64,000 bases of DNA, taken from NCBI RefSeq assembly GCF_003287935.1, contig NZ_CP030287.1, forward strand, positions 7,572,869 through 7,636,868, given 5' to 3'. Positions 1-64,000 of this stretch are shown one piece after another. A model generated the notes under the pieces. That model did not search any database and was not told where the DNA came from. It saw only the letters and a program-made list of their open reading frames with translations. This stretch comes from Streptomyces sp. ICC1 (lineage in GTDB: Bacteria > Actinomycetota > Actinomycetes > Streptomycetales > Streptomycetaceae). The translations under genes and the position numbers were made by a program. Each line of letters opens with the position of its first letter. The stretch's first letter is position 1.

Positions 1-292
1 ACGGGGGGGCGGGGGCGGAGAACTGAGGGTCGACCGTGAGGCGTCGAACGCCCAGCGGTTCGGCGAGGGCACGCAGGGCGGGCTCGGAGAGCCTGATCCA
101 GTTCTGGTCGGCACCCAGGGTGGCGGTGAGCCGCTTCTCGGAGGTGAAGCCGACCGCCGTGCGCTCCCCGGGCGGGGTGCGGAAGAAGCGGGCCGAGCAG
201 CCCGCGGGTCCCGGCCGGACGGGGACGTAGAGAGGTCCGGCCGGGACGGGTTCGGAAGGCTCGGGGTCCTCGGGGTGTGCTGCCGTAGGCAT
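1..292 (-). CDS. SAV_915-like small protein, 3' end off window
   Basis: ATG at 292 follows AGGAGG with a 6-base gap on the minus strand, so this start is well supported. About 97 codons are visible before the left edge. After a Pro/Glu-rich opening the protein reads YVPVRPGPAGCSARFFRTP, RTAVGFTSEKRLTATLG and ALRALAEPLGVRRLTVDP. I recognise this as the small streptomycete SAV_915 family, related to SseB-type proteins; its biochemical role is unknown to me. No signal peptide or membrane segment is visible. The family name is from memory. Confidence 0.7.
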   Translation of the reverse strand, partial: MPTAAHPEDPEPSEPVPAGPLYVPVRPGPAGCSARFFRTPPGERTAVGFTSEKRLTATLGADQNWIRLSEPALRALAEPLGVRRLTVDPQFSAPAPP

Positions 293-462
293 GGTGTTCC
301 TCCTGGTGGGGAGCGTGCGACGGCGCTCCGGCGGGACGGCCGGGGCGCGCTTCGGCGAAGGTATGCCCGTCGGCCGGGGATAGCCCCCTCCGCTGACGCA
401 TGTTTGACGCGCTTTCCCGGACCGCTGACGCGATGTTGACGGGGTCCTTGCGGAACCGGACG

Positions 463-1676
463 TCAGAGGTCGGAGAGCCGGGCCTCCTCCAGGTCCAGCG
501 AGGGCTGGAGCCGGCGGCGGGTGGTGTCGCTGATGCGGTGGTCGTCGTAGAGGCGCTGGAGTTCGGCGGCCTCCTTGTCGATCAGGTCGCTGCGCAGCTG
601 GCGGTAGACCTGGTCGGCGGACTCGTACGGTCCCTCGTCGTCGCCGAGCCGGTCCTGGGCGTGGTCGCGGCGGGCGTGCAGGGCGCGGCGGAGGCGGTCG
701 AGGACCGCCTCGGGCGCGGCTTCGAGTCCGGAGGTTCGTCCAGGCGGCGCAGTCCCGCTTCGGCGAGGCTCAGCCGCGCGCCGGTCTCCTCGCGTTCGGT
801 GTGGTCCGGTTCGAGGGCTATCCCGGAGCGGCGTACGACCGGGGCGAGGGTGAAGCCCTGGACGACGAGGGTGACGACCACGACGGAGGAGGTCAGCACC
901 GAGGTCAGCACCAGGACCAGCGGGCGCTGGGCCAGGGCAGTGCCGTCGGCGGCGGCTACGGGGATGGACAGGGCCGCTGCCAGCGGCATGACACCCCGGG
1001 TGCCCGCCCACGACAGGACGGCGGGCACCCGCCAGTCGGTCCTGTCCCGTGTGGCCTTCCGCTGGAACAGGGCCGACAGGGGGAAGACCCACAGCGCGCG
1101 TACGGCGATGAGCGTGCCGGCCAGGGCGAGTGCGTAGAGCGGCCAGAGCCGGTTCTCGTCGCCCAGCTCGCGGATGAGGCCCGGCAGGGAGAGCCCGATC
1201 AGGCTGAACACGACGCTTTCGAGGAGGAACACCACGGTGCCGTAGACGGCGTGCAGTTGGAGGCGGATGCGGGCGCTGGTGAGGCGGTCGCCGCTGCCGC
1301 CCATCACGACGCCCGCCACGACCACGGAGGTGACGCCGGAGGTGTGGGCCGTCTCGGCCAGGACGTAGGCGGCGTACGGGGTGACGAGCGCGATCGCGGT
1401 TTCCAGTACCGGGTCCTGGGTGCGGCGCCGGATCAGCACCACGACGCCGGCGACCGCGGCCCCGATCAGAGTGCCTCCTCCCGCGAGCAGGGCGAACTCG
1501 CCGCCCGCGCTTCCCCACGAGACCGTGGAGGACGCGACCGCGACGCTCACCGCGACCCGGAAGAGGACGAGGGAGGTGGCGTCGTTGAACAGGCTCTCGG
1601 CCTGCACCATGACCTGGATCCTGGGCGGCAGTGCGAGGCGCCGGCCGAGCGCGGTGACCGCAAAACGGGCGGTGTC
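463..1676 (-). pseudogene. Na+/H+ antiporter, C-terminal part, frameshifted
   Basis: The frame opening at 1691 carries antiporter sequence from about 1665 downward: [34 protein letters not shown], then many hydrophobic segments and [18 protein letters not shown]. This is the core of a CPA1/NhaP-type sodium-proton antiporter. Two defects make it a pseudogene. The N-terminal membrane helices are missing because the sequence switches to thioredoxin reductase upstream of about 1676. The cytoplasmic C-terminus also changes frame near 735: the native tail ([31 protein letters not shown]) continues in the neighbouring frame to the stop at 463. A functional protein is very unlikely. Confidence 0.8.
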
Positions 1677-2113
1677 GCCGCCGCCAGCCACGACGATATC
1701 GCGGTCGCGGAAGAAGGCCCCGTCGCAGGTGGCGCACCAGGAGACGCCGCAGCCGGAGAGCTCTTCCTCCTTGGGCAGGCCCAGTTTGCGGCAGCCGGAG
1801 CCGGTCGCGATGATCGCCGTCGTCGCGCGGTGGACGGTGCCCTCGGAGTCGGTGACGGTCTTGATGTCGCCGGTCAGGGCGACGGAGAGATGTCGTTGTC
1901 GATCATCTCGGCGTCGATTGTTCGGCCTGGGCCCGCATGCTCTCCATGAGGACCGGGCCGTCGATGCCCTGGGGGAAGCCGGGGAAGCTCTCGACCTCGG
2001 TGGTCGTCGTCAGTGAGCCGCCGACGAAGATCGCGCCACCGAGACGAGCGGCGCAAGGTTGGCGCGGGCGGTGTACAGGGCGGCGGTGTATCCGGCGCCG
2101 CGACCCTGCTCAT
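1668..2113 (-). pseudogene. trxB: Thioredoxin reductase N-terminal remnant
   Basis: Pieces of TrxB lie in at least three frames, reading leftward from about 2110: [19 protein letters not shown] (FAD-binding GxGxxG region, first Gly altered), [20 protein letters not shown], then [20 protein letters not shown] and [19 protein letters not shown] with the CATC redox motif, ending in GGGDTA of the NADPH-binding loop. The rest of the NADPH domain and the C-terminus are absent. At GGGDTA the sequence passes into antiporter, whose own family has a DTA motif nearby, so a short shared stretch may have mediated the join. Multiple frameshifts show this copy is dead; an intact trxB must lie elsewhere. Confidence 0.85.
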
Positions 2114-2259
2114 CCTGCGCGCCTGCTCGCCATGTTGGCGGGTGGATGCACTCGTTCCTCGCGGCCCGCTGTGTCATGCCAGCGGCATCGCGGTCGTCGT
2201 GAACTCGGCGCGGCTGGCCGGCCACACTCCGGATCTGCCCCGGGTGGGCGACGAGGGGC

Positions 2260-2859
2260 TCAGGTGCGCACCGCCGCAGGAACGCCGAGTGCGTAAGTGG
2301 TGGCCGGGATGAGGATTTCGAAGTGGACCGTCCCGAAGCCGCCGTGCTCGCCCGTCGTGCGGGCGTCGCAGACCTCGGTGGCGAGGCTGCGCCAGAACGC
2401 CTCCGCGCCGGGGATGTCCACATTCGTGTGCAGGTAGATGCTCTCGTAGCCGGGGACAGCGGCGGCGAACTCGCAGGCCGTCCGGACCATGGCGCGGGCC
2501 AGTCCGTGCCGGCGGTGGTCAGGGCGCACGTACACGCGGAGGAGTTGCGCGGTACGTCCTGACGGGTAGCGCTCGGCGAGCCATCGCGGGTGCGGCGGGT
2601 GGGCGGGGCCCCGGGAGTGCAGCGCGGTGGTGCCCACGACCTCACCGTCCCGTACTGCCACGACGAGGGTGTGGCGCGGGTCTTCGAGGTACGTGCCGTC
2701 GATGTCGACGACGTCGGAGTGCCATCGGGGCACGTACCCGTAGTCGAACTCCCCGTAGAAGGTGTCGAGCATGACGCTGCGCGCGCCGGGCACGTCCTGC
2801 GCCCTGGCGTGCCTCACCACGTACGGGCCGAGTTCTTGATCCTGCATCAGATTCCCCAT
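2260..2859 (-). CDS. GNAT-family N-acetyltransferase
   Basis: A 199-residue protein. I chose ATG 2859 because a GGAGG site lies 7 bases upstream; GTG 2862 would be too close to it. The acetyl-CoA-binding motif A is visible as LRVYVRPDHRRHGLARAMV (about residues 108-126), followed by a motif-B-like EAFWRSLATEVC and a C-terminal strand. Substrate unknown. The opening VRHARAQDVPGARSVML fits the usual GNAT N-terminal strand-helix. It diverges from the operon starting at 3028, with about 170 bases of shared regulatory DNA between them, so co-regulation is possible. Confidence 0.8.
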   Translation of the reverse strand: MGNLMQDQELGPYVVRHARAQDVPGARSVMLDTFYGEFDYGYVPRWHSDVVDIDGTYLEDPRHTLVVAVRDGEVVGTTALHSRGPAHPPHPRWLAERYPSGRTAQLLRVYVRPDHRRHGLARAMVRTACEFAAAVPGYESIYLHTNVDIPGAEAFWRSLATEVCDARTTGEHGGFGTVHFEILIPATTYALGVPAAVRT

Positions 2860-2909
2860 CACTCCACCTCCGGCTTCCGGAGCAGCAGGCTACCCGGAGT
2901 ACCGCCCTA

Positions 2910-2936
2910 TTGGAAATGAAAACTATTTCGGATAGC
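2910..2936 (+). promoter_or_regulatory. Zur/Fur-like palindrome over probable promoter
   Basis: At 2913-2929 GAAAT and ATTTC form a perfect inverted repeat around a 7-base centre, in an AT-rich patch unlike its surroundings. Read as ATGAAAACTATTTCGGAT (2916-2933) it matches the left half of the actinobacterial Zur box (ATGAAAAC) exactly and the right half partly. It overlaps TTGGAA (2910) and GATAGC (2931), plausible -35/-10 elements for the operon beginning at 3028. Zinc control is an inference; a different Fur-family or unrelated repressor is possible. Confidence 0.4.
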
Positions 2937-3027
2937 TTCACCTCGGTTCGGTGCGGATGCCTCCTGTCGGGCGGTCCGCGCCGCAGGTATGCCCGAGAGC
3001 TGTCATGGCGGTCTGAGAGGGAGTCCC

Positions 3028-4359
3028 GTGGGACATCTGCTGGTTATCGAGAGCTGGGTGGGGTCGATGAGCAGGCTGCTGCCCAGGGCGATCCGCGAAG
3101 GCGGACACGAGTTCACCTTCGTCACCCGGGACCTGCACCACTACCTGCGGGGCGCCGGAGCCGACGGCCCGCACCCGCTGCTGGCGGCGCGCAACATCAT
3201 CACCGCGGACACCAACGACATGAACGCACTGCTGCCGTACCTGGAGCGGCTGCACGCCGTGCTGGGCTTCGACGGGGTCGTCTCCTCCTGCGACTACTAC
3301 CTGCCGGCGGTGGCGCGCACGGCCGAGCGACTGGGCTTGCCCGGCCCCGCCGCCGAATCGGTCGAGGCGGCCTGCCGCAAGGACCTGACCCGCCGGGTGC
3401 TGGCCGAGGCCGCGGTGCCCGGCCCCCGCTTCGCGGTCTGCGGTGATGTGGCGCACGCGCTGACAGCCGCCAGGGAGATCGGGTATCCGCTGGTCGTCAA
3501 GCCTGTCGACCTGTGCGCTGGGATGCTGGTTCGCGAGGTCCGCGACGAGGGGGAACTGGAGGCGGCCTGCCGGGCGCTGGCCGAGTTCCCCGTCAACGCG
3601 CGGGGCCAGGATCGTAGCCCCGTCTTCCTCCTCGAAGAACTCCTCACCGGCCCCGAAGTCAGTGTCGAGACCGTCTCGTTCGGCGGCGCCACGCACGTGG
3701 TCGGGGTCACGGACAAAAGCGTGGGCGGGGCCCCGGCCTTCATCGAAACCGGCCACATGTTCCCGGCGGGGATCTCGCCGGCGCTGGAGCGGGAGGCCGT
3801 CGACACCGCAGTGGCGGCGATCAAGGGCCTTGGGCTGGACCACATGGTCTGCCACACCGAGATCAAACTGACCCCCCAAGGGCCCCGGGTGGTCGAGGTG
3901 AACCCCCGCCCGGCCGGCAACCGGATCACCGAGCTGGTCCGCCATGTCACGGGTGTCGACCTGGCCGCCGCGTGTGTGGACGTGGCCCTCGGCCGGACCC
4001 CCGACCTCACGGCCCGAGTCACCGGCGTGCGCAGCGCCGCCATCGTCTTCCTGCTCCCCGACACCACCGGAACTCTCACCGCCATCGACGGCGCCGACGG
4101 CCTACGCGAGGAGCCCGAGGTCCTGGAGCTCACCCTCGCCGAGCCGGGCCGCACGGTGCGCGCCGTGACCAGCAACAACGAGTACCTCGGCCACATCATG
4201 ACCGCCGACACCCAGGGCGGCGGCGCCCGCGAGACGGCCGAGCGGCTGCTCTCCCGCCTGCGCCCCAGGTATCAAGAGTGTCCGGCTCAAGAGTGTCCGG
4301 CTCAAGAGCGTCCGGCTGAAGAGTGTCCGGCCGAGCTGCCGTCGGCGGTGCCCGCATGA
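3028..4359 (+). CDS. ATP-grasp amino-acid/peptide ligase
   Basis: A 443-residue ATP-grasp enzyme, expected to join a carboxylate to an amine through an acyl phosphate. GTG 3028 follows GAGAGGGAG and opens with VGHLLVIESWVGSMSRLLPR; an upstream ATG at 2989 lacks a ribosome site. N-terminal pre-ATP-grasp domain to about residue 110, then the ATP-binding fold with YPLVVKPVDLCAGM, VFLLEELLTGPEVSVE and the Mg-binding HTEIKLTPQGPRVVEVNPRP. It resembles the carnosine-synthase/L-amino-acid-ligase group (PF13535-like) rather than a purine enzyme. The C-terminus ends in a Cys-Glu repeat. The stop overlaps the next start as ATGA. First gene of a coupled operon. Confidence 0.85.
   Translation: MGHLLVIESWVGSMSRLLPRAIREGGHEFTFVTRDLHHYLRGAGADGPHPLLAARNIITADTNDMNALLPYLERLHAVLGFDGVVSSCDYYLPAVARTAERLGLPGPAAESVEAACRKDLTRRVLAEAAVPGPRFAVCGDVAHALTAAREIGYPLVVKPVDLCAGMLVREVRDEGELEAACRALAEFPVNARGQDRSPVFLLEELLTGPEVSVETVSFGGATHVVGVTDKSVGGAPAFIETGHMFPAGISPALEREAVDTAVAAIKGLGLDHMVCHTEIKLTPQGPRVVEVNPRPAGNRITELVRHVTGVDLAAACVDVALGRTPDLTARVTGVRSAAIVFLLPDTTGTLTAIDGADGLREEPEVLELTLAEPGRTVRAVTSNNEYLGHIMTADTQGGGARETAERLLSRLRPRYQECPAQECPAQERPAEECPAELPSAVPA
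4273..4332 (+). repeat. 15-bp tandem repeat encoding (Q/E)E(C/R)PA
   Basis: Four consecutive 15-base units (4273, 4288, 4303, 4318) with consensus CAAGAGTGTCCGGCT lie in frame inside the ATP-grasp gene. They encode QECPA, QECPA, QERPA and EECPA at the extreme C-terminus. Units differ at one to three positions, so copy number may vary between strains. Confidence 0.9.
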
Positions 4360-5189
4360 CCGCTCCCACCCTGCGCGAGCCCGCCGTCCGCACGCTGGAC
4401 CAGCTCATCGAACACGTCCGCACCGGCGGCTACGGCCCCGACCCGGCCCAGGAGCGCATCGCGCTCGCCTTCACCACCGCCCAGGCGGTACGCCACGAAG
4501 GCCGCGCCGGCGGCTACCGCAATGAAGTCCTCAGCCTGCGCCTGGCCGGGGCCGTCGGATCCTGCGCCGTGGAGCCCGGCGCGCTGCCCGCAGAGGCACT
4601 CGACGACTGCGTCGGCACCACCGTGGCCGAACTCCTCGACCACCCGCTCCTCCCCGTACGGATCGCCGCGCTCGACGCCTACCTCATGCGAGTACGCCCG
4701 CACACCCCCGACCACGGCGCCCGCCCCTACCCGCTGCCCGCCGGAAGCTCCCTGCACCGCTCCCGAGCCCGGGCCCGCGCGGTCGTCGACCTCCTCCCCT
4801 CGACCCGGGTCGGGAAGGTTCTCGTCATCGGCGTCGTCAACTCCCTGCTGGAACAGCTGCGTGAGCGCGGCACCGGCTACATCCCTTGCGACCTCAAGGG
4901 TGGAACCACCGAGTGGGGCGAGCCCGTCCGCACGGACGCCCTCGCGGAGCTGGAGCGCTGCGACGCGATCCTCGCCTCCGGCATGACGCTCGGGAACGGC
5001 ACCTTCCAGCCGCTGCTCGACCACGCCATCGCGACCGGCAAGCCCCTCGTCATGTTCGCGCAGACCGGGAGTGCCATCCTGCCGCGCTTCCTCGGCGCCG
5101 GGGTGAGCGCCGTGTCGGCCGAGCCCTACCCGTTCTTCTGGCTCGACGGCGGTCCCGGTGTCATCCACCGCTACGGAGGCACCCGGTGA
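4356..5189 (+). CDS. DUF4213/DUF364 Rossmann-like protein
   Basis: 277 residues, ATG 4356 inside ATGA that includes the stop of the ATP-grasp gene. The N-terminal half (TLDQLIEHVRTG, AQERIALAFTTAQAVRHEG) resembles DUF4213 with an enolase-N-like fold. The C-terminal half (GKVLVIGVVNSLLEQLRERG, LERCDAILASGMTLGNGTF, GKPLVMFAQTGSAILPRFL, YPFFWLDGGPGVIHRYGG) is the DUF364 Rossmann-like domain, which families databases label putative heavy-metal chelation. No catalytic role is established. Its tight coupling to ligase, PLP and epimerase genes argues for a biosynthetic or metal-handling role in the same pathway. Confidence 0.8.
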   Translation: MTAPTLREPAVRTLDQLIEHVRTGGYGPDPAQERIALAFTTAQAVRHEGRAGGYRNEVLSLRLAGAVGSCAVEPGALPAEALDDCVGTTVAELLDHPLLPVRIAALDAYLMRVRPHTPDHGARPYPLPAGSSLHRSRARARAVVDLLPSTRVGKVLVIGVVNSLLEQLRERGTGYIPCDLKGGTTEWGEPVRTDALAELERCDAILASGMTLGNGTFQPLLDHAIATGKPLVMFAQTGSAILPRFLGAGVSAVSAEPYPFFWLDGGPGVIHRYGGTR

Positions 5190-6307
5190 CCACCGCGCCC
5201 CTGCTGCACCGGCCGGCCCCAGGTGTCGCCAACCCCGACCTGCTCCACCTCATCGGCCGCACCCCGCTCGCCCGGGTCCGCACGGAACTCCCTTACCCCC
5301 ACCCCGGTTTCTGGGCCAAACTCGAATGTCTGAGCGCCGGTGGGATGAAGGCACGCGCGGCCGTCTCCATGCTGCGCGGTGCCCGTCGGCGTGGGGAGCT
5401 GCTCCCCGGCGCCCCCGTGGTCGAGTCGACCTCCGGCACGCTGGGTATCGGCCTGGCCTTCGCCGGGCAGGCCCTCGGTCATCCTGTTGTCCTCGTCGGT
5501 GACGCCGAACTGGAGCCCTCGATGCGCCAGTTGCTGCGCACCTACGGTGCCCAGCTGGAGCTCGTCGACCGGCCCGCCCCCGAGGGCGGCTGGCAGGCCG
5601 CCAGGATCGCCCGGCTCCGCGAGGTCCTGGCGAGGATGCCGGAGGCCTACTGGCCGGACCAGTACAACAACCCCGACAACCCGGCCGGGTACCTGTCGAT
5701 GGCCGCCGAACTGTGCGGCCAACTGGACCACTTGGACGTCCTGGTGTGCAGTGTCGGCACCGGCGGCCACAGCTCCGGACTGGTCGGTGCGCTGCGCCGG
5801 CGCTGGCCGCGGCTCAAGGTGATCGGCGTCGACTCCGTGGGCTCGGCGATCTTCGGCCAGCCCGCCCGGCCCCGTCTGATGCGCGGACTCGGCAGCAGCA
5901 TCCACCCCCGCAACGTCGCCCACCACGCCTTCGACGAGGTCCACTGGGTCGGCCCGGCCGAAGCGGTCGACGCCTGCCGCAGGCTCGCCCGTACCAGCTT
6001 CGTCAGCGGCGGCTGGAGCACCGGAGCCGTCGCCCTCGTCTCCGCCTGGGCGGCCCGGGTGGAACCGGGCGCCGTCGTCGCGACGGTCTTCCCGGACGGG
6101 CCGCACCGCTACCTGGGGACCGTCTACGACGACGACTTCTGCCACGCCCACGGCCTGGACCGAGCCGAACTCGCCGACCGCCCCCTGGAGATCCCGCACC
6201 CGTGGGCGACCGAGGCGACCGGCTGGGTCCGCTGCCGCACCGTCGTCGACCCGGTGGCGGCCGGCCGTCCCGTCGTACCCGCGCCCGTGCAAGGAGGTCC
6301 GGCATGA
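5186..6307 (+). CDS. Cysteine-synthase-like PLP enzyme
   Basis: 373 residues; GTG 5186 overlaps the previous stop (GTGA) and has GGAGG 6 bases upstream. Fold-type II PLP enzyme of the CysK/CBS/SbnA group: Schiff-base lysine in LSAGGMKARAAVSML (about residue 53), substrate loop ESTSGTLGIGLAFAG where the usual Asn of SGN is Thr, and phosphate/PLP loop SVGTGGHSSGL. Such enzymes replace the beta substituent of Ser/Cys-type amino acids; SbnA, for example, uses O-phosphoserine in diaminopropionate synthesis. The altered loop residues suggest an unusual substrate. It probably supplies a non-standard amino acid to the neighbouring ligase. Primary cysteine synthesis is less likely in this context. Confidence 0.82.
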   Translation: MTTAPLLHRPAPGVANPDLLHLIGRTPLARVRTELPYPHPGFWAKLECLSAGGMKARAAVSMLRGARRRGELLPGAPVVESTSGTLGIGLAFAGQALGHPVVLVGDAELEPSMRQLLRTYGAQLELVDRPAPEGGWQAARIARLREVLARMPEAYWPDQYNNPDNPAGYLSMAAELCGQLDHLDVLVCSVGTGGHSSGLVGALRRRWPRLKVIGVDSVGSAIFGQPARPRLMRGLGSSIHPRNVAHHAFDEVHWVGPAEAVDACRRLARTSFVSGGWSTGAVALVSAWAARVEPGAVVATVFPDGPHRYLGTVYDDDFCHAHGLDRAELADRPLEIPHPWATEATGWVRCRTVVDPVAAGRPVVPAPVQGGPA

Positions 6308-7353
6308 AGCTCAGCTGGAGCACCACGGAACTGGAGCTGGCCGAGCCGCTGCGCATCTCCCGATCGGTGATGGCCCGCCGCGACGCCGTCTGGGTCACCG
6401 TCGAACACGGCGGGCTGCGCGGCTGGGGCGAGGCCGTCAGCAGCGACTACCTGGGCCTGCCCACGACCCGGATCATCGAGCACCTGGTCGCCGCCCGCCC
6501 GGGCATCGAACGCCTCCCCGACCCCGAGACCGCATGGGATGAGTACGACGCCGGGAGCCCGCCGGGCCTTCCTGCCGGCGTTCTGGCGGCGATCGAGGCG
6601 GCCCTGCTCGACCTGGTCGGCAAGAGGGCCGACCGGCCCGTCCATCAGCTGCTCGGCACGCACGAAGCTCCCGCCGCGGCGACCGCCCGTACGATCGGCA
6701 TCATCGCGCCCGAGGCCGCCGCCGCGCAGGCCACCCGCCTCGCCGCCGCCGGATTCACCGTCCTCAAGGTCAAGGCGGGACACCCCGACCCGGCTCGGGA
6801 CCTCCACCGCGTGGCCGCCGTCCACTGCGCGGTCCCCGGGGCGAGTCTCCTGCTCGACCCCAACGGCGCCTGGAGCGAACACCAGGCCCTCGCCCTGCTG
6901 CCGCGCTTCGCCGCCCTCGGCGTCACCGCCGTGGAACAGCCGATCGCACCCGGCCGCCCCGACGCCCTCGCCCGCGTGGCGAAGGAGTCCCCGGTCCCCG
7001 TCATCGCCGACGAGGACGCGGTCTCCTACGAGGACGCCGTCGCGCTGGCCGGACGGGTCCACGGCGTGAACGTCAAACTGGCCAAGTGTGGCGGGGTACG
7101 GGCTGCGCTGCGCATCCACGAGGCCCTGCGCGGCAGCGGCACCGATCTGATGCTCGGCTGCCTCACCGCCAGCTCGCTGGGCATAGCGCCCGCCGTCCAC
7201 ATCGCCGACCGGGCCCGCTGGGTGGACCTCGACGGGCACCTGCTGCTCGCCGACGACCCCTGGACCGGAATCGGCGGTGCGGACGGCACCGTACGGGCCG
7301 CGAGTCGCTCCGGTCTCGGCGTCAGACGCGCCGACGGGGAGGCAGGACGGTGA
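6304..7353 (+). CDS. Enolase-superfamily epimerase
   Basis: 349 residues; ATG 6304 overlaps the upstream stop (ATGA), with GGAGG 7 bases before it. Member of the mandelate-racemase/muconate-lactonizing branch that includes L-Ala-D/L-Glu and other dipeptide epimerases. The barrel shows the first base in FTVLKVKAG (KxK), metal ligands in SLLLDPNGAW, VEQPI and VIADEDAV, and the second general base as VNVKLAKCGG. The C-terminus has LGCLTASSLGIAPAVH, typical of dipeptide epimerases (usually GCM.ES). Next to an ATP-grasp ligase it most likely epimerises a residue of a dipeptide or amino-acid conjugate; the substrate cannot be read from sequence. Confidence 0.82.
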   Translation: MKLSWSTTELELAEPLRISRSVMARRDAVWVTVEHGGLRGWGEAVSSDYLGLPTTRIIEHLVAARPGIERLPDPETAWDEYDAGSPPGLPAGVLAAIEAALLDLVGKRADRPVHQLLGTHEAPAAATARTIGIIAPEAAAAQATRLAAAGFTVLKVKAGHPDPARDLHRVAAVHCAVPGASLLLDPNGAWSEHQALALLPRFAALGVTAVEQPIAPGRPDALARVAKESPVPVIADEDAVSYEDAVALAGRVHGVNVKLAKCGGVRAALRIHEALRGSGTDLMLGCLTASSLGIAPAVHIADRARWVDLDGHLLLADDPWTGIGGADGTVRAASRSGLGVRRADGEAGR

Positions 7354-8657
7354 GAACCCTCGCCGCCGCACGGAGCTTTCCGCTCGCCGTGCGCCTCCTC
7401 CTGGTCAACCAGCTCGGCGTCAACACCGGCTTCTACCTGCTCATCCCGTACCTCGCCACCCACCTCACCGACGACCTCGGCATGTCGGCGGCCGTCGTCG
7501 GCATGGTCCTGGGCCTGCGCAACCTCAGCCAGCAAGGAATGTTCCTGATCGGCGGATCGGCCGCCGACCGGCTCGGCGCCCGCGGTGTGATCATCGCGGG
7601 ATGTGCGCTGCGCACGCTCGGATTCGCCCTGTTCGCGCTCGGCGACGGGCTTCCCGTGCTGCTGGCCGCCTCCATACTCAGCGGGCTCGCCGGGGCCCTC
7701 TTCAACCCGGCCGTGCGCACGTACATCGCCCAGGAGTCGAACGACCGCAAGGCGGAGGCGTTCGCGCTGTTCAACGTGTTCGCCACCACGGGAGCGCTGC
7801 TCGGGCCCCTCCTCGGCACCCTGCTGCTGCTCGTGGACTTCAAGGCGGCGGCGCTCACCGCAGCGGCCATCTTCGCGCTGCTCACCCTCGCCCAGACCAT
7901 GGTGTTGCCCGCCCGTTCCGTCCCCAGCCCGTCCGGGACCGTGGCCGGTGACTGGCGGGAGGTCTTCGGCAACCGCAGGTTCCTCGCCTTCGCGCTGGCC
8001 ATGGTCGGCATGTACGGGATGGAGAACCAGCTCTACCTGCTGCTGCCCCATGCCGCACACCAGGCCACGGGCTGGGACGGCTCCATCGGCCTGCTCTTCC
8101 TCGCCGGTACCGTCGTTAACCTGCTCTTCCAGCTGCGCATCACCCGGCGGCTGAAGTCCCGGGGGAGCCGCGCCCGCTGGATCGCCACCGGACTGGCCGT
8201 CATGGGGCTCGGCTTCGTCCCGCCCATGCTCGTCGCGAGCGCCTCCGGCACGCACCCGGCGCGCCTGCTGCCCGTACTCGCCGGTGCCCTGCTGCTCCAC
8301 CTCGGCGTGATGATCGCCCAGCCGTTCGTCATGGAGTTGATACCGGCCTTCGGCCGAGACGGCCTCACCGGCACGTACTACGGCCTGTTCTACGTGGTCT
8401 CCGGCTTCGCAGCCGCCATCGGAAACATGGCCGTCGGCTGGGCCATGGACCTCGGCGGGAACAGCAGTCTCGCCTGGCTGCCGTGGGCCTTCTGCCTCTG
8501 CCTGGGCCTGTCGTCCGCGATCGCGCTCGCCGCGCTGCACCGCAGAGGCGCCCTCCTGTCTCTTTTACACCTCTCCCACCCCACCCGACCCAGAAAGGAC
8601 AGCGCCCCGTCATGTACGACCAGACCCGACCGGAACGCTCCATCGCGGCGGCCATGA
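7350..8657 (+). CDS. MFS transporter, probable exporter of the pathway product
   Basis: 435 residues with about 12 hydrophobic segments; GTG 7350 overlaps the epimerase stop (GTGA). The MFS signature after helix 2 reads GGSAADRLGARGVI, and helices include LGLRNLSQQGMFLIGG and FNPAVRTYIAQES, like MdtG/YceL-type drug exporters. It is the fifth coupled gene and probably exports the product. Odd: after the last helix the frame continues through a polar tail that overlaps the next gene by 46 bases, and codon 406 (8565-8567) is TTA, which needs the bldA tRNA. The tail begins at a Tn5-end-like motif (8556-8574), so the native C-terminus may have been altered. Confidence 0.82.
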   Translation: MRTLAAARSFPLAVRLLLVNQLGVNTGFYLLIPYLATHLTDDLGMSAAVVGMVLGLRNLSQQGMFLIGGSAADRLGARGVIIAGCALRTLGFALFALGDGLPVLLAASILSGLAGALFNPAVRTYIAQESNDRKAEAFALFNVFATTGALLGPLLGTLLLLVDFKAAALTAAAIFALLTLAQTMVLPARSVPSPSGTVAGDWREVFGNRRFLAFALAMVGMYGMENQLYLLLPHAAHQATGWDGSIGLLFLAGTVVNLLFQLRITRRLKSRGSRARWIATGLAVMGLGFVPPMLVASASGTHPARLLPVLAGALLLHLGVMIAQPFVMELIPAFGRDGLTGTYYGLFYVVSGFAAAIGNMAVGWAMDLGGNSSLAWLPWAFCLCLGLSSAIALAALHRRGALLSLLHLSHPTRPRKDSAPSCTTRPDRNAPSRRP

Positions 8658-9061
8658 CGTACGACCAGCTGCTCGAACGCGTCCGCTACGAGGGCGCCTA
8701 CCCCACCCGCGAACGCGCCGAGGAAGCCGTCCGAACCGTTATCGCCGCTCTCGGACGGCAGATCACAGGCGACGAACGCGTCGACCTCGCCCGCCGCCTG
8801 CCCGTCGAAGCCGCGCTCACCCTGACCGCGCAGATCCCCGACACCGAGCAGCTCACCGGATGGGGGTTCATCAAGGACCTGGCCGCCCGTACCGGCGCCA
8901 CACCGGCCACCACCCGCTGGGACACCGGCGCCGTCCTCGCCCCCGTCTCCGCCCTCGCCGGCCCCGACCTCCTCGCCCGCATCCTGCGCCGGCTCCCCGA
9001 CGGCTACGCCCTCCTCTTCGGCCAGCCACAACTGCTCCAGCCCCAGCCGGCAACCGCCTGA
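8612..9061 (+). CDS. DUF2267 protein
   Basis: 149 residues, ATG 8612, with AAAGGA about 12 bases upstream. TYDQLLERVRYEGAYPTRER, AEEAVRTVIAALGRQITGDE and VDLARRLPVEAALTL are the typical DUF2267 pattern; the family is small, cytoplasmic, of unknown function and often sits near stress or metal-homeostasis genes in actinobacteria. It overlaps the MFS frame by 46 bases, so it may be transcribed with the operon, but its own ribosome site and the altered MFS tail leave open that it is a separate gene that became joined. Confidence 0.75.
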   Translation: MYDQTRPERSIAAAMTYDQLLERVRYEGAYPTRERAEEAVRTVIAALGRQITGDERVDLARRLPVEAALTLTAQIPDTEQLTGWGFIKDLAARTGATPATTRWDTGAVLAPVSALAGPDLLARILRRLPDGYALLFGQPQLLQPQPATA

Positions 9062-9110
9062 CCAACCTGCTCGCTGTCCCCAGCGCCGACCAGTAAGGCC
9101 ATCGCCAGGT

Positions 9111-9136
9111 ACCCGATACCCGATACCCGATACCCG
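9111..9136 (+). repeat. 7-bp tandem repeat (ACCCGAT x3.7)
   Basis: ACCCGAT is repeated head to tail three full times plus ACCCG, between the DUF2267 stop and the convergent ATPase gene. It is a simple slippage repeat and no function is evident. Confidence 0.9.
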
Positions 9137-9201
9137 CGCCGCGGAGCTGCGCTCGGCCGGCCATGGCGAAGTGGCGACGCCGTGCTTGTAGGCCGGGGCT
9201 G

Positions 9202-9603
9202 CTACCAGGGGGCGTGGGCGCAGATGGTCTTTCCGCCGTCGGGGGTGGGTTCGGTGTGGGTGTGGGTGGTGAGGCGTTCGATGAGGTGACATCCGTAGCC
9301 GCCGCTGCCGTCGGTCTGGGGCCGGCGGGGCTCAGCCGGGTGAGGGCTGGTGTCGGTGACGCGGATCTCGATGTGGTCGTCGTGGAGTTCGAGGTGGAGG
9401 GCGGCGGGTCCCTCGGTGTGACGGATCGCGTTGGTGACGAGTTCGGTGATGACCAGGAGGACCGCGTCGGGGTATTCGGGCTGGGCGGGGGCCCGGACCT
9501 GTGCGGCGCGGTGGAGGAAGTCGCGAGCGGCGCCCCGTACTGTCGTCGTCGGCTGGCCGGCACGTGGCACGGGCTGATCGAGGACGAGCAGGGGCAAAAC
9601 CAC
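9202..9603 (-). CDS. Anti-sigma-type ATP-binding protein (HATPase)
   Basis: 133 residues from GTG 9603, chosen for the GGAGGG site 5-6 bases upstream. Compact GHKL domain: N-box ELVTNAIRHTEGPAALHLEL, D-box DDHIEIRVTDTS, and G2 box GGYGCHLIERLT. This is the RsbW/SpoIIAB-like single-domain ATPase class, very abundant in Streptomyces and mostly of unknown partner. It lies downstream of, and on the same strand as, the PP2C gene at 9797-11122, so the two may form a partner-switching module. Confidence 0.85.
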   Translation of the reverse strand: MVLPLLVLDQPVPRAGQPTTTVRGAARDFLHRAAQVRAPAQPEYPDAVLLVITELVTNAIRHTEGPAALHLELHDDHIEIRVTDTSPHPAEPRRPQTDGSGGYGCHLIERLTTHTHTEPTPDGGKTICAHAPW

Positions 9604-9796
9604 GGGTCTCCCTCCACACGGTGGGCTTCCACGGCGTCTGCCCCCTCTGCGGGTGCCCACCCTATGGCGCCCCTCCCCAATCGGCCTTGCCTGCCCGGGT
9701 GAGCGACGGGGATTCCGGTGCGCCGGGGATCTGCCGGTCCGACCTCGCCGACCTGCCCGGCGTTGCGGGCCGCATGCGGGCGGATCTGCTGCCGCT

Positions 9797-11122
9797 TTAC
9801 TGCCGCTGAGGAGCGGGCCATCGTGTCGTTGACGGTGGTGAGGCGTCGGTGAGGTCGGCACCGTTGGCGGCATCACGTTCGGAGTTGTGGACGCCGCGCC
9901 AGTCCAGGCACATGACGGTGGCGTCGTCGTCGAGGTGGCCGTCGCCGGCGTCGACGATCGCTTTGATGAGGGTGCGGGCGGCTTCGCGGGGGTGCAGTTC
10001 GCGGGTGCGAATGATCAGGTCCGACAGGTCGAGGCTCTCGGCGTCGCGCTCCAGCATGCCGTCGGTCAGCATGATCAGCCGGTCGCCGGGCCGAAGGTCC
10101 AAGGTCTGCACCCGGTAGGTGTTGGGCTGTGAGGGTTCGATATTGAGGCCGAACGCCCGGTCGACTTTCGGAACGATCTCCTCGACCTTGCCGTCTCGCA
10201 TCCGCAGTGGCCAGGGGTGCCCGGCGTTGACGAACTCGGTCCGGCCGTCGAGGAGGCTGATGCGCAGCAGCTGGCCGGTGACGAAGCCGCTGCGGCCGTG
10301 GTCACGCATGGCCTGGTCGGCTTGGCGGGCCTGCTCAGCGAGGTCGGCACCTTCCCGTCGGGCCCGTCGCAGGGCGCCCACGACCAGGGTGGCGAGCAGC
10401 GCGGCGTCAACGTCGTGGCCCATGGCGTCGGTCACCGACAGCTGGACGGTGTCCCGGTCGATGACGTAGTCGAAGGTGTCGCCCCCGACATGCTCGGCGG
10501 GTTCCAGGGCCCCGGCGACCGCGAACTGCGCCGCCTCGCACGCCAGTGACGCGGGGAGCAGCCGGTGCTGGATCTCGGCTGCCAGGCTCAGCGGCTTGGT
10601 GCGCCGGCCCCACTGGTACACGTCGGTGTGGGACCGGTTCGCGATGACGATGTACGCAAGCGCGTGCGCGGTTTCGCCGATCTCCCGCATCACCTCCGCG
10701 TCCGGTACCGCGGGCAGGAACAGTTCCAGGAGTCCGATGGCGTCCCCGCGGTTGGTCACTGGAGCGACGACCCGCACCAGCCGGCTCTCGCCTCTGTGTT
10801 CCACCTTCGGCTGCTGGCTGCGGATCACGTCGTCGTACAGGGTGCCGCGCAGCGGGATCCGCTGGGCCGGCTCATCGGTCTCGACGCGGTCCGCCGCTCC
10901 CAGCCGTACGACCGAATTGCCGGTGAAGTCAGTGATCAGGAACGACACCGACGCCGCCCCGATGTGCTCCCTGAGCATCCGTGCCACCACGTCGAGCGAC
11001 TCCACCGGCGCCGCGGCCTCCGACGCCTCCAGTATCCCCGCCAGAGTCATCGCCCTGCCGTGGCGGCCTCCGCCGGCGTCGGACCGAGACGCCCGCCCGC
11101 TGTCCGGCTCTCCTGCGGTCAC
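9797..11122 (-). CDS. GAF-PP2C (RsbU/SpoIIE-type) phosphatase
   Basis: 441 residues from GTG 11122 (AAGGGG 7 bases upstream). N-terminal GAF-like sensor, about 40-190 (VARMLREHIGAASVSFLITD, VVAPVTNRGDAIGLLELFLP), then a SpoIIE phosphatase domain from about 220: AAEIQHRLLPASL, HVGGDTFDYVI, SVTDAMGHDVDAALLATLV, NAGHPWPLRMRDG, GDRLIMLTDGML and the metal-binding HLDDDATVMCLDW. It should dephosphorylate an anti-anti-sigma factor and so release a sigma factor. No anti-anti-sigma gene is adjacent; the HATPase downstream could be the cognate kinase. The frame stays open further upstream, but that part looks non-coding. Confidence 0.85.
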   Translation of the reverse strand: MTAGEPDSGRASRSDAGGGRHGRAMTLAGILEASEAAAPVESLDVVARMLREHIGAASVSFLITDFTGNSVVRLGAADRVETDEPAQRIPLRGTLYDDVIRSQQPKVEHRGESRLVRVVAPVTNRGDAIGLLELFLPAVPDAEVMREIGETAHALAYIVIANRSHTDVYQWGRRTKPLSLAAEIQHRLLPASLACEAAQFAVAGALEPAEHVGGDTFDYVIDRDTVQLSVTDAMGHDVDAALLATLVVGALRRARREGADLAEQARQADQAMRDHGRSGFVTGQLLRISLLDGRTEFVNAGHPWPLRMRDGKVEEIVPKVDRAFGLNIEPSQPNTYRVQTLDLRPGDRLIMLTDGMLERDAESLDLSDLIIRTRELHPREAARTLIKAIVDAGDGHLDDDATVMCLDWRGVHNSERDAANGADLTDASPPSTTRWPAPQRQ

Positions 11123-11521
11123 AGCGGACCCCTTGCTGCTCGATGCCACCCGGGAACTGCGCCCCGTACGCGAACGATCCGCGCCGGAGCGGCATCGGAC
11201 AGGCCCCATTGCACCACGAGAGCCCTCGGACCCGGCTGCCTGGCTGGCTGGCCCGCCCCTCTGGAACCACGTACGGCCAAGGACTGAACGGGTCGTACGA
11301 ACCCCGTGTCGCGGGGCGCCCGCGTGGAATGGGGCGGGCCGTTGATTCGGGGAGCGGTGATCGTCGCCGTCGCGGTGCGCTGCGTAGCGCCTGCGTGCGC
11401 TTGTGCCCCGGCCTGCGCGGCGTGACCCGGCGACGACCGTCTTGCGCCCGCGCCCCACTGCCTCTCCGCCCGTGGTCGATTACCTCTCCGACATGCGAAC
11501 GAAAATCTGTGATGGCCGGAG

Positions 11522-11550
11522 TAGACATTGCGAGGTGGTGTGGTTATGGT
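11522..11550 (+). promoter_or_regulatory. Vegetative-type promoter before repeat array
   Basis: TAGACA (11522) and TATGGT (11545) are separated by 17 bases, a good match to HrdB-type promoters. The first tract downstream has no convincing gene but runs through the repeat array to the hairpin at 12412. Confidence 0.55.
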
Positions 11551-11651
11551 TTCTCTCGTAGCCCAGAGAGACAGCAGGGCCTGGCAGAGACGAACTGCCG
11601 GGCAGCAGTACATGCAGAACCCGTAGTTGCAGTGCGCAGGACGGTGCGGTG

Positions 11652-12190
11652 GTGGAGTTTCGAAGCCAGAGCGGTTGCAGGACGGCGACGGGACTGGCGA
11701 CCGGACCGGGTGGCCCGCAGTGATCAGGGGTCGCCGAGAGCAGTACCGCAGTTGACGCAGTGGCAGTACCCGCAGTTCGCAGTACCCGGCAGTGAAGTCA
11801 GTGAGTGGTACCTCGGTGAGCGTGTCGAAGTGCGGGCGCGTACACCGGGAGGTTCGGCAGTGGGGTTCTAAGCCAGAGCAGACGCAAGACAGGCGACGGG
11901 GCTGGCTGCCGAAACGTGGCGCTCGGTCAGGTCACGAGCAGTACAAAGCGGTTCGCGGTACAGCGGTAAGAGCAGTACCCAGCAGTGAAGTGAGTGGAGC
12001 AGTACCTCGGTGAAGGCGTCGGCTGCTGGCGCGCGCATCGGGAAGTTCGGTAGTGGGGTTCCAAGCCAGAGCAGTTGCAGGAACGGCGACGGGGCTGGCT
12101 GCCGGAGAGTGGCGCTCAGCCAGGCCACGGAGCAGTTCGCAATATCAGCAGTACCCGCAGTAGAGCAGTACCCGCAGTACGCAGTCCCCC
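11652..12190 (+). repeat. Imperfect ~200-bp tandem repeats rich in GCAGTAC
   Basis: Units begin at 11652, 11860 and 12053 with a shared opening (GTGGGGTTCTAAGCCAGAGC and variants), then GGCGACGGGGCTGGC, then clusters of GCAGTAC, GTGAAGTNAGTG and GTACCTCGGTGA. A more degenerate copy may begin near 11548. GCAGTAC occurs at 11605, 11740, 11763, 11779, 11938, 11972, 11999, 12148, 12165, 12174 and, outside the units, 12374. Spacing of 208 and 193 bp shows the units have diverged by indels. Confidence 0.8.
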
Positions 12191-12411
12191 GCAGGTAGGT
12201 AGTTGATCACCGAGGGAAGAACGGAGGAGCCGAGCGCCATCAGGATCGCCCGGGCGTCAGTGTGAGTCCGGGTACCGCAGGACATCGTGAGTGAGGTGGT
12301 CTCCGGTCAAGCAACCGCGATCCCCGCGCCTCCGGCAGCAGTCAGGCCGCGCACGCGGAAACAAAAGGCCGGCGCAGTACTAGGGCCGGCAGATGGTGTA
12401 GCAGTTCCTTC

Positions 12412-12442
12412 GGGGCCCTGGTGCCATAGGCACCAGGGCCCC
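12412..12442 (+). terminator. 14-bp perfect hairpin terminator
   Basis: GGGGCCCTGGTGCC pairs perfectly with GGCACCAGGGCCCC across an ATA loop. It lacks a U-tract, as is usual for streptomycete terminators. It closes the candidate RNA unit. Confidence 0.8.
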
Positions 12443-12719
12443 TCCGTGCGCTCGGTGAGAGAGGTGCAGCGACCGCAGACGACTCGATTGGCCGTCTCGG
12501 CGCTGACGACTACCCCGCCTTAACGATGGGCCACCGCGACTGCGGCCCGGCCACGGCGACGAGGGCGATGCTCCGTCGTCGAAGACCTTGCCGGTCAGCG
12601 TGATTACCGCGGCCCCTCCCGCTCATGGCACGGCCCAACGGCCGAATTCCTTCTGCTGAGTGCGAGATTCCACTGCGAGGCTACGGGCGTCCATCCGGAT
12701 CGCACCAGACGGAGTTCCC

Positions 12720-13253
12720 ATGAACCGAATACGCTTTCGCCCCTTCTTATTGACCGCCGCCGCGGTGCTTGCCCTGGTCCCAGCCGGGCTTGGCGCCACG
12801 GCGGCGCAGGCTTCGCCCGCCACTTCGGCTGTTGCCCCGGCCGCCCTGGGCAGCAGTGACACCGAGACCGTCATCACGGGCACGACCGGCCTGAACCGGG
12901 GCGAGGCCTGGTATTCGCCCGACCGCCGGACCATGCTGATCCAGCAGTACGACGGCCACGTGGTGCTCTACCGCGACAACGTTGCCATCTGGACGGCCGT
13001 GGGCAGCTACGGCTACGGGAATACCTTCTACATGCAGGCCGACGGGAACCTCGTCTCCTACGACGCGGCGATGCGCCCGCTGTGGAACAGTGCCACCGAC
13101 CATCACTGGGGTGCGCATCTGGCGATCCAGAACGGCGGGAACCTCGTGGTCTATTACGGGTCCACCCCGCTGTGGTGGTCCAATTTCCGGCCGGGCGGCC
13201 CTGTGGATCCGGGCGACGACTGCACCCCGAGGCCTGGCAGGCTCTGCCCGTAG
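12720..13253 (+). CDS. Secreted B-lectin (bulb-type mannose-binding lectin)
   Basis: 177 residues, ATG 12720 preceded by GGAG. Signal peptide about 1-31 (basic MNRIRFRPF, hydrophobic core, cleavage near AQA). The mature part has bulb-lectin repeats: MLIQQYDGHVVLYRDNVAIW, YMQADGNLVSYDAAMRPLWN and LAIQNGGNLVVYYGSTPLWW; the QxDGNLVxY-type mannose motif is recognisable in the first two and as QNGGNLVVY in the third. It is probably an extracellular carbohydrate-binding protein. Codon 10 (12747-12749) is TTA, so synthesis should depend on bldA, fitting a developmental or antagonistic role. A hairpin terminator follows. Confidence 0.85.
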   Translation: MNRIRFRPFLLTAAAVLALVPAGLGATAAQASPATSAVAPAALGSSDTETVITGTTGLNRGEAWYSPDRRTMLIQQYDGHVVLYRDNVAIWTAVGSYGYGNTFYMQADGNLVSYDAAMRPLWNSATDHHWGAHLAIQNGGNLVVYYGSTPLWWSNFRPGGPVDPGDDCTPRPGRLCP

Positions 13254-13269
13254 GGCGAGCACACTGAGT

Positions 13270-13297
13270 GGCCCCCTTGCTGCTGACTGAGGGGGCC
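13270..13297 (+). terminator. Hairpin after the lectin gene
   Basis: GGCCCCCT and AGGGGGCC form an 8-bp stem about 16 bases after the lectin stop, with a 12-base loop. Confidence 0.65.
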
Positions 13298-13461
13298 GTT
13301 GTCGGCGAACACGGCCGCCCGCTCGGCGCCGCGTCCAGGACCGGGCCGGGCGGGGGTCGGGGCCTGGCCGACAGCGGGGTGTCACCCACGCAGCCGCGGC
13401 TGACACCCCGCACGGGCATGTGATCCCGGCGCCCGGTCCGCTCCGCCCCCCCGGGAGGACG

Positions 13462-13727
13462 TCAGGTGACGTGGACCCGCAGAACGTACGTCTCACCGCT
13501 GCTGATCGCCGGAGCCTGCTCCCACAGATCCGCGGACCAGAACCCAAGCGGCGCCCGGTCCGCGGCACGGGCCAGCGGCGGCAGGATCTCGCCGGCGGGA
13601 CGGCCTTGGTGCGTACGTACGGGCAAGCTCCGCGAAAGCGTGCCGGCAGGGGGCACGGTAGGCGCCGGAGCTGTCGGCGAGCAGCCAGCCGGTCCAGGTG
13701 CTCCGTGCTCACGCTGATCTCGCCCAT
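13462..13727 (-). pseudogene. Frameshifted hypothetical gene
   Basis: From ATG 13727 the protein starts [16 protein letters not shown]. The continuation makes sense only after frame changes: [20 protein letters not shown] in one frame, then GEILPPLARAADRAPLGFWS and DLWEQAPAISSGETYVLRV in a third, ending at 13462. Two indels in about 90 codons indicate a dead gene. I do not recognise the family; the closing SGETYVLRVHVT looks like a genuine C-terminus. Confidence 0.5.
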
Positions 13728-14297
13728 CGCCTCGCCCCTTCCCGCTCGGGCCGGCCGCTCCAGCCCGTTCGTCTTCGACGCTACGGACCAGGTCTGACAG
13801 GCAGACCCCGGCGGGCTACTGCTGCGCAGACCTGCCCGGCAGCCGGCCCGGCAGCGCAGTGCGTGCACACCAGGGTCTCGAACCTCACCTCAGCCATCAC
13901 CCTCACCATCCTGCCCCGCCCACTACGCTCGGGGAGGAGTAGGACGCTCCGATGGGCCTGCTACGTCGTAGCCGGCGAATACCCCAACTTTGGAAACGCT
14001 GCACTGGGCATGAATCAATACCTGTCCCCGCGGCCAGAGAGTTTGGCGGGCAACGCGAGGAGAGTTTTTGCTGCAGCACAAGGGGTATATACATTCGACC
14101 CATGCAATCCGCTGCGGCATGCTACTGTCCATCTCCGTTGCAGTTTTGGTACCCAAAAACTTAGAGCACCTCCAGTCGGCCTCCGCGCCGCCTGGTGGTG
14201 CTTCATATTTCCGGTCAATTTCCGGGCGGGGCATCATCGCGGCGACACGGTCTCCGCACAGTGCGGACTCCGGTGTACTGCCCCAAGGAGATATGAC

Positions 14298-14501
14298 ATG
14301 GCTGCTGGCACCGTGAAGTGGTTCAACGCGGCAAAGGGCTTCGGCTTCATCGAGCAGGACGGTGGCGGCCCTGACGTGTTCGCCCACTTCTCGAACATCG
14401 CCGCCCAGGACTTCCGCGAGCTGCTCGAAGGCCAGAAGGTCACCTTCGACATCGCGCCGGGCCAGAAGGGCCCGACGGCGGAGAACATCGTTCCCGCCTG
14501 A
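14298..14501 (+). CDS. Cold-shock protein (CspA family)
   Basis: 67 residues, ATG 14298 with AAGGAG 7 bases upstream. A single cold-shock domain with RNP1 KGFGFIEQ and RNP2 DVFAHFSN; binds single-stranded RNA/DNA as a chaperone. Length is standard. The upstream 200 bases are unusually AT-rich for this chromosome (AGTTTTTGCTGCAGCACAAG, GGGTATATACATTCG), consistent with a long 5' leader as in other csp genes. A strong terminator follows, so the helicase remnant downstream must have had its own transcription signal. Confidence 0.95.
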
Positions 14502-14516
14502 CGCTGACGCGCATTC

Positions 14517-14560
14517 TGCAGCTGGGGCCCGCACCCCTCGGGGTGCGGGCCCCAGCTGCA
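14517..14560 (+). terminator. 21-bp perfect hairpin after csp gene
   Basis: TGCAGCTGGGGCCCGCACCCC pairs with its exact complement around a 2-base tip, starting 16 bases after the stop. This is the longest perfect small hairpin in the window outside the mobile elements. Confidence 0.85.
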
Positions 14561-14774
14561 CACATCTCCCGCGGTGGTTCCACCTGCGGGTTCAGGCATG
14601 GGCTGCCGCCTCCTCGGAGACGCACCGGAGCTCATTTCTCCGGTTTTCGCGTCCGTATGACGCCACCCCATGGCAAGCGCCCGTACCCGCACACATTTCT
14701 CGCGGAACGGATCCGCTCCACATTCCATTCGGCCGTTCTCGCAATTACCCGCGCCGCTCTTCCGCTGCGCGAAC

Positions 14775-14799
14775 TCCTTGATGAGTTCCGCATCAAGGA
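14775..14799 (+). promoter_or_regulatory. Leader hairpin masking helicase ribosome site
   Basis: TCCTTGATG (14775) and CATCAAGGA (14791) form a 9-bp stem with a 7-base loop. The 3' arm includes AAGGA of the AAGGAAGG ribosome site that precedes ATG 14809. Melting or rearrangement would expose the site, so this looks like a translation-control element, possibly temperature-dependent. Confidence 0.45.
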
Positions 14800-14808
14800 A
14801 GGTTTCGC

Positions 14809-16283
14809 ATGAACTCCACACGCAAGAACGAGCGCTCTTCCCGCAGTCGCACCGGCGTCCCGCTTTCGGCACTGGTTCCGAGCGGGGCAGCCGATTCGGT
14901 TCCTCGACTCGCCGGAGCCGTTCCGCAGGTCCGAGCTGCTCGGGCGGTTCCGGCGTCGGGCCCGCCTCGACTCAGGGCGAGTTCCGCCACCGAAGGCGAT
15001 CACGCCCGCGCTGGCTCCCGTCGAAGCCTTCGCCGATCTCGACATGCCGGGCGCCCTCGGCGCGCAAACGTGAGCGTGCCCTTCCCGATCCAGGGCGCCA
15101 CCCTGCCCAACGCCCCCGCGGGCCGGGACGTCCTGGGCCGCGGCCGCACGGGCTCCGGAAAGACCCTGGCATTCGGCCTCGCGCTGCTGGCCCGTACGGC
15201 CGGCCAGAGCGCCGAGTCGGGGCAGCCGCTCGCGCTGATCCTCGTACCCACCCGTGAACTGGCCCAGCAGGTGACCGATGCCCTCACCCCGTACGCCCGC
15301 TCGGTGAAGCTCCGCCTGACCAACGTCGTCGGCGGCATGCCCATCGGCCGCCAGGCTGGCGCCCTGCGCGGCGGCGCCGAAGTCGTGGTTGCCACCCCCG
15401 GCCCGGCTGAAGGACCTCATCGACCGTGGTGATTGCCGGCTGAACCAGGTCGGGATCACCGTCCTGGACGAGGCCGACCAGATGGCTGACATGGGCTTCA
15501 TGCCTCCGGGTCACCGAGCTCCTCGACCAGGTGCGTCCCGAAGGTCAGCGGATGCTGTTCTCCGCCACCCTGGACCGCAACGTCGACCTGCTGGTGCGCC
15601 GCTATCTGACCGACCCCGTCGTGCACTCCGTCGACCCCTCGCAGGGCGCGGTCACCACGATGGAGCACCACGTCCTGCACGTCCACGGCGCCGACAAGCA
15701 GCGGACGACGACGGAGATCGCCGCCCGCGAAGGCCGCGTGATCATGTTTCTCGACACCAAGCACGCCGTGGACCGCCTCACCCAGGAGCTCCTCAACAGC
15801 GGGGTCCGTGCCGCCGCCGGCCCAGTTCAAGACCGGACACGTCAGCGTCCTGGTCGCCACGAACGTCGCCGCTCGCGGGATCCACGTCGACAACCTCGAC
15901 CTGGTCGTCAACGTGGACCCGCCGACCGACCTGAAGGACTACCTGCACCGCGGCGGCCGTACCGCGCGCGCCGGCGAGTCCGGCAGCGTCGTCACCCTGG
16001 TCACCCCCAACCAGTGCCGCGACATGCCCCGTCTCATGCAGGCCGCCGGGATCGTCGCGCAGACCACCCAGGTCCGCTCCGGCGACGAGGCCCTCAACCG
16101 GATCACGGGCGCCCCCGCAACCTCCGGAATCCCCGTCACCATCACCGCGCCGGTCGTCGAACGCGTCAAGCGCGGTGCGGCCTCCCGCGTCAGGCGGGGG
16201 CCCGTTTCGGCCGCCCAGCGCGCGAGTGTGCGTCAGTCCGCCTTCGATGCGGCGGCCTCAGAACCACGTGATCAGACGACTGA
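14809..16283 (+). pseudogene. DEAD-box RNA helicase, multiply frameshifted
   Basis: Starts MNSTRKNERSSRSRTG at ATG 14809 behind AAGGAAGG. Helicase motifs are clear but scattered over frames: PFPIQ (Q motif), GRGRTGSGKTLAFGLAL (motif I), VPTRELAQQV (Ia), ATPG, VLDEADQMADMGFMP (DEAD variant), FSATLDRN (III), VLVATNVAARGIHVDN and YLHRGGRTARAGESG (V, VI). Single-base changes near 15400 and 15505 shift frame, several more lie in the N-terminal 250 bases, and near 15815 roughly 15 codons between RAA and AQFKTGHV are missing. The protein cannot be functional. Csp plus helicase is a common pair, so this was probably a cold-adaptation gene. Confidence 0.85.
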
Positions 16284-16308
16284 CCCCCGTTTCTGCAGGA
16301 GGCACGTT

Positions 16309-16700
16309 GTGAGGCTGGTCCGGATGCAGCCCCGCTCAGCCAGCGCCGACCCGGCGCCCCCTACGTTGGACGACACCATGGATGCGGCGGGCCCGCAGGT
16401 CGGTGACGACATGACGTTCGAGGTGGCCCTGTCCGTCATGGCGAGTGCCCGCGCGGTTCGTCTGCTGGTCTGTGACGAGGACGGCCTGTGCCCCGGGCTG
16501 GTCACACGAACCCGGGCCCAACTCGCCGCGATCCGCAACGGCAGCGCGTGTACGCGATGTTCTCGGCGATCGCGGGCCGTTCACCTCGCCCATGACCACC
16601 ATGGCCAGGGCGGAACACGCGATGAGCTACCGCCGCCTCGACGCCCTGCCCGTCGTCGGCGAACAAGGCAGCGCTCTGGGCGTCCTCGCCCTTGCCCCGG
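16309..16700 (+). pseudogene. CBS-domain protein, internally deleted
   Basis: GTG 16309 has an ideal AGGAGG 6 bases upstream. The first frame reads TMDAAGPQVGDDMTFEVALS, VMASARAVRLLVCDEDG and GLVTRTRAQLAAIRNGSA, half of a CBS pair. Near 16550 a short deletion shifts the frame; the rest (DVLGDRGPFTSPMTTMARAE, HAMSYRRLDALPVVGEQGS, ALGVLALA) continues in another frame. The native end lies inside the left arm of the 81-bp inverted repeat (16668-16748), and no proper stop is seen. Small adenosyl-ligand-binding CBS proteins of this type are common in Streptomyces. Confidence 0.75.
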
Positions 16701-16748
16701 CGCATGCCGCCACCCGAACACCGAAGAGGGCCCGACCGGCACGGGCCG
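16668..16748 (+). repeat. 81-bp inverted repeat, left arm
   Basis: All 81 bases are the exact reverse complement of 17072-17152. The arm covers the end of the CBS gene (SALGVLALA) and the bases just beyond, so it is the probable source copy. Confidence 0.95.
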
Positions 16749-16962
16749 CTCGGGCCCTTCCGCGTACCCACAGGGAAGCGCGGATGGGTGGGCCGCCCCT
16801 CCCGGGGTGTCGTGGCTACGGTGCGTCCCGGTTCGGCGGCTGTCCGTCTCGGGGGAGGGCGGCGTGCGCTGTGTCCAAGGCCTCGCCCGGATGGTCCGCG
16901 CCTTGTACGCACGACTGGACCGGCTGGTCGGGCCCGTGGCCGGCAGGCCGTAGGGCCCGGGT

Positions 16963-17071
16963 TCAGCGGGGGAGGGTGGCGGTGATCGCTTTGCCCGTGC
17001 CGGTCCGGGCCTGGGCGATGGTGACGTCGTGGGCAAGGCGTTGGATCATGGGCCAGCCGAATCCGCCGGTC
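16963..17071 (-). pseudogene. C-terminal stub of anti-sigma-type ATPase
   Basis: Reading leftward from the edge of the inverted repeat: GFGWPMIQRLAHDVTIAQA and TGTGKAITATLPR, then TGA at 16963. This is the end of an RsbW-like GHKL domain (G2 box and last strand). Everything upstream is replaced by the inverted-repeat arm, so the gene is truncated exactly at the duplication boundary. Confidence 0.7.
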
Positions 17072-17152
17072 CGGCCCGTGCCGGTCGGGCCCTCTTCGGT
17101 GTTCGGGTGGCGGCATGCGCCGGGGCAAGGGCGAGGACGCCCAGAGCGCTGC
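17072..17152 (-). repeat. 81-bp inverted repeat, right arm
   Basis: Exact reverse complement of 16668-16748, 323 bases away. Here the CBS gene end stands directly upstream of the ATPase stub on the minus strand, so this arm is the transposed or inverted copy. Between the arms (16749-16962) I see no gene. Confidence 0.95.
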
Positions 17153-17250
17153 GTGCGGGGTGGTGGGTGCGCTCATGACAGCTACTCTCGCCCGCCCGAC
17201 CTCGTAGGACAAGCGAGAGTTCTTGGGCGTCTCGCCGTAGCATTGCTTAT

Positions 17251-18174
17251 ATGTTGAACCTGGAGCGCCTGCGCACCCTCGACGCCCTCGCCCGCCACGG
17301 CTCCGTCAGCGGCGCCGCGGACGGCCTCCACGTCACCACCTCCGCCGTGTCCCAGCAGATGGCGAAACTGGAGCGCGAGGTCGGCCAGCCGCTGCTGGCC
17401 AAGAACGGGCGCGGGGTCCGGCTCACCGACGCCGGCCGGCTGCTGGCCGACCACGCGGCCCGGATCATCTCCCAGGTGGAGCTGGCCCAGGCCGACGTGG
17501 AGGCCCGGCGCGGCTGCGCGGTCGGCGAACTGCGCATCGGCGCCTTCCCGACCGCCATGCGGGGGCTGCTGCCGCGGACCCTGGCCGCGCTGCGCACGGA
17601 CCACCCCGAACTGCGGCCCCGCGTACGGGAACAGGAGCCGGAGGAGAGCCTGGCCGCCGTGGTGCGGGGCGACCTCGACCTCGCCCTGGCCATCGACTGG
17701 CACAACAAGAGGATGCCGGTGCCCGCGGAGCTCGCCCGGCTGCACCTCCTGGACGACTCCGTGGACATCGCGGTGCCCGCCGGGCACCGGCTGGCCGGGC
17801 GCACCGGGATCTCCCTCTCCGAGTTCGGCGACGACGACTGGATCTCGTGGAACGAGGGGCAGTTCTGCCACGAGTGGCTCGTGTACACCCTGCGCGGCAC
17901 CGGCATCGAGCCCCGGATCGCCCACATCGCCGAGGAGCACCACACCCAACTGGCCTTCGTCGAGGCCGGACTGGGCGTCTGTGTGGCCCCGAGGCTGGGG
18001 CGCGGGCCGGTGCCGCCCGGTGTCCGGCTGCTGCCGGTGTGCGACAGCGTCCGCCGCCACGTGTACGTCGTCTGGCGGGCCGACGCCGGGCGGCGGCCCT
18101 CGATCCGGGCCGCCGTCGAGGCCCTGCGGCGGACGGCGTCCGACGGCGTCGGGCAGCAGGGGGCCGCAGACTAG
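17251..18174 (+). CDS. LysR-family transcriptional regulator
   Basis: 307 residues, ATG 17251. N-terminal winged helix: LERLRTLDALARHGSVSGAA, TTSAVSQQMAKLEREVGQPL; then the periplasmic-binding-like effector domain (VGELRIGAFPTAMRGLLPR, DLDLALAIDW, FVEAGLGVCVAPRLG). Target and effector are unknown; LysR proteins usually regulate a divergent gene, but none is divergent here. Its TAG stop (18172-18174) lies inside the CTAG duplicated on either side of mobile element A1, so the element inserted right at the end of the gene without altering the protein. Confidence 0.9.
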   Translation: MLNLERLRTLDALARHGSVSGAADGLHVTTSAVSQQMAKLEREVGQPLLAKNGRGVRLTDAGRLLADHAARIISQVELAQADVEARRGCAVGELRIGAFPTAMRGLLPRTLAALRTDHPELRPRVREQEPEESLAAVVRGDLDLALAIDWHNKRMPVPAELARLHLLDDSVDIAVPAGHRLAGRTGISLSEFGDDDWISWNEGQFCHEWLVYTLRGTGIEPRIAHIAEEHHTQLAFVEAGLGVCVAPRLGRGPVPPGVRLLPVCDSVRRHVYVVWRADAGRRPSIRAAVEALRRTASDGVGQQGAAD

Positions 18175-18335
18175 GCCGTCTCTTTCGGATCTTGCCGGGC
18201 CCGCGGCGCCTGGCACCGCGCCTGGCCGCGTTGTCGGGACGCCCGAGTACGTCCAGTACACGCAGCGCCCCTCCGCCTTGCCATGCACGGCACCAGGCGC
18301 CGCGGGCTCGGCCGACAAGATCCGAAAGAGACGGC
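18175..18335. mobile_element. MITE-like palindromic element type A, copy A1
   Basis: 161 bp, no ORF. The ends GCCGTCTCTTTCGGATCTTG are exact inverted repeats and the inner arms are also nearly palindromic up to a core with GTTGTCGGGACGCCCGAGTA and GTACGTCCAGTAC. It is flanked by CTAG at 18171-18174 and 18336-18339, a 4-bp target duplication. Copy A2 at 52867-53027 is the same length in inverted orientation. Having no transposase it must be mobilised in trans by an IS with matching ends. As a long hairpin between convergent genes it should act as a terminator on both strands. Confidence 0.9.
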
Positions 18336-18809
18336 CTAGATCTTGCGGAAGTCCCAGGACACGATCGACTCCGGGGTCAGCCGGATCCAGGCGTGCCGGC
18401 CGTCGTGCGGCATCTCCGGGATGCCGAAGTTCTTGACCGGGAAGATCCGCTCCGGCTCCGCCAGCTCCTCGCACGGCTCGCCCGTCCGCGGGGCCTCGCC
18501 GACGAAGACGGCGCTGCCGGACAGTTCCACCCCGCGCAGCTCGTCGTAGGCCTCGCCCGAGTCCACGACCACCGATATCCGGGGGTCCTTGCGCAGCTCG
18601 GACCAGCGCCGGCTGCGGGTGATCGAGTACAGCCACAGCGAGGTGCCGTCCCAGGCGAACCAGAGCGCGCCCACGTGCGGGCGCCCGTCGGGGGAGACCG
18701 TGGCCACCCGGCAGGTGCGCTGCTCGCGCAGGAAGAGGTCCACTTCCCCGTCGGTCATCATGATGCGGCGGCCCCGCCGCTGCCCCTTGTCCACGCCCGT
18801 CTCGTCCAT
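18336..18809 (-). CDS. Pyridoxamine-phosphate-oxidase-fold flavin/F420 protein
   Basis: 157 residues from ATG 18809. Split-barrel PPOx fold: MTDGEVDLFLREQRTCRVAT, VSPDGRPHVGALWFAWDG, LYSITRSRRWSELRKDPRI, VVDSGEAYDELRGVELSGSA, with a conserved C-terminal RHAWIRLTPESIVSWDFRKI. Such actinobacterial proteins bind FMN or F420 and act as reductases or oxidases; substrate unknown. Its TAG stop (complement of 18336-18338) lies in the right-hand CTAG flank of element A1. Its neighbour LysR converges on it, so before insertion the two stop codons overlapped in a single CTAG. Confidence 0.8.
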   Translation of the reverse strand: MDETGVDKGQRRGRRIMMTDGEVDLFLREQRTCRVATVSPDGRPHVGALWFAWDGTSLWLYSITRSRRWSELRKDPRISVVVDSGEAYDELRGVELSGSAVFVGEAPRTGEPCEELAEPERIFPVKNFGIPEMPHDGRHAWIRLTPESIVSWDFRKI

Positions 18810-18885
18810 CCGACCCGCACCCCTTCACATCTGACTGTGTGTCAGGAATCATGCGTGCTCTTCCGTCACCACGCCAGGGGGAGCC

Positions 18886-19500
18886 ATGGCCGATCTCGAT
18901 CCCGCCACCACCGCACTGCTCACCGTCGAGTGCCAGAGCGGTGTCGTCGGCGAGGAGAGCGCCCTGCCCGAGCTCGCGAAGGAGGCCAGGGACTCCGGAA
19001 TGCTGGACCGGGTCGCCGCGCTGGTCGAGGCCGCGCGCGGGGCCGGCGTACAGGTGCTGCACGCGGTCGCCGAACGGCGGCCGGACGGGCTCGGGGCCAA
19101 CACCAACGCGCGGCTGTTCCGCGCCGCCGGGAGACTGCCGGTGCGCCAACTGACCGGCAGCCCGGCCGTCGAGGTCGCCGCCCCCATCACCGTCGCCGAA
19201 GAGGACCTGGTGGTGCGCCGGCTGCACGGGCTCTCCCCGATGGCCGGAACCGACCTGGACGCCCTGCTGCGCAACCTCGGCATCCGCACCCTCGTCGTCA
19301 CCGGCGTCTCCTCGAACATCGCGATCCCGAACACCGTCTTCGACGCCGTGAACCTCGGCTACGACGTCGTGGTCCCCTCCGACGCCATCGCCGGGGTGCC
19401 CGCCGCCTGCACCGCCGAGGTGATCCGCAACTCCCTCTCCCTGGTCGCGGCCATCACCACGGCCGAAGCGCTCATTACCCAGTGGGCTCCCGCGCACTGA
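18886..19500 (+). CDS. Isochorismatase-fold protein lacking the catalytic triad
   Basis: 204 residues; ATG 18886 with GGGGGAG upstream. The alpha/beta isochorismatase fold is clear (TTALLTVECQSGVVGEESAL, DLVVRRLHGLSPMAGTDLDA, LRNLGIRTLVVTGVSSNIAI, VNLGYDVVVPSDAIAGVPA). In active nicotinamidase/isochorismatase members the first strand ends in Asp, a Lys precedes the SxF/T segment, and Cys follows the TGV(x)TN(x) turn. Here these positions read Glu, Arg and Ala. It is therefore probably a non-hydrolytic relative or has different chemistry. It opens a run of three same-strand genes with the HipA-like kinase and DUF3037. Confidence 0.8.
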   Translation: MADLDPATTALLTVECQSGVVGEESALPELAKEARDSGMLDRVAALVEAARGAGVQVLHAVAERRPDGLGANTNARLFRAAGRLPVRQLTGSPAVEVAAPITVAEEDLVVRRLHGLSPMAGTDLDALLRNLGIRTLVVTGVSSNIAIPNTVFDAVNLGYDVVVPSDAIAGVPAACTAEVIRNSLSLVAAITTAEALITQWAPAH

Positions 19501-19518
19501 CCCCCGTAACCTGGGCGG

Positions 19519-20355
19519 ATGCTGTCCGAAGTGATCGCGACCCGCTACGTCACGCCCTTGCGTGAGGGCGGCTCGCTCCCGGGGCTCGTCGAGGCCGACG
19601 ACCTCGGGACCTACGTCATGAAATTCACCGGAGCCGGCCAGGGCCGCAAGACCCTGGTCGCCGAAGTCATCTGCGGCCGGCTGGCCCAGCGGCTGGGCCT
19701 GCGCGTCCCGCGGCTGGTGCAGATGCAGCTCGACCCCGTCATCGGGCTCGGCGAGCCCGACCAGGAGGTCCAGGAGCTGCTCAAGGCCAGCGGCGGGCTG
19801 AACCTCGGGATGGACTACCTCCCCGGCTCGATCGGCTTCGACCCCCTCGCGTACCAGGTGGACCCCGCGGAGGCGGGGCGCGTGGTCTGGTTCGACGCCC
19901 TGATCAACAACGTCGACCGGTCCTGGCGCAACCCGAACATGCTGGTCTGGCACGGGGACGCGTGGCTCATCGACCACGGCGCCACCATGATCTGGCACCA
20001 CAACTGGCCCACCGCCGCGAGCGCCGCCGCCAAGCCGTACAACGCCTCGGACCACGTCCTGGCCCCGTTCGGCCCGGACATCGCCGCGGCGGCGGCCGAG
20101 CTGGCGCCGCTGGTGACCGAGGAACTGCTCACCGAGGTCGCGGCCGACGTGCCCGACGAGTGGCTCGTCGACGAGCCCGGCTTCGACTCCACCGACGCGC
20201 TGCGCCGCGCCTATGTGGAGGCCCTGCTGCCGCGCGCGGCCACGATCCACGAGAGGATCACGACGGAGGCCGAGGTGAAGGTCCGGACGGGTCCGCCCGG
20301 CTGGCTCGCCGACCGCCTCGACCCCCGGCCCCGGAAGAAGAGCGACAGCGAGTGA
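19519..20355 (+). CDS. HipA-like kinase-fold protein
   Basis: 278 residues, ATG 19519. VMKFTGAGQGRKTLVAEVIC (nucleotide-binding strand and Lys), LGLRVPRLVQMQL, then the catalytic and metal region FDALINNVDRSWRNPNMLV and WLIDHGATMIWHHNW correspond to the DxxxxNxDR..N and DxG motifs of HipA kinases. It lacks the HipA N-terminal subdomain and no HipB antitoxin gene is adjacent. Its GTGA overlap with the DUF3037 gene is a recurrent arrangement, so the two probably work together. Whether it phosphorylates a tRNA synthetase as HipA does is unknown. Confidence 0.8.
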   Translation: MLSEVIATRYVTPLREGGSLPGLVEADDLGTYVMKFTGAGQGRKTLVAEVICGRLAQRLGLRVPRLVQMQLDPVIGLGEPDQEVQELLKASGGLNLGMDYLPGSIGFDPLAYQVDPAEAGRVVWFDALINNVDRSWRNPNMLVWHGDAWLIDHGATMIWHHNWPTAASAAAKPYNASDHVLAPFGPDIAAAAAELAPLVTEELLTEVAADVPDEWLVDEPGFDSTDALRRAYVEALLPRAATIHERITTEAEVKVRTGPPGWLADRLDPRPRKKSDSE

Positions 20356-20735
20356 CCAAGCGGGACGTGTTCGAGTACGCGCTGGTGCGTGTGGTGCCCC
20401 GGATGGAGCGCGGCGAGTGCTTCAACGCCGGCGTGATCGTCTACTGCCGGGCGCATTCGTACGTCGCCGCGCGCATCCACCTCGACGAGGCCAAGCTCCT
20501 CGCCCTGGACCCGCAGGCGGACGTGGCCGGGGTGCGGGCCGCCCTGCGCGGGGTCGAGGGAGTGTGCGGCGGGGGAGAGCGGGCGGGCCAGGCGGCCGGC
20601 GACGACGCGGGTCGGCGCTTCCGGTGGCTGATCGCACCGCGCAGCACGGTCGTGCAGCCCGGTCCGGTGCACACCGGACTGACGGCCGACCCCGCGGCCG
20701 AGGTGGAGCGGCTGCTGGACCTCCTCGTGCGCTGA
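20352..20735 (+). CDS. DUF3037 protein
   Basis: 127 residues; GTG 20352 overlaps the HipA-like stop. KRDVFEYALVRVVPRMERGE, CFNAGVIVYCRAHSYVAARI and RFRWLIAPRSTVVQPGPVHT are typical of DUF3037, a small family repeatedly found directly after HipA-like proteins. Function unknown; partner or regulator of the kinase-fold protein is the obvious inference. A short CGGCCAAG repeat follows the stop. Confidence 0.85.
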   Translation: MTKRDVFEYALVRVVPRMERGECFNAGVIVYCRAHSYVAARIHLDEAKLLALDPQADVAGVRAALRGVEGVCGGGERAGQAAGDDAGRRFRWLIAPRSTVVQPGPVHTGLTADPAAEVERLLDLLVR

Positions 20736-20811
20736 GCGGCCAAGCGGCCAAGCGGCCGAGCGTCTGAGTGGCTGAGCGGTGGCGGCTTCGGAGCCCTGGA
20801 ACCTGGTGGCG

Positions 20812-20840
20812 TTGACACCGGGTGCCAGGGCTCCTAGCGT
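20812..20840 (+). promoter_or_regulatory. Promoter of fabG operon
   Basis: TTGACA (20812) and TAGCGT (20835) with a 17-base spacer, a consensus-like HrdB promoter 72 bases before the fabG start. Confidence 0.65.
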
Positions 20841-20854
20841 CTGTCCAGCTGAAG

Positions 20855-20874
20855 CTACTAAGCGGTTGCTCACC
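20855..20874 (+). promoter_or_regulatory. Possible TetR-type operator in fabG leader
   Basis: CTACTAAGCGGTTGCTCACC has an imperfect inverted repeat (TAAGC..TTGCTCA) like the CTAAGCnnTTGCTTAG operators seen before acyl-CoA-metabolism genes in actinobacteria. It lies just downstream of the -10 element, a repressor position. Confidence 0.3.
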
Positions 20875-20911
20875 CCTGAGGGGCCGCTTTCCTAGGGCGA
20901 GGAGATCCAGC

Positions 20912-21673
20912 ATGTCCACCACCGAGCAGCGCGTCGCGATCGTGACCGGGGCGGCCCGGGGCATCGGCGCGGCCACCGCCGTACGCCTGGCCGCCGAGGG
21001 CCGGGCGGTCGCCGTACTCGACCTGGACGAGGCGGCCTGCAAGGACACCGTGGAGACGATCACGGCGGCCGGCGGCAAGGCCGTGGCGATCGGCTGCGAC
21101 GTCTCGGACGCCGCACAGGTGGAGGCGGCCGTCGAGCGCGTCGCGAGCCTGCTCGGCGCCCCGACCGTCCTGGTCAACAACGCGGGCGTGCTCCGGGACA
21201 ACCTCCTCTTCAAGATGAGCGAGAACGACTGGGACACCGTCATGAACGTGCACCTGCGCGGCGCGTTCCTGATGTCGAAGGCCTGTCAGAAGCACATGGT
21301 CGAGGCCAAGTTCGGCCGCATCGTGAACCTCTCCAGCAGCTCCGCGCTGGGCAACCGCGGCCAGGCCAACTACTCGGCGGCCAAGGCTGGCCTGCAGGGC
21401 CTCACCAAGACGCTGGCCATCGAGCTGGGCAAGTTCGGCGTCACCGCGAACGCGGTCGCCCCCGGTTTCATCGTCACCGAGATGACCGCCCAGACGGCCG
21501 CTCGCGTGGGCATGGGCTTCGAGGACTTCCAGGCCGCGGCCGCCACCCAGATCCCGGTGCAGCGGGTCGGCCGCCCCGACGACGTGGCCAACGCCATCGC
21601 GTTCTTCACGGGCGAGTCCGCGGGCTTCGTATCCGGCCAGGTCATGTACGTGGCCGGCGGCCCGCTCAACTGA
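20912..21673 (+). CDS. fabG: 3-oxoacyl-ACP reductase family SDR (FabG)
   Basis: 253 residues, ATG 20912 after GAGGAG. Classical SDR: cofactor motif TGAARGIGAA, NNAGV, catalytic Ser in VNLSSSSALG, YSAAK, and PGFIVTEMT. RVGRPDDVANAIAFFTGESA and the C-terminal VSGQVMYVAGGP match FabG-type 3-oxoacyl-ACP/CoA reductases. Together with the SDR 20 bases downstream it forms a two-gene operon behind the promoter at 20812. It is probably an accessory FabG acting on acyl-CoA or a specialised acyl chain rather than the housekeeping enzyme, which normally sits with fab genes. Confidence 0.88.
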   Translation: MSTTEQRVAIVTGAARGIGAATAVRLAAEGRAVAVLDLDEAACKDTVETITAAGGKAVAIGCDVSDAAQVEAAVERVASLLGAPTVLVNNAGVLRDNLLFKMSENDWDTVMNVHLRGAFLMSKACQKHMVEAKFGRIVNLSSSSALGNRGQANYSAAKAGLQGLTKTLAIELGKFGVTANAVAPGFIVTEMTAQTAARVGMGFEDFQAAAATQIPVQRVGRPDDVANAIAFFTGESAGFVSGQVMYVAGGPLN

Positions 21674-21693
21674 CGAGAGGCAGGACGCACGAC

Positions 21694-22476
21694 ATGACCG
21701 ACAAGGCGTACGAGGACACGCGCGGCGGCGCGGACAGCGGCAAGGTCGCGCTGATCACCGGGGCGAGCCGGGGCATCGGCTACGGCATCGCCGAGGCGCT
21801 GGTGGCGCGCGGCGACCGGCTCTGCATCACCGGGCGCAACGAGGAGGCCCTCAAGGAGGCCGTGGAGCGGCTCGGGGCGGACCGGGTGATCGGGGTCGCG
21901 GGCAAGGCGCACGACGAGGCCCACCAGGCCGTCGCCGTGGAGCGGACGATGGAGGCCTTCGGCCGCGTCGACTTCCTGATCAACAACGCGGGCACCAATC
22001 CGGTCTTCGGGCCGATCGCGGACCTGGACCTCGGGGTCGCCCGCAAGGTCTTCGAGACCAACGTCATCTCCGCGCTCGGCTTCGCCCAGCGCACCTGGCA
22101 CGCCTGGCAGAAGGAGAACGGCGGGGCGATCGTGAACATCGCCTCGATCGCCGGCGTCTCGGCCTCGCCCTTCATCGGGGCGTACGGGATGAGCAAGGCG
22201 GCGATGGTCAACCTGACCCTCCAGCTCGCCCACGAGATGGCGCCGGGCGTCCGGGTCAACGCGATCGCGCCCGCCGTGGTCAAGACGAAGTTCGCGGCCG
22301 CGCTCTACGAGGGCCGGGAGCAGGAAGCCGCGGCGGCTTATCCGCTGGGCCGGCTCGGCCTCCCGCAGGACATCGGAGGGGCGGCGGCCTTTCTCACATC
22401 TGCACAAGCGGAATGGATCACCGGGCAAACTCTCGTGGTCGACGGGGGAATGTTCCTCAATGCCGGAGTCCACTGA
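21694..22476 (+). CDS. SDR-family oxidoreductase
   Basis: 260 residues, ATG 21694, second gene of the fabG operon. TGASRGIGYGIA (NADP motif), NNAGTNPVFGP, catalytic Ser in VNIASIAGVSAS and YGMSK, then AITGQ-type end WITGQTLVVDGGMFLNAGVH. Substrate unknown; the pairing of two SDR genes suggests successive reductions or one reductase and one dehydrogenase on related substrates. A hairpin terminator follows at 22489. Confidence 0.88.
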   Translation: MTDKAYEDTRGGADSGKVALITGASRGIGYGIAEALVARGDRLCITGRNEEALKEAVERLGADRVIGVAGKAHDEAHQAVAVERTMEAFGRVDFLINNAGTNPVFGPIADLDLGVARKVFETNVISALGFAQRTWHAWQKENGGAIVNIASIAGVSASPFIGAYGMSKAAMVNLTLQLAHEMAPGVRVNAIAPAVVKTKFAAALYEGREQEAAAAYPLGRLGLPQDIGGAAAFLTSAQAEWITGQTLVVDGGMFLNAGVH

Positions 22477-22488
22477 CCGATAATCGGA

Positions 22489-22519
22489 CGCATTTGCCTC
22501 CCGAGAGGGGGCAAATGCG
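22489..22519 (+). terminator. Terminator of fabG-SDR operon
   Basis: CGCATTTGCC and GGCAAATGCG form a perfect 10-bp stem with an 11-base loop, 13 bases after the SDR stop. Confidence 0.75.
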
Positions 22520-22628
22520 TACCGAATATGCACGTATTCGGTCAAGTGCCGCACGAAACCTGCCCATTGGATTTGTGATGCACTGCGGTAGGGTCTGCCG
22601 CACCCCTGGCTGATCGAGGAGCGTGCAC

Positions 22629-24212
22629 GTGTTCAACCGGACCAGATGCCTGCAGATCACTGCGGCCCTTGCGTCCATATCCCTGCTCTCCGGATGCGGC
22701 CTGTTCTCGGACGACGGCGGCGACGGCGGACAGCGGATTGTCGTCGGAACGACGAGCGCACCCACCACCCTCGATCCGGCGGCGGCCTGGGACGGTTCCT
22801 GGGAGCTCTACCGGAACGTCTACCAGACCCTGCTCGCCTTCCCCACGGGTGCCACCAAGCCCCAGCCGGACGCGGCCCAGAGCTGCGAGTTCACGGATTC
22901 CGGGAACGAGTCGTACCGCTGCGTGCTCAAGAAGGGCCTGAAGTTCTCCAACGGGGAGACGCTCGACGCCAAGGCCGTCAAGCACTCCCTCGACCGGATC
23001 AAGACCATCGACGCCCCGGCCGGCCCCAAGGCCCTCTTCGGCAGCCTGGACAAGATCGAGACGCCGGACGCGCTGACGGTGGTCTTCCACCTGAACACCC
23101 CCGATGCCACCTTCCCCTTTGTGCTCGGCTCGCCGGCCGCCTCGCTGGTCGCGCCGAAGGAGTACCCGGCCAACAAGCTGCGCGAAGGCTCCGGGGTCAC
23201 CGGCTCCGGCCCGTACACCCTCGAGTCCTACAAAGAGGGCGGCGAGGCGGTCCTGAACCGCAACGGCGTCTACACCGGCTTCGCCAACCGCCGCAACAAC
23301 GGCGTGACCATCCGGTACTTCGCGGACTCCAAGAAGATGATCGCGGCGCTCAAGTCCAAGGAGATCGACGCGACGTACCGAGGCCTGTCCGCCCCGGAGA
23401 TCAAGGACCTGCAGACCCCCGAATCGCACAACGCGGGCGTCCAGGTCGTCGAGAACGTCGGCGCCGAGATCCGCTACCTGGTCTTCAACCCCAGGGACCC
23501 GCAGGCCGCCAAGGCCCCGGTGCGCCAGGCGATCGCCCAGATCGTCGACCGCGGGGCGCTCGTCTCCAAGGTCTACCAGGGCACCGCCGAGCCGTTGTAC
23601 TCGATGGTCCCCAAGGGGGTCGTGGGCCACAAGACGCCCTTCTACGACACCTACGGCCAGGTCGACGTCGCCAAGGCGAAGAAGATCCTCAAGGACGGCG
23701 GGGTCGCCACGCCGGTCGAGATGACCTTCTGGTACACCACCGACCGCTACGGCGCCTCCACCGCCGACGAGTTCACCGAGCTCAAGCGCCAGCTGGACGA
23801 GAGCGGCCTGTTCAAGATCACCCTGCGCGGCCAGCCCTGGAAGGTCTTCCAGGAGGGCTACAAGAAGGGCGAGTACCCGGTCTTCGGCCGAGGCTGGTTC
23901 CCCGACTTCCCGGACCCGGACAACTTCATCGCCCCGTTCGTCGGCAAGGACAACGCCGTCGGAACGCCGTACGAGGCCAACGAGATCCTGAACGTCATCC
24001 TGCCCAAGTCCCGCCGCGAGAGCGACCGGTCGGCCGGCATCCACGAGTTCGAGAAGGCCCAGCAGATCTTCGCCGACGACGTCCGGCTGCTTCCGCTGTG
24101 GCAGGGCAAGCTGTACGTCGCCGCCCGCGACGACATCGCGGGTGCCGAGCGCGCCCTCGACCCGCAGACCGTCATGCAGGTCTGGGAGCTGTACCGCAAG
24201 ACCAGCTGGTAG
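22629..24212 (+). CDS. ABC solute-binding lipoprotein, family 5
   Basis: 527 residues. GTG 22629 has GAGGA 8 bases upstream; GTG 22623 would be too close. Signal peptide with lipobox LLSGC (Cys about 20), so it is a membrane-anchored lipoprotein. Family-5 (peptide/nickel/opine) binding protein signatures: TTLDPAAAWDGSWELYRNVY, LKFSNGETLDAKAVKHSLDR and PVRQAIAQIVDR. No permease or ATPase genes adjoin it, so it either uses another transporter, for instance the one at 25.7-32 kb, or is an orphan receptor. Confidence 0.9.
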   Translation: MFNRTRCLQITAALASISLLSGCGLFSDDGGDGGQRIVVGTTSAPTTLDPAAAWDGSWELYRNVYQTLLAFPTGATKPQPDAAQSCEFTDSGNESYRCVLKKGLKFSNGETLDAKAVKHSLDRIKTIDAPAGPKALFGSLDKIETPDALTVVFHLNTPDATFPFVLGSPAASLVAPKEYPANKLREGSGVTGSGPYTLESYKEGGEAVLNRNGVYTGFANRRNNGVTIRYFADSKKMIAALKSKEIDATYRGLSAPEIKDLQTPESHNAGVQVVENVGAEIRYLVFNPRDPQAAKAPVRQAIAQIVDRGALVSKVYQGTAEPLYSMVPKGVVGHKTPFYDTYGQVDVAKAKKILKDGGVATPVEMTFWYTTDRYGASTADEFTELKRQLDESGLFKITLRGQPWKVFQEGYKKGEYPVFGRGWFPDFPDPDNFIAPFVGKDNAVGTPYEANEILNVILPKSRRESDRSAGIHEFEKAQQIFADDVRLLPLWQGKLYVAARDDIAGAERALDPQTVMQVWELYRKTSW

Positions 24213-24341
24213 CGGGGCCGCGGCCGGCCGGGTCCGTACGCGGACGCGGCCGCCGCACTGTCAGTGGTCCCGGGTAAGTTCTGGAGCAGTCGCGCGAAGC
24301 AGTTGCCCGCGCGCGAAGAACTTGTACCGGAGGTTGTCGCC

Positions 24342-25019
24342 GTGACCCAGATGCTGCCCGAGTCCTGGCTCCCCGTCCTCGGCGGGGAGCTGGAGCAGCC
24401 CTACTTCAAAGAGCTCACCGAGTTCGTCGAGAAGGAGCGGGCGAACGGGCCGGTCTACCCGCCCCGCGAGCAGGTCTTCGCGGCGCTGGAGGCCACCGAC
24501 TTCGACAAGGTGAAGGTGCTGGTCCTCGGCCAGGACCCGTACCACGGCGCCGGCCAGGGCCACGGCCTGTGCTTCTCGGTCCAGCCGGGCGTCAAGACCC
24601 CGCCCTCGCTGCGCAACATCTACAAGGAGATGCAGAGCGAGCTGGGCACCCCCGTCCCGGACAACGGCTATCTGATGCCGTGGGCCGAGCAGGGCGTGCT
24701 CCTGCTCAACGCGGTGCTCACCGTGCGGGAGGCCGAGCCCAACTCGCACAAGGGCAAGGGCTGGGAGAAGTTCACCGACGCGGTGATCCGCGCCGTCGCC
24801 GAGCGTCCCGACCCGGCCGTCTTCGTCCTGTGGGGGGCGTACGCGCAGAAGAAGCTCCCGCTGATCGACGAGGAGCGGCACGCGGTCGTCAAGGGAGCCC
24901 ACCCCTCCCCGCTGTCGGCCAAGAAGTTCTTCGGCTCCCGGCCCTTCACGCAGATCAACGAGGCCGTCGCCGCCCAGGGCCATGCGCCGATCGACTGGCG
25001 CATTCCGGACCTGGGCTGA
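24342..25019 (+). CDS. ung: Uracil-DNA glycosylase
   Basis: 225 residues from GTG 24342, which has GGAGG 8 bases upstream; the frame is open further upstream without a site. Family-1 UDG: water-activating motif LGQDPYHGAGQGHGLCFSV (Asp about 65), uracil pocket PWAEQGVLLLNAVLTV with the key Asn, and the leucine loop GAHPSPLSAKKFFGSRPF. Removes uracil from DNA as the first step of base-excision repair. Length and motifs are normal. Confidence 0.97.
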   Translation: MTQMLPESWLPVLGGELEQPYFKELTEFVEKERANGPVYPPREQVFAALEATDFDKVKVLVLGQDPYHGAGQGHGLCFSVQPGVKTPPSLRNIYKEMQSELGTPVPDNGYLMPWAEQGVLLLNAVLTVREAEPNSHKGKGWEKFTDAVIRAVAERPDPAVFVLWGAYAQKKLPLIDEERHAVVKGAHPSPLSAKKFFGSRPFTQINEAVAAQGHAPIDWRIPDLG

Positions 25020-25117
25020 TGCCCCACCGCGCCTAGGCGGCATTGCCGGTGCCTGCGGCTAGCGTCTTGACGACCGGACCGGAGCAGGTCCGGCGGAGCA
25101 AGCCGGAGGCCGCGTTG

Positions 25118-25603
25118 ACGGAGCAGCAGGAGGCGTCGGAGGACGCCGTCATGACCAGGATCGGCCAAGCGGTCATCCTGCTGCACGCCGGCGACCGCGA
25201 GGAGGCCCGCAACCGGCTCGGCGACATCTGGTCCGAGATCGGCGAGGAGGGCGACTCCCTGCACCGCTGCACGCTGGCGCACTACATGGCCGACGCGCAG
25301 GACGACCCCGCCGAGGAGCTGGCCTGGGACCTGCGCGCCCTGACGGCCGCCGACGGGCCGGGCCCGCCGCCGGCCGTCCGGGTCTTCTACCCGTCGCTGC
25401 ACCTGAGCCTGGCCGCCGACTACGTGAAGCTACGGCGCCCCGAGGCGGCCAGGATCCACCTGGCGCGGGCCCGCGCCGCCACCGGGGCGCTGGGCGACGA
25501 CGGCTACGGGAACGGTGTACGGGCCGCCATCGCCCGGCTGGAGCGGCGGCTCGCGACGGAACCGGACGGGGCGCACCGGCCCTTCCCGGAGCAGCACCAG
25601 TAG
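25118..25603 (+). CDS. TPR-like hypothetical protein
   Basis: 161 residues if it starts at TTG 25118, preferred because GGAGG lies 5 bases upstream; ATG 25151 is the alternative. Helical pairs such as AVILLHAGDREEARNRLGDI, TLAHYMADAQDDPAEELAWD and SLAADYVKLRRPEAARIHLA suggest a tetratricopeptide-like fold. I recognise it as a conserved streptomycete protein of unknown role. It follows ung at 98 bases and may be read with it. Confidence 0.75.
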   Translation, partial: TEQQEASEDAVMTRIGQAVILLHAGDREEARNRLGDIWSEIGEEGDSLHRCTLAHYMADAQDDPAEELAWDLRALTAADGPGPPPAVRVFYPSLHLSLAADYVKLRRPEAARIHLARARAATGALGDDGYGNGVRAAIARLERRLATEPDGAHRPFPEQHQ

Positions 25604-25723
25604 CCGGACCCGGGGGAAGGGCTCCGCGGCCCCGCCGAGGGAGCCTGAGCGGGTCTGAGAGGGCTTGAGCGGGCCTGAGCCGGCCGGTCCTGGGTCTCCG
25701 GGGGCCTGTCTCTTATACCCAGG

Positions 25724-26833
25724 TCAGACCGTGGGGGTGGAGACGGCTTCCGTCGCGCCCGGGAGGGCGGGGTCGTTCGGGGACTGGTCCGGGGCGTTCT
25801 CCGGGTGGTGGCAGGCCACCTGGTGGCCGGTCTTCAGCGCGACCAGCGGCGGCTCCTGCGTCGTGCAGACCTGCGTCGCCTTCCAGCACCGCGTGTGGAA
25901 GCGGCAGCCGGAGGGAGGGGAGATCGGCGAAGGGACGTCGCCCTTGAGCAGGATGCGGCCGCTCTTCGCGCCGCGCCGCCTCGGGTCCGGCACCGGCACG
26001 GCCGACATCAGCGCGGTCGTGTACGGGTGCATGGGCGCCTCGTACAGGGACTTGCGGTCCGCGAGCTCGACGATCTTGCCGAGGTACATGACCGCGATCC
26101 GGTCCGAGACGTGCCGGATGACCGACAGGTCGTGCGCGATGATCACGTACGTGAGGCCGAGCTCCTCCTGGAGGTCGTCCAGCAGGTTGACCACCTGGGC
26201 CTGGATGGAGACGTCCAGCGCCGAGACGGGCTCGTCCGCGACGACCAGTTTCGGCTTGAGCGCGAGCGCCCGCGCGATGCCGATGCGCTGGCGCTGACCG
26301 CCGGAGAACTCGTGCGGGTAGCGGTTGTAGTGCTCCGGGTTGAGGCCGACCAGTGCCAGCAGCCGCTGCACCTCCGCCTTGAGGCCGCCCTCGGGCGAGA
26401 CGCCCTGGAGCTTGAAGGGCGCGCTCACGATGGTGCCGACCGTGTGCCGCGGGTTCAGCGATCCGTACGGGTCCTGGAAGATCATCTGCACATCGCGGCG
26501 CAGCGGGCGCATGCCGGCCACGCTCAGGTGCGTGATGTCCTTGCCCTCGAACTCGACCTTGCCGCCCGTCGGTTCGAGCAGCCGCGTGATCAGCCGGCCC
26601 ATGGTCGACTTGCCGCAGCCGGACTCGCCGACGATGCCGAGGGTCTCACCGCGCCGGACGTCGAAGTCGATGCCGTCGACGGCCTTCACGGCCCCGACCT
26701 GGCGGCGCAGCAGCCCCTTGGTGATGGGGAAGTGCTTGACCAGGCCGGTCACCTTCAGCAGCGGCTCCGGGGAGTCCGCCGCCTGGGCGGGGACCGCGGC
26801 CGCGCCCGTACCCGTCTTCTTCATATCGGTCAC
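25724..26833 (-). CDS. Oligopeptide ABC transporter ATPase (DppF/OppF type)
   Basis: 369 residues, GTG 26833 overlapping the stop of the upstream ATPase gene. Walker [18 protein letters not shown]-loop [15 protein letters not shown], signature [15 protein letters not shown], Walker [14 protein letters not shown], and a C-terminal oligopeptide/dipeptide domain [18 protein letters not shown] with Cys ligands. Last gene of the five-gene minus-strand peptide-uptake operon (binding protein, two permeases, two ATPases); pairs with the other ATPase as a heterodimer. Confidence 0.95.
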
Positions 26834-27999
26834 AGCTTCGGCGCAATCTCTTCGGTCCAGATCCGGTTCCGCTGCTCCGGGGAGAGGTGGCAGGCGGCCC
26901 AGTGCCGGCCGTCACCGTCCGCCGATCCCTCGACCAGCGCCAGTTCGGGCCGCTGGGTACGGGTGATGCCGCCCTTGGGGAGGTCGGCGTACGGGCAGCG
27001 GGGGTGGAAGGCACAGCCGCTCGGGATGTTTATGAGGCTGGGCGGCGAGCCCTTGACCGGGATGAGGCGCTCGGTCTGGTCGCGGTCGATGCGGGGCATC
27101 GAGCCGAGCAGGCCCCAGGTGTAGGGGTGCCGGGGCTCGTAGAAGATCTTCTCGGCGCTGCCGCGCTCGACGCACCGGCCGCCGTACATCACGAGGATGT
27201 CGTCGGCCATCTCGGCGACCACGCCGAGGTCGTGCGTGATCATGATGACCGCGGAGCCGAACTCCTTCTGCAGATCGCGGATGAGGTCCAGGATCTGCGC
27301 CTGGACGGTGACGTCCAGGGCGGTCGTGGGCTCGTCGGCGATGAGCAGTTCGGGGTTGTTGACCAGCGACATCGCGATCATCGCGCGCTGGCGCATGCCG
27401 CCGGAGAACTCGTGCGGGTACGAGTCCACGCGCTGCTGCGGCTCCGGGATGCCGACGCGGTCGAGCATCTCGACCGCCCGCTTGCGCGCGGTCTTCTTGT
27501 CGACGTCGTGGTGGGTCCGGTAGGCCTCGATGATCTGCTTGCCGACCGAGTAGTACGGGTGCATCGCGGAGAGCGGGTCCTGGAAGACCATCGCCATCTT
27601 GCGCCCGCGCAGGGTGCGGACGTGGTCCGCGTCGGCCTGGATCAGGTCCTCGCCGTCGAGCACGACCTCGCCGGAGATCTCCGGCCGGTTGCGGACGTGG
27701 CCGGTGCGGTGCAGGCCCATGATGGCCAGCGAGGTGACCGACTTGCCGGAGCCGGACTCGCCGACGATGCCGAGGGTCTTGCCGCGCTCCAGGTCGAAGG
27801 AGAGCCCGTCGACGGACTTGACCAGGCCGTCGTCGGTCGGGAAGTGCACCTTGAGGTCGCGCACCGAGAGGAAGGCCCGGTCCCGCGCCGCGCCCTGCTC
27901 GGGCACGAAGGCGGGGCCGGACGCGGGCGCGGACGCCGATGTGGACGCGGACACCGCGGCGGACTCGGATGCGGCGTCGGTGGTGTGGTTCTCGGTCAC
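26830..27999 (-). CDS. Oligopeptide ABC transporter ATPase (DppD/OppD type)
   Basis: 389 residues from GTG 27999, overlapping the permease stop as GTGA. A Ser/Ala-rich N-terminus ([19 protein letters not shown]) precedes the ATPase: [20 protein letters not shown] (Walker A), [31 protein letters not shown] (signature), [16 protein letters not shown] (Walker B), and a C-terminal [20 protein letters not shown] domain. Supplies energy for peptide import together with the downstream ATPase. Confidence 0.95.
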
Positions 28000-28997
28000 G
28001 TCAGCCTCACGCGCGGGTCGATGACGGCGTACAGCAGGTCCACGATCAGGTTGGCCAGCACCACGAAGAGCGCGGAGAGCAGCGTGACGCCCATGATCAC
28101 CGGAAGGTCGCCCGCTCCGATCGCGCCGACGGCGGCCGTTCCCAGGCCCTGGAAGTTGAAGGTCGTCTCGGTGAGCACCGCGCCGCCGAGGAGGCCGCCG
28201 AGGTCGAGGCCGAACATCGTGACGATCGGGGTGAGGGTGGAGCGCAGGGCGTGCTTGCGGATGACCACGCCCTCCTTGAGCCCCTTGGCCCGGGCGGTGC
28301 GGATGTAGTCCTCGCCGAGCACCTCCAGCATCGTGGCGCGGGTGATGCGGGCGTAGGTGGCGGCGAAGAGGAAGGCCAGGGTCACCCAGGGCAGGATCAG
28401 GGAGTTGAGCCAGGCCAGCGGATCCTCGGTGAGCGGTCTGTAGTTGGAGACGTCCAGCCAGCCGAGGCTGTAGACGAAGACCGCGGGGGCCACCATGCCG
28501 GTGAAGAAGATCGGCAGCGAGACTCCGGCGAGCGCACCGATCATGACGGTGCGGTCGACCATGGTGCGGCGTCTGAGCGCCGAGATCACACCGGTGGCCA
28601 CGCCCGCGATCACCCAGATGACGGCCGCCCCGAGGGCGAGCGAGAGGGTGACCGGCATGCGGTCGACCATGGTGTCCCAGACGGGGACCTCGGTCTTGAA
28701 GGAGTAGCCGAAGCACGGTGCCGCACAGTGCGTGATCTCCGTGCCGCCGTCGTAGTCCCGGCCGGCGAAGATCCCCTTCATGAAGATCAGGTACTGCTCG
28801 GAGATGGGCTTGTCGAAGCCCATCTTCACCCGGATGCCCGCCAGGGCGGTCGCGTTGGTCTCGCGTCCGGCGTACATGAGCGCCGGGTCGCTGCCGGTCA
28901 GCTTCGGGACCGCGAAGAAGATGCCGAAGGTGACCGCGGAGACCACCAAGAGCGTTGCGGCGACGTTGAAAAGTCGCCGTATGAGGTAGACGAGCAC
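27996..28997 (-). CDS. Oligopeptide ABC transporter permease (DppB type)
   Basis: 333 residues, six predicted membrane segments, beginning MLVYLIRRLFNVAATLLVVS as DppB/OppB proteins do. The EAA-type loop that contacts the ATPases is visible as LGEDYIRTARAKGLKEGVVI. Forms the membrane channel with the DppC-type permease at 30989-31981. The binding-protein gene lies upstream across a hairpin (29127), which may reduce expression of this and later genes. Confidence 0.93.
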   Translation of the reverse strand: MLVYLIRRLFNVAATLLVVSAVTFGIFFAVPKLTGSDPALMYAGRETNATALAGIRVKMGFDKPISEQYLIFMKGIFAGRDYDGGTEITHCAAPCFGYSFKTEVPVWDTMVDRMPVTLSLALGAAVIWVIAGVATGVISALRRRTMVDRTVMIGALAGVSLPIFFTGMVAPAVFVYSLGWLDVSNYRPLTEDPLAWLNSLILPWVTLAFLFAATYARITRATMLEVLGEDYIRTARAKGLKEGVVIRKHALRSTLTPIVTMFGLDLGGLLGGAVLTETTFNFQGLGTAAVGAIGAGDLPVIMGVTLLSALFVVLANLIVDLLYAVIDPRVRLT

Positions 28998-29126
28998 TGC
29001 AGTCGGCCGCTCGGGCCGGCGCCCGCCGCCCCTTGTGGGGACGGCAGCCGCCGCCTGCGGCCTTCACCTGCCCTTCGGACTAGCGCATGTGCGGTGAAGG
29101 CGAACCAGCTGTGTCTGACGGGTCTG

Positions 29127-29167
29127 GAGCCCGGGGCCGCCCGGCCGGGCCGGGCGGCCCGGGCTCC
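29127..29167. terminator. Intra-operon hairpin after the binding-protein gene
   Basis: Nearly perfect inverted repeat of about 18 bp (GAGCCCGGGGCCGCCCGGCC with its complement, one bulge) between the binding-protein stop and the DppB-type start on the minus strand. Such structures commonly stabilise the highly expressed binding-protein message and attenuate the rest. Confidence 0.6.
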
Positions 29168-29180
29168 TGGAGCGTCCCGG

Positions 29181-30947
29181 CTACTTCACGACGCCGATGG
29201 TGGCAAGGTCGATCTTGCCCATCGAGTCGTTGAAGTAGACGTTGGTCAGGCGCGGGTTGTGGTAGACGAAGGCCTTGTCGAAGTTGATCGGCAGGTAGAG
29301 GGCCTTCTCCATGATCTTCTGGTTGATCTGGGTGTAGAACGGCGCGGCGGCGTCCGGGGTGGCGGCCGAGGCGGCGGTCTTGAACAGCCCGTTGATCTCA
29401 GGGTCGTTGATCATGCTGAAGTTGTTGTTGGCGTTCGGCAGGATGAACGAGCCGTCGACCAGCGGCTGCAGGTAGCCCGAGCCGGAGTTGTAGTCGGCGC
29501 CCCAGCCCATCACGATGATGCCGTAGCCCTTGGCCTTCACGTTCTCGGGCGAGCCGATGACGGAAGAGGAGAGCTTGCCGTCGTACTGGTCGATCGTGAC
29601 CTTGATGCCGACCTTGTCGAGCGCCGCCTGCAGCGACTCCGCGGTCTTCACCTCGGGGGCGCGGTTGTTGCGGACCGCGATCGTGGTCTGGAAGCCGTCC
29701 GGCTTGCCACAGGCCTTGAGGGCCTCCTTGGCCTTCTCCAGCTGCGGCTCGCCCTTGGTCAGGTTGTACGGGTCGTACTTCTTGTCCGAGCCGGGGATGC
29801 CGGGCGGCAGCATGTTCGCGCCGAGGTCACCGCTGGTCGGGCCGCCGCGGGCGGTCTGCAGGGACTTGGGGTCGGCCGCGTAGATGACGGCCTTGCGGCA
29901 CTCGACGTTGTCCAGCGGCGCGACGGTCGTCGGGAAGACGAAGTAGCGGATGTAGCCCGTGAACGGGTTGTCCGCGTTGGCCTTGAGCGCCTCGTCCTTG
30001 AGGACCTTGTTCTTGCCGGCGGCCTGCATGCCCGTGCCGTCGACCGCGAGGTCGATGTCACCGGAGAGCAGGCGCGCGTCCATGTCGTCCGGGTTGGTGG
30101 TCACCGTCATGGAGATCTTGTCCGGCAGACCCGTGCGGATGGTGTCCGTCTTCGGGTCCCAGTTCTCGTTGCGGACGAGGGTCGCGCCCTTGTTCGCCGT
30201 GAACTCCGAGATCTTGTACGGGCCGCTGGAGACCGGCTTGTTGGTGTACGTGGCGCCCGTGTCCTTGGCCGCCGGGACCGGCGAGGAGGACGGCATGGCC
30301 AGCAGGTACTTGAAGTCGGAGTTGGCGCTCGCCAGGTTGAAGACGATCGTCTTGTCGTCCGGCGTCTGGACGGACTTCAGACCCATCTTGTCCGGGTCGG
30401 TGTCCTTGTACGGGCCGGGGTACTTCTGGCCCTGGTCGAGGATGTCGATCAGGTAGGTGGGACCGCCGGACAGCACGTCCTGCGCGAAGACGCGCTCGAT
30501 GCCGTACTTGAAGTCCTTCGAGGTGATCGGCGTGCCGTCCTCGAACTTCACGCCGTCCTTGATCTTGACGGTGTACGTCTTGCCGTCGTTGCTCAGGACC
30601 GGGTCGGCCGCGGCGAGGTCCGGGACCAGCTTGGTGCCCGCCTCGCCCGGCTTGCTGTCGTACGCGAACAGCTGGCGGATGTAGAGCCGCTGCATGTTCC
30701 AGACCCAGCCGTAGTAGGCGCGGGCCGGGTCGAGGTAGTCGACGTCCTGCGGGGTCCAGAGCTTGAGCTCGCCGCCCTTGGTCGTCGACGGGTTCACGAC
30801 GGCCGTGGTCGCCGCGTTGAAACCGCTGGCGGCGGCCGGCTTGCCCTCCGAGGGCTTCTTGTCCTCCGCGCTGTCACACGCCACAGCCGACAGCGACAGG
30901 GCAGCGACCACGGCGGTGGCCGCGAGTGCCTGCTTTCTGCGAATCAC
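29181..30947 (-). CDS. Oligopeptide-binding lipoprotein (BldKB-like)
   Basis: 588 residues from GTG 30947; GGAGG lies 10 bases upstream. Lipoprotein signal peptide with SLSAVACDS (lipobox AVAC, Cys about 24). Family-5 peptide-binding protein: LKLWTPQDVDYLDPARAYYG, VKFEDGTPITSKDFKYGIER, ECRKAVIYAADPKSLQ, IIVMGWGADYNSGSGYLQPL. Receptor of the surrounding peptide importer. In S. coelicolor related systems (BldK) import a signalling peptide needed for aerial growth; whether this one has such a role is unknown. Confidence 0.94.
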   Translation of the reverse strand: MIRRKQALAATAVVAALSLSAVACDSAEDKKPSEGKPAAASGFNAATTAVVNPSTTKGGELKLWTPQDVDYLDPARAYYGWVWNMQRLYIRQLFAYDSKPGEAGTKLVPDLAAADPVLSNDGKTYTVKIKDGVKFEDGTPITSKDFKYGIERVFAQDVLSGGPTYLIDILDQGQKYPGPYKDTDPDKMGLKSVQTPDDKTIVFNLASANSDFKYLLAMPSSSPVPAAKDTGATYTNKPVSSGPYKISEFTANKGATLVRNENWDPKTDTIRTGLPDKISMTVTTNPDDMDARLLSGDIDLAVDGTGMQAAGKNKVLKDEALKANADNPFTGYIRYFVFPTTVAPLDNVECRKAVIYAADPKSLQTARGGPTSGDLGANMLPPGIPGSDKKYDPYNLTKGEPQLEKAKEALKACGKPDGFQTTIAVRNNRAPEVKTAESLQAALDKVGIKVTIDQYDGKLSSSVIGSPENVKAKGYGIIVMGWGADYNSGSGYLQPLVDGSFILPNANNNFSMINDPEINGLFKTAASAATPDAAAPFYTQINQKIMEKALYLPINFDKAFVYHNPRLTNVYFNDSMGKIDLATIGVVK

Positions 30948-30988
30948 GTTGGTCCAACCTCCATTGGTGGGTGAATCGTTGATGCGGT

Positions 30989-31981
30989 TCAGCTGCCCTT
31001 GGGGTCGAGTGCGTCGCGCAGCCCGTCCCCGAAGAGGTTGAACGCCAGGACGGTGATGAAGATCGTCATACCGGGGACCACCATGTACATGGGGTCGTCC
31101 TGGTAGATGGGGACGGCGTCGGACAGCATCTTTCCCCAGGAGGCGGTGGGCGGCTTGACGCCGGCGCCGAGGAAGCTGAGGGCCGCCTCCGTCAGGATGT
31201 TGGTCGGGATGATCAGCGTCGTGTAGACGAGGATCGGCGCGACCAGGTTCGGCAGCAGCTCCTTGATCAGGATGTAGCCGCGGCCCGCCCCCAGGCTGCG
31301 CGCGGCCTCGACGTACTCCCGCTCGCGCAGCGAGATCGTCTGGCCCCGGACGATGCGGCCGATGTACGGCCACCCGAAGAAGCCGATGACGACGATGAGC
31401 ACACCCATCCGGACGCCCGAACCCGTGAATCCCCACAGGGAGTTGGGAACGACGGAGACCAGCGAGATGGTGAACAGCAGCTGCGGGAAGGCCAGCAGCA
31501 GGTCCATGGTGCGGCTGATGATGCCGTCGACCCAGCCGCCGAGGAAGCCGGCCAGGGCGCCCAGCAGGCTGCCGAGGATGACGGAGACGAAGGCCGCGAG
31601 GAAGGCGACGACCAGGGAGATGCGGGCGCCGTAGACGATCCGGCTGAACACGTCGCGGCCGTTGGTCGGCTCCACGCCCAGCAGGTAGTCGGGGCTGATG
31701 CCGCCGAACGATCCGAGCGGCGTGCCGAATTCCGGGTCGAGCAGATCCTCGTGGAACTCGTTGGGCGGGTGGCCCAGCAGGCTCACGATCAGCGGGGCGA
31801 AGACCGCCACCAGGATCAGGAGGATCACGACCACGCCGCCCGTCAGCGCGACCTTGTCGCGCTTGAGCCGCATCCAGGCGATGCGTCCGGGCGAGCGGCC
31901 TTCGATGGCCTTGGCTGGGACGTCGGCTACGGACACGGGAGCGGGAGTCTCCGCGCTCGTGTCATGCAGTGGTGCCGTCAT
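30989..31981 (-). CDS. Oligopeptide ABC transporter permease (DppC type)
   Basis: 330 residues from ATG 31981 (GAGGGG upstream); an in-frame start at 32023 lacks a site. N-terminal cytoplasmic tail then IAWMRLKRDKVALTGGVVVI, the DppC/OppC opening, six membrane segments and the ATPase-contact loop YVEAARSLGAGRGYILIKEL. First gene of the operon, 41 bases before the binding-protein gene. The order permease, receptor, permease, ATPase, ATPase matches what I recall of S. coelicolor SCO5476-5480. Confidence 0.94.
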   Translation of the reverse strand: MTAPLHDTSAETPAPVSVADVPAKAIEGRSPGRIAWMRLKRDKVALTGGVVVILLILVAVFAPLIVSLLGHPPNEFHEDLLDPEFGTPLGSFGGISPDYLLGVEPTNGRDVFSRIVYGARISLVVAFLAAFVSVILGSLLGALAGFLGGWVDGIISRTMDLLLAFPQLLFTISLVSVVPNSLWGFTGSGVRMGVLIVVIGFFGWPYIGRIVRGQTISLREREYVEAARSLGAGRGYILIKELLPNLVAPILVYTTLIIPTNILTEAALSFLGAGVKPPTASWGKMLSDAVPIYQDDPMYMVVPGMTIFITVLAFNLFGDGLRDALDPKGS

Positions 31982-32438
31982 CGTGGTGGGGACCCCTCTC
32001 GGCCGACGGGTGAGCCGGCCCATGCCCGCCGCTGTGGCGGCGTTGGTGCGGAGTGGCGCTCGGAGTGCGAGGTGCGGAGGTGCAGAGGTGCGGGATGCAG
32101 AGGTGCGTTGCAGTGCGGGTACAGGCGGTACTGGCAGTGCTGGTGGTGCACGTGGTGCTGTACGAAACGACGAGCGAATTTCCCGTGGCGAACCGGTCCT
32201 CGGAGGACTGACCCGCTCTTGGGTGGGGAGTCTTCATCGGGCCGTCGATCAGCCGCCAGACCCGCAGGTGAATGGATGCGCAACCGTGATCTGAGGGTCG
32301 AGTTCCCGTTATCCGGACTTCGCTGCCGCCTCAGCGGAGCAAGACCGTCCGTTCGGTGCCGAATCGGACATGGCACCCAACTCGGGTTACTAGCATGCCT
32401 ATTGGGCGTACATCAGCGTCGAAATCAGGACAACGCAA
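31982..32438. other. Upstream region of peptide-transport operon
   Basis: About 450 bases without a gene. At 32069-32106 there is an irregular tandem of GAGGTGC/GATGCAG words. The rest is the presumed promoter region of the minus-strand operon; I could not choose a -10/-35 pair with confidence. Confidence 0.5.
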
Positions 32439-32470
32439 AGGCCGCACGGAACGACTGTTCCGTGCGGCCT
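32439..32470 (-). terminator. Terminator of the sseB-like gene
   Basis: AGGCCGCACGGAAC and GTTCCGTGCGGCCT form a perfect 14-bp stem with a GACT loop, 23 bases after the stop at 32493 on the minus strand. Confidence 0.8.
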
Positions 32471-32492
32471 CGGGTGGCTTGGCCACGATGTC

Positions 32493-33233
32493 TCAGTAGG
32501 CGGGCGCCTGGCCCTCGCGGTCATAGAAGGGACGGGTTTGCGCGCGCAGCCACATCGCCACCGGGTCGTGCTCGTCGGCGAGCGCGACCGTGCAGACCGG
32601 CACTCCCTCGGGCACCGCGCCGACCGACTGGCGCATCATCTCCCGCACGGATTCCAGCGCGTGCGCCGAGGCCTCGTACAGGTCGAGCCCGACGGCGAGG
32701 TACGGGGAGCCCAGCGCGGGCTGCACCCAGGCGCGGCGCAGCGAGCGCACGGCGGGCGTGCGGTGCGCGTGCTGCGTGAGCAGCCCGTAGAACTGCGGGA
32801 GCTCGATGGCGGGCTCGGACAGTCGCAGGGGGCCCGCCGGCATCCGGTCCAGGCCGGTGGAGATCCGGCGCAGGTCGGCCCAGGGAATGCCGACACCGCC
32901 GCCCTGGGCGTGGGGGTTGAGCCACAGCCCCCAGCGGTCGGGGTAGAGGGCACGGGCGATGTCCCGGCCCGTGACCACCTCGTACCCCCGGTTCCAGCCG
33001 CTGGCGGCCAGCTCCTGCGGGGAGGTCACGCAGGGCGCGTAACCGAGGCTCTCGACCTCCATGCCGCCGTACTGCGCGTCCGGGGAACCGGACCGCCCCT
33101 GCCACAGCAGCATCCACAGCCGCCCCTCGGCCAGGGCGTGCAGGAGCGCCTCGTAGCTCTCGTAGCGCCCGGGAGTCACCTGGCGCAGCATGTGCTCGAC
33201 CTGCCCGACCGCGGCCGTGCCTGACGCACTCAC
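32493..33233 (-). CDS. SseB-family protein (copy 1)
   Basis: 246 residues from GTG 33233 with AGGGG 6 bases upstream. YESYEALLHALAEGRLWMLL, QYGGMEVESLGYAPCVTSPQ, PDRWGLWLNPHAQGGGVGIP and the SseB C-terminal domain (RRAWVQPALGSPYLAVGLDL, PVCTVALADEHDPVAMWLRA, TRPFYDREG). SseB was named for enhanced serine sensitivity in E. coli; the molecular function remains unclear. It lies directly downstream of a second, diverged SseB gene, so the pair probably arose by duplication and may form a complex. Confidence 0.85.
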   Translation of the reverse strand: MSASGTAAVGQVEHMLRQVTPGRYESYEALLHALAEGRLWMLLWQGRSGSPDAQYGGMEVESLGYAPCVTSPQELAASGWNRGYEVVTGRDIARALYPDRWGLWLNPHAQGGGVGIPWADLRRISTGLDRMPAGPLRLSEPAIELPQFYGLLTQHAHRTPAVRSLRRAWVQPALGSPYLAVGLDLYEASAHALESVREMMRQSVGAVPEGVPVCTVALADEHDPVAMWLRAQTRPFYDREGQAPAY

Positions 33234-33300
33234 CCGGTACCCCTCTTCGTCTCTTCGTCCGCCCGTCGCCCACACGTGTCCGTCACCAGCTTAAGCGTGC

Positions 33301-34011
33301 CTACGGCAGGTAGAAGGGGCGTACGCGCGTAAGGATGAAGTCGACGACCGGGTCCTCGGCGGCGTCGAGGAGGATCAACTGCACAGGCCAGGGCGCCGGT
33401 ACGCGGGCCAGCGCCCGGCCCAGGGCCTCCATCGGGGCGTTCCGCATGTCGGGCTCCCATCCCAGCAGCTGGACACCGACGTACAGCTCCGGCGCCCCGG
33501 CCTCGACGCTTGCGAGGCACCGGTAGGCCGCCGCGACGACTCCGGTGGCACGGAACTCCTCCCCGGCGGCGGTCAGGAAGTCGACGGGATCCTCCTGCCA
33601 GTCCGGCTCGTAGAGCCGGACCCGGCCCCCGGTGGCGGGCCCGTCGAGCGGGCTGCGGCCCGCCCGGCAGAGCTCGGCGACGGCGGGCGGCGGCAGCGGG
33701 ACCCCGACGGCCCCCTCGGGGTTGACCGCGATGCCGAGCTGCGGGGGCAGGCCGCGGGCGAAGTCCACGGCGGGCGCGACGGCGAAGTCCATGGCGGGGC
33801 CGGCGCAGGCGCGGAACTGCTCCTCGGAGCTGTAGACGGGCACGTAGGCCGCGCCGTCGATCTCCATCGTGGGCAGGCTCAGGCTGTTCACCCCGCCCGG
33901 CAGCGGGATCCACAGCGGGCTGCGCCCGAGCACCTCGAGGATCCGCCCGCCGGCGTCCGCCTGCCCCAGTGCCGCCCCGAGCACCTGTTCCAGCTCGTTA
34001 CCCGGCCACAT
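33301..34011 (-). CDS. SseB-family protein (copy 2)
   Basis: 236 residues from ATG 34011; GGAGG lies 5 bases upstream, ruling out the longer open frame. N-terminal SseB domain (LPTMEIDGAAYVPVYSSEEQ, FARGLPPQLGIAVNPEGAVG) and C-terminal SseB domain (SVEAGAPELYVGVQLLGWEP, VQLILLDAAEDPVVDFILTR, VRPFYLP). Unlike copy 1 it keeps the classical N-terminal half. Separated from copy 1 by 67 bases. Confidence 0.88.
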   Translation of the reverse strand: MWPGNELEQVLGAALGQADAGGRILEVLGRSPLWIPLPGGVNSLSLPTMEIDGAAYVPVYSSEEQFRACAGPAMDFAVAPAVDFARGLPPQLGIAVNPEGAVGVPLPPPAVAELCRAGRSPLDGPATGGRVRLYEPDWQEDPVDFLTAAGEEFRATGVVAAAYRCLASVEAGAPELYVGVQLLGWEPDMRNAPMEALGRALARVPAPWPVQLILLDAAEDPVVDFILTRVRPFYLP

Positions 34012-34112
34012 GTACGCCTCCGCTAGCTCGCCCTCGTCTCGCCCAGAGGTTAACGGGCCCCCGCGGCCCGCCCGCCCGCTCCCCCGGGCCGGGGTCCGGC
34101 AGAGACGCCTAG

Positions 34113-34254
34113 TGCTGTGGCCGGAAGGGTTTGCCGGGTCGCGGTGTCCGGTGCGGTGCATCTCCCCCAGCTACCGCCGGGAGGGGCCCCCGGACGGAGG
34201 ACCACGCCTCGTACTGGACGTACCGGTGTGGTCCGACAACGCGGCGAGGTGCCG
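34113..34254. mobile_element. MITE-like element type B, copy B1, right end missing
   Basis: 142 bp of the 183-bp type B element. The left end TGCTGTGGCCGGAAGGGTTT follows CTAG (34109-34112), the core GTACTGGACGTACCGGTGTG is intact, and the sequence stops at GGTGCCG, 41 bp short of the right end seen in the copy ending at 59951. At the break it joins polyketide-gene sequence. No transposase. Confidence 0.85.
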
Positions 34255-34520
34255 GATCCTCTCCGCCCTCGGAGCACACGGCCGCACGGTGCCGGTGACG
34301 GCGCCCAAAACCGGCACGGGCCGGGCCTACTGCGCGGCCCCCGTCCTCGACACGGCCGCCGCCGTCCTCGCCCTGGAGCACCGCATCGTCCCGCCCACGC
34401 CGAACGTCTTCGACGTGTGCCACGACCTCGACGTGGTGACCGGCAGCGCCCGCACGGCCGACCTGCGCACCGCCCTCGTCCTGAGCCGCGGCCTGACGGG
34501 CTCCAACGCCGCCCCCGTCC
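34255..34520 (+). pseudogene. Relic of type II PKS chain-length factor (KS-beta)
   Basis: The frame from 34256 reads ILSALGAHGRTVPVTAPKTG, TGRAYCAAPVLDTAAAVLAL, EHRIVPPTPNVFDVCHDLDV and VTGSARTADLRTALVLSRGL, ending TGSNAA before it runs into unrelated sequence. This is unmistakably the last ~85 residues of a ketosynthase chain-length factor of aromatic (type II) polyketide synthases. The first ~310 residues, and any KS-alpha or ACP gene, are absent. The 5' break coincides with the broken end of mobile element B1. Confidence 0.85.
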
Positions 34521-34575
34521 CGCCCCTCCCCGCTGCCGCTCCGGGTGGCGGCGGCGGGAAGGGGCGGCGGCCCCG

Positions 34576-35337
34576 CTACAGCAGCGCCAGCTGCAGGCCG
34601 CCCGTCGCGGAAAGGTGCTGGCCCGTGACCCAGCGGGAGTCGGGGGAGGCGAGGAAGGCGACCACGTCCGCGACCTCCTCCGGGACCCCGACGCGGTGGA
34701 AGACGGACCGGGAGGCGGCGTGCGCGCGGGCCCCCGGGTCCGCGAGCCAGTCCGCGTTCAGGTCGGTCGCGGTGATCCCGGGGCCCACCGAGTTCACCGT
34801 GATGTTCCGCGGCGCGAGCTCGGCGGCCAGCGAGACCGTCATCGCGTTCACGGCGCCCTTGGCCATGACCGTGGCGAGGATCGCCGGCAGCGCGATGTCC
34901 GGGGTGCCCGTCACGTTCACGATCCGGCCGCCGTCCCGCAGCCGCGCCAGCCCGTGCTTGATCACGAAGAACGGCGCCTTCGCGTTGAGCGCGTGCGCCC
35001 GGTCGTAGGTCTCCTCGTCCGTCGAGGCGATGTCCGCGAAGGCCGCCCCGCCCGCGTTGTTCACCAGGACGTCCACCTCCTCGGTGGCCAGCGGATGGGC
35101 CGCGTACGCCGCCCAGAGCGCCTGTGCGTCGCCCGGGACCCCCAGCTCCGCCCCTACCGCGAAGGCGCGGCCCCCGGCCGCCTCGATGGCGTCCACGGTC
35201 TCCTTGGCCGCCGCCTCGTTCCTCCCGTAGGCCACCGCGACCAGTGCCCCGTCCCGGGCGAGCCGCTGCGAGACGGCCCTCCCGATGCCCCGGCTGCCGC
35301 CCGTGACCAGTGCCGTCTTTCCGTCGAGCACGCCCAT
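34576..35337 (-). CDS. SDR-family oxidoreductase
   Basis: 253 residues from ATG 35337 with AGGGGGG upstream. TGGSRGIGRAVSQRLA (NADP motif), NNAGGAAFADIAS, NVTGTPDIALPAIL at the catalytic Ser position where the usual Ser/Tyr pattern is replaced by VTGTPD and an ATVMAKGAVN segment, so the YxxxK tyrosine is not evident. VGPGITATDLNADW and TGQHLSATGGLQLALL close the fold. Divergent from the TetR gene across two operator copies, hence its probable target. The altered active site suggests unusual or lost catalysis. Confidence 0.82.
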   Translation of the reverse strand: MGVLDGKTALVTGGSRGIGRAVSQRLARDGALVAVAYGRNEAAAKETVDAIEAAGGRAFAVGAELGVPGDAQALWAAYAAHPLATEEVDVLVNNAGGAAFADIASTDEETYDRAHALNAKAPFFVIKHGLARLRDGGRIVNVTGTPDIALPAILATVMAKGAVNAMTVSLAAELAPRNITVNSVGPGITATDLNADWLADPGARAHAASRSVFHRVGVPEEVADVVAFLASPDSRWVTGQHLSATGGLQLALL

Positions 35338-35355
35338 GGCGCGCCCCCCTTTCAA

Positions 35356-35404
35356 TAGTGGTCGCTACAGAAAGGGACCGTACCAGATTCAGTAGCGAGC
35401 GCTA
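35356..35404. promoter_or_regulatory. Twin palindromic operators for the TetR protein
   Basis: TAGTGGTCGCTA (35356-35367) and TAGCGAGCGCTA (35393-35404) share TAGYGnnCGCTA and are 37 bases apart centre to centre. They sit between the divergent SDR and TetR genes; TATAGAAT beside the second is a plausible -10 for tetR. Placement fits autorepression and repression of the SDR gene. Confidence 0.65.
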
Positions 35405-35416
35405 TAGAATGCGTGC

Positions 35417-36007
35417 ATGGTGACCGGACAGCGCGGCAGGCCCCGCTCCTTCGACCGCGACGCGGCACTCGGCAAGGCGATGTTCGCCTTCTGGGAGCAC
35501 GGCTACGAGGCGACGTCGATCTCCGACCTGACCGCCTCGCTCGGGATCAGCGCGCCGAGCCTCTACGCCGCCTTCGGCGACAAGCGCAAGCTCTTCGACG
35601 AGGTCGTGGTGGTGTACGGCGGGCGGTACGCGGAGTTCGCGGTCATCGCCCTCGCCGAGGAGCCCACCGCCCGCGCGGCCGTGGGGCGCGTCCTGCGCGA
35701 GGCGGCCGAGATCTACACCGACCCGGCCCACCCGCGGGGCTGCATGGTGATCAGCGCGGCCGTCAACACCACCTCGGAGGAGGTCGCGGAGGCGCTGCGC
35801 GAGCGGCGCGAGGCCACCCTGGCGATGTTCGAGAGCCGGATCGGGGCCGATGTGGCCGCGGGAGCCCTGCCCGCGGGCACGGACGCGCGGACGCTCGCGC
35901 GCTACGCGGCGGCGGTGCTCCAGGGGATGTCCCAGCAGTCGCGCGACGGCGCGAGCAGGCGGGAGCTGGAGGCGGTGGCGGAGAGGGCCATGCTCGCCTG
36001 GCCGTGA
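35417..36007 (+). CDS. TetR/AcrR-family regulator
   Basis: 196 residues, ATG 35417. DNA-binding domain RGRPRSFDRDAALGKAMFAF, WEHGYEATSISDLTASLGIS, APSLYAAFGDKRKLFDEVV, then an all-helical ligand domain with RGCMVISAAVN, which resembles the AcrR/YezE-like subgroup controlling divergent SDR genes. Likely repressor of itself and of the SDR at 34576-35337 via the TAGYGnnCGCTA sites. Effector unknown. Confidence 0.9.
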   Translation: MVTGQRGRPRSFDRDAALGKAMFAFWEHGYEATSISDLTASLGISAPSLYAAFGDKRKLFDEVVVVYGGRYAEFAVIALAEEPTARAAVGRVLREAAEIYTDPAHPRGCMVISAAVNTTSEEVAEALRERREATLAMFESRIGADVAAGALPAGTDARTLARYAAAVLQGMSQQSRDGASRRELEAVAERAMLAWP

Positions 36008-36283
36008 CGGCGGCGGGCGGCGCGCGCGAGGCCGGTGACGTGGGCGGCGCGGGCGATGTGGGCGGTGCGAACGGCGCGGGCGCGGGATCCGGCGCGGGAT
36101 TCCTCTGGGCCACGGTGCCGAGCGGGACCCTCAGCCCGTCGGCACCGTAGCCCGGAGTACTTACGGCCGGCGGGTGTGCGGTGCCCGGCAGCCGTTTGGG
36201 GAGGTGTTCGCGCGGTCAGGGCAGAACGCGCGTCTTACCTCGATCCGTCCTCCTGTGCGGGGAGGGCGGAAGTCTGATGCAAT

Positions 36284-36299
36284 TGTGGACTAGACCAAT
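36284..36299. promoter_or_regulatory. DasR-like site (dre)
   Basis: TGTGGACTAGACCAAT is close to the DasR-responsive element (consensus near AGTGGTCTAGACCACT) that couples N-acetylglucosamine status to development in Streptomyces. It lies 136 bases before the PdtaS-type gene and could control that gene or an RNA in the gap. Confidence 0.5.
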
Positions 36300-36434
36300 C
36301 TGTTCTGTCCATCCAATGCCGGGGCCCAACTTCCCGTCACTTCCTCCAAGCCTACGCGGAACCGGGCTCCGGTGGATACTCCGCGGTATCGCGCTGAGGA
36401 AAGTCGTGGCCCATACCCGGGGTACGCTCGCCAC
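36300..36434 (+). ncRNA. Possible scr5239-type small RNA locus
   Basis: In S. coelicolor the conserved sRNA scr5239 is encoded in the gap before SCO5239, whose equivalent here is the PdtaS-type kinase. The gap 36008-36434 keeps several short stems (ACCGGGCTCCGGT near 36360, CTCCGCGG). I identify it by position only; extent and strand are uncertain. The first part of the gap (36008-36280) shows nothing recognisable. Confidence 0.3.
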
Positions 36435-37913
36435 GTGCCCTCCATGAACGACCTCGTACGCCAGCACACCGCTCTCAGTGAAACCGACCTGGAGTGGCTC
36501 CATCTGCTGGTCTCGGAGTGGCAGCTGCTCTCCGACCTCTCCTTCGCCGACCTGGTGCTGTGGGTCCCCACCCTGGACGGCAGCCGGTACGTCTCCGTCG
36601 CGCAGATGCGCCCGAACACCGGCCCCACCTCGTACCAGGACGACATGGTCGGCCACCTGGTCCCGCGCGGCCGCCGCCCGCTGCTCGACGCCGCCCTCGA
36701 TGAGGGCCGCATCGTGCGCGAGGGCGACCCGGAGTGGCGCGAGGAGGTCCCGGTCCGCGTCGAGTCGATCCCCGTGCGCCGCGAGGGCCGGGTCCTGGGC
36801 GTGATCGCCCGCAACACCAACCTGCTCACCGTGCGTACACCCAGCCGGCTGGAGCTCACCTACCTCCAGTCCGCCTCCGACCTGGCCCAGATGATCGCCG
36901 CGGGCTCCTTCCCGTTCCCCGGGCAGCAGGTCGACATGGACGCCTCCCCGCGCGTCGGGGACGGCCTGATCCGGCTGGACGCCGACGGGGTGGTCACCTA
37001 CGCGTCCCCGAACGCGCTCTCCGCCTACCACCGCCTCGGCCTCGCCTCCGACCTGGTCGGCCAGCACCTGGGCAACATCACCTCCGAACTCGCCCCGTCC
37101 CGCGGCCCGGTGGACGAGGCCCTGGTCAAACTCGCCAGCGGCTGGGCGCCGCGGGAGACCGAGGCCGAGGGCAGCGGCGGGGTCATCCAGCTGCGCGCCA
37201 TCCCGCTCAAGCCCAAGGGGACCCGGATCGGTTCCCTGGTCCTGTGCCGCGACGTCACGGAACTGCGCCGTCGCGAACGTGAATTGATCACGAAGGACGC
37301 GACCATCCGGGAGATCCACCACCGGGTGAAGAACAACCTCCAGACGGTGGCGGCGCTCTTGCGCCTCCAGGCCCGCCGGATGGATTCGCCGCAGGGGCGC
37401 GAGGCGCTGAACGAGGCCGTCCGCCGCGTCGGTTCGATCGCGATCGTGCACGAGACGCTCTCCCAGAACCTCGACGAGCGCGTCGAGTTCGACGAGATCG
37501 CCGACCGCGTGATCGCGATGGTCGCCGAGATCTCCCCGGGCAAGGTCGCCTGCCGGCGCACCGGCCGCTTCGGGATCCTGGACGCGGAGGTCGCCACCCC
37601 GCTGTCGATGGTGCTGACGGAGATCCTGCAGAACGCCCTGGAACACGCCTTCACCCAGGGGGAGGGCGGCACCGTGGAGGTGTCGGCGGCCCGCTCCGGC
37701 ACCGGCCGGGCCGATGCCCGGCTGCTGATCTCGGTGGTCGACGACGGCTGCGGCCTGCCCGAGGGCTTCGACCCCCAGCGGGCCGGCAACCTCGGGCTGC
37801 AGATCGTACGGACCCTCGTGGAGGGCGAGCTCGGGGGAACCTTCGACATGGTCCCGGCCGAGCCGCGCGGCACCAAGGTGGTCCTCGACATACCGGCGAG
37901 CCCGCAGAAGTAG
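36435..37913 (+). CDS. PdtaS-type sensor histidine kinase
   Basis: 492 residues from GTG 36435 (MPSMNDLVRQ); ATG 36444 is possible and no strong ribosome site separates them. N-terminal GAF-like domain with LLSDLSFADLVLWVPTLDGS, central PAS domain (IRLDADGVVTYASPNALSAY), then a HisKA_2/HWE kinase: phospho-acceptor in IREIHHRVKNNLQTVAALLR, N-box LTEILQNALEHAF, G-box VDDGCGLPEGF and NLGLQIVRTLVEGELGG. Orthologous in layout to mycobacterial PdtaS, which signals to an ANTAR RNA-binding regulator; no such partner is adjacent. A shared terminator separates it from convergent wblE. Confidence 0.9.
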   Translation: MPSMNDLVRQHTALSETDLEWLHLLVSEWQLLSDLSFADLVLWVPTLDGSRYVSVAQMRPNTGPTSYQDDMVGHLVPRGRRPLLDAALDEGRIVREGDPEWREEVPVRVESIPVRREGRVLGVIARNTNLLTVRTPSRLELTYLQSASDLAQMIAAGSFPFPGQQVDMDASPRVGDGLIRLDADGVVTYASPNALSAYHRLGLASDLVGQHLGNITSELAPSRGPVDEALVKLASGWAPRETEAEGSGGVIQLRAIPLKPKGTRIGSLVLCRDVTELRRRERELITKDATIREIHHRVKNNLQTVAALLRLQARRMDSPQGREALNEAVRRVGSIAIVHETLSQNLDERVEFDEIADRVIAMVAEISPGKVACRRTGRFGILDAEVATPLSMVLTEILQNALEHAFTQGEGGTVEVSAARSGTGRADARLLISVVDDGCGLPEGFDPQRAGNLGLQIVRTLVEGELGGTFDMVPAEPRGTKVVLDIPASPQK

Positions 37914-37971
37914 ACGGGCGGGAGCTCCGGCCTGGTCACTCACCGTGACGCCATGGGCTCCGGACAGCACT

Positions 37972-38006
37972 GAACCCCGTACCGAATGGTTTTCGGTACG
38001 GGGTTC
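37972..38006. terminator. Bidirectional terminator between pdtaS-like and wblE
   Basis: GAACCCCGTACCGAA and TTCGGTACGGGGTTC form a perfect 15-bp stem between convergent genes. Confidence 0.85.
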
Positions 38007-38071
38007 GAGAGCACGTTGCTGAGCGCTTATATGGGTACTACGCGCTGCGGCTCGAGGCTCGAAAGTCGATG

Positions 38072-38329
38072 TCAGGCGGTTGCGTTGCGCGCCCGATTGC
38101 GAGCGGCGCGGCGCTTCATCGCGCGGCGCTCGTCCTCGCTGAGACCGCCCCAGACGCCGGAGTCCTGACCGGACTCGAGCGCCCACTGCAGGCACTGCTC
38201 CATGACGGGGCAACGGCGGCAGACGGCCTTGGCTTCCTCGATCTGCAGCAGGGCAGGACCGGTGTTGCCGATGGGGAAGAAGAGTTCCGGGTCTTCCTCG
38301 CGGCAAACGGCGTTGTGACGCCAGTCCAT
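38072..38329 (-). CDS. wblE: WhiB-family iron-sulfur regulator WblE
   Basis: 85 residues from ATG 38329, GGAG 5 bases upstream. Starts MDWRHNAVCREEDPELFFP and has four Cys at 9, 37, 40 and 46 (AVCRRCPVMEQC) to hold a [4Fe-4S] cluster, the GVWGG turn and a basic tail RRAMKRRAARNRARNA. It matches WblE/mycobacterial WhiB1 throughout. WhiB1-type proteins bind the principal sigma factor and respond to NO. Its neighbours (PdtaS-type kinase, diacylglycerol-kinase-like gene, sigH) reproduce the S. coelicolor SCO5239-5245 neighbourhood as I recall it. Confidence 0.93.
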   Translation of the reverse strand: MDWRHNAVCREEDPELFFPIGNTGPALLQIEEAKAVCRRCPVMEQCLQWALESGQDSGVWGGLSEDERRAMKRRAARNRARNATA

Positions 38330-38661
38330 GGCTGCTCCATCTCCTTGTATTGCGGGCAGGTTGCTTGTGAATGTGAACGCTTTCACGAATCCCCCCGTGA
38401 GGGAAGGGAGACCACCCAGTTTGGTCAAAAGCTCGCCCTGGGAGGCCGGAGATTCGTGGAGGGGTTCTGGCGGTCTGTGTGGGTGCCGGGTTCTGCGGGC
38501 TGTCCCGATCGCCATGTAGAGATTCGCAAACCTCGGACGGGGATACAACCCCTTCCGGAAAGTTTTTTTTGATTCGTCGGTGTCTACTAGGTCACAGCCC
38601 TACTTCGTGGGGGTGGACCGGCGTGTAAACGTTCGAGTGAAAGGACTTTGGGCCCTTCCGC
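38330..38661 (-). other. wblE upstream region
   Basis: 332 bases without a gene. On the minus strand it holds GGGG TTGTAT CCCC, a hairpin-like promoter candidate near 38545, and a run of eight A (T8 on the + strand at 38566-38573), unusual in this chromosome. Likely the wblE promoter and leader. Confidence 0.5.
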
Positions 38662-39627
38662 TCACACAATCACACGCAGTGCACGGCGTACGCCTGTGAA
38701 CCGAACGCTGGTACGCAGACCGAGGTGGTCTCCGTCCATCTGGAACGGAAGCGGAACCTTCGAATGCAAGGTGAAGTCCGTCAGATCGTGCAGAGACACC
38801 GCATGCTTGCCGTGCGGACCGCGCTCAGGAGTCGAGGTCAGGAGCTGTGTCGCGTACCGGGCGACCGCCGGAGTTGACAAACGGTCGAGCGCCAATACGT
38901 CAAGTGCGGTATCGAACGACGCCTCCGGAGAGGCATAAAGCGGACGATTGCCCAAATACGTCCAGGGTGACGTGTTGCACACTATCGACAGCACCAGGTC
39001 GGTCACCGGATCCGCGCCGGGGCGCTCCAGCGTGACCGTACCGTGCCGCCGGTTGGGCTCTTCCCAGAACTGGCGCATCAGCTGTCGTACATAGAGGGCG
39101 TGCGTCGAACGCTTGCCCCGTTCCCGCTGCTGCTCGACCCGGCCCACCACGCCCGCGTCGAAGCCGAGGCCCGCGCAGAAGGTGAACCAGCGCGCCGGCA
39201 CCGACTCGTCCTCGGTACCCGGCGTACCGGCCGCCAGCCCCAGGCCGACCGTCCGCTCGCGCCGCTCCCGCAGCGCGTCCAGCAGCGCGCCGGTCGCCTC
39301 GACCGCGTCGTTGGGCAGGCCGAGCGCGCGGGCGAACACATTGGTGGAGCCGCCGGGGACCACGGCGAGGCCGGGCAGCCGGTCCGGATCGGGCCCCTCG
39401 TGCAGCAGGCCGTTGACCACTTCGTTGACGGTGCCGTCACCGCCCAGCGCGACCACCAGGTCGATCCCGGTCTCGGCGGCCCTGCGCCCCAGGTCCCGGG
39501 CGTGGCCGCGGTACTCGGTGGTGACCGCCTCCAGCTTCATCTCGCTGGCCAGGGCGTGGGTCAGGACGTCGCGCGTGCGCGCGCTGGTGGTCGTCGCTGC
39601 TGGGTTGGCCACGAGAAGTGCACGCAT
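38662..39627 (-). CDS. Diacylglycerol kinase-like lipid kinase
   Basis: 321 residues from ATG 39627. Catalytic domain: RALLVANPAATTTSARTRDV, nucleotide motif VALGGDGTVNEVVNGLL, and VVPGGSTNVFARALGLPND, then the C-terminal beta-sandwich (WFTFCAGLGFDAGVVGRVEQ, CNTSPWTYLGNRPLYASPEA, DGDHLGLRTSVRFTGVRRAL). Likely phosphorylates diacylglycerol or a related lipid to feed phosphatidate pools. No membrane segment, so a soluble DgkB/YegS-type enzyme. Confidence 0.93.
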   Translation of the reverse strand: MRALLVANPAATTTSARTRDVLTHALASEMKLEAVTTEYRGHARDLGRRAAETGIDLVVALGGDGTVNEVVNGLLHEGPDPDRLPGLAVVPGGSTNVFARALGLPNDAVEATGALLDALRERRERTVGLGLAAGTPGTEDESVPARWFTFCAGLGFDAGVVGRVEQQRERGKRSTHALYVRQLMRQFWEEPNRRHGTVTLERPGADPVTDLVLSIVCNTSPWTYLGNRPLYASPEASFDTALDVLALDRLSTPAVARYATQLLTSTPERGPHGKHAVSLHDLTDFTLHSKVPLPFQMDGDHLGLRTSVRFTGVRRALRVIV

Positions 39628-39712
39628 GGGCGCCAGCCTACCGACCCGTTCATACGCCGCCCATACTGGCCGTCCCCTCCGGGGCCGCGCGGCGCGCGGC
39701 TACCCTGCAGGG

Positions 39713-40141
39713 GTGAGTAAGAAGCCCAGTCCCACCGCGCCCGCCACCCCCACCGCGCTGCCCCGCCGGCTGACCGCGGCCGCCGCGCTCACCGCGCTGG
39801 AGGGACTGGCCCTGGCCGGCCTCGGCGTCTACATGCTGTACATGGGCGTCGCCGGCGACGTCGACTCCGTACGGCAGGCGGAGGCGGGCGGGATCACCTG
39901 GATCCTCGTCGCCGCGCTGCCCCTGTTCGCGGCGCGCGGGCTGCGCCTGGGCCGCCGCTGGAGCCGCGGCCCGACGCTGATCACCCAGCTGCTGGCCCTG
40001 CCGGTGGCCTGGAACCTGTGGACCGCCGGCGGGGCGATGGCCGTCGCCGGCGTGGCCCTGGCCCTGGCCGCGGTGGCCGTCGTGGGAATCCTGCTGAATC
40101 CGACGGCCACCGAGGCGCTGGGCTTCCAAGCGGGCGAATAG
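39713..40141 (+). CDS. Small integral membrane protein
   Basis: 142 residues from GTG 39713. Pro/Thr-rich cytoplasmic start, then about four hydrophobic segments (ALTALEGLALAGLGVYMLYM, ITWILVAALPLFAARGLRLG, TLITQLLALPVAWNL and VAGVALALAAVAVVGILL). Conserved next to sigH in Streptomyces as far as I recall; function unknown. Convergent with sigH across a short terminator. Confidence 0.85.
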   Translation: MSKKPSPTAPATPTALPRRLTAAAALTALEGLALAGLGVYMLYMGVAGDVDSVRQAEAGGITWILVAALPLFAARGLRLGRRWSRGPTLITQLLALPVAWNLWTAGGAMAVAGVALALAAVAVVGILLNPTATEALGFQAGE

Positions 40142-40149
40142 GAGCCCGG

Positions 40150-40170
40150 ACAGCCCCTGCCCGGGGCTGT
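40150..40170. terminator. Hairpin between convergent membrane protein and sigH
   Basis: CAGCCCC and GGGGCTG pair over a 5-base loop, nine bases past the + strand stop and 16 bases past the sigH stop. Confidence 0.6.
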
Positions 40171-40185
40171 TCCCCGACCCCGGGG

Positions 40186-41079
40186 CTACTCCTCGACCAG
40201 GAGCTTCTCGCGGAGCTGGGCCAGGGTGCGGGCCAGCAGGCGCGAGACGTGCATCTGCGAGATGCCGACCTCCTGCGCGATCTGCGACTGGGTCATGTTG
40301 CCGAAGAAGCGCAGCAGCAGGATCCGCTTCTCCCGCGGCGGCAGCCCCTCCAGCAGCGGCTTGAGGGACTCGCGGTACTCGACCCCCTCCAGCGCCTCGT
40401 CCTCCGAGCCCAGGGTGTCCGCGACCGCCGGCGACTCGTCGTCGGTGTCCGGGACGTCCAGGGAGAGCGTGCTGTAGGCGTTGGCCGATTCCAGGCCCTC
40501 CAGCACCTCCTCCTCGGAGATGCCGAGGCGCTCGGCCAGCTCGTGCACCGTGGGGGAGCGGCCGTGCTGCTGGGACAGCTCCGCCGTCGCCGTGGTCAGC
40601 GAGAGCCGCAGCTCCTGCAGCCGCCTGGGGACCCGTACCGCCCAGCCCTTGTCGCGGAAGTGGCGCTTGATCTCGCCGACCACCGTGGGCGTGGCGTACG
40701 TGGAGAACTCCACCCCCCGGTCCGGGTCGAACCGGTCCACCGACTTGATCAGCCCGATGGTGGCGACCTGGGTCAGGTCGTCCAGCGGCTCGCCGCGGTT
40801 GCGGAAGCGCCGCGCCAGGTGCTCGACCAGCGGCAGGTGCATCCGCACGAGGCGGTTGCGCAGCTCGGCCTTCTCCGGCGAGCCGTCGGGCATCGCCCGC
40901 AGCTCGATGAACAGGGCCCGCGCGCCACTGCGGTCGCGCGGATCCGGCAGGGGAGCCGGAGCGGTGAACACCGGGGCCGCGGGGGCGTCCGGTGTGTCCG
41001 GGGCCGGGGCCGGCGGGGCCGTGGCAGCGGCCCCCGGTGGCTGGACCGGCAGTGGTTGGTCGTGCTGGTTCTCGCTCAC
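40186..41079 (-). CDS. sigH: SigB-type stress/development sigma factor (SigH-like)
   Basis: 297 residues from GTG 41079. A Pro/Ala-rich leader to about 45, then region 2 (LVRMHLPLVEHLARRFRNRG, DDLTQVATIGLIKSVDRFDP), region 3 (STYATPTVVGEIKRHFRDKG, RRLQELRLSLTTATAEL, HELAERLGISEEEVLEGLES) and region 4 (LPPREKRILLLRFFGNMTQS, VGISQMHVSRLLARTLAQL). In S. coelicolor sigH is the stress and sporulation sigma held by PrsH, and is made as several size forms. Here the sigH frame stays open far upstream, through the anti-sigma gene in another frame, to 41838, consistent with longer forms. Confidence 0.88.
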   Translation of the reverse strand: MSENQHDQPLPVQPPGAAATAPPAPAPDTPDAPAAPVFTAPAPLPDPRDRSGARALFIELRAMPDGSPEKAELRNRLVRMHLPLVEHLARRFRNRGEPLDDLTQVATIGLIKSVDRFDPDRGVEFSTYATPTVVGEIKRHFRDKGWAVRVPRRLQELRLSLTTATAELSQQHGRSPTVHELAERLGISEEEVLEGLESANAYSTLSLDVPDTDDESPAVADTLGSEDEALEGVEYRESLKPLLEGLPPREKRILLLRFFGNMTQSQIAQEVGISQMHVSRLLARTLAQLREKLLVEE

Positions 41080-41234
41080 AGGGCCCGCCCGTCGCTCCGC
41101 CGAGTCCAAAAAGCCGTTTTCCGCATCCGTGTCAGCCGGGTGCGGCCGGGCGTGCTGCTGCTCCGGAATGCCGCCGTCGACCTCGTGTCGTGCCCGGGGC
41201 CGATCCCCGCCCCGCACCGGGACCTCCCCGCCGC

Positions 41235-41648
41235 TCACGCCGGGCCTGGTCCCGCGCCGCGCTGTTTGTAGAGGCTGATGCTCACTGTCTTGTCCTCCTC
41301 GACCGTGGCCTCGACCTTCCCGGCCAGCGCCGAGAGGACCGTCCACGCGAACGTGTCGCGCTCCGGGGCCCGGCCGTCGGTGGTCGGGGCGGAGACGGTC
41401 ACCTCCAGCGAATCGTCCACCAAACGGAAGACGCAGCTGAGGACGGAGCCGGGCACGGCCTGCTGGAGCAGGATCGCGCAGGCCTCGTCCACCGCGATGC
41501 GGAGGTCCTCGATCTCGTCGAGGGTGAAGTCCAAACGTGCCGCGAGGCCGGCCGTGGCCGTCCGCAGCACCGACAGGTAGGCACCCGCAGCGGGCAGCCG
41601 GACTTCCACGAAGTCCTGGGTCCCGGGCTCGCCTGCGATCTGGGACAC
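41235..41648 (-). CDS. prsH: Anti-sigma factor, RsbW-type ATPase (PrsH-like)
   Basis: 137 residues from GTG 41648 with GGAGG 5 bases upstream. Begins VSQIAGEPGTQDFVEVRLPA; helix and N-box region LDFTLDEIEDLRIAVDEACA, then SCVFRLVDDSLEVTVSAPT and a shortened G-region (ERDTFAWTVLSALAGKVEAT). GHKL fold of RsbW/PrsH; it should sequester the SigH-like sigma factor encoded 155 bases downstream until an anti-anti-sigma protein intervenes. The two genes are probably co-transcribed. Confidence 0.88.
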   Translation of the reverse strand: MSQIAGEPGTQDFVEVRLPAAGAYLSVLRTATAGLAARLDFTLDEIEDLRIAVDEACAILLQQAVPGSVLSCVFRLVDDSLEVTVSAPTTDGRAPERDTFAWTVLSALAGKVEATVEEDKTVSISLYKQRGAGPGPA

Positions 41649-41874
41649 CCTCACCTCCAAGGTGGTACGAGCTCTGTTCGCCGGTGACGCTATCGCGATC
41701 CGGGCGATCGTGTCGCGGTACCCCTGGGCGGAAGCGCAGGGCCCCGTCGAACATAGCTGGCCGAGCGGCCGCACCTGTGACCGGTGACTGATGGTAAGCC
41801 CATCGGTACGCACAGTGGCTAGGGGTCTGCGGGCCCAAATCAGGGGAACCGGCGGAGGGTTGACCTACCCCGCC

Positions 41875-42135
41875 TCAGACGATCGAACCGTCGACAAAAC
41901 ACCATCGCCAGGTCTCACCCGGTTCGAAGCTGCGCATCACCGGGTGGCCGCTCTCCCGGTGGTGCGCCGTGGCGTGCCGGTGGGGCGAGGAATCGCAGCA
42001 GGCGACGTGCCCGCACCCCAGGCACATCCGCAGCTGCACGGGATGGCTGCCGAGCGCCAGACATTCAGGGCACGTCTGGGCAAGGGGGATGGGCTCGGGG
42101 CGCGGCAGTTCGGGAACGTGGGTGCACTCGCTCAT
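41875..42135 (-). CDS. UBP-type zinc-finger protein
   Basis: 86 residues from ATG 42135. Cys/His pattern CTHVPEL, CPECLALGSHPVQLRMCLGC, GHVACCDSSPHRHATAHHRE, SGHPVMRSFEPGETWRWCF is the zf-UBP fold. In eukaryotes this fold binds ubiquitin ends; bacteria use it as a stand-alone zinc protein of unknown role. In many streptomycetes it adjoins a Na+/H+ antiporter gene, as here with the divergent antiporter fragment at 42200. Confidence 0.88.
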   Translation of the reverse strand: MSECTHVPELPRPEPIPLAQTCPECLALGSHPVQLRMCLGCGHVACCDSSPHRHATAHHRESGHPVMRSFEPGETWRWCFVDGSIV

Positions 42136-42199
42136 GATGGCCAGCGTACTGAGGCGCGGGCGCGCGAGGGCGATTCGAATCAGGCGAGGGTGATCTTCG

Positions 42200-43020
42200 A
42201 TGGAGGTATTGCCGCTGGTGGCGCTCGTCGCCGGCTGTGCGGTCGTCGCGGGCGCGGCCCGCCGCACCCCGGTGCCCGCGCCACTGCTGCTGGTGGCCGT
42301 CGGGCTGGTCGCGGCGTACGTGCCGGGCGTGCCCGAGTACGGCCTCGACCCGCACGTCGTGCTGCCCCTGCTGCTCCCGCCGCTGCTGTACACGGCCGCC
42401 GTGGACAGCTCGTACCTGGACCTGCGGGCCAACCTGCGGCCCGTGGCGCTGCTGTCGGTGGGCTACGTGCTCTTCGCGACGCTCGCCGTCGGGTACGCGG
42501 CCTACCTGGTGGTGCCGGGGCTCTCGCTGCCGGTGGCGCTGGTGCTGGGCGCGGTCGTCGCGCCGCCCGACGCGGTCGCGGCGACGGCCATCGCGCGCAA
42601 GCTCGGGCTGCCGAACCGGATCACGACCATCCTGCAGGGCGAGTCCCTGGTCAACGACGCCACCGCGATCACCGCGTACAAGGTCGCGCTGGCGGCGGCG
42701 GTCGGGGCGAGCGCCGGCTGGACGGGCGGGATCGCGGAGTTCCTGCTGGCCTCGGTGGGCGGGGTCGGGATGCGCCAGGTGATCCACGGCGACCTGTCGC
42801 CGGGCAACGTCATGGTCGACGCCCACGGGCAGGCCACGCTGGTGGACTTCGGCCTCAGCAAGCTGACCGCCGACCACCAGACCGCGGAGGTCTGGTTCTC
42901 CCCGGGCTACGCGGCGCCGGAGGTCTTCGACGGCAAGCGGACCCCGGGCGCGGACCGGTACGCCTTCGGGGCCATCTCGTACTCCATGCTGACCGGGGAC
43001 TCGCCCCCGCCGCCCTCCGA
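42200..43020 (+). pseudogene. Antiporter N-terminus fused to Ser/Thr kinase C-lobe
   Basis: ATG 42200 opens a Na+/H+ antiporter (PLVALVAGCAVVAGAARRTP, VLGAVVAPPDAVAATAIARK, GLPNRITTILQGESLVNDAT, AEFLLASVGG) that stops after about 190 residues near 42768. Without a frame change the sequence becomes a protein kinase: RQVIHGDLSPGNVMVDAHG (catalytic loop), ATLVDFGLSKLTADHQ (DFG), WFSPGYAAPEVFDG (APE) and DRYAFGAISYSMLTGDSP. Both halves are incomplete, and the frame has no proper stop; it runs on antisense to nuoN. Deletion between two genes, or an assembly join, explains this best. Confidence 0.85.
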
Positions 43021-43129
43021 GGACCCCCCCACAATCCACGCGGCGACGCCCCGGGGCGCCGGGGCCGGGCCCCGGAAGAACCTTCCCGGGGGGGGCGCCG
43101 GGGGGCGGGGCGCAGGGTGCGCGTACGGC

Positions 43130-44743
43130 CTACAGCGGGAACAGGCTGCCCGTGGCGAAGCGCAGGACCAGCTGCGGGGCGCCCGAGAGGACCAGGGCGG
43201 TACCGGCGGTGAGCACGATGGCCGCGGTGACCGGCCAGGGGGCCTTCGTACGGGTCTCCGCGCCCTCCTCCGCGCCCTCTGCCCCGGCGTCCCCCTCGGG
43301 GGTGCGGAAGAGCAGGGCCGTCCAGCGCAGGTAGTAGTACAGGGCGACGACGACGTTGACCGCCATGACCACGGCGAGCCAGCCGAGCCCGGCGTCGACC
43401 GCCGACCGGAAGACGGTGACCTTCGCGAAGAGCCCGATGATGCCCGGCGGCAGACCGGCCAGGCAGAGCAGGAAGAAGGCCAGCGCGAGGGCGGCGATCG
43501 GGCGCTCGGCGTACAGCCCCCGGTAGTCGGCGAGCCGGTGCAGCGGCTTCTTGCGGGCCACCAGGGCGGCCACGGAGAAGGCGCCGAGGTTCACCGCGGC
43601 GTACATGAGGGCGTAGGCGACGGTGGAGCCGATCTGGTCGCGGCCGGCGTACGCGGCGGCGGCGATCGGGACCAGCAGGTAGCCGGCCTGGCCCACCGAG
43701 GACCAGGCGAGCAGCCGTACGGCGCCGTTCGGGCGGTCGGCGGACTGCCGCAGGGCAGCGGCGTTGCCGAGCGTCATGGTGAGCGCGGCGAGGACGGCGA
43801 GGGCGGGGCCCCAGACGTCGGAGTACGCGGGGAACGCGATCACCGTGACGAGGATGAGGCCGGTGAAGCCGACCGCCTTGCCGATGACCGACAGGTATCC
43901 GGCGACGGGCAGGGGCGCGCCGACGTAAGTGTCGGGGACCCAGAAGTGGAAGGGGACGGCGGCCGTCTTGAAGGCGAAGCCGACGAGGGTGAGCGCGACG
44001 CCGGCCATGGCGAGGGTGTCGAGCTGCCCGGGGACGTGCTCGAGCCCCTCGGCGATCCGCGCGAGGTGCAGGGAGCCGGTGGCGGCGTAGACGAAGCTGA
44101 CGCCCATCAGCGACACGGCGGTGGCGGTGACGGAGGACAGGAAGAACTTGAGGGCGGCCTCGGAGGAGAGCCGGTCGCCGCGGCGCATGCCGACGAGGGC
44201 GAAGGCGGGCAGCGAGGCGACTTCGAGGGCGACGATCAGGGTCGCGAGGTCCCGGGAGGCGGGCAGCAGGGCGGCGCCGGCCGCGGAGGAGAGCAGCAGG
44301 AACCAGTACTCGCCGGCCGGCATGCGTGCCTCGCGGACGGTGGTGACCGACAGCAGGGCGGTGACCAGGGCGCCGCCCAGTACGAGGAACTGGACGACGA
44401 GCGCGAAGTGGTCGGCGGCGTAGCTGCACGCGCCGGGGTCGGCGATGCCCGTGCCCGCGCCGATGCCGATTCCGGTGCCCTCGCCCGTGAGGCAGAAGGT
44501 GGCCCGGTCGCCGGCGCGCAGCGGGAGCAGGGTGGCGGTCGCGGCGGCCAGTCCGGCCACGGAGATCCAGCCGAGCAGCGGCTTGCGCCCCTCGGGCACG
44601 AAGAGGTCCGCGACCAGGACGGCCAGGGCGACGGCGGCGGTGACGACGACGGGCGCGATGGCGAGCCAGTCGACGGACTGGACGAGGCTGGGGGCGTCCG
44701 CCGCGGCGGTGGCGGCGCTGGTGATGGAGTGAAGGACCGTCAT
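43130..44743 (-). CDS. nuoN: NADH-quinone oxidoreductase subunit N
   Basis: 537 residues from ATG 44743, overlapping the nuoM stop. About 14 membrane segments; antiporter-like signature FAFKTAAVPFHFWVPDTYVG with the conserved Lys, plus ALKFFLSSVTATAVSLMGVS. Proton-channel subunit of the membrane arm of complex I. Last gene of the H-I-J-K-L-M-N block; no terminator is obvious before the kinase fragment. Confidence 0.95.
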   Translation of the reverse strand: MTVLHSITSAATAAADAPSLVQSVDWLAIAPVVVTAAVALAVLVADLFVPEGRKPLLGWISVAGLAAATATLLPLRAGDRATFCLTGEGTGIGIGAGTGIADPGACSYAADHFALVVQFLVLGGALVTALLSVTTVREARMPAGEYWFLLLSSAAGAALLPASRDLATLIVALEVASLPAFALVGMRRGDRLSSEAALKFFLSSVTATAVSLMGVSFVYAATGSLHLARIAEGLEHVPGQLDTLAMAGVALTLVGFAFKTAAVPFHFWVPDTYVGAPLPVAGYLSVIGKAVGFTGLILVTVIAFPAYSDVWGPALAVLAALTMTLGNAAALRQSADRPNGAVRLLAWSSVGQAGYLLVPIAAAAYAGRDQIGSTVAYALMYAAVNLGAFSVAALVARKKPLHRLADYRGLYAERPIAALALAFFLLCLAGLPPGIIGLFAKVTVFRSAVDAGLGWLAVVMAVNVVVALYYYLRWTALLFRTPEGDAGAEGAEEGAETRTKAPWPVTAAIVLTAGTALVLSGAPQLVLRFATGSLFPL

Positions 44744-46332
44744 GAGTTCCCTCCCGCGAGGAGCTTCTGGACGGCCGGGTCGGTGAGGCCGAGGAGGACC
44801 GCGGGCCACAGGCCGGCGAGGACGGTGAGGGCGGCGAGCGGGGTCCAGGCGGCGAACTCGTAGTGCTGGATGTCCGTGAGGGCCGCCGGGGCGGCGCTCT
44901 CGCCGGCCGCCGTCTTCGGATCGCCCATGCACACCCGCCGTACGACGATCAGAAGATAGGCGGCGGTGAGCAGGGTGCCGAACGCGCCGACGGCCGTGTA
45001 GGTGAGGAACGCGGGCCGCGACAGGCCTTCGGCGGGGTCGAACGCGCCGAAGAGGGCCAGCATCTCGCCCCAGAAGCCGGCCAGGCCGGGCAGGCCCAGG
45101 GAGGCGACGGCGGCGAAGGCCAGGAGCGCGCCGAAGCGGGGGGCGCGGCCGTAGAGGGCCGCGCCGGTGGCTCCGGCGAGGGTGTCGAGGTCGGCGGTGC
45201 CGTAGCGGTCCTTGAGGGCGCCGACCAGGAAGAAGAGCAGGCCGGTGATCAGGCCGTGGGCGATGTTGGCGAAGAGCGCGCCGTTGACGCCCGTCGGGGT
45301 CATCGAGGCGATGCCGAGGAGGACGAAGCCCATGTGGCCCACGGAGGAGTAGGCGATCAGGCGCTTGAGGTCGCCCTTGCCGCCCTTGCGGGCGAGCGCG
45401 AGGCAGGCCAGGGAGCCGTAGACGATGCCGACGGCGGCGAAGGCGCCGAGGTACGGGGCGAAGGTGGCCATGCCGTCGGGGGTGACGGGCAGCAGGATGC
45501 GCACGAACCCGTACGTGCCCATCTTCAGCAGCACGCCCGCGAGGAGGACGGAGCCGACGGTGGGGGCGGCGGTGTGGGCGTCGGGCAGCCAGCTGTGCAG
45601 CGGCCACATCGGGGTCTTCACGGCGAGGCCGATGCCGATGGCGAGGACGGCCAGGATCTGGGTGGTGCGGGACAGTCCGCGGCCGTTGTCAGAGGCGAGT
45701 GCCACCATGTCGAAAGTGCCGCTTTTCAGGCCGATCAGGAGCAGACCGAGCAGCATGACGACGGAGCCGAGGAGCGTGTAGAGGATGAACTTCCAGGCCG
45801 CGGCCTGACGCTGGGCGCCGCCCCAGCGGGCGATGAGGAAGTACATCGGGATGAGGACCATCTCGAAGGCGAGGAAGAACAGCAGCAGGTCGAGGACGGC
45901 GAAGGTGGCGAGGGTGCCGGACTCCAGGACCAGGAGCAGGGCGACGAAGCCCTTCGCGGAGGGGCCCGCGGGGAGCTTGAAGTAGCTGTAGAGCGCGCAC
46001 AGGAAGAACAGCAGTGCGGTCATCAGGAGGAGGGGGAGCGAGATGCCGTCGATGCCGAGGTGGATGCGGACGTTCAGCGCCTGGATCCAGCTGATGTCCG
46101 TCGTCGCCTGGAAGCGGGACGGGGCGTCGTGGTCGAAGCCCGCGGCGAGGGCGATCGCCGCGGCGAGGATGACGCCGGTGACGGTCACGCCGTGGCGCAG
46201 TACGGCTTGTTCGGGGCTCTTGCCCTTCAGTCCGGGCGGGGCGGGCAGGAGGGCCGCGGCCGCGCCGAGGAGCGGTGCGGCCACGATGAACGCCAGAAGG
46301 AACTGCATCACGGACGGGCTGATATCAATCAC
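44740..46332 (-). CDS. nuoM: NADH-quinone oxidoreductase subunit M
   Basis: 530 residues from GTG 46332; ATG 46308 is an alternative (MQFLLAFIV). Antiporter-type membrane subunit: FLAFEMVLIPMYFLIARWGG, GLAVKTPMWPLHSWLPDAHT, APTVGSVLLAGVLLKMGTYG, YSSVGHMGFVLLGIASMTPT. Carries the Glu in helix 5 and the Lys of helix 7 used in proton translocation. GTGA-type overlap with nuoN. Confidence 0.95.
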   Translation of the reverse strand: MIDISPSVMQFLLAFIVAAPLLGAAAALLPAPPGLKGKSPEQAVLRHGVTVTGVILAAAIALAAGFDHDAPSRFQATTDISWIQALNVRIHLGIDGISLPLLLMTALLFFLCALYSYFKLPAGPSAKGFVALLLVLESGTLATFAVLDLLLFFLAFEMVLIPMYFLIARWGGAQRQAAAWKFILYTLLGSVVMLLGLLLIGLKSGTFDMVALASDNGRGLSRTTQILAVLAIGIGLAVKTPMWPLHSWLPDAHTAAPTVGSVLLAGVLLKMGTYGFVRILLPVTPDGMATFAPYLGAFAAVGIVYGSLACLALARKGGKGDLKRLIAYSSVGHMGFVLLGIASMTPTGVNGALFANIAHGLITGLLFFLVGALKDRYGTADLDTLAGATGAALYGRAPRFGALLAFAAVASLGLPGLAGFWGEMLALFGAFDPAEGLSRPAFLTYTAVGAFGTLLTAAYLLIVVRRVCMGDPKTAAGESAAPAALTDIQHYEFAAWTPLAALTVLAGLWPAVLLGLTDPAVQKLLAGGNS

Positions 46333-46346
46333 GGCTGACTCACGGC

Positions 46347-48365
46347 TCACGATCCGGCGTTGACGTTGGCGAGGACGGCGGTGGCGATCGCCAGGACCAC
46401 GGCGCCGGCGAGCAGGGCGCTCAGGTAGCTCTGCACGTTGCCGGTCTGGGCACGGCGTACGAGGCCTCCGAGCAGCCGGGGTGCGAGGCCCGCGCCACGG
46501 ACGTAGGAGTCCACCACCTCGCGGTCGAGGAAGCGTACGAGGCCTGCGGCGGCTCGGACGGGGCGGACGAAGAGGCGGTCGTAGACGGCGTCGAGGTGGA
46601 AGCCGGCGGCGGCGTGCCGGTGCAGCGGGCCGAGCAGCGCGCGGCCGGGATCGGCGGCGGGGCCGACCGGGACGGCGGGGTGGTCGTGGGTGAGTTCGCC
46701 GACCTCGGGGGTCTCGGCGGCGGATTCGGCGGCGGCGGCGACCGCCTGGGACACCTCGGCGCGGGTGGCGGTGGCTCCGGCGGGGGCCAGGACGGCCTTG
46801 GCCTCGGCGCGCTGCCACAGGGCGTAGGTGAGGACGCCGCCGACGACGGCGGCGCCCGTGCCGAGGACCGAGGTCGTCAGCGAGGGGGTGAGCTCTCGGC
46901 CGTCGAAGAAGTCGGCGAGCGGGCCGGCCAGCAGTCCGAAGCCGACGGACGGGATCGCCAGCAGCCACAGCACGCCGGTCATGGCCACGGGCTCCTTGCC
47001 GTGGTCGGGGGCGGCCGCGCCCCGGCCGCGGAAGGCCATCAGCCACAGCCGGGTGGCGTAGGCGGCGGTGAGCAGGGCGGTGAGCACGCCGGCGACGAGG
47101 ACGAGCCAGCCGGCCGCGCTCGGGGCGAACTCCGAGTGGCCGCCGGCGGTGTGCTCGGCGGCGACGAGGACGGCTTCCTTGGAGAAGAAGCCGGCGAAGG
47201 GCGGGATGGCGGCGAGCGCGAGCAGCGCGATCGTCATCGTCCAGAAGACGTCGGGGATGCGGCCCGACAGGCCCCGCATGCGGGACATGGCGGAGAGGGA
47301 GTTCGTGCCGGCGGCGTGGATGATCACGCCGGCGCCGAGGAACAGGAGCGCCTTGAAGGCGCCGTGGGACAGGAGGTGGAAGACGGCGGCCGAGCGGTCG
47401 CCGACGGCCAGGGCCCCGGTCATGTAGCCGAGCTGGCCGATCGTGGAGTAGGCCAGCACCCGCTTGATGTCGTCCTGGGCCAGGGCGGCGAGGGCGGAGC
47501 CGACCATCGTGACGGCCGCCATGACGGCCATGACCACCAGTGCGGCCCGCGAGGCCGCGAAGACCGGGAGGAGCCGGGCGACGAAGTAGACGCCGGCGGC
47601 GACCATCGTCGCGGCGTGGATCAGCGCGGAGACCGGGGTGGGGCCCGCCATGGCGTCCGGAAGCCAGGTGTGCAGCGGGAACTGCGCGGACTTGCCGGCG
47701 ACTCCGGCCAGCAGGAGCAGCGCGATCAGCGTCGGGTGGTCGAGGCCGCCGGCGGCGACGGTGCCCAGGATCTTCGTGATCCGGAAGGAGCCGGCGTCGG
47801 TGGCGAGCGCGAACAGGCCGATCAGGAAGGGGACGTCACCGAGCTTGGTGACGAGGAAGGCCTTCAGGGAGGCGGAGCGGGCCGCCGCGGTCTCCCAGTA
47901 GTGCCCGACCAGGAAGTAGGAGCAGATGCCCATGACTTCCCAGCCCACCAGCAGCACCATCAGGTCGCCGGAGTAGACGACGAGCAGCATGGCGGAGGTG
48001 AACAGTGAGACCAGGCCGGCGTAGGACGGGTAGCGCGGGTCATCGCGCAGGTAGGCCGTCGAGTAGACCTGTACGCAGGTGGCGACGAGGCCGACCAGCA
48101 CGGCCACCAGCACGGCGAAGCCGTCCAGGTGGAGCGAGAGCTCGATCGGCACCGAGCCGGTCGGGGTCAGCTCGGTCGCCGTGTCGATCGCCTTGCCGCC
48201 GCCTTGGCGGAAGGCGACCAGCACGGCCAGTACGGCCGCGCCCAGTGTCGGCAGGATGGCGAGCGGCCTGACGAAGCCGGGGGCGGTGCGGCCGAGCAGC
48301 AGGCCCGCCAGCGCGCCCAGGAAGGGCAGGAGGGGGACGAGTACGGCGAGGGTCGGGGTGCTCAC
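46347..48365 (-). CDS. nuoL: NADH-quinone oxidoreductase subunit L
   Basis: 672 residues from GTG 48365, overlapping the nuoK stop. Fourteen or more helices with [60 protein letters not shown] and [18 protein letters not shown]; a long C-terminal part includes the lateral-helix region ([19 protein letters not shown]). Distal proton pump of complex I. Confidence 0.96.
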
Positions 48366-48712
48366 GCGGCGGCTCCAGTCGCGCTGTTCGCGCCGTCCGG
48401 CTCGTGGCCCTCGGCGGTGTCGCGCAGTCGGTCGACGTCCGAGGTGCCCCGGTTGCGGTACACCATCAGCACGATCGCGAGGCCGATGCCGATCTCGGCG
48501 GCGGCGATGGCGATGGTGAAGAGGGTGAGGGCCTGGCCGGCGTGCAGGGTGTCGCGCAGCCAGACGTCGAAGGCCACCAGGTTGAGGTTGACGGCGTTGA
48601 GCATCAGCTCGACGGACATCAGGACCAGGATGGCGTTGCGGCGGGCTAGCACTCCGTACAGGCCCGTGCAGAAGAGGAGCGCCGCCAGCACGGCGGGGTA
48701 GGCGAGGTGCAT
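48362..48712 (-). CDS. nuoK: NADH-quinone oxidoreductase subunit K
   Basis: 116 residues from ATG 48712, overlapping the nuoJ stop by one base. Three helices with the two conserved acidic residues in [20 protein letters not shown] and [20 protein letters not shown]. It carries a polar tail of about 20 residues beyond the usual ~100. Confidence 0.95.
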
Positions 48713-49299
48713 CAGCTCTGCCCCTTCTCGTCCGCGGCGGGCGCGGGCGCGCCGGTGGTCGGGGCGTCCTTGCGGGACAGCACGATGGCGCCGATCAGGG
48801 CCGCGAGGAGGAGGACGGAGAGCGCCTCGAACGGCAGCACCCAGTGCCGGAAGAGGAACGCGCCGGTGGCCTCGGTGGATCCCTGGGCGGGCCCGTCGAG
48901 GTCGATCCAGGTGGTGCGGAAGGCGTCGACGACCACCCAGACGAGTGCGGCGGCCGCGACGAGGGCGACGCCGAGGGCGACGGGGCGGTTGCCCGAGTCG
49001 GCGTCGGGCGAGCGGCCGATGGGCGCCTTGGTGAGCATCAGCCCGAAGAGGAGGAGGACGACCACGGAACCGAGGTAGATCAGCACCTGGACCCAGGCGA
49101 TGAACTCCGCGGTCAGCAGCAGGTACTCGACGGCGATCCCGCCGAGCGCGACGACCAGCCACAGGGCGGCGTGCACGAGCTGCTTGGTGGTGACCGTGAC
49201 GGCGGCCGCGCCGAGGGTGGCGAGGCCGACGAGGACGAAGGCGATCTCGACGCCGGTCGGGGAGAGGAAGCCGTTGCCTTGGGCGGCTGCGGTGATCAC
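48712..49299 (-). CDS. nuoJ: NADH-quinone oxidoreductase subunit J
   Basis: 195 residues from GTG 49299, overlapping nuoI by four bases (GTGA). Five helices with [40 protein letters not shown] and the C-terminal [20 protein letters not shown]. Membrane-arm subunit that forms the central proton path with NuoK and NuoH. Confidence 0.94.
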
Positions 49300-49931
49300 G
49301 CGTCTCCTTCCGGGTCCTGGGCCGGGGCCGTGTCCGGGTCCTGGGCCGGGGTGTCGGGGGTCTGCTCGGCCTCCGCTTCGGCGGCGGCAGCCGCGGCCGC
49401 CGTGGCTGCGGCGGCCTCCGCCTTCTCCACGGCCTTGCGGGCGGCGGCGAGTTCCTTGGGCTCCTCGGCGGCCGGGTCCAGGGCGGGCGGGGCCGGGACG
49501 GTCCACATCCACTCGCGCAGCTTGTCGCGCTCGTGGGTGAGCTCGTGGATGTCGGTCTCGGCGTACTCGAACTCCGGCGACCAGAAGAGCGCGTCGAAGG
49601 GGCACACCTCGATGCAGATGCCGCAGTACATGCAGAGGGAGAAGTCGATGGCGAAGCGGTCGAGGACGTTGCGGCTGCGCTCACGCCCGCCGGGGGCGGC
49701 GGCCGGCACCGTCTCCTTGTGGGAGTCGATGTAGATGCACCAGTCGGGGCACTCGCGCGCGCACAGCATGCAGACCGTGCAGTTCTCCTCGAACAGGCCG
49801 ATGACCCCGCGCGAGCGCGGCGGGAGTTCGGGCTGCACGTCGGGGTACTGGGCGGTGTGCGAGCGCTTCGTCATCGTGCGCAGCGTCACGGCCAGGCCCT
49901 TGGCGAGACCGGATCCGGGGATGGGGGGCAT
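49296..49931 (-). CDS. nuoI: NADH-quinone oxidoreductase subunit I (ferredoxin-type)
   Basis: 211 residues from ATG 49931. Two [4Fe-4S] motifs, [15 protein letters not shown] and [15 protein letters not shown], which carry clusters N6a and N6b toward quinone. From about residue 140 it has an Ala/Glu-rich low-complexity tail ([20 protein letters not shown]) longer than most NuoI proteins. It abuts the nuoH stop with no gap. Confidence 0.95.
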
Positions 49932-50900
49932 TTACTGGATCGCCACCTTCACGATGCCGGTGAGCGCGATCTGGGCGAGCGCGAGCGGGATGAGCACGGT
50001 CCAGGCCAGCTTCTGCAGCTGGTCCTCGCGCAGTCGGGGGTAGGACACGCGGAGCCAGATCACCACGAAGGCGAGCGCGGCGATCTTGATCAGGGTCCAG
50101 GCCCAGCCGAAGTCGTCGCCGCCGAAGGGGCCGTGCCAGCCGCCCAGGAAGAGGACGGTGGTGAGGGCGCAGAGGACGACGATGCCCGCGTACTCGGCGA
50201 GCAGGAACAGCGCGAAGCGCAGGCCGGTGTACTCCGTGTACGCGCCGAAGATGATCTCGGAGTCGGCGACGGGCATGTCGAAGGGGGGCCGCTGGAGTTC
50301 GGCGAGGCCGGCGGTGAAGAAGACGAGCCCGCCGACGATCTGCCAGGGCAGCCACCACCACTCGAAGGCGCCGACGATGCCGGGGAGGGAGACGGTCCCG
50401 GCGGCCATGGCGACCGAGGCCGCCGCGAGCAGCATGGGGAGCTCGTAGGCGAGCAGCTGCGCGGCGGTGCGGAGGCCTCCGAGCATGGAGAACTTGTTGG
50501 CGGAGGCCCAGCCGGCCATGAGCGAGCCGAGCACTCCGATGCCCATGACGGCGAGCACGTAGAAGATTCCGGCGTCGATGACCTGGCCGACCGCGCCCTT
50601 GCCCGGGCCGATGGGGATGGCGATGAGGACCAGGAGGTACGGGAGGAGGGCGACGGCGGGGGCGAGCTGGAAGACGCGGCGGTCGGCGTTGGCCGGGACG
50701 ATGTCTTCCTTCTGCGCGAACTTGACCCCGTCGGCGACGAGCTGGGCCCAGCCGTGGAAGCCGCCGGCGTACATGGGGCCGAGGCGGCCCTGCATGTGGG
50801 CCATCACCTTGTGCTCGGTCTGCCCGATGACGAGCGGGAGCACGAGGAAGACGGCGAAGACGACGATCAGCCGCAGGGCGACGTCGAGGACGTCGTTCAC
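49932..50900 (-). CDS. nuoH: NADH-quinone oxidoreductase subunit H
   Basis: 322 residues from GTG 50900, overlapping the preceding frame's stop (GTGA). Quinone-module membrane subunit: QGRLGPMYAGGFHGWAQLVA, DGVKFAQKEDIVPANADRRV, LAELQRPPFDMPVADSEIIF and GAYTEYTGLRFALFLLAEYA. First intact nuo gene here. NuoA-D and E-G, needed for a working NADH dehydrogenase, are not upstream; the block resembles the partial second nuo operon of Streptomyces (SCO4599-4608), which also lacks E, F and G. Confidence 0.95.
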   Translation of the reverse strand: MNDVLDVALRLIVVFAVFLVLPLVIGQTEHKVMAHMQGRLGPMYAGGFHGWAQLVADGVKFAQKEDIVPANADRRVFQLAPAVALLPYLLVLIAIPIGPGKGAVGQVIDAGIFYVLAVMGIGVLGSLMAGWASANKFSMLGGLRTAAQLLAYELPMLLAAASVAMAAGTVSLPGIVGAFEWWWLPWQIVGGLVFFTAGLAELQRPPFDMPVADSEIIFGAYTEYTGLRFALFLLAEYAGIVVLCALTTVLFLGGWHGPFGGDDFGWAWTLIKIAALAFVVIWLRVSYPRLREDQLQKLAWTVLIPLALAQIALTGIVKVAIQ

Positions 50901-52255
50901 GCGGTGCCTCCGGTGGGGTCTGTGGTCGGGTCGCCGTCGGTCTCGACGGGGCCGACGGGGTCGGCGGAGCCGGCCTTCTCGCCGGGCCCGGCGGTGTCGG
51001 CCGGGTCGGCGGCGACGGCGGTGTCGGCCGGCGGCTCGTCGAAGGCGGGCTTCGGGTCGTGCCAGGGCGCGTCCGTGCTCCGGGGCCCGGACCGCTTCGC
51101 CGCCTCCGGCGCGGGTTCGGCGGCCTGGCTCGCCGAGCCGTCGGACGCGGAGCGGGTACGGCGGGGCGGGCGCGCGGCGGCGGCCGGGCCGGAGCCCGGC
51201 TCCGCCGGAGCGGGGGCTTCGACGTCCGCCGGAGGCGGGGCCCTGGCGCTTCTACCCCACTCCGAGCCCCCGGGACCAGGCCTGGGGGCCAGAGCCGCAG
51301 GATCCGCGGACCGGCCCACCGGGTCCCGGGGCTTGCCCACCGGACCCTGGGGCCCGCCCACCGGGGCCTCGGGCCGGGCCGCCGGGTCCGAGGGGCGGGC
51401 GTCGAGGGCGCCGACGCGGTCCGCGAGGCGCAGCAGCCTGCGGACCTTGTCCTGCACCGCCTCGGCCGGGACCCGGCCGGAGGCCAAGGCCTCCAGCAGC
51501 GGCTCGCCCCACGGGCCGTGGGGGCCGGGCATCGCCAGGTCCTGCGCGGCGAGGGCCGAGGCCTCGGTGGAACGAATGCCGCCCCAGTCGGAGACGACCA
51601 CCCCGTCGAACCCCCACTCCCCCTTCAGGGGTTCGGCGAGCAGGGAACTCTCGCTCATGGTGGTGCCGTTGACCTTGTTGTACGCCGACATGACGAGCCA
51701 GACCCCGGCCCGGACGGCCGCCTCGAAGGGCGCGAGGTACAACTCGCGCAGCACGCGCTCCCCGAGCCGGACGTCGAGGGTCAGCCGCTGCGTCTCCGAG
51801 TCGTTGGCGACGTAGTGCTTCGCCGCCGCGGCCACTCCTCGCGACTGGATGCCGCGGATGAGGGCCGCGCCCGTACGGCCGGCGAGCAGCGGGTCTTCGG
51901 CGAAGCACTCGAAGTGGCGGCCGGCGAGCGGGCTGCGGTGCAGGTTGAGCGTGGGCGCGAGGAGGACGTGGACGCCCTTGCGGCGGGCCTCGTCACCGAG
52001 CAGCTCGCCGAGCCGGCGGACCCTCTCCTCGTCCCAGAGCGCCCCCAGCGCCGTGGGCGAGGGCAGCAGGGCCGAGGTGGACGCCTCGTCCCAACCGGGC
52101 CCGCGCACACCGCCCGGACCGTCCGAGAAGACCATCTCCCGCAGCCCGATGTCCGGTTCGGGATGGGTCCGCCAGACGTCGGCTCCGCTGAGCAGCCGCA
52201 CCCGCTGGGCGGGATCCAGTTTGTCCGCCAGTCGTTCCACGTCACCGTCGTGCAT
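50897..52255 (-). CDS. GH3 beta-glucosidase N-domain fused to a Pro-rich nuo-type tail
   Basis: 452 codons from ATG 52255 (AAGGGG 5 bases upstream). Residues 1 to about 300 are a GH3 catalytic barrel: SGADVWRTHPEPDIGLREM, VFSDGPGGVRGPGWDEAS, VLLAPTLNLHRSPLAGRHFE, AKHYVANDSETQRLTLDV and the nucleophile segment GFDGVVVSDWGG. The second GH3 domain, which normally completes the active site, is absent. Instead there is about 150 residues of Pro/Ala/Asp-rich sequence ending KRSGPRSTDAPWHDPKPAFD and a GTGA overlap with nuoH, a natural operon junction. The tail probably belongs to the gene that used to precede nuoH, so this is a deletion chimera and unlikely to be an active glucosidase. Confidence 0.75.
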   Translation of the reverse strand: MHDGDVERLADKLDPAQRVRLLSGADVWRTHPEPDIGLREMVFSDGPGGVRGPGWDEASTSALLPSPTALGALWDEERVRRLGELLGDEARRKGVHVLLAPTLNLHRSPLAGRHFECFAEDPLLAGRTGAALIRGIQSRGVAAAAKHYVANDSETQRLTLDVRLGERVLRELYLAPFEAAVRAGVWLVMSAYNKVNGTTMSESSLLAEPLKGEWGFDGVVVSDWGGIRSTEASALAAQDLAMPGPHGPWGEPLLEALASGRVPAEAVQDKVRRLLRLADRVGALDARPSDPAARPEAPVGGPQGPVGKPRDPVGRSADPAALAPRPGPGGSEWGRSARAPPPADVEAPAPAEPGSGPAAAARPPRRTRSASDGSASQAAEPAPEAAKRSGPRSTDAPWHDPKPAFDEPPADTAVAADPADTAGPGEKAGSADPVGPVETDGDPTTDPTGGTA

Positions 52256-52290
52256 GTCCACCCCTTGCACACCATCCATCCCCATCGCTC

Positions 52291-52304
52291 GGAGAGCGCT
52301 CTCC
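52291..52304. promoter_or_regulatory. LacI-type operator before the GH3 gene
   Basis: GGAGAGCGCTCTCC is a perfect 14-bp palindrome with the central CGCT/AGCG of LacI-family sites (compare the CebR box TGGGAGCGCTCCCA). It lies 36 bases before ATG 52255, a normal place for sugar-responsive repression. The regulator gene is not in the window. Confidence 0.65.
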
Positions 52305-52679
52305 CGCATGCTCCCGGCGCACCGGATCGACTGTCAACGGCCGCGTGCGCCATCCGCCCGGCCGGAAGGCCCGCACCCCGGCAATGCGCCTCTCGCGCAC
52401 CCGGAATCACGCCGCCGACACCCGGCTCCGACCGGGCGGCGCAGCCGGAAGGGCCGGGTGGGGTGCGCACCTGTCGTTGGCCTGCCCTCTGGCCAGGTGA
52501 GGAGGCCGAGGATGCGGCGTCGGTGCACGGGCGGCACACCGGCACCGCGGGCAGGGCGCCAGACCGCCAGGCCGGGGTGGCGGTCCGTGCGGCCCGCGAC
52601 CACGCCTCGCCGCCCGCGAACCGGCGCCGTTCCCGCCCAAGGCCGAAACCCGGCCCCGGACCGGCCCGCTCCGGTCCAG
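52305..52679. other. Gene-free stretch
   Basis: No convincing reading frame, RNA or repeat. It ends at the CCAG flank of element B2 and may be decayed coding DNA. Confidence 0.5.
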
Positions 52680-52862
52680 TGCTGTAACCGGAAAGGTCCA
52701 CCGGGTCGCGGCGCCCGGCACGGCACCTCGCCGCGTTGTCGGACCACACCGGTACGTCCAGTACGAGCCGCGGCCCTCCGCCCGGGGGCCCCTCCCAGCG
52801 GTAGCTGGGGGAAATGCACGGCACCGAACACCGCGACCCGGCAAACCTTCCCGGCCACAGCA
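52680..52862. mobile_element. MITE-like element type B, copy B2, complete
   Basis: 183 bp without an ORF. Ends TGCTGTAACCGGAAAGGT and the near-complement TTCCCGGCCACAGCA; core GTTGTCGGACCACACCGGTA then GTACGTCCAGTAC, shared with type A; inner hairpin CTCCCAGCGGTAGCTGGGGG. Flanked by CCAG at 52676-52679 and 52863-52866. The right flank is also the left flank of element A2, so one element inserted into the target duplication of the other. Confidence 0.9.
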
Positions 52863-52866
52863 CCAG

Positions 52867-53027
52867 GCCGTCTCTTTTGGATCTTGTCGGCCGAGCCCGC
52901 GGCGTCTGGTGCCGTGCCTGGCAAGGCGGAGGGGCGCTGCGTGTACTGGACGTACTCGGGCGCCCCGACAACGCGACCAGGCGCGGTGCCAGGCGCCGCG
53001 GGCCCGGCAAGATCCGAAAGAGACGGC
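52867..53027. mobile_element. MITE-like element type A, copy A2, complete
   Basis: 161 bp, inverted relative to copy A1 (18175-18335) and of identical length. One terminal base differs (GCCGTCTCTTTTGGATCTTG at the left). Flanks are CCAG at 52863-52866 and CCAG at 53028-53031. It stands end to end with B2, giving the pattern CCAG-B2-CCAG-A2-CCAG. After it (53028-53240) I see no gene. Confidence 0.9.
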
Positions 53028-53240
53028 CCAGGCGGCCCGTCGTGAGCGCTGCGGCATCCCCACCACTCCCGGGCACGGGGCCGTCGCCGCGTTCCGTCCG
53101 GGCCCGACCGGCCCGGCCAGAGCCATGCGGCGGGCCGTTCCACCACGCCCACCACCCACGTGGCCGCGGCGGGCAGGTCACCCCGCCCTACGGCGACGCC
53201 GGTACCGACGCCGGCACCGGCAGGCGGCCGCGGTACGGCC

Positions 53241-53696
53241 TCACCGCTCCCACGGATGCAGGGCACTCCAGGTGCCACCGGTCGCCGCGAAGACCAGGTG
53301 CGAGCCCTCGAAGACTTCTTCGGCGTTCTCCGGGCACAGGCTCCCGAAGCGTTCGGCGCACAGGTCCACCTGCAACAGCCCGTCGAAGCGGGTGAATTGC
53401 GGTGGGTCGTAGAGCACCCAGGAGAACCCGTCGCTCTCGTCGATACGGAAGCGCCGCACGTCGAGCAGGTCCAGGGACACCGGTTCCCACCGAAGGCCCT
53501 CGCCGACGACCCGGGCGTCGATGACGAGCCTGGCGACCCGGCCCCTCGTCGCTCGCGGACCGTACTCCTGATCGAGGACGACGCGACGGAGGCAGGCGTC
53601 ACCGAACTCGTAGCGGGCCAGCAGGGCCGCGATCCCTTCCCCGGTCAGCGCGTGAGGTCCGGACCTCCGGTCCGGAATCGGCGCTCTGGTGTCCAC
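53241..53696 (-). CDS. Hypothetical protein
   Basis: 151 residues from GTG 53696 (AAGGAG 4-5 bases upstream). Not recognised. It looks like a real soluble alpha/beta protein: GEGIAALLARYEFGDACLRR, VARLVIDARVVGEGLRWEPV, LDLLDVRRFRIDESDGFSWV, CPENAEEVFEGSHLVFAATG. The acidic, Trp/Phe-containing C-terminal half is reminiscent of immunity-type or SMI1/Imm proteins, but no toxin gene is near. Isolated in an accessory stretch between mobile elements and a gene desert. Confidence 0.6.
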   Translation of the reverse strand: MDTRAPIPDRRSGPHALTGEGIAALLARYEFGDACLRRVVLDQEYGPRATRGRVARLVIDARVVGEGLRWEPVSLDLLDVRRFRIDESDGFSWVLYDPPQFTRFDGLLQVDLCAERFGSLCPENAEEVFEGSHLVFAATGGTWSALHPWER

Positions 53697-54607
53697 GGTG
53701 CTCCTTCGTCGGTGCCGCCATCGTAGGAGACGCCCAGATCCGCGCCGCTGCAACGCCCCGCCCCGGCCCCTACGGCCCGTTCCCATCAAGACGAGGGGGG
53801 GGTATCCATGCAGGTCAAGACGGCTGTGCGGGGGCTGCACGGGCTCCGAGGCGGCGCACGAAGCGGCCGACGGCGCCCACCCCCCGGGGGCCGGTGGTGG
53901 AAGAACTCCTGCCGACCCCGGCCGGACCCGTGCGGCGCCGAGGGCGGCCACCCTGCACCGGGGGCGGGGAGCCGTGACGACGCACACCGCGCCCGAGGAC
54001 CGGCCGACGTTCGGGCGCTCGCCGAGCTGTGCCGGGTCGCGGCGGCGCAGCGGAGAGGAGCCGGCGGACCGGGTGGCGGGCCGGGCGACCGCGGTCGTCC
54101 TGGAACCCACGCGGTCCGCAACTCCGCCCGCTCGCCGGCCCGGGGGCGCACCGCGCCGTGTCGTGCCCGTCGACGTCACCGGCGGGCGCACGCCCGTACT
54201 GCCGGGATGTGCGCAGCCGTCACGCCGCGGTGACGGGCTCGGCGAGCGGATCGGCGCCGCGACGCGCGCCTGCTGACCGTCCCGGCCTGGGGGCCCGTCC
54301 TGGTGCCGGGAGCACCACGGCCGGAGCGACCACGCCTACGGCGCCTGCCCGCCCCTGCTGTTCGCGCCACGCCTCGCCGGCTGCCCGGGCCCCGCGGTGG
54401 TGGTTGGCCGCATGCCACGCGGATGCGGGAACCGCCCGGACCGCCCGGGAGCCGAACACCGCGCGCGGCTCGCCGTCGACTCCGGCCGTGCACCGACCCG
54501 CATCGGCCTCGCAGCCGTTCACCCGGACCCGGGCACCGGCGGAGCGGCCTGCCGCCACCACGGTCCCGGCCCCGTGCGGGGAGCGCGGGAGCGCGGGGCC
54601 CGCGCGC
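53697..54607. other. 911-bp gene desert
   Basis: Several open frames exist on both strands because of GC content, but none shows family motifs, a good ribosome site and sensible composition together. Nothing repeated or RNA-like was seen. Probably decayed accessory DNA. Confidence 0.5.
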
Positions 54608-55687
54608 TCACTCGTACTCCGTGCCGCCCTTGCGCGTCAGGTACGCGGGGCTGACCGCCTTCGCGATGGCCCGTCCGCCGACCACCGGGCTGTGGCGCTC
54701 GGCCGCGGGCCGGATGACGACGCCCTCGCGCAGGTGCAGGCCCCGACCGGACACGGTCTCCCGCCCGCTCGCCCACTCCAGAACCGTGTCCAGGCCATAA
54801 GGTCCTTCGAACAGCCTTGGAACCAGAGGCAGTTCACCGTCCGCGAAGACCTGCGCCGGGTCCAGCCAGCGCACTTGTCCGTCGATCTCGGCCGAGACGT
54901 CGAAGACGGCGTACCCCGGGGGCGCCTCGGCCGTCCGTACGTCCGTCCCGTACGGCAGGTCCTGGACCCCCCTCCCGAACACCTCGGCGAAGATCCCGAC
55001 CCGGCTCGCCCCGAGCCGCTCCGCCAGCCGGGCGGCGGCCGCGGGCACGTCGTGGCCCCGTACCGCCCGCCAGTACAGGTTGCGTCCGTCCTCCCGGAGC
55101 GCCAGCCCCTTGGAACCGAACCCCTTGGAGGAGACCAGGACCCGCCCGTCGCCCTCGGCCACGTACGTCAACAGGCAGGCGGTGCCGTGCAGTTTCTCGG
55201 TGAGGACGACCGGCTCGCCGGGCTCGAAGATGCCCGGGTAGCGCTGGAGGTTCTCGATGTCCACCCACGGGAGCAGCTCGGTGGCGGCCTCCACCTCGCC
55301 ATCCATGGTTGTCGGGACGGGCGGGGACCATTTGGTGATGCCGAGCGCCTCGGCGAAGTCCGTCCCCTCCTCGGCCGCCCGGACGAGGTCCGCGCCGGCG
55401 AGCGCGCGCGGCAGGCAGACCAGGCCCTGCGACAGTTCGCCGCGCAGCCGGACGGCCTTGACCCGGTTCGCCTCGCCTCCCGCGAGCCGGCCGGTGAGTC
55501 CGAGCTCCGCGATCAGACCGGCGGGTAGTACCGCCTGCTCGGGTATGTAGAGCGCGAAGTCACCGGTGCGGTAGGCGCCCTTGGCGACGACGGCCCGGTA
55601 GAGGCCCACTTGGGCGAGCTCCAAGGCGTCGGCGTTCGGGTGCGGATGGACGGCGAGCTCTTCGGCGGTGACCCGCAGGGTCGACAT
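54608..55687 (-). CDS. ATP-dependent RNA ligase (Deinococcus Rnl/DRB0094 type)
   Basis: 359 residues from ATG 55687. N-terminal OB-like domain (TLRVTAEELAVHPHPNADAL, GDFALYIPEQAVLPAGLIAE, LRGELSQGLVCLPRALAGAD), then the nucleotidyltransferase domain with the adenylated Lys in VVLTEKLHGTACLLTYVAEG, motifs RVLVSSKGFGSKGLAL, RVGIFAEVFGRGVQDLPYG, and the C-terminal REGVVIRPAAER and RAIAKAVSPAYLTRKGGTEYE-type motif V lysines. Such ligases seal 3'-OH/5'-P RNA nicks, typically in RNA repair. No partner repair genes adjoin; convergent with the desert, divergent from the SDR at 55851. Confidence 0.88.
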   Translation of the reverse strand: MSTLRVTAEELAVHPHPNADALELAQVGLYRAVVAKGAYRTGDFALYIPEQAVLPAGLIAELGLTGRLAGGEANRVKAVRLRGELSQGLVCLPRALAGADLVRAAEEGTDFAEALGITKWSPPVPTTMDGEVEAATELLPWVDIENLQRYPGIFEPGEPVVLTEKLHGTACLLTYVAEGDGRVLVSSKGFGSKGLALREDGRNLYWRAVRGHDVPAAAARLAERLGASRVGIFAEVFGRGVQDLPYGTDVRTAEAPPGYAVFDVSAEIDGQVRWLDPAQVFADGELPLVPRLFEGPYGLDTVLEWASGRETVSGRGLHLREGVVIRPAAERHSPVVGGRAIAKAVSPAYLTRKGGTEYE

Positions 55688-55850
55688 GGCGGTGCTCCTC
55701 GTATGTGACGGCGTCAGGTCTCGGCCGCCACTCTGCGACCTGCCATTTCCACTGGTCCAGCGCTTATCGCGGTGTTAGCCTGCGCCGGCCGTCCCCCTGT
55801 TCGACGGCCTCGTGGGCACGGCACGGGTACCGCTCACACAGGAGGTCCAC

Positions 55851-56594
55851 ATGTCACATCGTCCGGTCACCGTCGTCACCGGGGGCAGCCGCGGCATCGG
55901 AGCCGCCACCTGCGTCCGGCTCGCCGACGACGGGCACGACATCGTGCTCGGCTACCTCCGCGACGAAACCGCCGCCAAGGCCACGGCCGACCGCGTGCGC
56001 GCGGCCGGCGGCCGGTGCGTGACCGTGCGCGGCGACACCTCCGAGGACTGCGGGGTCGAGCGGCTCTTCGACATCGCCGGGGCCGAGTTCGGCGCGGTGA
56101 CCGGCCTCGTCAACAACGCGGGCGTGACCGGCACCCCGGGCCGGCTGGCCGACACCAGCACCGAGGACCTGCGCCGCGTGCTGGACGTGAACCTCTTCGG
56201 GTACCTGCTCTGCTGCCGTCGGGCCGCCCGGGACATGGCCGGGTCCGGCGGCGGGGCCATCGTCAACGTCTCCTCCGCGGCCGCCACCCTGGGCAGCCCC
56301 GGCCGCTACGTCCACTACGCCGCGACCAAGGCCGCCACCGACACCCTGACCCTGGGGCTGGCCAAGGAACTCGGCCCGGACGGCATCCGGGTCAACGCCG
56401 TGGCTCCCGGCATCATCGAGACCGACATGCACGCCGCCATGGGCGACCCGGACCGACCGGCGCTCGCGGCCGCCGAGATCCCGCTCGGCCGGGCCGGCCG
56501 CCCCGCGGAGGTCGCCGCGGCCATCGCCTGGCTGCTCTCCCCGGACGCCGCGTACACGACCGGAACGATCCTGCGCGTCGCCGGCGGCCGCTAG
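55851..56594 (+). CDS. SDR-family oxidoreductase
   Basis: 247 residues, ATG 55851 with GGAGG 5 bases upstream. TGGSRGIGAATCVRLA (NADP motif), NNAGVTGTPG, catalytic Ser in VNVSSAAATLG, YVHYAATKAA with Tyr/Lys, and VAPGIIETDMHAAMG. Close to FabG/glucose-dehydrogenase-like SDRs; substrate unknown. Its TAG stop (56592-56594) lies in the CTAG flank of the split B element, so the element inserted precisely at the gene end. Confidence 0.9.
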   Translation: MSHRPVTVVTGGSRGIGAATCVRLADDGHDIVLGYLRDETAAKATADRVRAAGGRCVTVRGDTSEDCGVERLFDIAGAEFGAVTGLVNNAGVTGTPGRLADTSTEDLRRVLDVNLFGYLLCCRRAARDMAGSGGGAIVNVSSAAATLGSPGRYVHYAATKAATDTLTLGLAKELGPDGIRVNAVAPGIIETDMHAAMGDPDRPALAAAEIPLGRAGRPAEVAAAIAWLLSPDAAYTTGTILRVAGGR

Positions 56595-56626
56595 TGCTGT
56601 GACCGGAAAGGTCCACCGGGTCGCGG
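56595..56626. mobile_element. Left 32 bp of split MITE type B
   Basis: TGCTGTGACCGGAAAGGTCC through GTCGCGG, directly after CTAG (56591-56594). It is the left end of the type B element; the missing 151 bp are at 59801-59951. 32 + 151 = 183 bp, exactly the length of complete copy B2. Confidence 0.85.
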
Positions 56627-56663
56627 GTCCGCGGGAGTGTGTCCGCGGGAGTGTGTCCGCGGG
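56627..56663 (+). repeat. 14-bp tandem repeat at the edge of the inserted block
   Basis: GTCCGCGGGAGTGT occurs twice and then GTCCGCGGG, beginning at the first base after the split element's left piece. Confidence 0.9.
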
Positions 56664-56696
56664 CCGCGCTCGGGGGCGGGCTGGCAGGATGGCCGC

Positions 56697-57050
56697 ATGG
56701 AACGTGTGCTGGGAATCGGCGGACACTTCATGCGGGCCTCCGACCCGGTGGCCCTGAGCGCGTGGTACCGCGACTGCCTGGGCCTGGACGCCGACGAGCA
56801 CGGGCTCTGGCGCCAGGAAGCCGGGCTGACGGTGTTCGCGGCGTTCGAGTCCGACACCGACTACTTCGGGTCCCGCGCCCAGCAGACCATGCTCAACTTC
56901 CGGGTCCGCGACCTCGACGCGATGCTCGCGCAGCTGCGCGCCAAGGGGGCGGACGTGGCCGAGGAGACGCAGGACATGGACGGTGTCGGCCGGTTCGGCT
57001 GGGTCACCGATCCCGAGGGCAACCGGATCGAGCTGTGGCAGTCCGCCTGA
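56697..57050 (+). CDS. VOC-family (glyoxalase-like) protein
   Basis: 117 residues, ATG 56697 with GCAGGA upstream. Two beta-alpha-beta-beta-beta units: VLGIGGHFMRASDPVALSAW, YRDCLGLDADEH, then MLNFRVRDLDAMLAQLRAKG and GRFGWVTDPEGNRIELWQSA. Metal ligands likely His in GGHF and Glu in RIELWQ. Glyoxalase/bleomycin-resistance/dioxygenase superfamily; reaction unknown. Confidence 0.88.
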   Translation: MERVLGIGGHFMRASDPVALSAWYRDCLGLDADEHGLWRQEAGLTVFAAFESDTDYFGSRAQQTMLNFRVRDLDAMLAQLRAKGADVAEETQDMDGVGRFGWVTDPEGNRIELWQSA

Positions 57051-57092
57051 GCGCACCGGCCGACACCCGGGCCCCAGGGAGGTCGGGGCCGC

Positions 57093-57857
57093 TCAGCCGC
57101 CGGTCGGGAACACCGCACGCGTGGCCGGGCCGTAGACGCCCAGCGGGTCGCCCTTGATGCTCCGGTTCTGCTGGAGCTGGGTGACGCCGCGGCGGGTCTG
57201 GTCGTCGTAGACCCCGGTGAGCGAGACGTACGTGAACCCCTGCGCGTAGAGCCGTTCCTGCAGGGCGCGCACCTCGGCACCGCGGTCCCCCGGACTCAGG
57301 GTCCCGGCCCCCTCCGGCGGCTGCGCGCCCGTGGGACCCGGCGGCTTCGGGTCCGGGCTCTTGGCCGTCGGCGGGCCCGCGGCGGGCGGGGCCGTCGCGG
57401 AGGTGGCCGCGGGCAGGGCGGGCGGTGCGGACTCCGCGGGCGGCGAAGGCTCCTCCCCCGCCCCCGGGCTGCGCGCCGGGAGCACCGGCACGGACAGTCC
57501 GGGCGGGGCCACGGCGCGCGGCGGCTCCTCGTCGGGGCCGAGCAGGACGAGCGCGAGGACACCCGCCGCGCCGAGTGCGAGCAGGGCGAGTCCGACGAAC
57601 GGGAGCCGGCTGCCGTGCCGGTCGGAGTCGGACGCCGCGCCCGGGAGCACGGACGCCGGCTCCGGCGCGGGCACGAGCGGCGGCTCGGGAACGGCGACGG
57701 ACGGCCCGAAGCGGGTCGGTACGGAGATCCGGCCGGACTCATCGGGCCAGGCGGGGTACGCCGGCCCGGACGGCAGGTCCGAGCCGGGCACGTAGGGGCG
57801 TACGAGCAAGCGATCGTCGTCGGGCACGATCCCACTCTCATCGGGGTCAGGGGTCAC
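57093..57857 (-). CDS. Membrane-anchored peptidoglycan-binding protein
   Basis: 254 residues, GTG 57857. Cytoplasmic acidic N-terminus (about 1-84), one membrane helix FVGLALLALGAAGVLALVLL, a long Pro/Ala-rich spacer, then a C-terminal PG_binding_1 domain: LSPGDRGAEVRALQERLYAQ, GFTYVSLTGVYDDQTRRGVT, LQQNRSIKGDPLGVYGPATR. The domain should face outward and bind the cell wall. It is followed upstream by the sortase-type surface protein gene on the same strand, perhaps one transcription unit. Confidence 0.85.
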   Translation of the reverse strand: MTPDPDESGIVPDDDRLLVRPYVPGSDLPSGPAYPAWPDESGRISVPTRFGPSVAVPEPPLVPAPEPASVLPGAASDSDRHGSRLPFVGLALLALGAAGVLALVLLGPDEEPPRAVAPPGLSVPVLPARSPGAGEEPSPPAESAPPALPAATSATAPPAAGPPTAKSPDPKPPGPTGAQPPEGAGTLSPGDRGAEVRALQERLYAQGFTYVSLTGVYDDQTRRGVTQLQQNRSIKGDPLGVYGPATRAVFPTGG

Positions 57858-57922
57858 GGTTGTCTCCCGGCGGGTACGGGGGCCGGCGCGGCGGTGCGGT
57901 GTCGGCCCCCGTACCCGGCCGG

Positions 57923-58375
57923 TCAGGCCCTGCGCCGCCGGGCGACCAGGACCATTCCGGCGCCGGCGCCGGCGGCCGGTACGGCTGCGCCGCCGATCGC
58001 CGGCGGCACCGCCGTGCCGGCGCCGGTCAGTGCGAGCCCGGCGCCCGATCCGCCCGTGCCGGAGGCGCCCGGGGTGCCGGGAAGGCAGCTGGTGGTCCCG
58101 GCCTTCGCCCAGCCGTACTCCGAGGCGAAGTCGATGGGCGAGGGGCCCTTGGCCGCCGTGCCGCGCCGGGCCTCGGAGGTCCCGGAGAGGGTGCCGCCGC
58201 GGCTGCCGTCGAACTCCCCGTGGCGGCCGGCCCCACCGAGCGCGCCGGTGCGGGTGGCGGCGTCCGCCGCCGGGGCGGCGGAGGTGGGGGGAGCTGCCGC
58301 GAGCACGCCCAGGGCGGCGGCGAGGGAACCGCCGAACGCGGCCGAGGCGGGCGAAGAGCGGACGGATTGGGGCAT
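57923..58375 (-). CDS. Secreted LAxTG (sortase-E type) surface protein
   Basis: 150 residues from ATG 58375 with GGAGAT upstream. Signal peptide about 1-34 (MPQSVRSSP, hydrophobic run, cleavage near TSA-AP). The middle is Gly/Ser/Thr-rich with FASEYGWAKAGTTSCLPGTP. The C-terminus has LALTG, the LAxTG form used by class E sortases, then a weakly hydrophobic stretch and RRRRA. Likely wall-anchored; no sortase gene is in the window. Function unknown. Confidence 0.75.
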   Translation of the reverse strand: MPQSVRSSPASAAFGGSLAAALGVLAAAPPTSAAPAADAATRTGALGGAGRHGEFDGSRGGTLSGTSEARRGTAAKGPSPIDFASEYGWAKAGTTSCLPGTPGASGTGGSGAGLALTGAGTAVPPAIGGAAVPAAGAGAGMVLVARRRRA

Positions 58376-58613
58376 GGGGGATATCTCCGAAGTGCGGCTC
58401 GTACGGTGGCGCTTGCCGCTCGGGCGACGGGGACGCCGGTCCGGGCGGTGGTACTCGCCCGGCGCACTCTTTCCCCCGGGGATGCCCCAGGTCAAGCCTG
58501 ATGTCCGATGCACCCCATCCGCCCTATGTGTACATGACGACTTCGGCCAAACCCTCCCACCGGGGCCGGTCGTCCTGCGACACTGACCGGCCGGTCGTCC
58601 GGATAGCGGACGG

Positions 58614-59861
58614 TCAACTCCTGGCCGACGGGCCACCGGTGGCACGTCGCGACGTGGAGGTGGCCCACACGGTGCCGGCCGCCAGGGCCATCAGCACCGC
58701 TCCGGTCAGCGGTGCGGCGGGCACGGAGATCCCGTCGACCGCGAGGCCGCCGGACAGCGCGCCGGCGGCGATGGCCAGGTTGAACATCGCGACCATCAGC
58801 GAGGACGCGGCCTCCGCGTCGTCCGGCGCGGCCTTGATCATCCAGCTCTGGCAGCTCACGGACACCCCTCCGTACACCAGCCCCCAGGCGAGCAGCAGCA
58901 CCGAGCCCGCGACCGCTCCGGGCACGGTCGCGATCAGCGCGAGGATCACGGCGAGACAGACCCCGACCGCGAGCAGCGTGCGGTGGGCGTCGCGCGAGCC
59001 CGCCAGGAAGTTGCCGGCCACGCCCGCGAGCCCGTACCCCAGGAGGAGGGTGCTCACGTAGCCGGCGTCCACGCCCGACACGTCCTGCAGGATCGGCCGT
59101 ACGAACGTGTACGCGGCGAACTGCCCGGTCACCACCAGGAAGGTGACGGCCACTCCGGCCCGGACCCCGCGGTTGCTCCGCAGCAGGGCGGGGAGTTGGG
59201 CGAAGGTGATCTGGCGGGTCGGCGGCAGCGGGGGCAGCAGCAGGAGCAGGGCGGCCAGCGTGAGGACTCCGAGTCCGCCGACCGCGGCGAAGGCGAAGCG
59301 CCAGCCGCCGAGTTCGCCGAGCAGGGTCCCGGCGGGGACGCCGAGCACCGAGGCGGTGGGCACTCCGCCGAAGACGAGCGCGGTGGCCCGGCCGACGTGG
59401 CGTTCGGGCACGAGGCGGACGGCGAGCCCGCCGGCTATGGCCCAGAAGCCGCCGACGCTGACCCCGACGAGCAGCCGGGCCGCCAGGAGCACCGCGAAGC
59501 CCGGGGCGAGGGCGGCGACCAGGTTCGCGACGGCCATCAGCGCGATCAGCCCGACCAGTACGAACCGCCGGTCGAGCCGGCCGGCGCCGACGGTGACGAG
59601 CGGCGCGCAGAACCCGGCGACCAGGCCGGGCACGGTGACCATCAGCCCGGCGACGCCGTCAGACACGCCGAGATCGGCGCCGACGGGCGTGAGCAGGCCC
59701 ACCGGCAGCAGTTCGGAGGTGATCAGGCAGAAGATCCCGAGTGCGACGGCGCACACGGCGCCCCAGCCCTTCCATCCGGGGACGGCGCCCTCGGGGGCGG
59801 TGTCCGGTGCGGTGCATCTCCCCCAGCTACCGCCGGGAGGGGCCCCCGGACGGAGGACCAC
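58614..59861 (-). CDS. MFS drug-efflux-type transporter, start region replaced
   Basis: 415 codons if started at GTG 59861. About 12 helices: VALGIFCLITSELLPVGLLT, GLMVTVPGLVAGFCAPLVTV, LDRRFVLVGLIALMAVANL, GFWAIAGGLAVRLVPERHVG, GVPTASVLGVPAGTLLGELG; AraJ/YdhP-like 12-helix exporter. The transporter sequence begins at about 59790; upstream of 59796 the frame enters mobile-element DNA (MVLRPGAPPGGSWGRC), with no native start codon between. Translation from within the element, or loss of function, are the alternatives. Confidence 0.75.
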   Translation of the reverse strand: MVLRPGAPPGGSWGRCTAPDTAPEGAVPGWKGWGAVCAVALGIFCLITSELLPVGLLTPVGADLGVSDGVAGLMVTVPGLVAGFCAPLVTVGAGRLDRRFVLVGLIALMAVANLVAALAPGFAVLLAARLLVGVSVGGFWAIAGGLAVRLVPERHVGRATALVFGGVPTASVLGVPAGTLLGELGGWRFAFAAVGGLGVLTLAALLLLLPPLPPTRQITFAQLPALLRSNRGVRAGVAVTFLVVTGQFAAYTFVRPILQDVSGVDAGYVSTLLLGYGLAGVAGNFLAGSRDAHRTLLAVGVCLAVILALIATVPGAVAGSVLLLAWGLVYGGVSVSCQSWMIKAAPDDAEAASSLMVAMFNLAIAAGALSGGLAVDGISVPAAPLTGAVLMALAAGTVWATSTSRRATGGPSARS

Positions 59862-59951
59862 GCCTCGTACTGGACGTACCGGTGTGGTCCGACAACGCGG
59901 CGAGGTGCCGTGCCGGGCGCCGCGCCCCGGTGAACCCTTCCGGTCACAGCA
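59801..59951. mobile_element. Right 151 bp of split MITE type B
   Basis: Continues the element begun at 56595: core GTACTGGACGTACCGGTGTG, then the right end ACCCTTCCGGTCACAGCA followed by CTAG (59952-59955), the same target duplication as at the far left end. Its first part doubles as the 5' end of the MFS reading frame. Confidence 0.85.
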
Positions 59952-60629
59952 CTAGCGGAAGCCGATCACCGTCAGCCGTGAGGCCGCCGGCCGGTCCAGC
60001 AGGGTCACCGACGCGCAGCCGGCCGGCGGCCGGCCCGCCTCGGCCTCGCGCAGCAGCCGGGCCACCGCGCCGCGGTGCCGGGCGAAGGCGTACGCCGACA
60101 CCCCCCGGCCCCGCGCCGCCTGCCCGGCCCGGGCCTCCTCGGGGGTGGTGTCGAGCAGCACCAGGTGCAGTGCGCGGCCGCGCCGCCGGGCGGCCCGGGC
60201 GAGCAGGGCCCGGACCCAGCTCTGCGTACCGCAGTCGTGGACGACGGCCGAGGCCCCGGAGCGCAGCACCCGCCACAGCCCCCAGTAGTGCGCGATCCGG
60301 ACCGCCGGGCGGTACACGGCGTACGGCAGGGCGGCCGGCATCCGGCGCTCCCAGCGCTCGCGCGCGTCCTGGGAGTCGATGCCGCCGCCCTCCGCGGCCC
60401 GCTTGATCAGGGTGCTCTTGCCGCCGCCGGGCAGTCCGGACACCACCACGATGTCCCCCTCGGCGAAGTACAGCCGCCCCGGACTCGCGGCCCCGCGCAC
60501 GTCGCGCACGGGCGCCGCCGCCTGCGCCGGCGCCCTCGTGGCGCCGCGCTGCGACGGCACCGCGGACACGGCCCCCGCGGCCGCCCCCGCGGCCGTGCTC
60601 GTCGTCGTCAGTACTCCGAATCTCCGCAC
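59952..60629 (-). CDS. P-loop kinase/ATPase (zeta-toxin-like fold)
   Basis: 225 residues from ATG 60629. Ala-rich N-terminus, then Walker A VVSGLPGGGKSTLIKRAAE, a likely substrate Asp in GGGIDSQDARERWERRM, VVHDCGTQSWVRALLARA, HLVLLDTTPEEARAGQAARG and VSAYAFARHRGAVARLLREA, the small-molecule kinase/adenylate-kinase-like pattern. Substrate unknown. Its TAG stop is in the CTAG flank of the split B element, convergent with the SDR stop on the other side. Divergent from the glycine-riboswitch operon. Confidence 0.8.
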   Translation of the reverse strand: MRRFGVLTTTSTAAGAAAGAVSAVPSQRGATRAPAQAAAPVRDVRGAASPGRLYFAEGDIVVVSGLPGGGKSTLIKRAAEGGGIDSQDARERWERRMPAALPYAVYRPAVRIAHYWGLWRVLRSGASAVVHDCGTQSWVRALLARAARRRGRALHLVLLDTTPEEARAGQAARGRGVSAYAFARHRGAVARLLREAEAGRPPAGCASVTLLDRPAASRLTVIGFR

Positions 60630-60802
60630 AGTGATCGCCTCCCCCGCATCGGGTCACCGGGACCCTTCCCCCTGAGTGTAAAGAGACGGTAATCCGGGAC
60701 CTCCGGTTCCGCTCCGCTTCGGGACCCCCTCCCCCATTCGGCCGCACGGCGTGCAATGATGTGCGCCATCTGGACACCAACTGCATACCGGCCGCTTGAA
60801 TC

Positions 60803-61037
60803 CGCGCGGGAGAGTCCCGGCACGCCGCGAGGCGGTGCCCGGGCGCCGAAGGAGCAAGTACCTCCCTTGAATCTCTCAGGCCCCGTACCGCGTGGATGAG
60901 GCAGATCTGAAAAGCGAGCCGCGCCACCGCCCGTGAGGGTGTCGGCGACGGCTCCACCCAAGGTGCAAGTCGAAGACCTTCCCCTGGAAGCGGGGAACTC
61001 TCGGCGAACCTCTCAGGTTCCGATGACAGATGGGGAG
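60803..61037 (+). promoter_or_regulatory. Tandem glycine riboswitch
   Basis: Two aptamers in a row before gcvT. The first contains CGCGGGAGAGTCCCGGC, GGCGCCGAAGGAGCAAGTAC and GAATCTCTCAGGCCCCGTAC; the linker GGATGAGGCAGATCTGAAAA leads to the second, which has GGTGCAAGTCGAAGACC, GGGGAACTCTCGGCGAA and CCTCTCAGGTTCCGATGACA. These GCCGAAGGNGCAA and CTCTCAGG words are diagnostic. Glycine binding should switch on the cleavage operon. Ends are approximate. Confidence 0.93.
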
Positions 61038-61084
61038 GAACTCCTCCTCGTCATGTCATGCCCTGGGACCCGGGAGCCACACCC

Positions 61085-62200
61085 ATGAGCACTGCCCCCC
61101 GCCTGACCGCCCTCGATGCGCTGCACCGTTCCCTCGGTGCGACCATGACCGACTTCGCGGGCTGGGACATGCCCCTGCGGTACGGCAGCGAGCGCGACGA
61201 GCACAACGCCGTGCGCACCAAGGCCGGCCTGTTCGACCTGTCCCACATGGGCGAGATCACCCTGACCGGCCCCGAGGCCGTCAAGGTTCTGGACCACGCC
61301 CTGGTCGGCAACATCTCCACCGTCGGCGTCGGCCGCGCCCGGTACACGCACATCTGCCAGGAGGACGGCGGGATCCTGGACGACCTGATCGTCTACCGCC
61401 TGGGCGAGGACGAGTTCATGGTCGTCGCGAACGCCTCCAACGCCCAGGTCGTCCTCGACGCGATCACCGAGCGCGCCGCCGGCTTCGACGCCGAGGTCCG
61501 CGACGACCGCGAGGCGTACGCACTGCTCGCGGTGCAGGGTCCGGAGTCCCCGGGCATCCTCGCCTCCCTCACCGACGCCGACCTGGACGGGCTGAAGTAC
61601 TACGCCGGTCTGCCCGGCACGGTCGCCGGGGTGCCCGCGCTGATCGCACGTACGGGCTACACCGGTGAGGACGGCTTCGAGCTGTTCGTCGCCCCCGAGC
61701 ACGCCGTGGAGCTGTGGCAGGCGCTGACCAAGGCGGGCGAGGGCGTCGGCCTGGTCCCGGCCGGCCTGTCCTGCCGCGACACGCTGCGCCTGGAAGCGGG
61801 CATGCCGCTGTACGGGCACGAGCTCACCACCGCCCTCACCCCGTTCGACGCGGGTCTGGGCCGGGTCGTGAAGTTCGAGAAGGAGGGCGACTTCGTGGGC
61901 CGCGCCGCCCTCGAGGCCGCCGCCGAGCGCGCCGCCACCAACCCGCCGCGCAAGCTCGTCGGCCTGATCGCCGAGGGCCGCCGCGTCCCGCGCGCCGGCT
62001 TCTCCGTGACCTTCGACGGCCAGGTCGTCGGCGAGGTCACCTCGGGCGCCCCGTCCCCGACGCTGGGCAAGCCGATCGCGATGGCCTATGTCGACGCGGC
62101 GCACGCCGCGCCCGGCACCTCCGGCGTCGGCGTGGACATTCGCGGTACGCATGAGGCGTACGAGGTCGTGGCTCTGCCGTTCTACAAGCGGCAGAAGTAA
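61085..62200 (+). CDS. gcvT: Glycine cleavage system T protein (aminomethyltransferase)
   Basis: 371 residues, ATG 61085 with GGAG nine bases upstream. Folate-binding Gcv[79 protein letters not shown]. Transfers the methylene group from aminomethyl-lipoyl GcvH to tetrahydrofolate, releasing ammonia. First gene of gcvT-gcvH-glyA, controlled by the riboswitch upstream. GcvP is encoded elsewhere. Confidence 0.97.
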
Positions 62201-62327
62201 TCCTTTCCGCTGTGCACGGAGGCCCCCGGTCCGCCCGGACCTCCCGCACGGCCACTCCCCCGCGCCCCGTCTCGGTACGCGAGACCACCGTTCGTATCCA
62301 CTCCCCCGCATCCAGGAGAATCAGGTC

Positions 62328-62708
62328 ATGAGCAACCCCCAGCAGCTGCGTTACAGCAAGGAGCACGAGTGGCTGTCGGTCGCCGAGGACGGCGTCTCGA
62401 CGGTCGGCATCACGGAGTTCGCGGCCAACGCGCTCGGTGACGTCGTCTACGCCCAGCTCCCCGAGGTCGGTGACACGGTGACCGCGGGCGAGACCTGCGG
62501 CGAGCTGGAGTCGACCAAGTCGGTCAGCGACCTGTACTCCCCCGTCACCGGCGAGGTCGTCGAGTTCAACCAGGACGTCGTGGACGACCCGTCCCTGGTG
62601 AACTCCGCCCCGTTCGAAGGTGGCTGGCTCTTCAAGGTGCGCGTCACGGGCGAGCAGGACGACCTGCTCTCCGTCGACGAGTACGCCAAGCTCACCTCCG
62701 GCAACTGA
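62328..62708 (+). CDS. gcvH: Glycine cleavage system H protein
   Basis: 126 residues, ATG 62328 with CAGGAGAATCAG before it. Lipoyl domain with the modified Lys64 in [35 protein letters not shown] and [15 protein letters not shown] are typical. Carries the aminomethyl group between GcvP, GcvT and GcvL. 127 bases separate it from gcvT. Confidence 0.98.
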
Positions 62709-62724
62709 CCCCAGGGGATCGAAG

Positions 62725-63981
62725 ATGTCCGTACTGAACACCCCGCTCCACGAGCTCGACCCGGCCGTCGCCGCCGCCGTCGACGCGGAACTCGTGCGCC
62801 AGCAGTCGACCCTGGAAATGATCGCGTCGGAGAACTTCGCCCCGGTCGCCGTCATGGAGGCCCAGGGCTCGGTCCTGACCAACAAGTACGCGGAGGGCTA
62901 CCCGGGCCGCCGCTACTACGGCGGCTGCGAGCACGTCGACGTCGTCGAGCAGATCGCGATCGACCGCATCAAGGCGCTGTTCGGCGCCGAGGCCGCGAAC
63001 GTGCAGCCCCACTCGGGCGCGCAGGCCAACGCGGCCGCGATGTTCGCGCTGATCAAGCCGGGCGACACGATCATGGGCCTGAACCTGGCCCACGGCGGTC
63101 ACCTGACCCACGGCATGAAGATCAACTTCTCCGGCAAGCTCTACAACGTGGTCCCGTACCACGTCGACGAGACCGGCGAGGTCGACATGGCCGAGGTCGA
63201 GCGCCTCGCCAAGGAGTCCAAGCCGCAGCTGATCGTCGCGGGCTGGTCCGCCTACCCGCGCCAGCTGGACTTCGCCGCCTTCCGCCGCATCGCGGACGAG
63301 GTCGGCGCGTACCTGATGGTCGACATGGCACACTTCGCCGGCCTGGTCGCCGCGGGTCTGCACCCGAACCCGGTGCCGCACGCCCACGTCGTGACCACCA
63401 CCACGCACAAGACCCTCGGCGGTCCGCGCGGCGGTGTCATCCTGTCGACGCAGGAGCTGGCCAAGAAGATCAACTCCGCGGTCTTCCCGGGTCAGCAGGG
63501 CGGCCCGCTGGAGCACGTGATCGCGGCCAAGGCGGTCTCCTTCCTGGTCGCGGCCTCGCCCGAGTTCAAGGAGCGCCAGGAGCGCACCCTCGAGGGCGCG
63601 AAGATCCTCGCCGCCCGCCTGGTCCAGGACGACGTCAAGGCCGTGGGCGTGGACGTCCTCACCGGCGGCACCGACGTGCACCTGGTCCTGGTCGACCTGC
63701 GCAACTCCGAGCTGGACGGCCAGCAGGCCGAGGACCGCCTCCACGAGGTCGGCATCACGGTCAACCGCAACGCCATCCCGAACGACCCGCGGCCGCCGAT
63801 GGTCACCTCGGGTCTGCGGATCGGCACGCCGGCCCTGGCCACCCGCGGTTTCGACGCCGAGGCCTTCACCGAGGTCGCCGAGATCATCGCGCAGGCGCTG
63901 AAGCCCGCCTACGACGCGGACGACCTGAAGGCGCGCGTCTCGGCGCTCGCCGCGAAGTTCCCGCTGTACCCGACGCTCTGA
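62725..63981 (+). CDS. glyA: Serine hydroxymethyltransferase
   Basis: 418 residues, ATG 62725, 16 bases after gcvH with AGGGGA before it. PLP fold-type [74 protein letters not shown] and the Schiff-base Lys in [20 protein letters not shown] (about residue 230). Interconverts serine and glycine with methylenetetrahydrofolate; together with the cleavage genes it balances glycine and one-carbon units. The stop lies 19 bases before the window end. Confidence 0.98.
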
Positions 63982-64000
63982 CGTCACCGAGAGGGGCCCG

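Follow-up and report, generated by a model that had tools for sequence, protein, structure and literature searches.

What does a Streptomyces operon make that combines an amino acid ligase, a protein of a family without known function, a siderophore-type PLP enzyme, an epimerase and an exporter behind a candidate zinc operator? The operon lies in a 64-kb stretch of the Streptomyces sp. ICC1 genome (the window), where five genes between positions 3028 and 8657 are chained by 4-bp overlaps, as a sequence-only reading had observed. We consider it likely that Zur represses these genes and that they would make and export an amino-acid-derived zinc chelator (zincophore), the complex being recovered by a dedicated ABC importer; the product and its zinc binding we infer from gene content and genomic context. 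As a biosynthetic type, this zinc-metallophore system is apparently undescribed, and a search of open-licence PMC papers yielded no prior account of the operon type.

2914..2934, + strand: Zur-type operator, AAATGAAAACTATTTCGGATA, 94–114 bp upstream of the ligase start
3028..4359, + strand: ATP-grasp ligase, L-amino-acid-ligase type, 443 aa (PF13535, PF18603, PF18130)
4356..5189, + strand: DUF364 protein, 277 aa, with enolase-N-like and Rossmann-like domains (PF04016)
5186..6307, + strand: SbnA-like PLP enzyme, beta-replacement family, 373 aa (TIGR03945, 5d87)
6304..7353, + strand: epimerase, MR/MLE superfamily, dipeptide/N-acyl-amino-acid type, 349 aa (NCBIfam DgcA, L-Ala-D/L-Glu epimerase)
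7350..8657, + strand: MFS exporter, MdtH-like, 435 aa (PF07690, NCBIfam MdtH)

Gene content and conservation

Lack of co-conservation had been named in advance as grounds for abandoning the metallophore idea; instead, co-conservation is very strong. In the 80 named loci (the best 80 of 289 matches), the ligase, DUF364 and PLP genes occur in all 80, the epimerase gene in 79 and the MFS gene in 77. Two further families of actinobacteria have the block too (L192 and L195), at 48–71% identity and together with methyltransferase, SBP5 and permease genes. The DUF2267 gene, previously placed at the end of the operon, is a chance neighbour and is ruled out as a sixth member (0/80 named loci), and the divergent GNAT gene (2260–2862), found in only 29/80, was likewise excluded.

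Family profile searches found no NRPS modules and no IucA/IucC (NIS) synthetase among the operon genes or in the operon's continuation. Neither the genes of the window nor the five further ones included an SbnB-like dehydrogenase or EDDS-type lyase, and CntL/CntM-type enzymes had no match among six window proteins (Pfam and NCBIfam) or those five further genes (Pfam; NCBIfam on four).

Predicted enzymes

The ligase scores above the Pfam cut-offs for PF13535, PF18130 and PF18603 (LAL_C2, 61.8 bits against 29.4), which places it by domain among L-amino acid ligases, with the activity predicted. Its best PDB match is the L-amino acid ligase BL00235 (3vot, E 6.5e-29), followed by BacD, and K118, K158, E278, E290 and N292 are invariant in 80/80 aligned rows. 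The epimerase gave NCBIfam scores of 220 bits for DgcA and 138 bits for L-Ala-D/L-Glu epimerase, both below cut-off; K155, K157, D185, E211, D236, K261, D308 and D310 are each conserved in 78/79 or 79/79 aligned rows. We take these residues to be the KxK motif, the D/E/D metal ligands, the second lysine and the DxD motif of dipeptide epimerases, which the predicted epimerase thus appears to hold in full.

For the PLP enzyme, SbnA (TIGR03945) is the best NCBIfam model, at 254 bits (below the cut-off of 350) against 165 for cysKM, and the best PDB match is SbnA 5d87 (E 2.9e-44). K55, R140 and Y160 are present in 80/80 aligned rows, and the enzyme departs from SbnA at two loop positions. In SbnA itself, R132, Y152 and S185 are the residues with presumed roles; at Y152 and S185 the PDB chains 5d84 and 5d87 are not alike. 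Elsewhere in the ICC1 genome, two genes pass the TIGR03945 cut-off. PLP+MFS pairs lacking a Zur box occur twice in the genome, suggesting that SbnA-type enzymes work outside zinc control too. SbnB was found over cut-off, outside the operon, in 18 and was absent at cut-off in seven of the 25 carrier genomes tested (from 51 carriers), which rules it out as an essential partner and indicates an operon independent of it; in ICC1 itself SbnB lies far from the operon (C1:1081094).

The DUF364 protein matches PF04016 above the Pfam cut-off, with the two-domain fold present. Passages of a structural paper propose a DUF364 role in the synthesis of flavin-, pterin- or siderophore-like chelators (PMC2954201). 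Those of a Serratia DUF364 study tie the protein to prodigiosin and hold no metal data, and the study was set aside as support (PMC4046660).

A Zur-type operator

The promoter palindrome had been read as a metal-control element, and the family supports this: 78 of 79 family promoters score at least 11/15 on the published Zur motif, against 13/1984 random control windows and 8/1975 shuffled promoters, the counts being drawn from related sequences and not from independent events. The promoter set left out two of the 80 loci, in which the ligase start was missing from the sequence. The operator in ICC1 scores 11/15 on the 21-bp actinobacterial motif, and nowhere else in the 64 kb is that score reached. 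Judged by the S. coelicolor 15-mer, it is weak (6/11, background level), and the promoter's best 15-mer score of 7 is the most frequent control value. The operon family thus has the operator expected of a Zur regulon, while the ICC1 site is a weak, predicted operator.

Five relatives (L034, L036, L037, L044 and L049) carry the 14-mer TGAAAACGATTTCC, which also adjoins the L33/L31/CobW and S14 genes in the ICC1 genome. The znuA gene of ICC1 has boxes of 12/15 and 11/15 at its 5′ end; a third, unplaced 11/15 match inside the 3-kb znuA locus shows that chance matches at this score happen. The boxes of znuA and of the alternative ribosomal-protein/CobW cluster have the same form as that of the operon, and the motif fits the Zur motif given for S. 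coelicolor in passages of PMC5472717. A genome-wide search with the pattern TGRNAATSATTNYCA at two mismatches was too loose (61 matches against 18 control matches per strand) and was replaced by motif scoring. A Mycobacterium smegmatis Zur RNA-seq study was considered as independent proof and gave no support, its passages holding no DUF364/PLP operon (PMC7174638).

Exporter and importer

The exporter matches PF07690, scores 163 bits on MdtH (below the NCBIfam cut-off of 469) and aligns to residues 4–425 of the 425-aa L034 protein. Behind it, relatives carry genes for a methyltransferase (73/80), an SBP5 protein (74/80) and two permeases (74/80 and 72/80), which would complete a make–export–reimport set with a Nik/Opp-type ABC importer. 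One of these relatives, L034 (Streptomyces sp. ISL-66), has the operon intact, with ten genes. The best NCBIfam models are Opp5A/NikA for SBP5, and Opp2B/NikB and Opp2C/NikC for the permeases, all matched so far below cut-off that the models do not fix the predicted importer's substrate. This importer was beyond the view of the sequence-only reading.

In ICC1 the importer half is detached, 0.65 Mb from the operon (C1:6.92 Mb); SBP5 and both permeases keep 92–93% identity to L034, and no box of at least 11/15 lies within 19.5 kb. In this strain the operon is split and its own box weak; on this detail, as on DUF2267, the sequence-only reading fails. The window's own oligopeptide transporter (25.7–31.9 kb) was rejected as partner importer, having just 23–33% identity to the partner genes.

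A second DUF364+PLP operon and a possible wider class

ICC1 has a second DUF364+PLP operon with a siderophore-type importer (FecB/FecCD/ATPase) and a 13/15 Zur box; its SbnA-like enzyme stands alongside a GHMP-type kinase, presumably recalling the SbnI–SbnA pair. In 20/20 further own-genus loci a PLP gene is one or two positions away from DUF364, and in 11/11 loci of other families it lies nearby; these 31 loci usually also hold an exporter, an importer and a Zur box. Counting the second operon, a strong Zur-type box occurs in 20/21 own-genus DUF364+PLP loci and an importer in 19/21, with importers in 10/11 other-family loci. Some of these loci showed no ligase or epimerase relative. Tentatively, DUF364 and the SbnA-like enzyme might form the core of a whole class of actinobacterial zincophores, Zur-controlled and so far undescribed, in which DUF364 would build the chelator, as its structure paper supposed, and at least four architectures would occur:

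Architecture 1 (window type): ligase/epimerase/methyltransferase and Nik-type importer
Architecture 2: GHMP kinase and FecBCD importer
Architecture 3: methyltransferase and Nik-type importer
Architecture 4: PLP–DUF364–MFS–FecCD–ATPase and divergent GHMP kinase

Proposed mechanism and alternatives

Zinc shortage would free the operator of Zur. The SbnA-like enzyme may then use O-phospho- or O-acetylserine for a beta-replacement in which an amine is the nucleophile, yielding an amino acid, a C–N linked aminopolycarboxylate comparable to ACEGA (the SbnA product) or toxin A; with no SbnB in the operon that could split it, this product would be retained. DUF364 might modify or condense this unit, the ligase join it to another amino acid, the epimerase reset one alpha-carbon and, in relatives, a SAM methyltransferase decorate the product, the order from beta-replacement to methylation being a guess. 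The MFS protein would export the product, and recovery of the metal complex would fall to the SBP5-type importer, which in ICC1 is encoded 0.65 Mb away, or perhaps to the second DUF364 operon's FecBCD importer.

A metallophore for a different metal (Ni, Co, Cu or Fe), controlled by a different member of the Fur family, is unlikely. Nickel/cobalt models do lead the importer's NCBIfam matches, but these are the far sub-cut-off matches described above; the conserved core GAYAAT-N7-ATTRTC resembles the classical Fur box too. PMC11091072 has aspergillomarasmine A binding Zn, Ni and Co, whereas the fit to the S. coelicolor Zur motif (PMC5472717), shared with the znuA and ribosomal-protein/CobW boxes, speaks for zinc.

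Somewhat less probable still is a bacilysin-like antimetabolite or antibiotic dipeptide, induced by zinc limitation and not an uptake ligand: the ligase belongs with L-amino acid ligases and BacD, an exporter is present and PLP+MFS pairs exist alone, but ABC importer genes after the exporter (72–74/80 loci) and in most other DUF364+PLP loci point to product recovery. Salvage of peptides or cell-wall dipeptides during zinc starvation, akin to murein recycling, would suit an epimerase similar to L-Ala-D/L-Glu epimerases working with the ligase and an importer of the Opp/Nik class; it seems very improbable, for it leaves unexplained the SbnA-like enzyme, DUF364, the methyltransferase, the exporter and the DUF364+PLP loci showing no ligase or epimerase relative. 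The earlier proposal of a metal-controlled metallophore operon without NRPS, NIS or RiPP genes is thus supported by co-conservation, the Zur-type box and the relatives' importer, from which we infer the metallophore itself.

Relation to known systems

On our best reading, the operon is nearest in kind to the EDDS/EDHA aminopolycarboxylates, minus the lyase and SbnB-type dehydrogenase. Those too are actinobacterial metallophore clusters without NRPS, and EDHA, an aminopolycarboxylic-acid metallophore of Streptomyces, is iron-responsive. They may share the SbnA-like PLP enzyme with the operon, and we assume that the aes genes include an SbnB-like dehydrogenase and a lyase. The operon, in contrast, lacks an SbnB-like dehydrogenase and an argininosuccinate-lyase-like EDDS lyase and has DUF364, a separate ligase and an epimerase, to which relatives add the Nik/Opp importer and the methyltransferase. 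The PLP enzyme, for which SbnA is the nearest match among both profiles and PDB entries, recalls the first steps of staphyloferrin B (sbn) synthesis; the operon differs in having neither SbnB nor NIS synthetase, and its PLP score falls short of the SbnA cut-off (254 against 350 bits).

Staphylopine and pseudopaline (CntKLM with CntA–F) follow the same logic as the operon, with synthesis of a small amino-acid metallophore, export and import by a NikA/CntA-class ABC system, but here nothing matched a nicotianamine-synthase-like enzyme or opine dehydrogenase, and the CntA model scored 66.8 bits against a cut-off of 800. The bacilysin system likewise pairs an ATP-grasp amino acid ligase (BacD) with an MFS exporter (BacE); the operon differs in its Zur-type box, DUF364, PLP enzyme and the system's importer, and no anticapsin genes were seen in it. 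Passages of PMC6103462 place both pseudopaline and the EDDS of Amycolatopsis japonicum under Zur control. Coelibactin of S. coelicolor, according to PMC6103462 and PMC3430247, is a Zur-controlled NRPS product and proposed zincophore, alike in control and proposed role and different in its NRPS. Kasichelin, which passages of PMC12305651 describe as a siderophore of the NRPS type whose genes include one for an ATP-grasp protein, was set aside as a different system.

If the zincophore reading is right, a common zinc-acquisition metabolite would be assembled by ATP-grasp, PLP and DUF364 enzymes from an operon free of NRPS, NIS and Cnt enzymes, and DUF364, whose first structure dates from 2010 but which has no known function, would gain a directly testable context. 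Small aminopolycarboxylate zinc chelators matter as metallo-beta-lactamase inhibitors, according to PMC8319579.

Window-type and another-type DUF364 occur together in one of 199 genomes against 8.5 expected (Fisher p 4e-4), in a test that ignored phylogeny and scored 12 candidates per genome; strain names found under both types (e.g. S. subrutilus) indicate that mutual avoidance is not strict. Carriers, defined by DUF364 of at least 68% identity, make up 51 of 199 sampled Streptomyces genomes, about a quarter.

Conservation and extent of the operon

A scan of named genomes with the DUF364 protein revealed 289 relatives, from which the best 80 were retained as loci; these came from Streptomyces, Kitasatospora, Embleya and Wenjunlia, plus one record titled Actinobacteria bacterium. 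Among these best 80 of 289, genes for the ATP-grasp ligase, DUF364 and the SbnA-like PLP enzyme were universal (80/80 each), while those for the epimerase and MFS exporter occurred in 79 and 77, confirming the co-conserved five-gene operon proposed in the sequence-only reading. Locus L044 had no MFS gene despite sequence to spare, the sequences of L078 and L100 stop early, and L046 and L049 retain only an MFS fragment. In alignments of the window with 78–79 loci, PLP-enzyme residues K55, R140 and Y160 and its unusual SGT loop were found in 80/80 rows and its MKAR loop in 79/80, while the acid/base and metal residues of the epimerase were each present in 78/79 or 79/79.

Two flanking genes were less constant:

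2260–2862, divergent, GNAT acetyltransferase gene; its intergenic region also holds the Zur box
8612–9061, DUF2267 gene, overlapping the 3′ end of the MFS gene

The GNAT gene was found in 29 of the best 80 relatives. DUF2267, previously taken as the end of the operon, was found there in none of the 80 (best of 289) and probably marks a rearrangement breakpoint.

Within the same 80 of 289 loci, same-strand genes encoded a SAM methyltransferase (73), an SBP_bac_5 binding protein (74) and two BPD permeases (74 and 72), with room for such genes in 76–77; where gene maps were drawn, methyltransferase and importer genes sat behind MFS. The best models for the transport proteins were of nickel/Opp class, at scores far under the model cut-offs. 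In the close relatives L202–L205, the operon comprises ten genes, the last a double ATPase. In the window strain, MFS is full length, yet this continuation is absent behind it; the five continuing genes lie instead at C1:6.916–6.921 Mb.

G000:C1:6908000–6927500, 7685–13284, minus strand, detached half (L161): methyltransferase, SBP5, two permeases and double ATPase
22623–31936 of the window, oligopeptide-type transporter genes: two SBP_bac_5 plus permease and ATPase relatives

Because MFS is intact here and the next five genes are elsewhere, the operon appears to have been split by rearrangement at the MFS/methyltransferase junction. The detached genes are 86% (methyltransferase), 93% (binding protein) and 93% and 92% (permeases) identical to those of the intact operon in Streptomyces sp. 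ISL-66 (L034). They are joined to a short zinc-ribbon NUDIX-like frame (read by eye), and the 19.5-kb L161 stretch contains no 21-mer Zur site of at least 11/15. The window's own oligopeptide-type transporter is only a distant relative of the operon's partner importer.

Zur-type operator

The last 200 bp 5′ of the ligase gene were scored in 79 promoters, including the window's and leaving out L093 and L099, where the ligase start is cut off. We used the actinobacterial znuA motif taaTGaNAANNNTTNtCANta (21-mer, out of 15) and the S. coelicolor Zur motif tGaNNatSatNNtCa (15-mer, out of 11) (PMC5472717). Controls were 1984 200-bp windows taken at random from these loci and 1975 shuffled promoters. 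A 21-mer of at least 11/15 occurred in 78/79 promoters (13/1984 random windows, 8/1975 shuffled promoters) and a 15-mer of at least 9/11 in 62/79 (48/1984 and 19/1975).

2914–2934, Zur-type site, 21-mer 11/15

This is the sole 21-mer site at 11/15 in the 64 kb; on the 15-mer it scores 6/11, a background level. The metal control previously suggested for this promoter may be weakened in this strain.

The 14-mer TGAAAACGATTTCC is present in five relatives; in the window genome it adjoins genes for ribosomal proteins L33, L31 and S14 and for CobW, and genes of these kinds are under Zur in S. coelicolor (PMC6103462). The 5′ end of znuA carries two boxes (12/15 and 11/15). The promoter scores, together with these similar boxes, make Zur the most likely regulator, with another Fur-family protein a less likely candidate. 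A further Zur-like 21-mer (12/15) lies near the chromosome end, at L134 3480 (G000:C1:about 13980).

A second DUF364 type

DUF364 relatives were found in 84 of 199 own-genus genomes: the window type (at least 68% identity) in 51 and a second type (39–44% identity) in 33, with one further genome giving only a marginal match. Only one of the 199, the window strain's, has both.

G000:C1:1950000–1966000, 6957–12790, minus strand, second Zur-boxed operon (L117): FecB-type SBP, FecCD permease, ATPase, DUF364, GHMP-type kinase and SbnA-like PLP enzyme

A 13/15 box directly precedes this operon. With 20 further loci, out of 32 other genomes carrying the second type, 21 were surveyed. The PLP gene lay one or two genes from DUF364 in 21/21, MFS was present in 19 (exceptions L117, L143), an ABC importer in 19 (17 FecCD type, two Nik type; exceptions L139, L143) and the kinase in 17. 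A strong box (21-mer of at least 12/15 or 15-mer of 11/11) was near these genes in 20/21, with none at L143; 12/15 was reached by 10/1984 control windows.

In a class-wide search of 394 genomes, 34 had a DUF364 relative, four of them marginal. In 11 loci outside the genus, taken from 15 strong matches, PLP and MFS genes accompanied DUF364 in 11/11 and an importer in 10/11 (not L196); boxes reached at least 13/15 in eight, 12 in L195 and 11 in L193 and L192. The operon in L192 and L195 is of the window type and includes importer genes; the remaining nine are second-type-like, the kinase not being found in all. These nine (L191, L193, L194 and L196–L201) are DUF364-plus-PLP operons from other families of actinobacteria, and the majority have siderophore-type importers. 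Several bear two or three Zur-type boxes, most of which fall in the gap preceding a divergent MFS gene. DUF364 together with an SbnA-like enzyme may be the centre of a new biosynthetic class.

Proposed function

A zinc-type operator combined with biosynthetic enzymes, an exporter and an importer is a metallophore signature, which supports and extends the earlier metallophore interpretation. The chemistry we infer is as follows. An SbnA-like enzyme points to an activated serine as the substrate of a beta-replacement; since SbnB is missing from the operon and, at cut-off, from 7/25 carrier genomes (it is elsewhere in the other 18), the C–N linked aminopolycarboxylate may be retained whole. SbnI supplies phosphorylated substrate to SbnA, and in the second type the neighbouring GHMP-type kinase could do likewise. 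Ligase, epimerase and methyltransferase would then elaborate the unit. If the pathway has a new chelator-building step, DUF364, the common partner across architectures, is its best candidate; its structure paper proposed condensation or hydrolysis toward a metal-binding compound (PMC2954201).

A dehydrogenase and a lyase are the hallmark of the EDDS/EDHA family. The nearest known kind is Zur-controlled EDDS (PMC6103462), with EDHA its iron-responsive sister (PMC10702961); one paper notes that antiSMASH had missed the EDHA cluster (PMC8914351), and version 7 has since added an aminopolycarboxylic-acid type (PMC10320115). The operon may work like this family but is not filed there, because both hallmark enzymes are missing from it and it has DUF364, ligase, epimerase, methyltransferase and Nik/Opp importer genes in addition. 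No prior description of it was found in the open-licence literature.

Stand-alone PLP and MFS genes also occur as pairs:

L215 8776–11222, own genome
L216 8104–10496, own genome
L033 376–2744, similar pair

The own-genome pairs are 53–55% (PLP) and 44–48% (MFS) identical to L034, and no Zur box of at least 11/15 was found in the L215 and L216 stretches. These two box-free pairs suggest that PLP plus MFS is a portable make-and-export unit, its product possibly a one-enzyme exported amino acid.

Elsewhere in the window, a Na+/H+ exchanger frame (582–1691) is perhaps truncated, as it matches only profile positions 122–374 of 375, and a 120-aa DEAD-box helicase fragment (15070–15432) covers the profile of the DEAD domain only in part.
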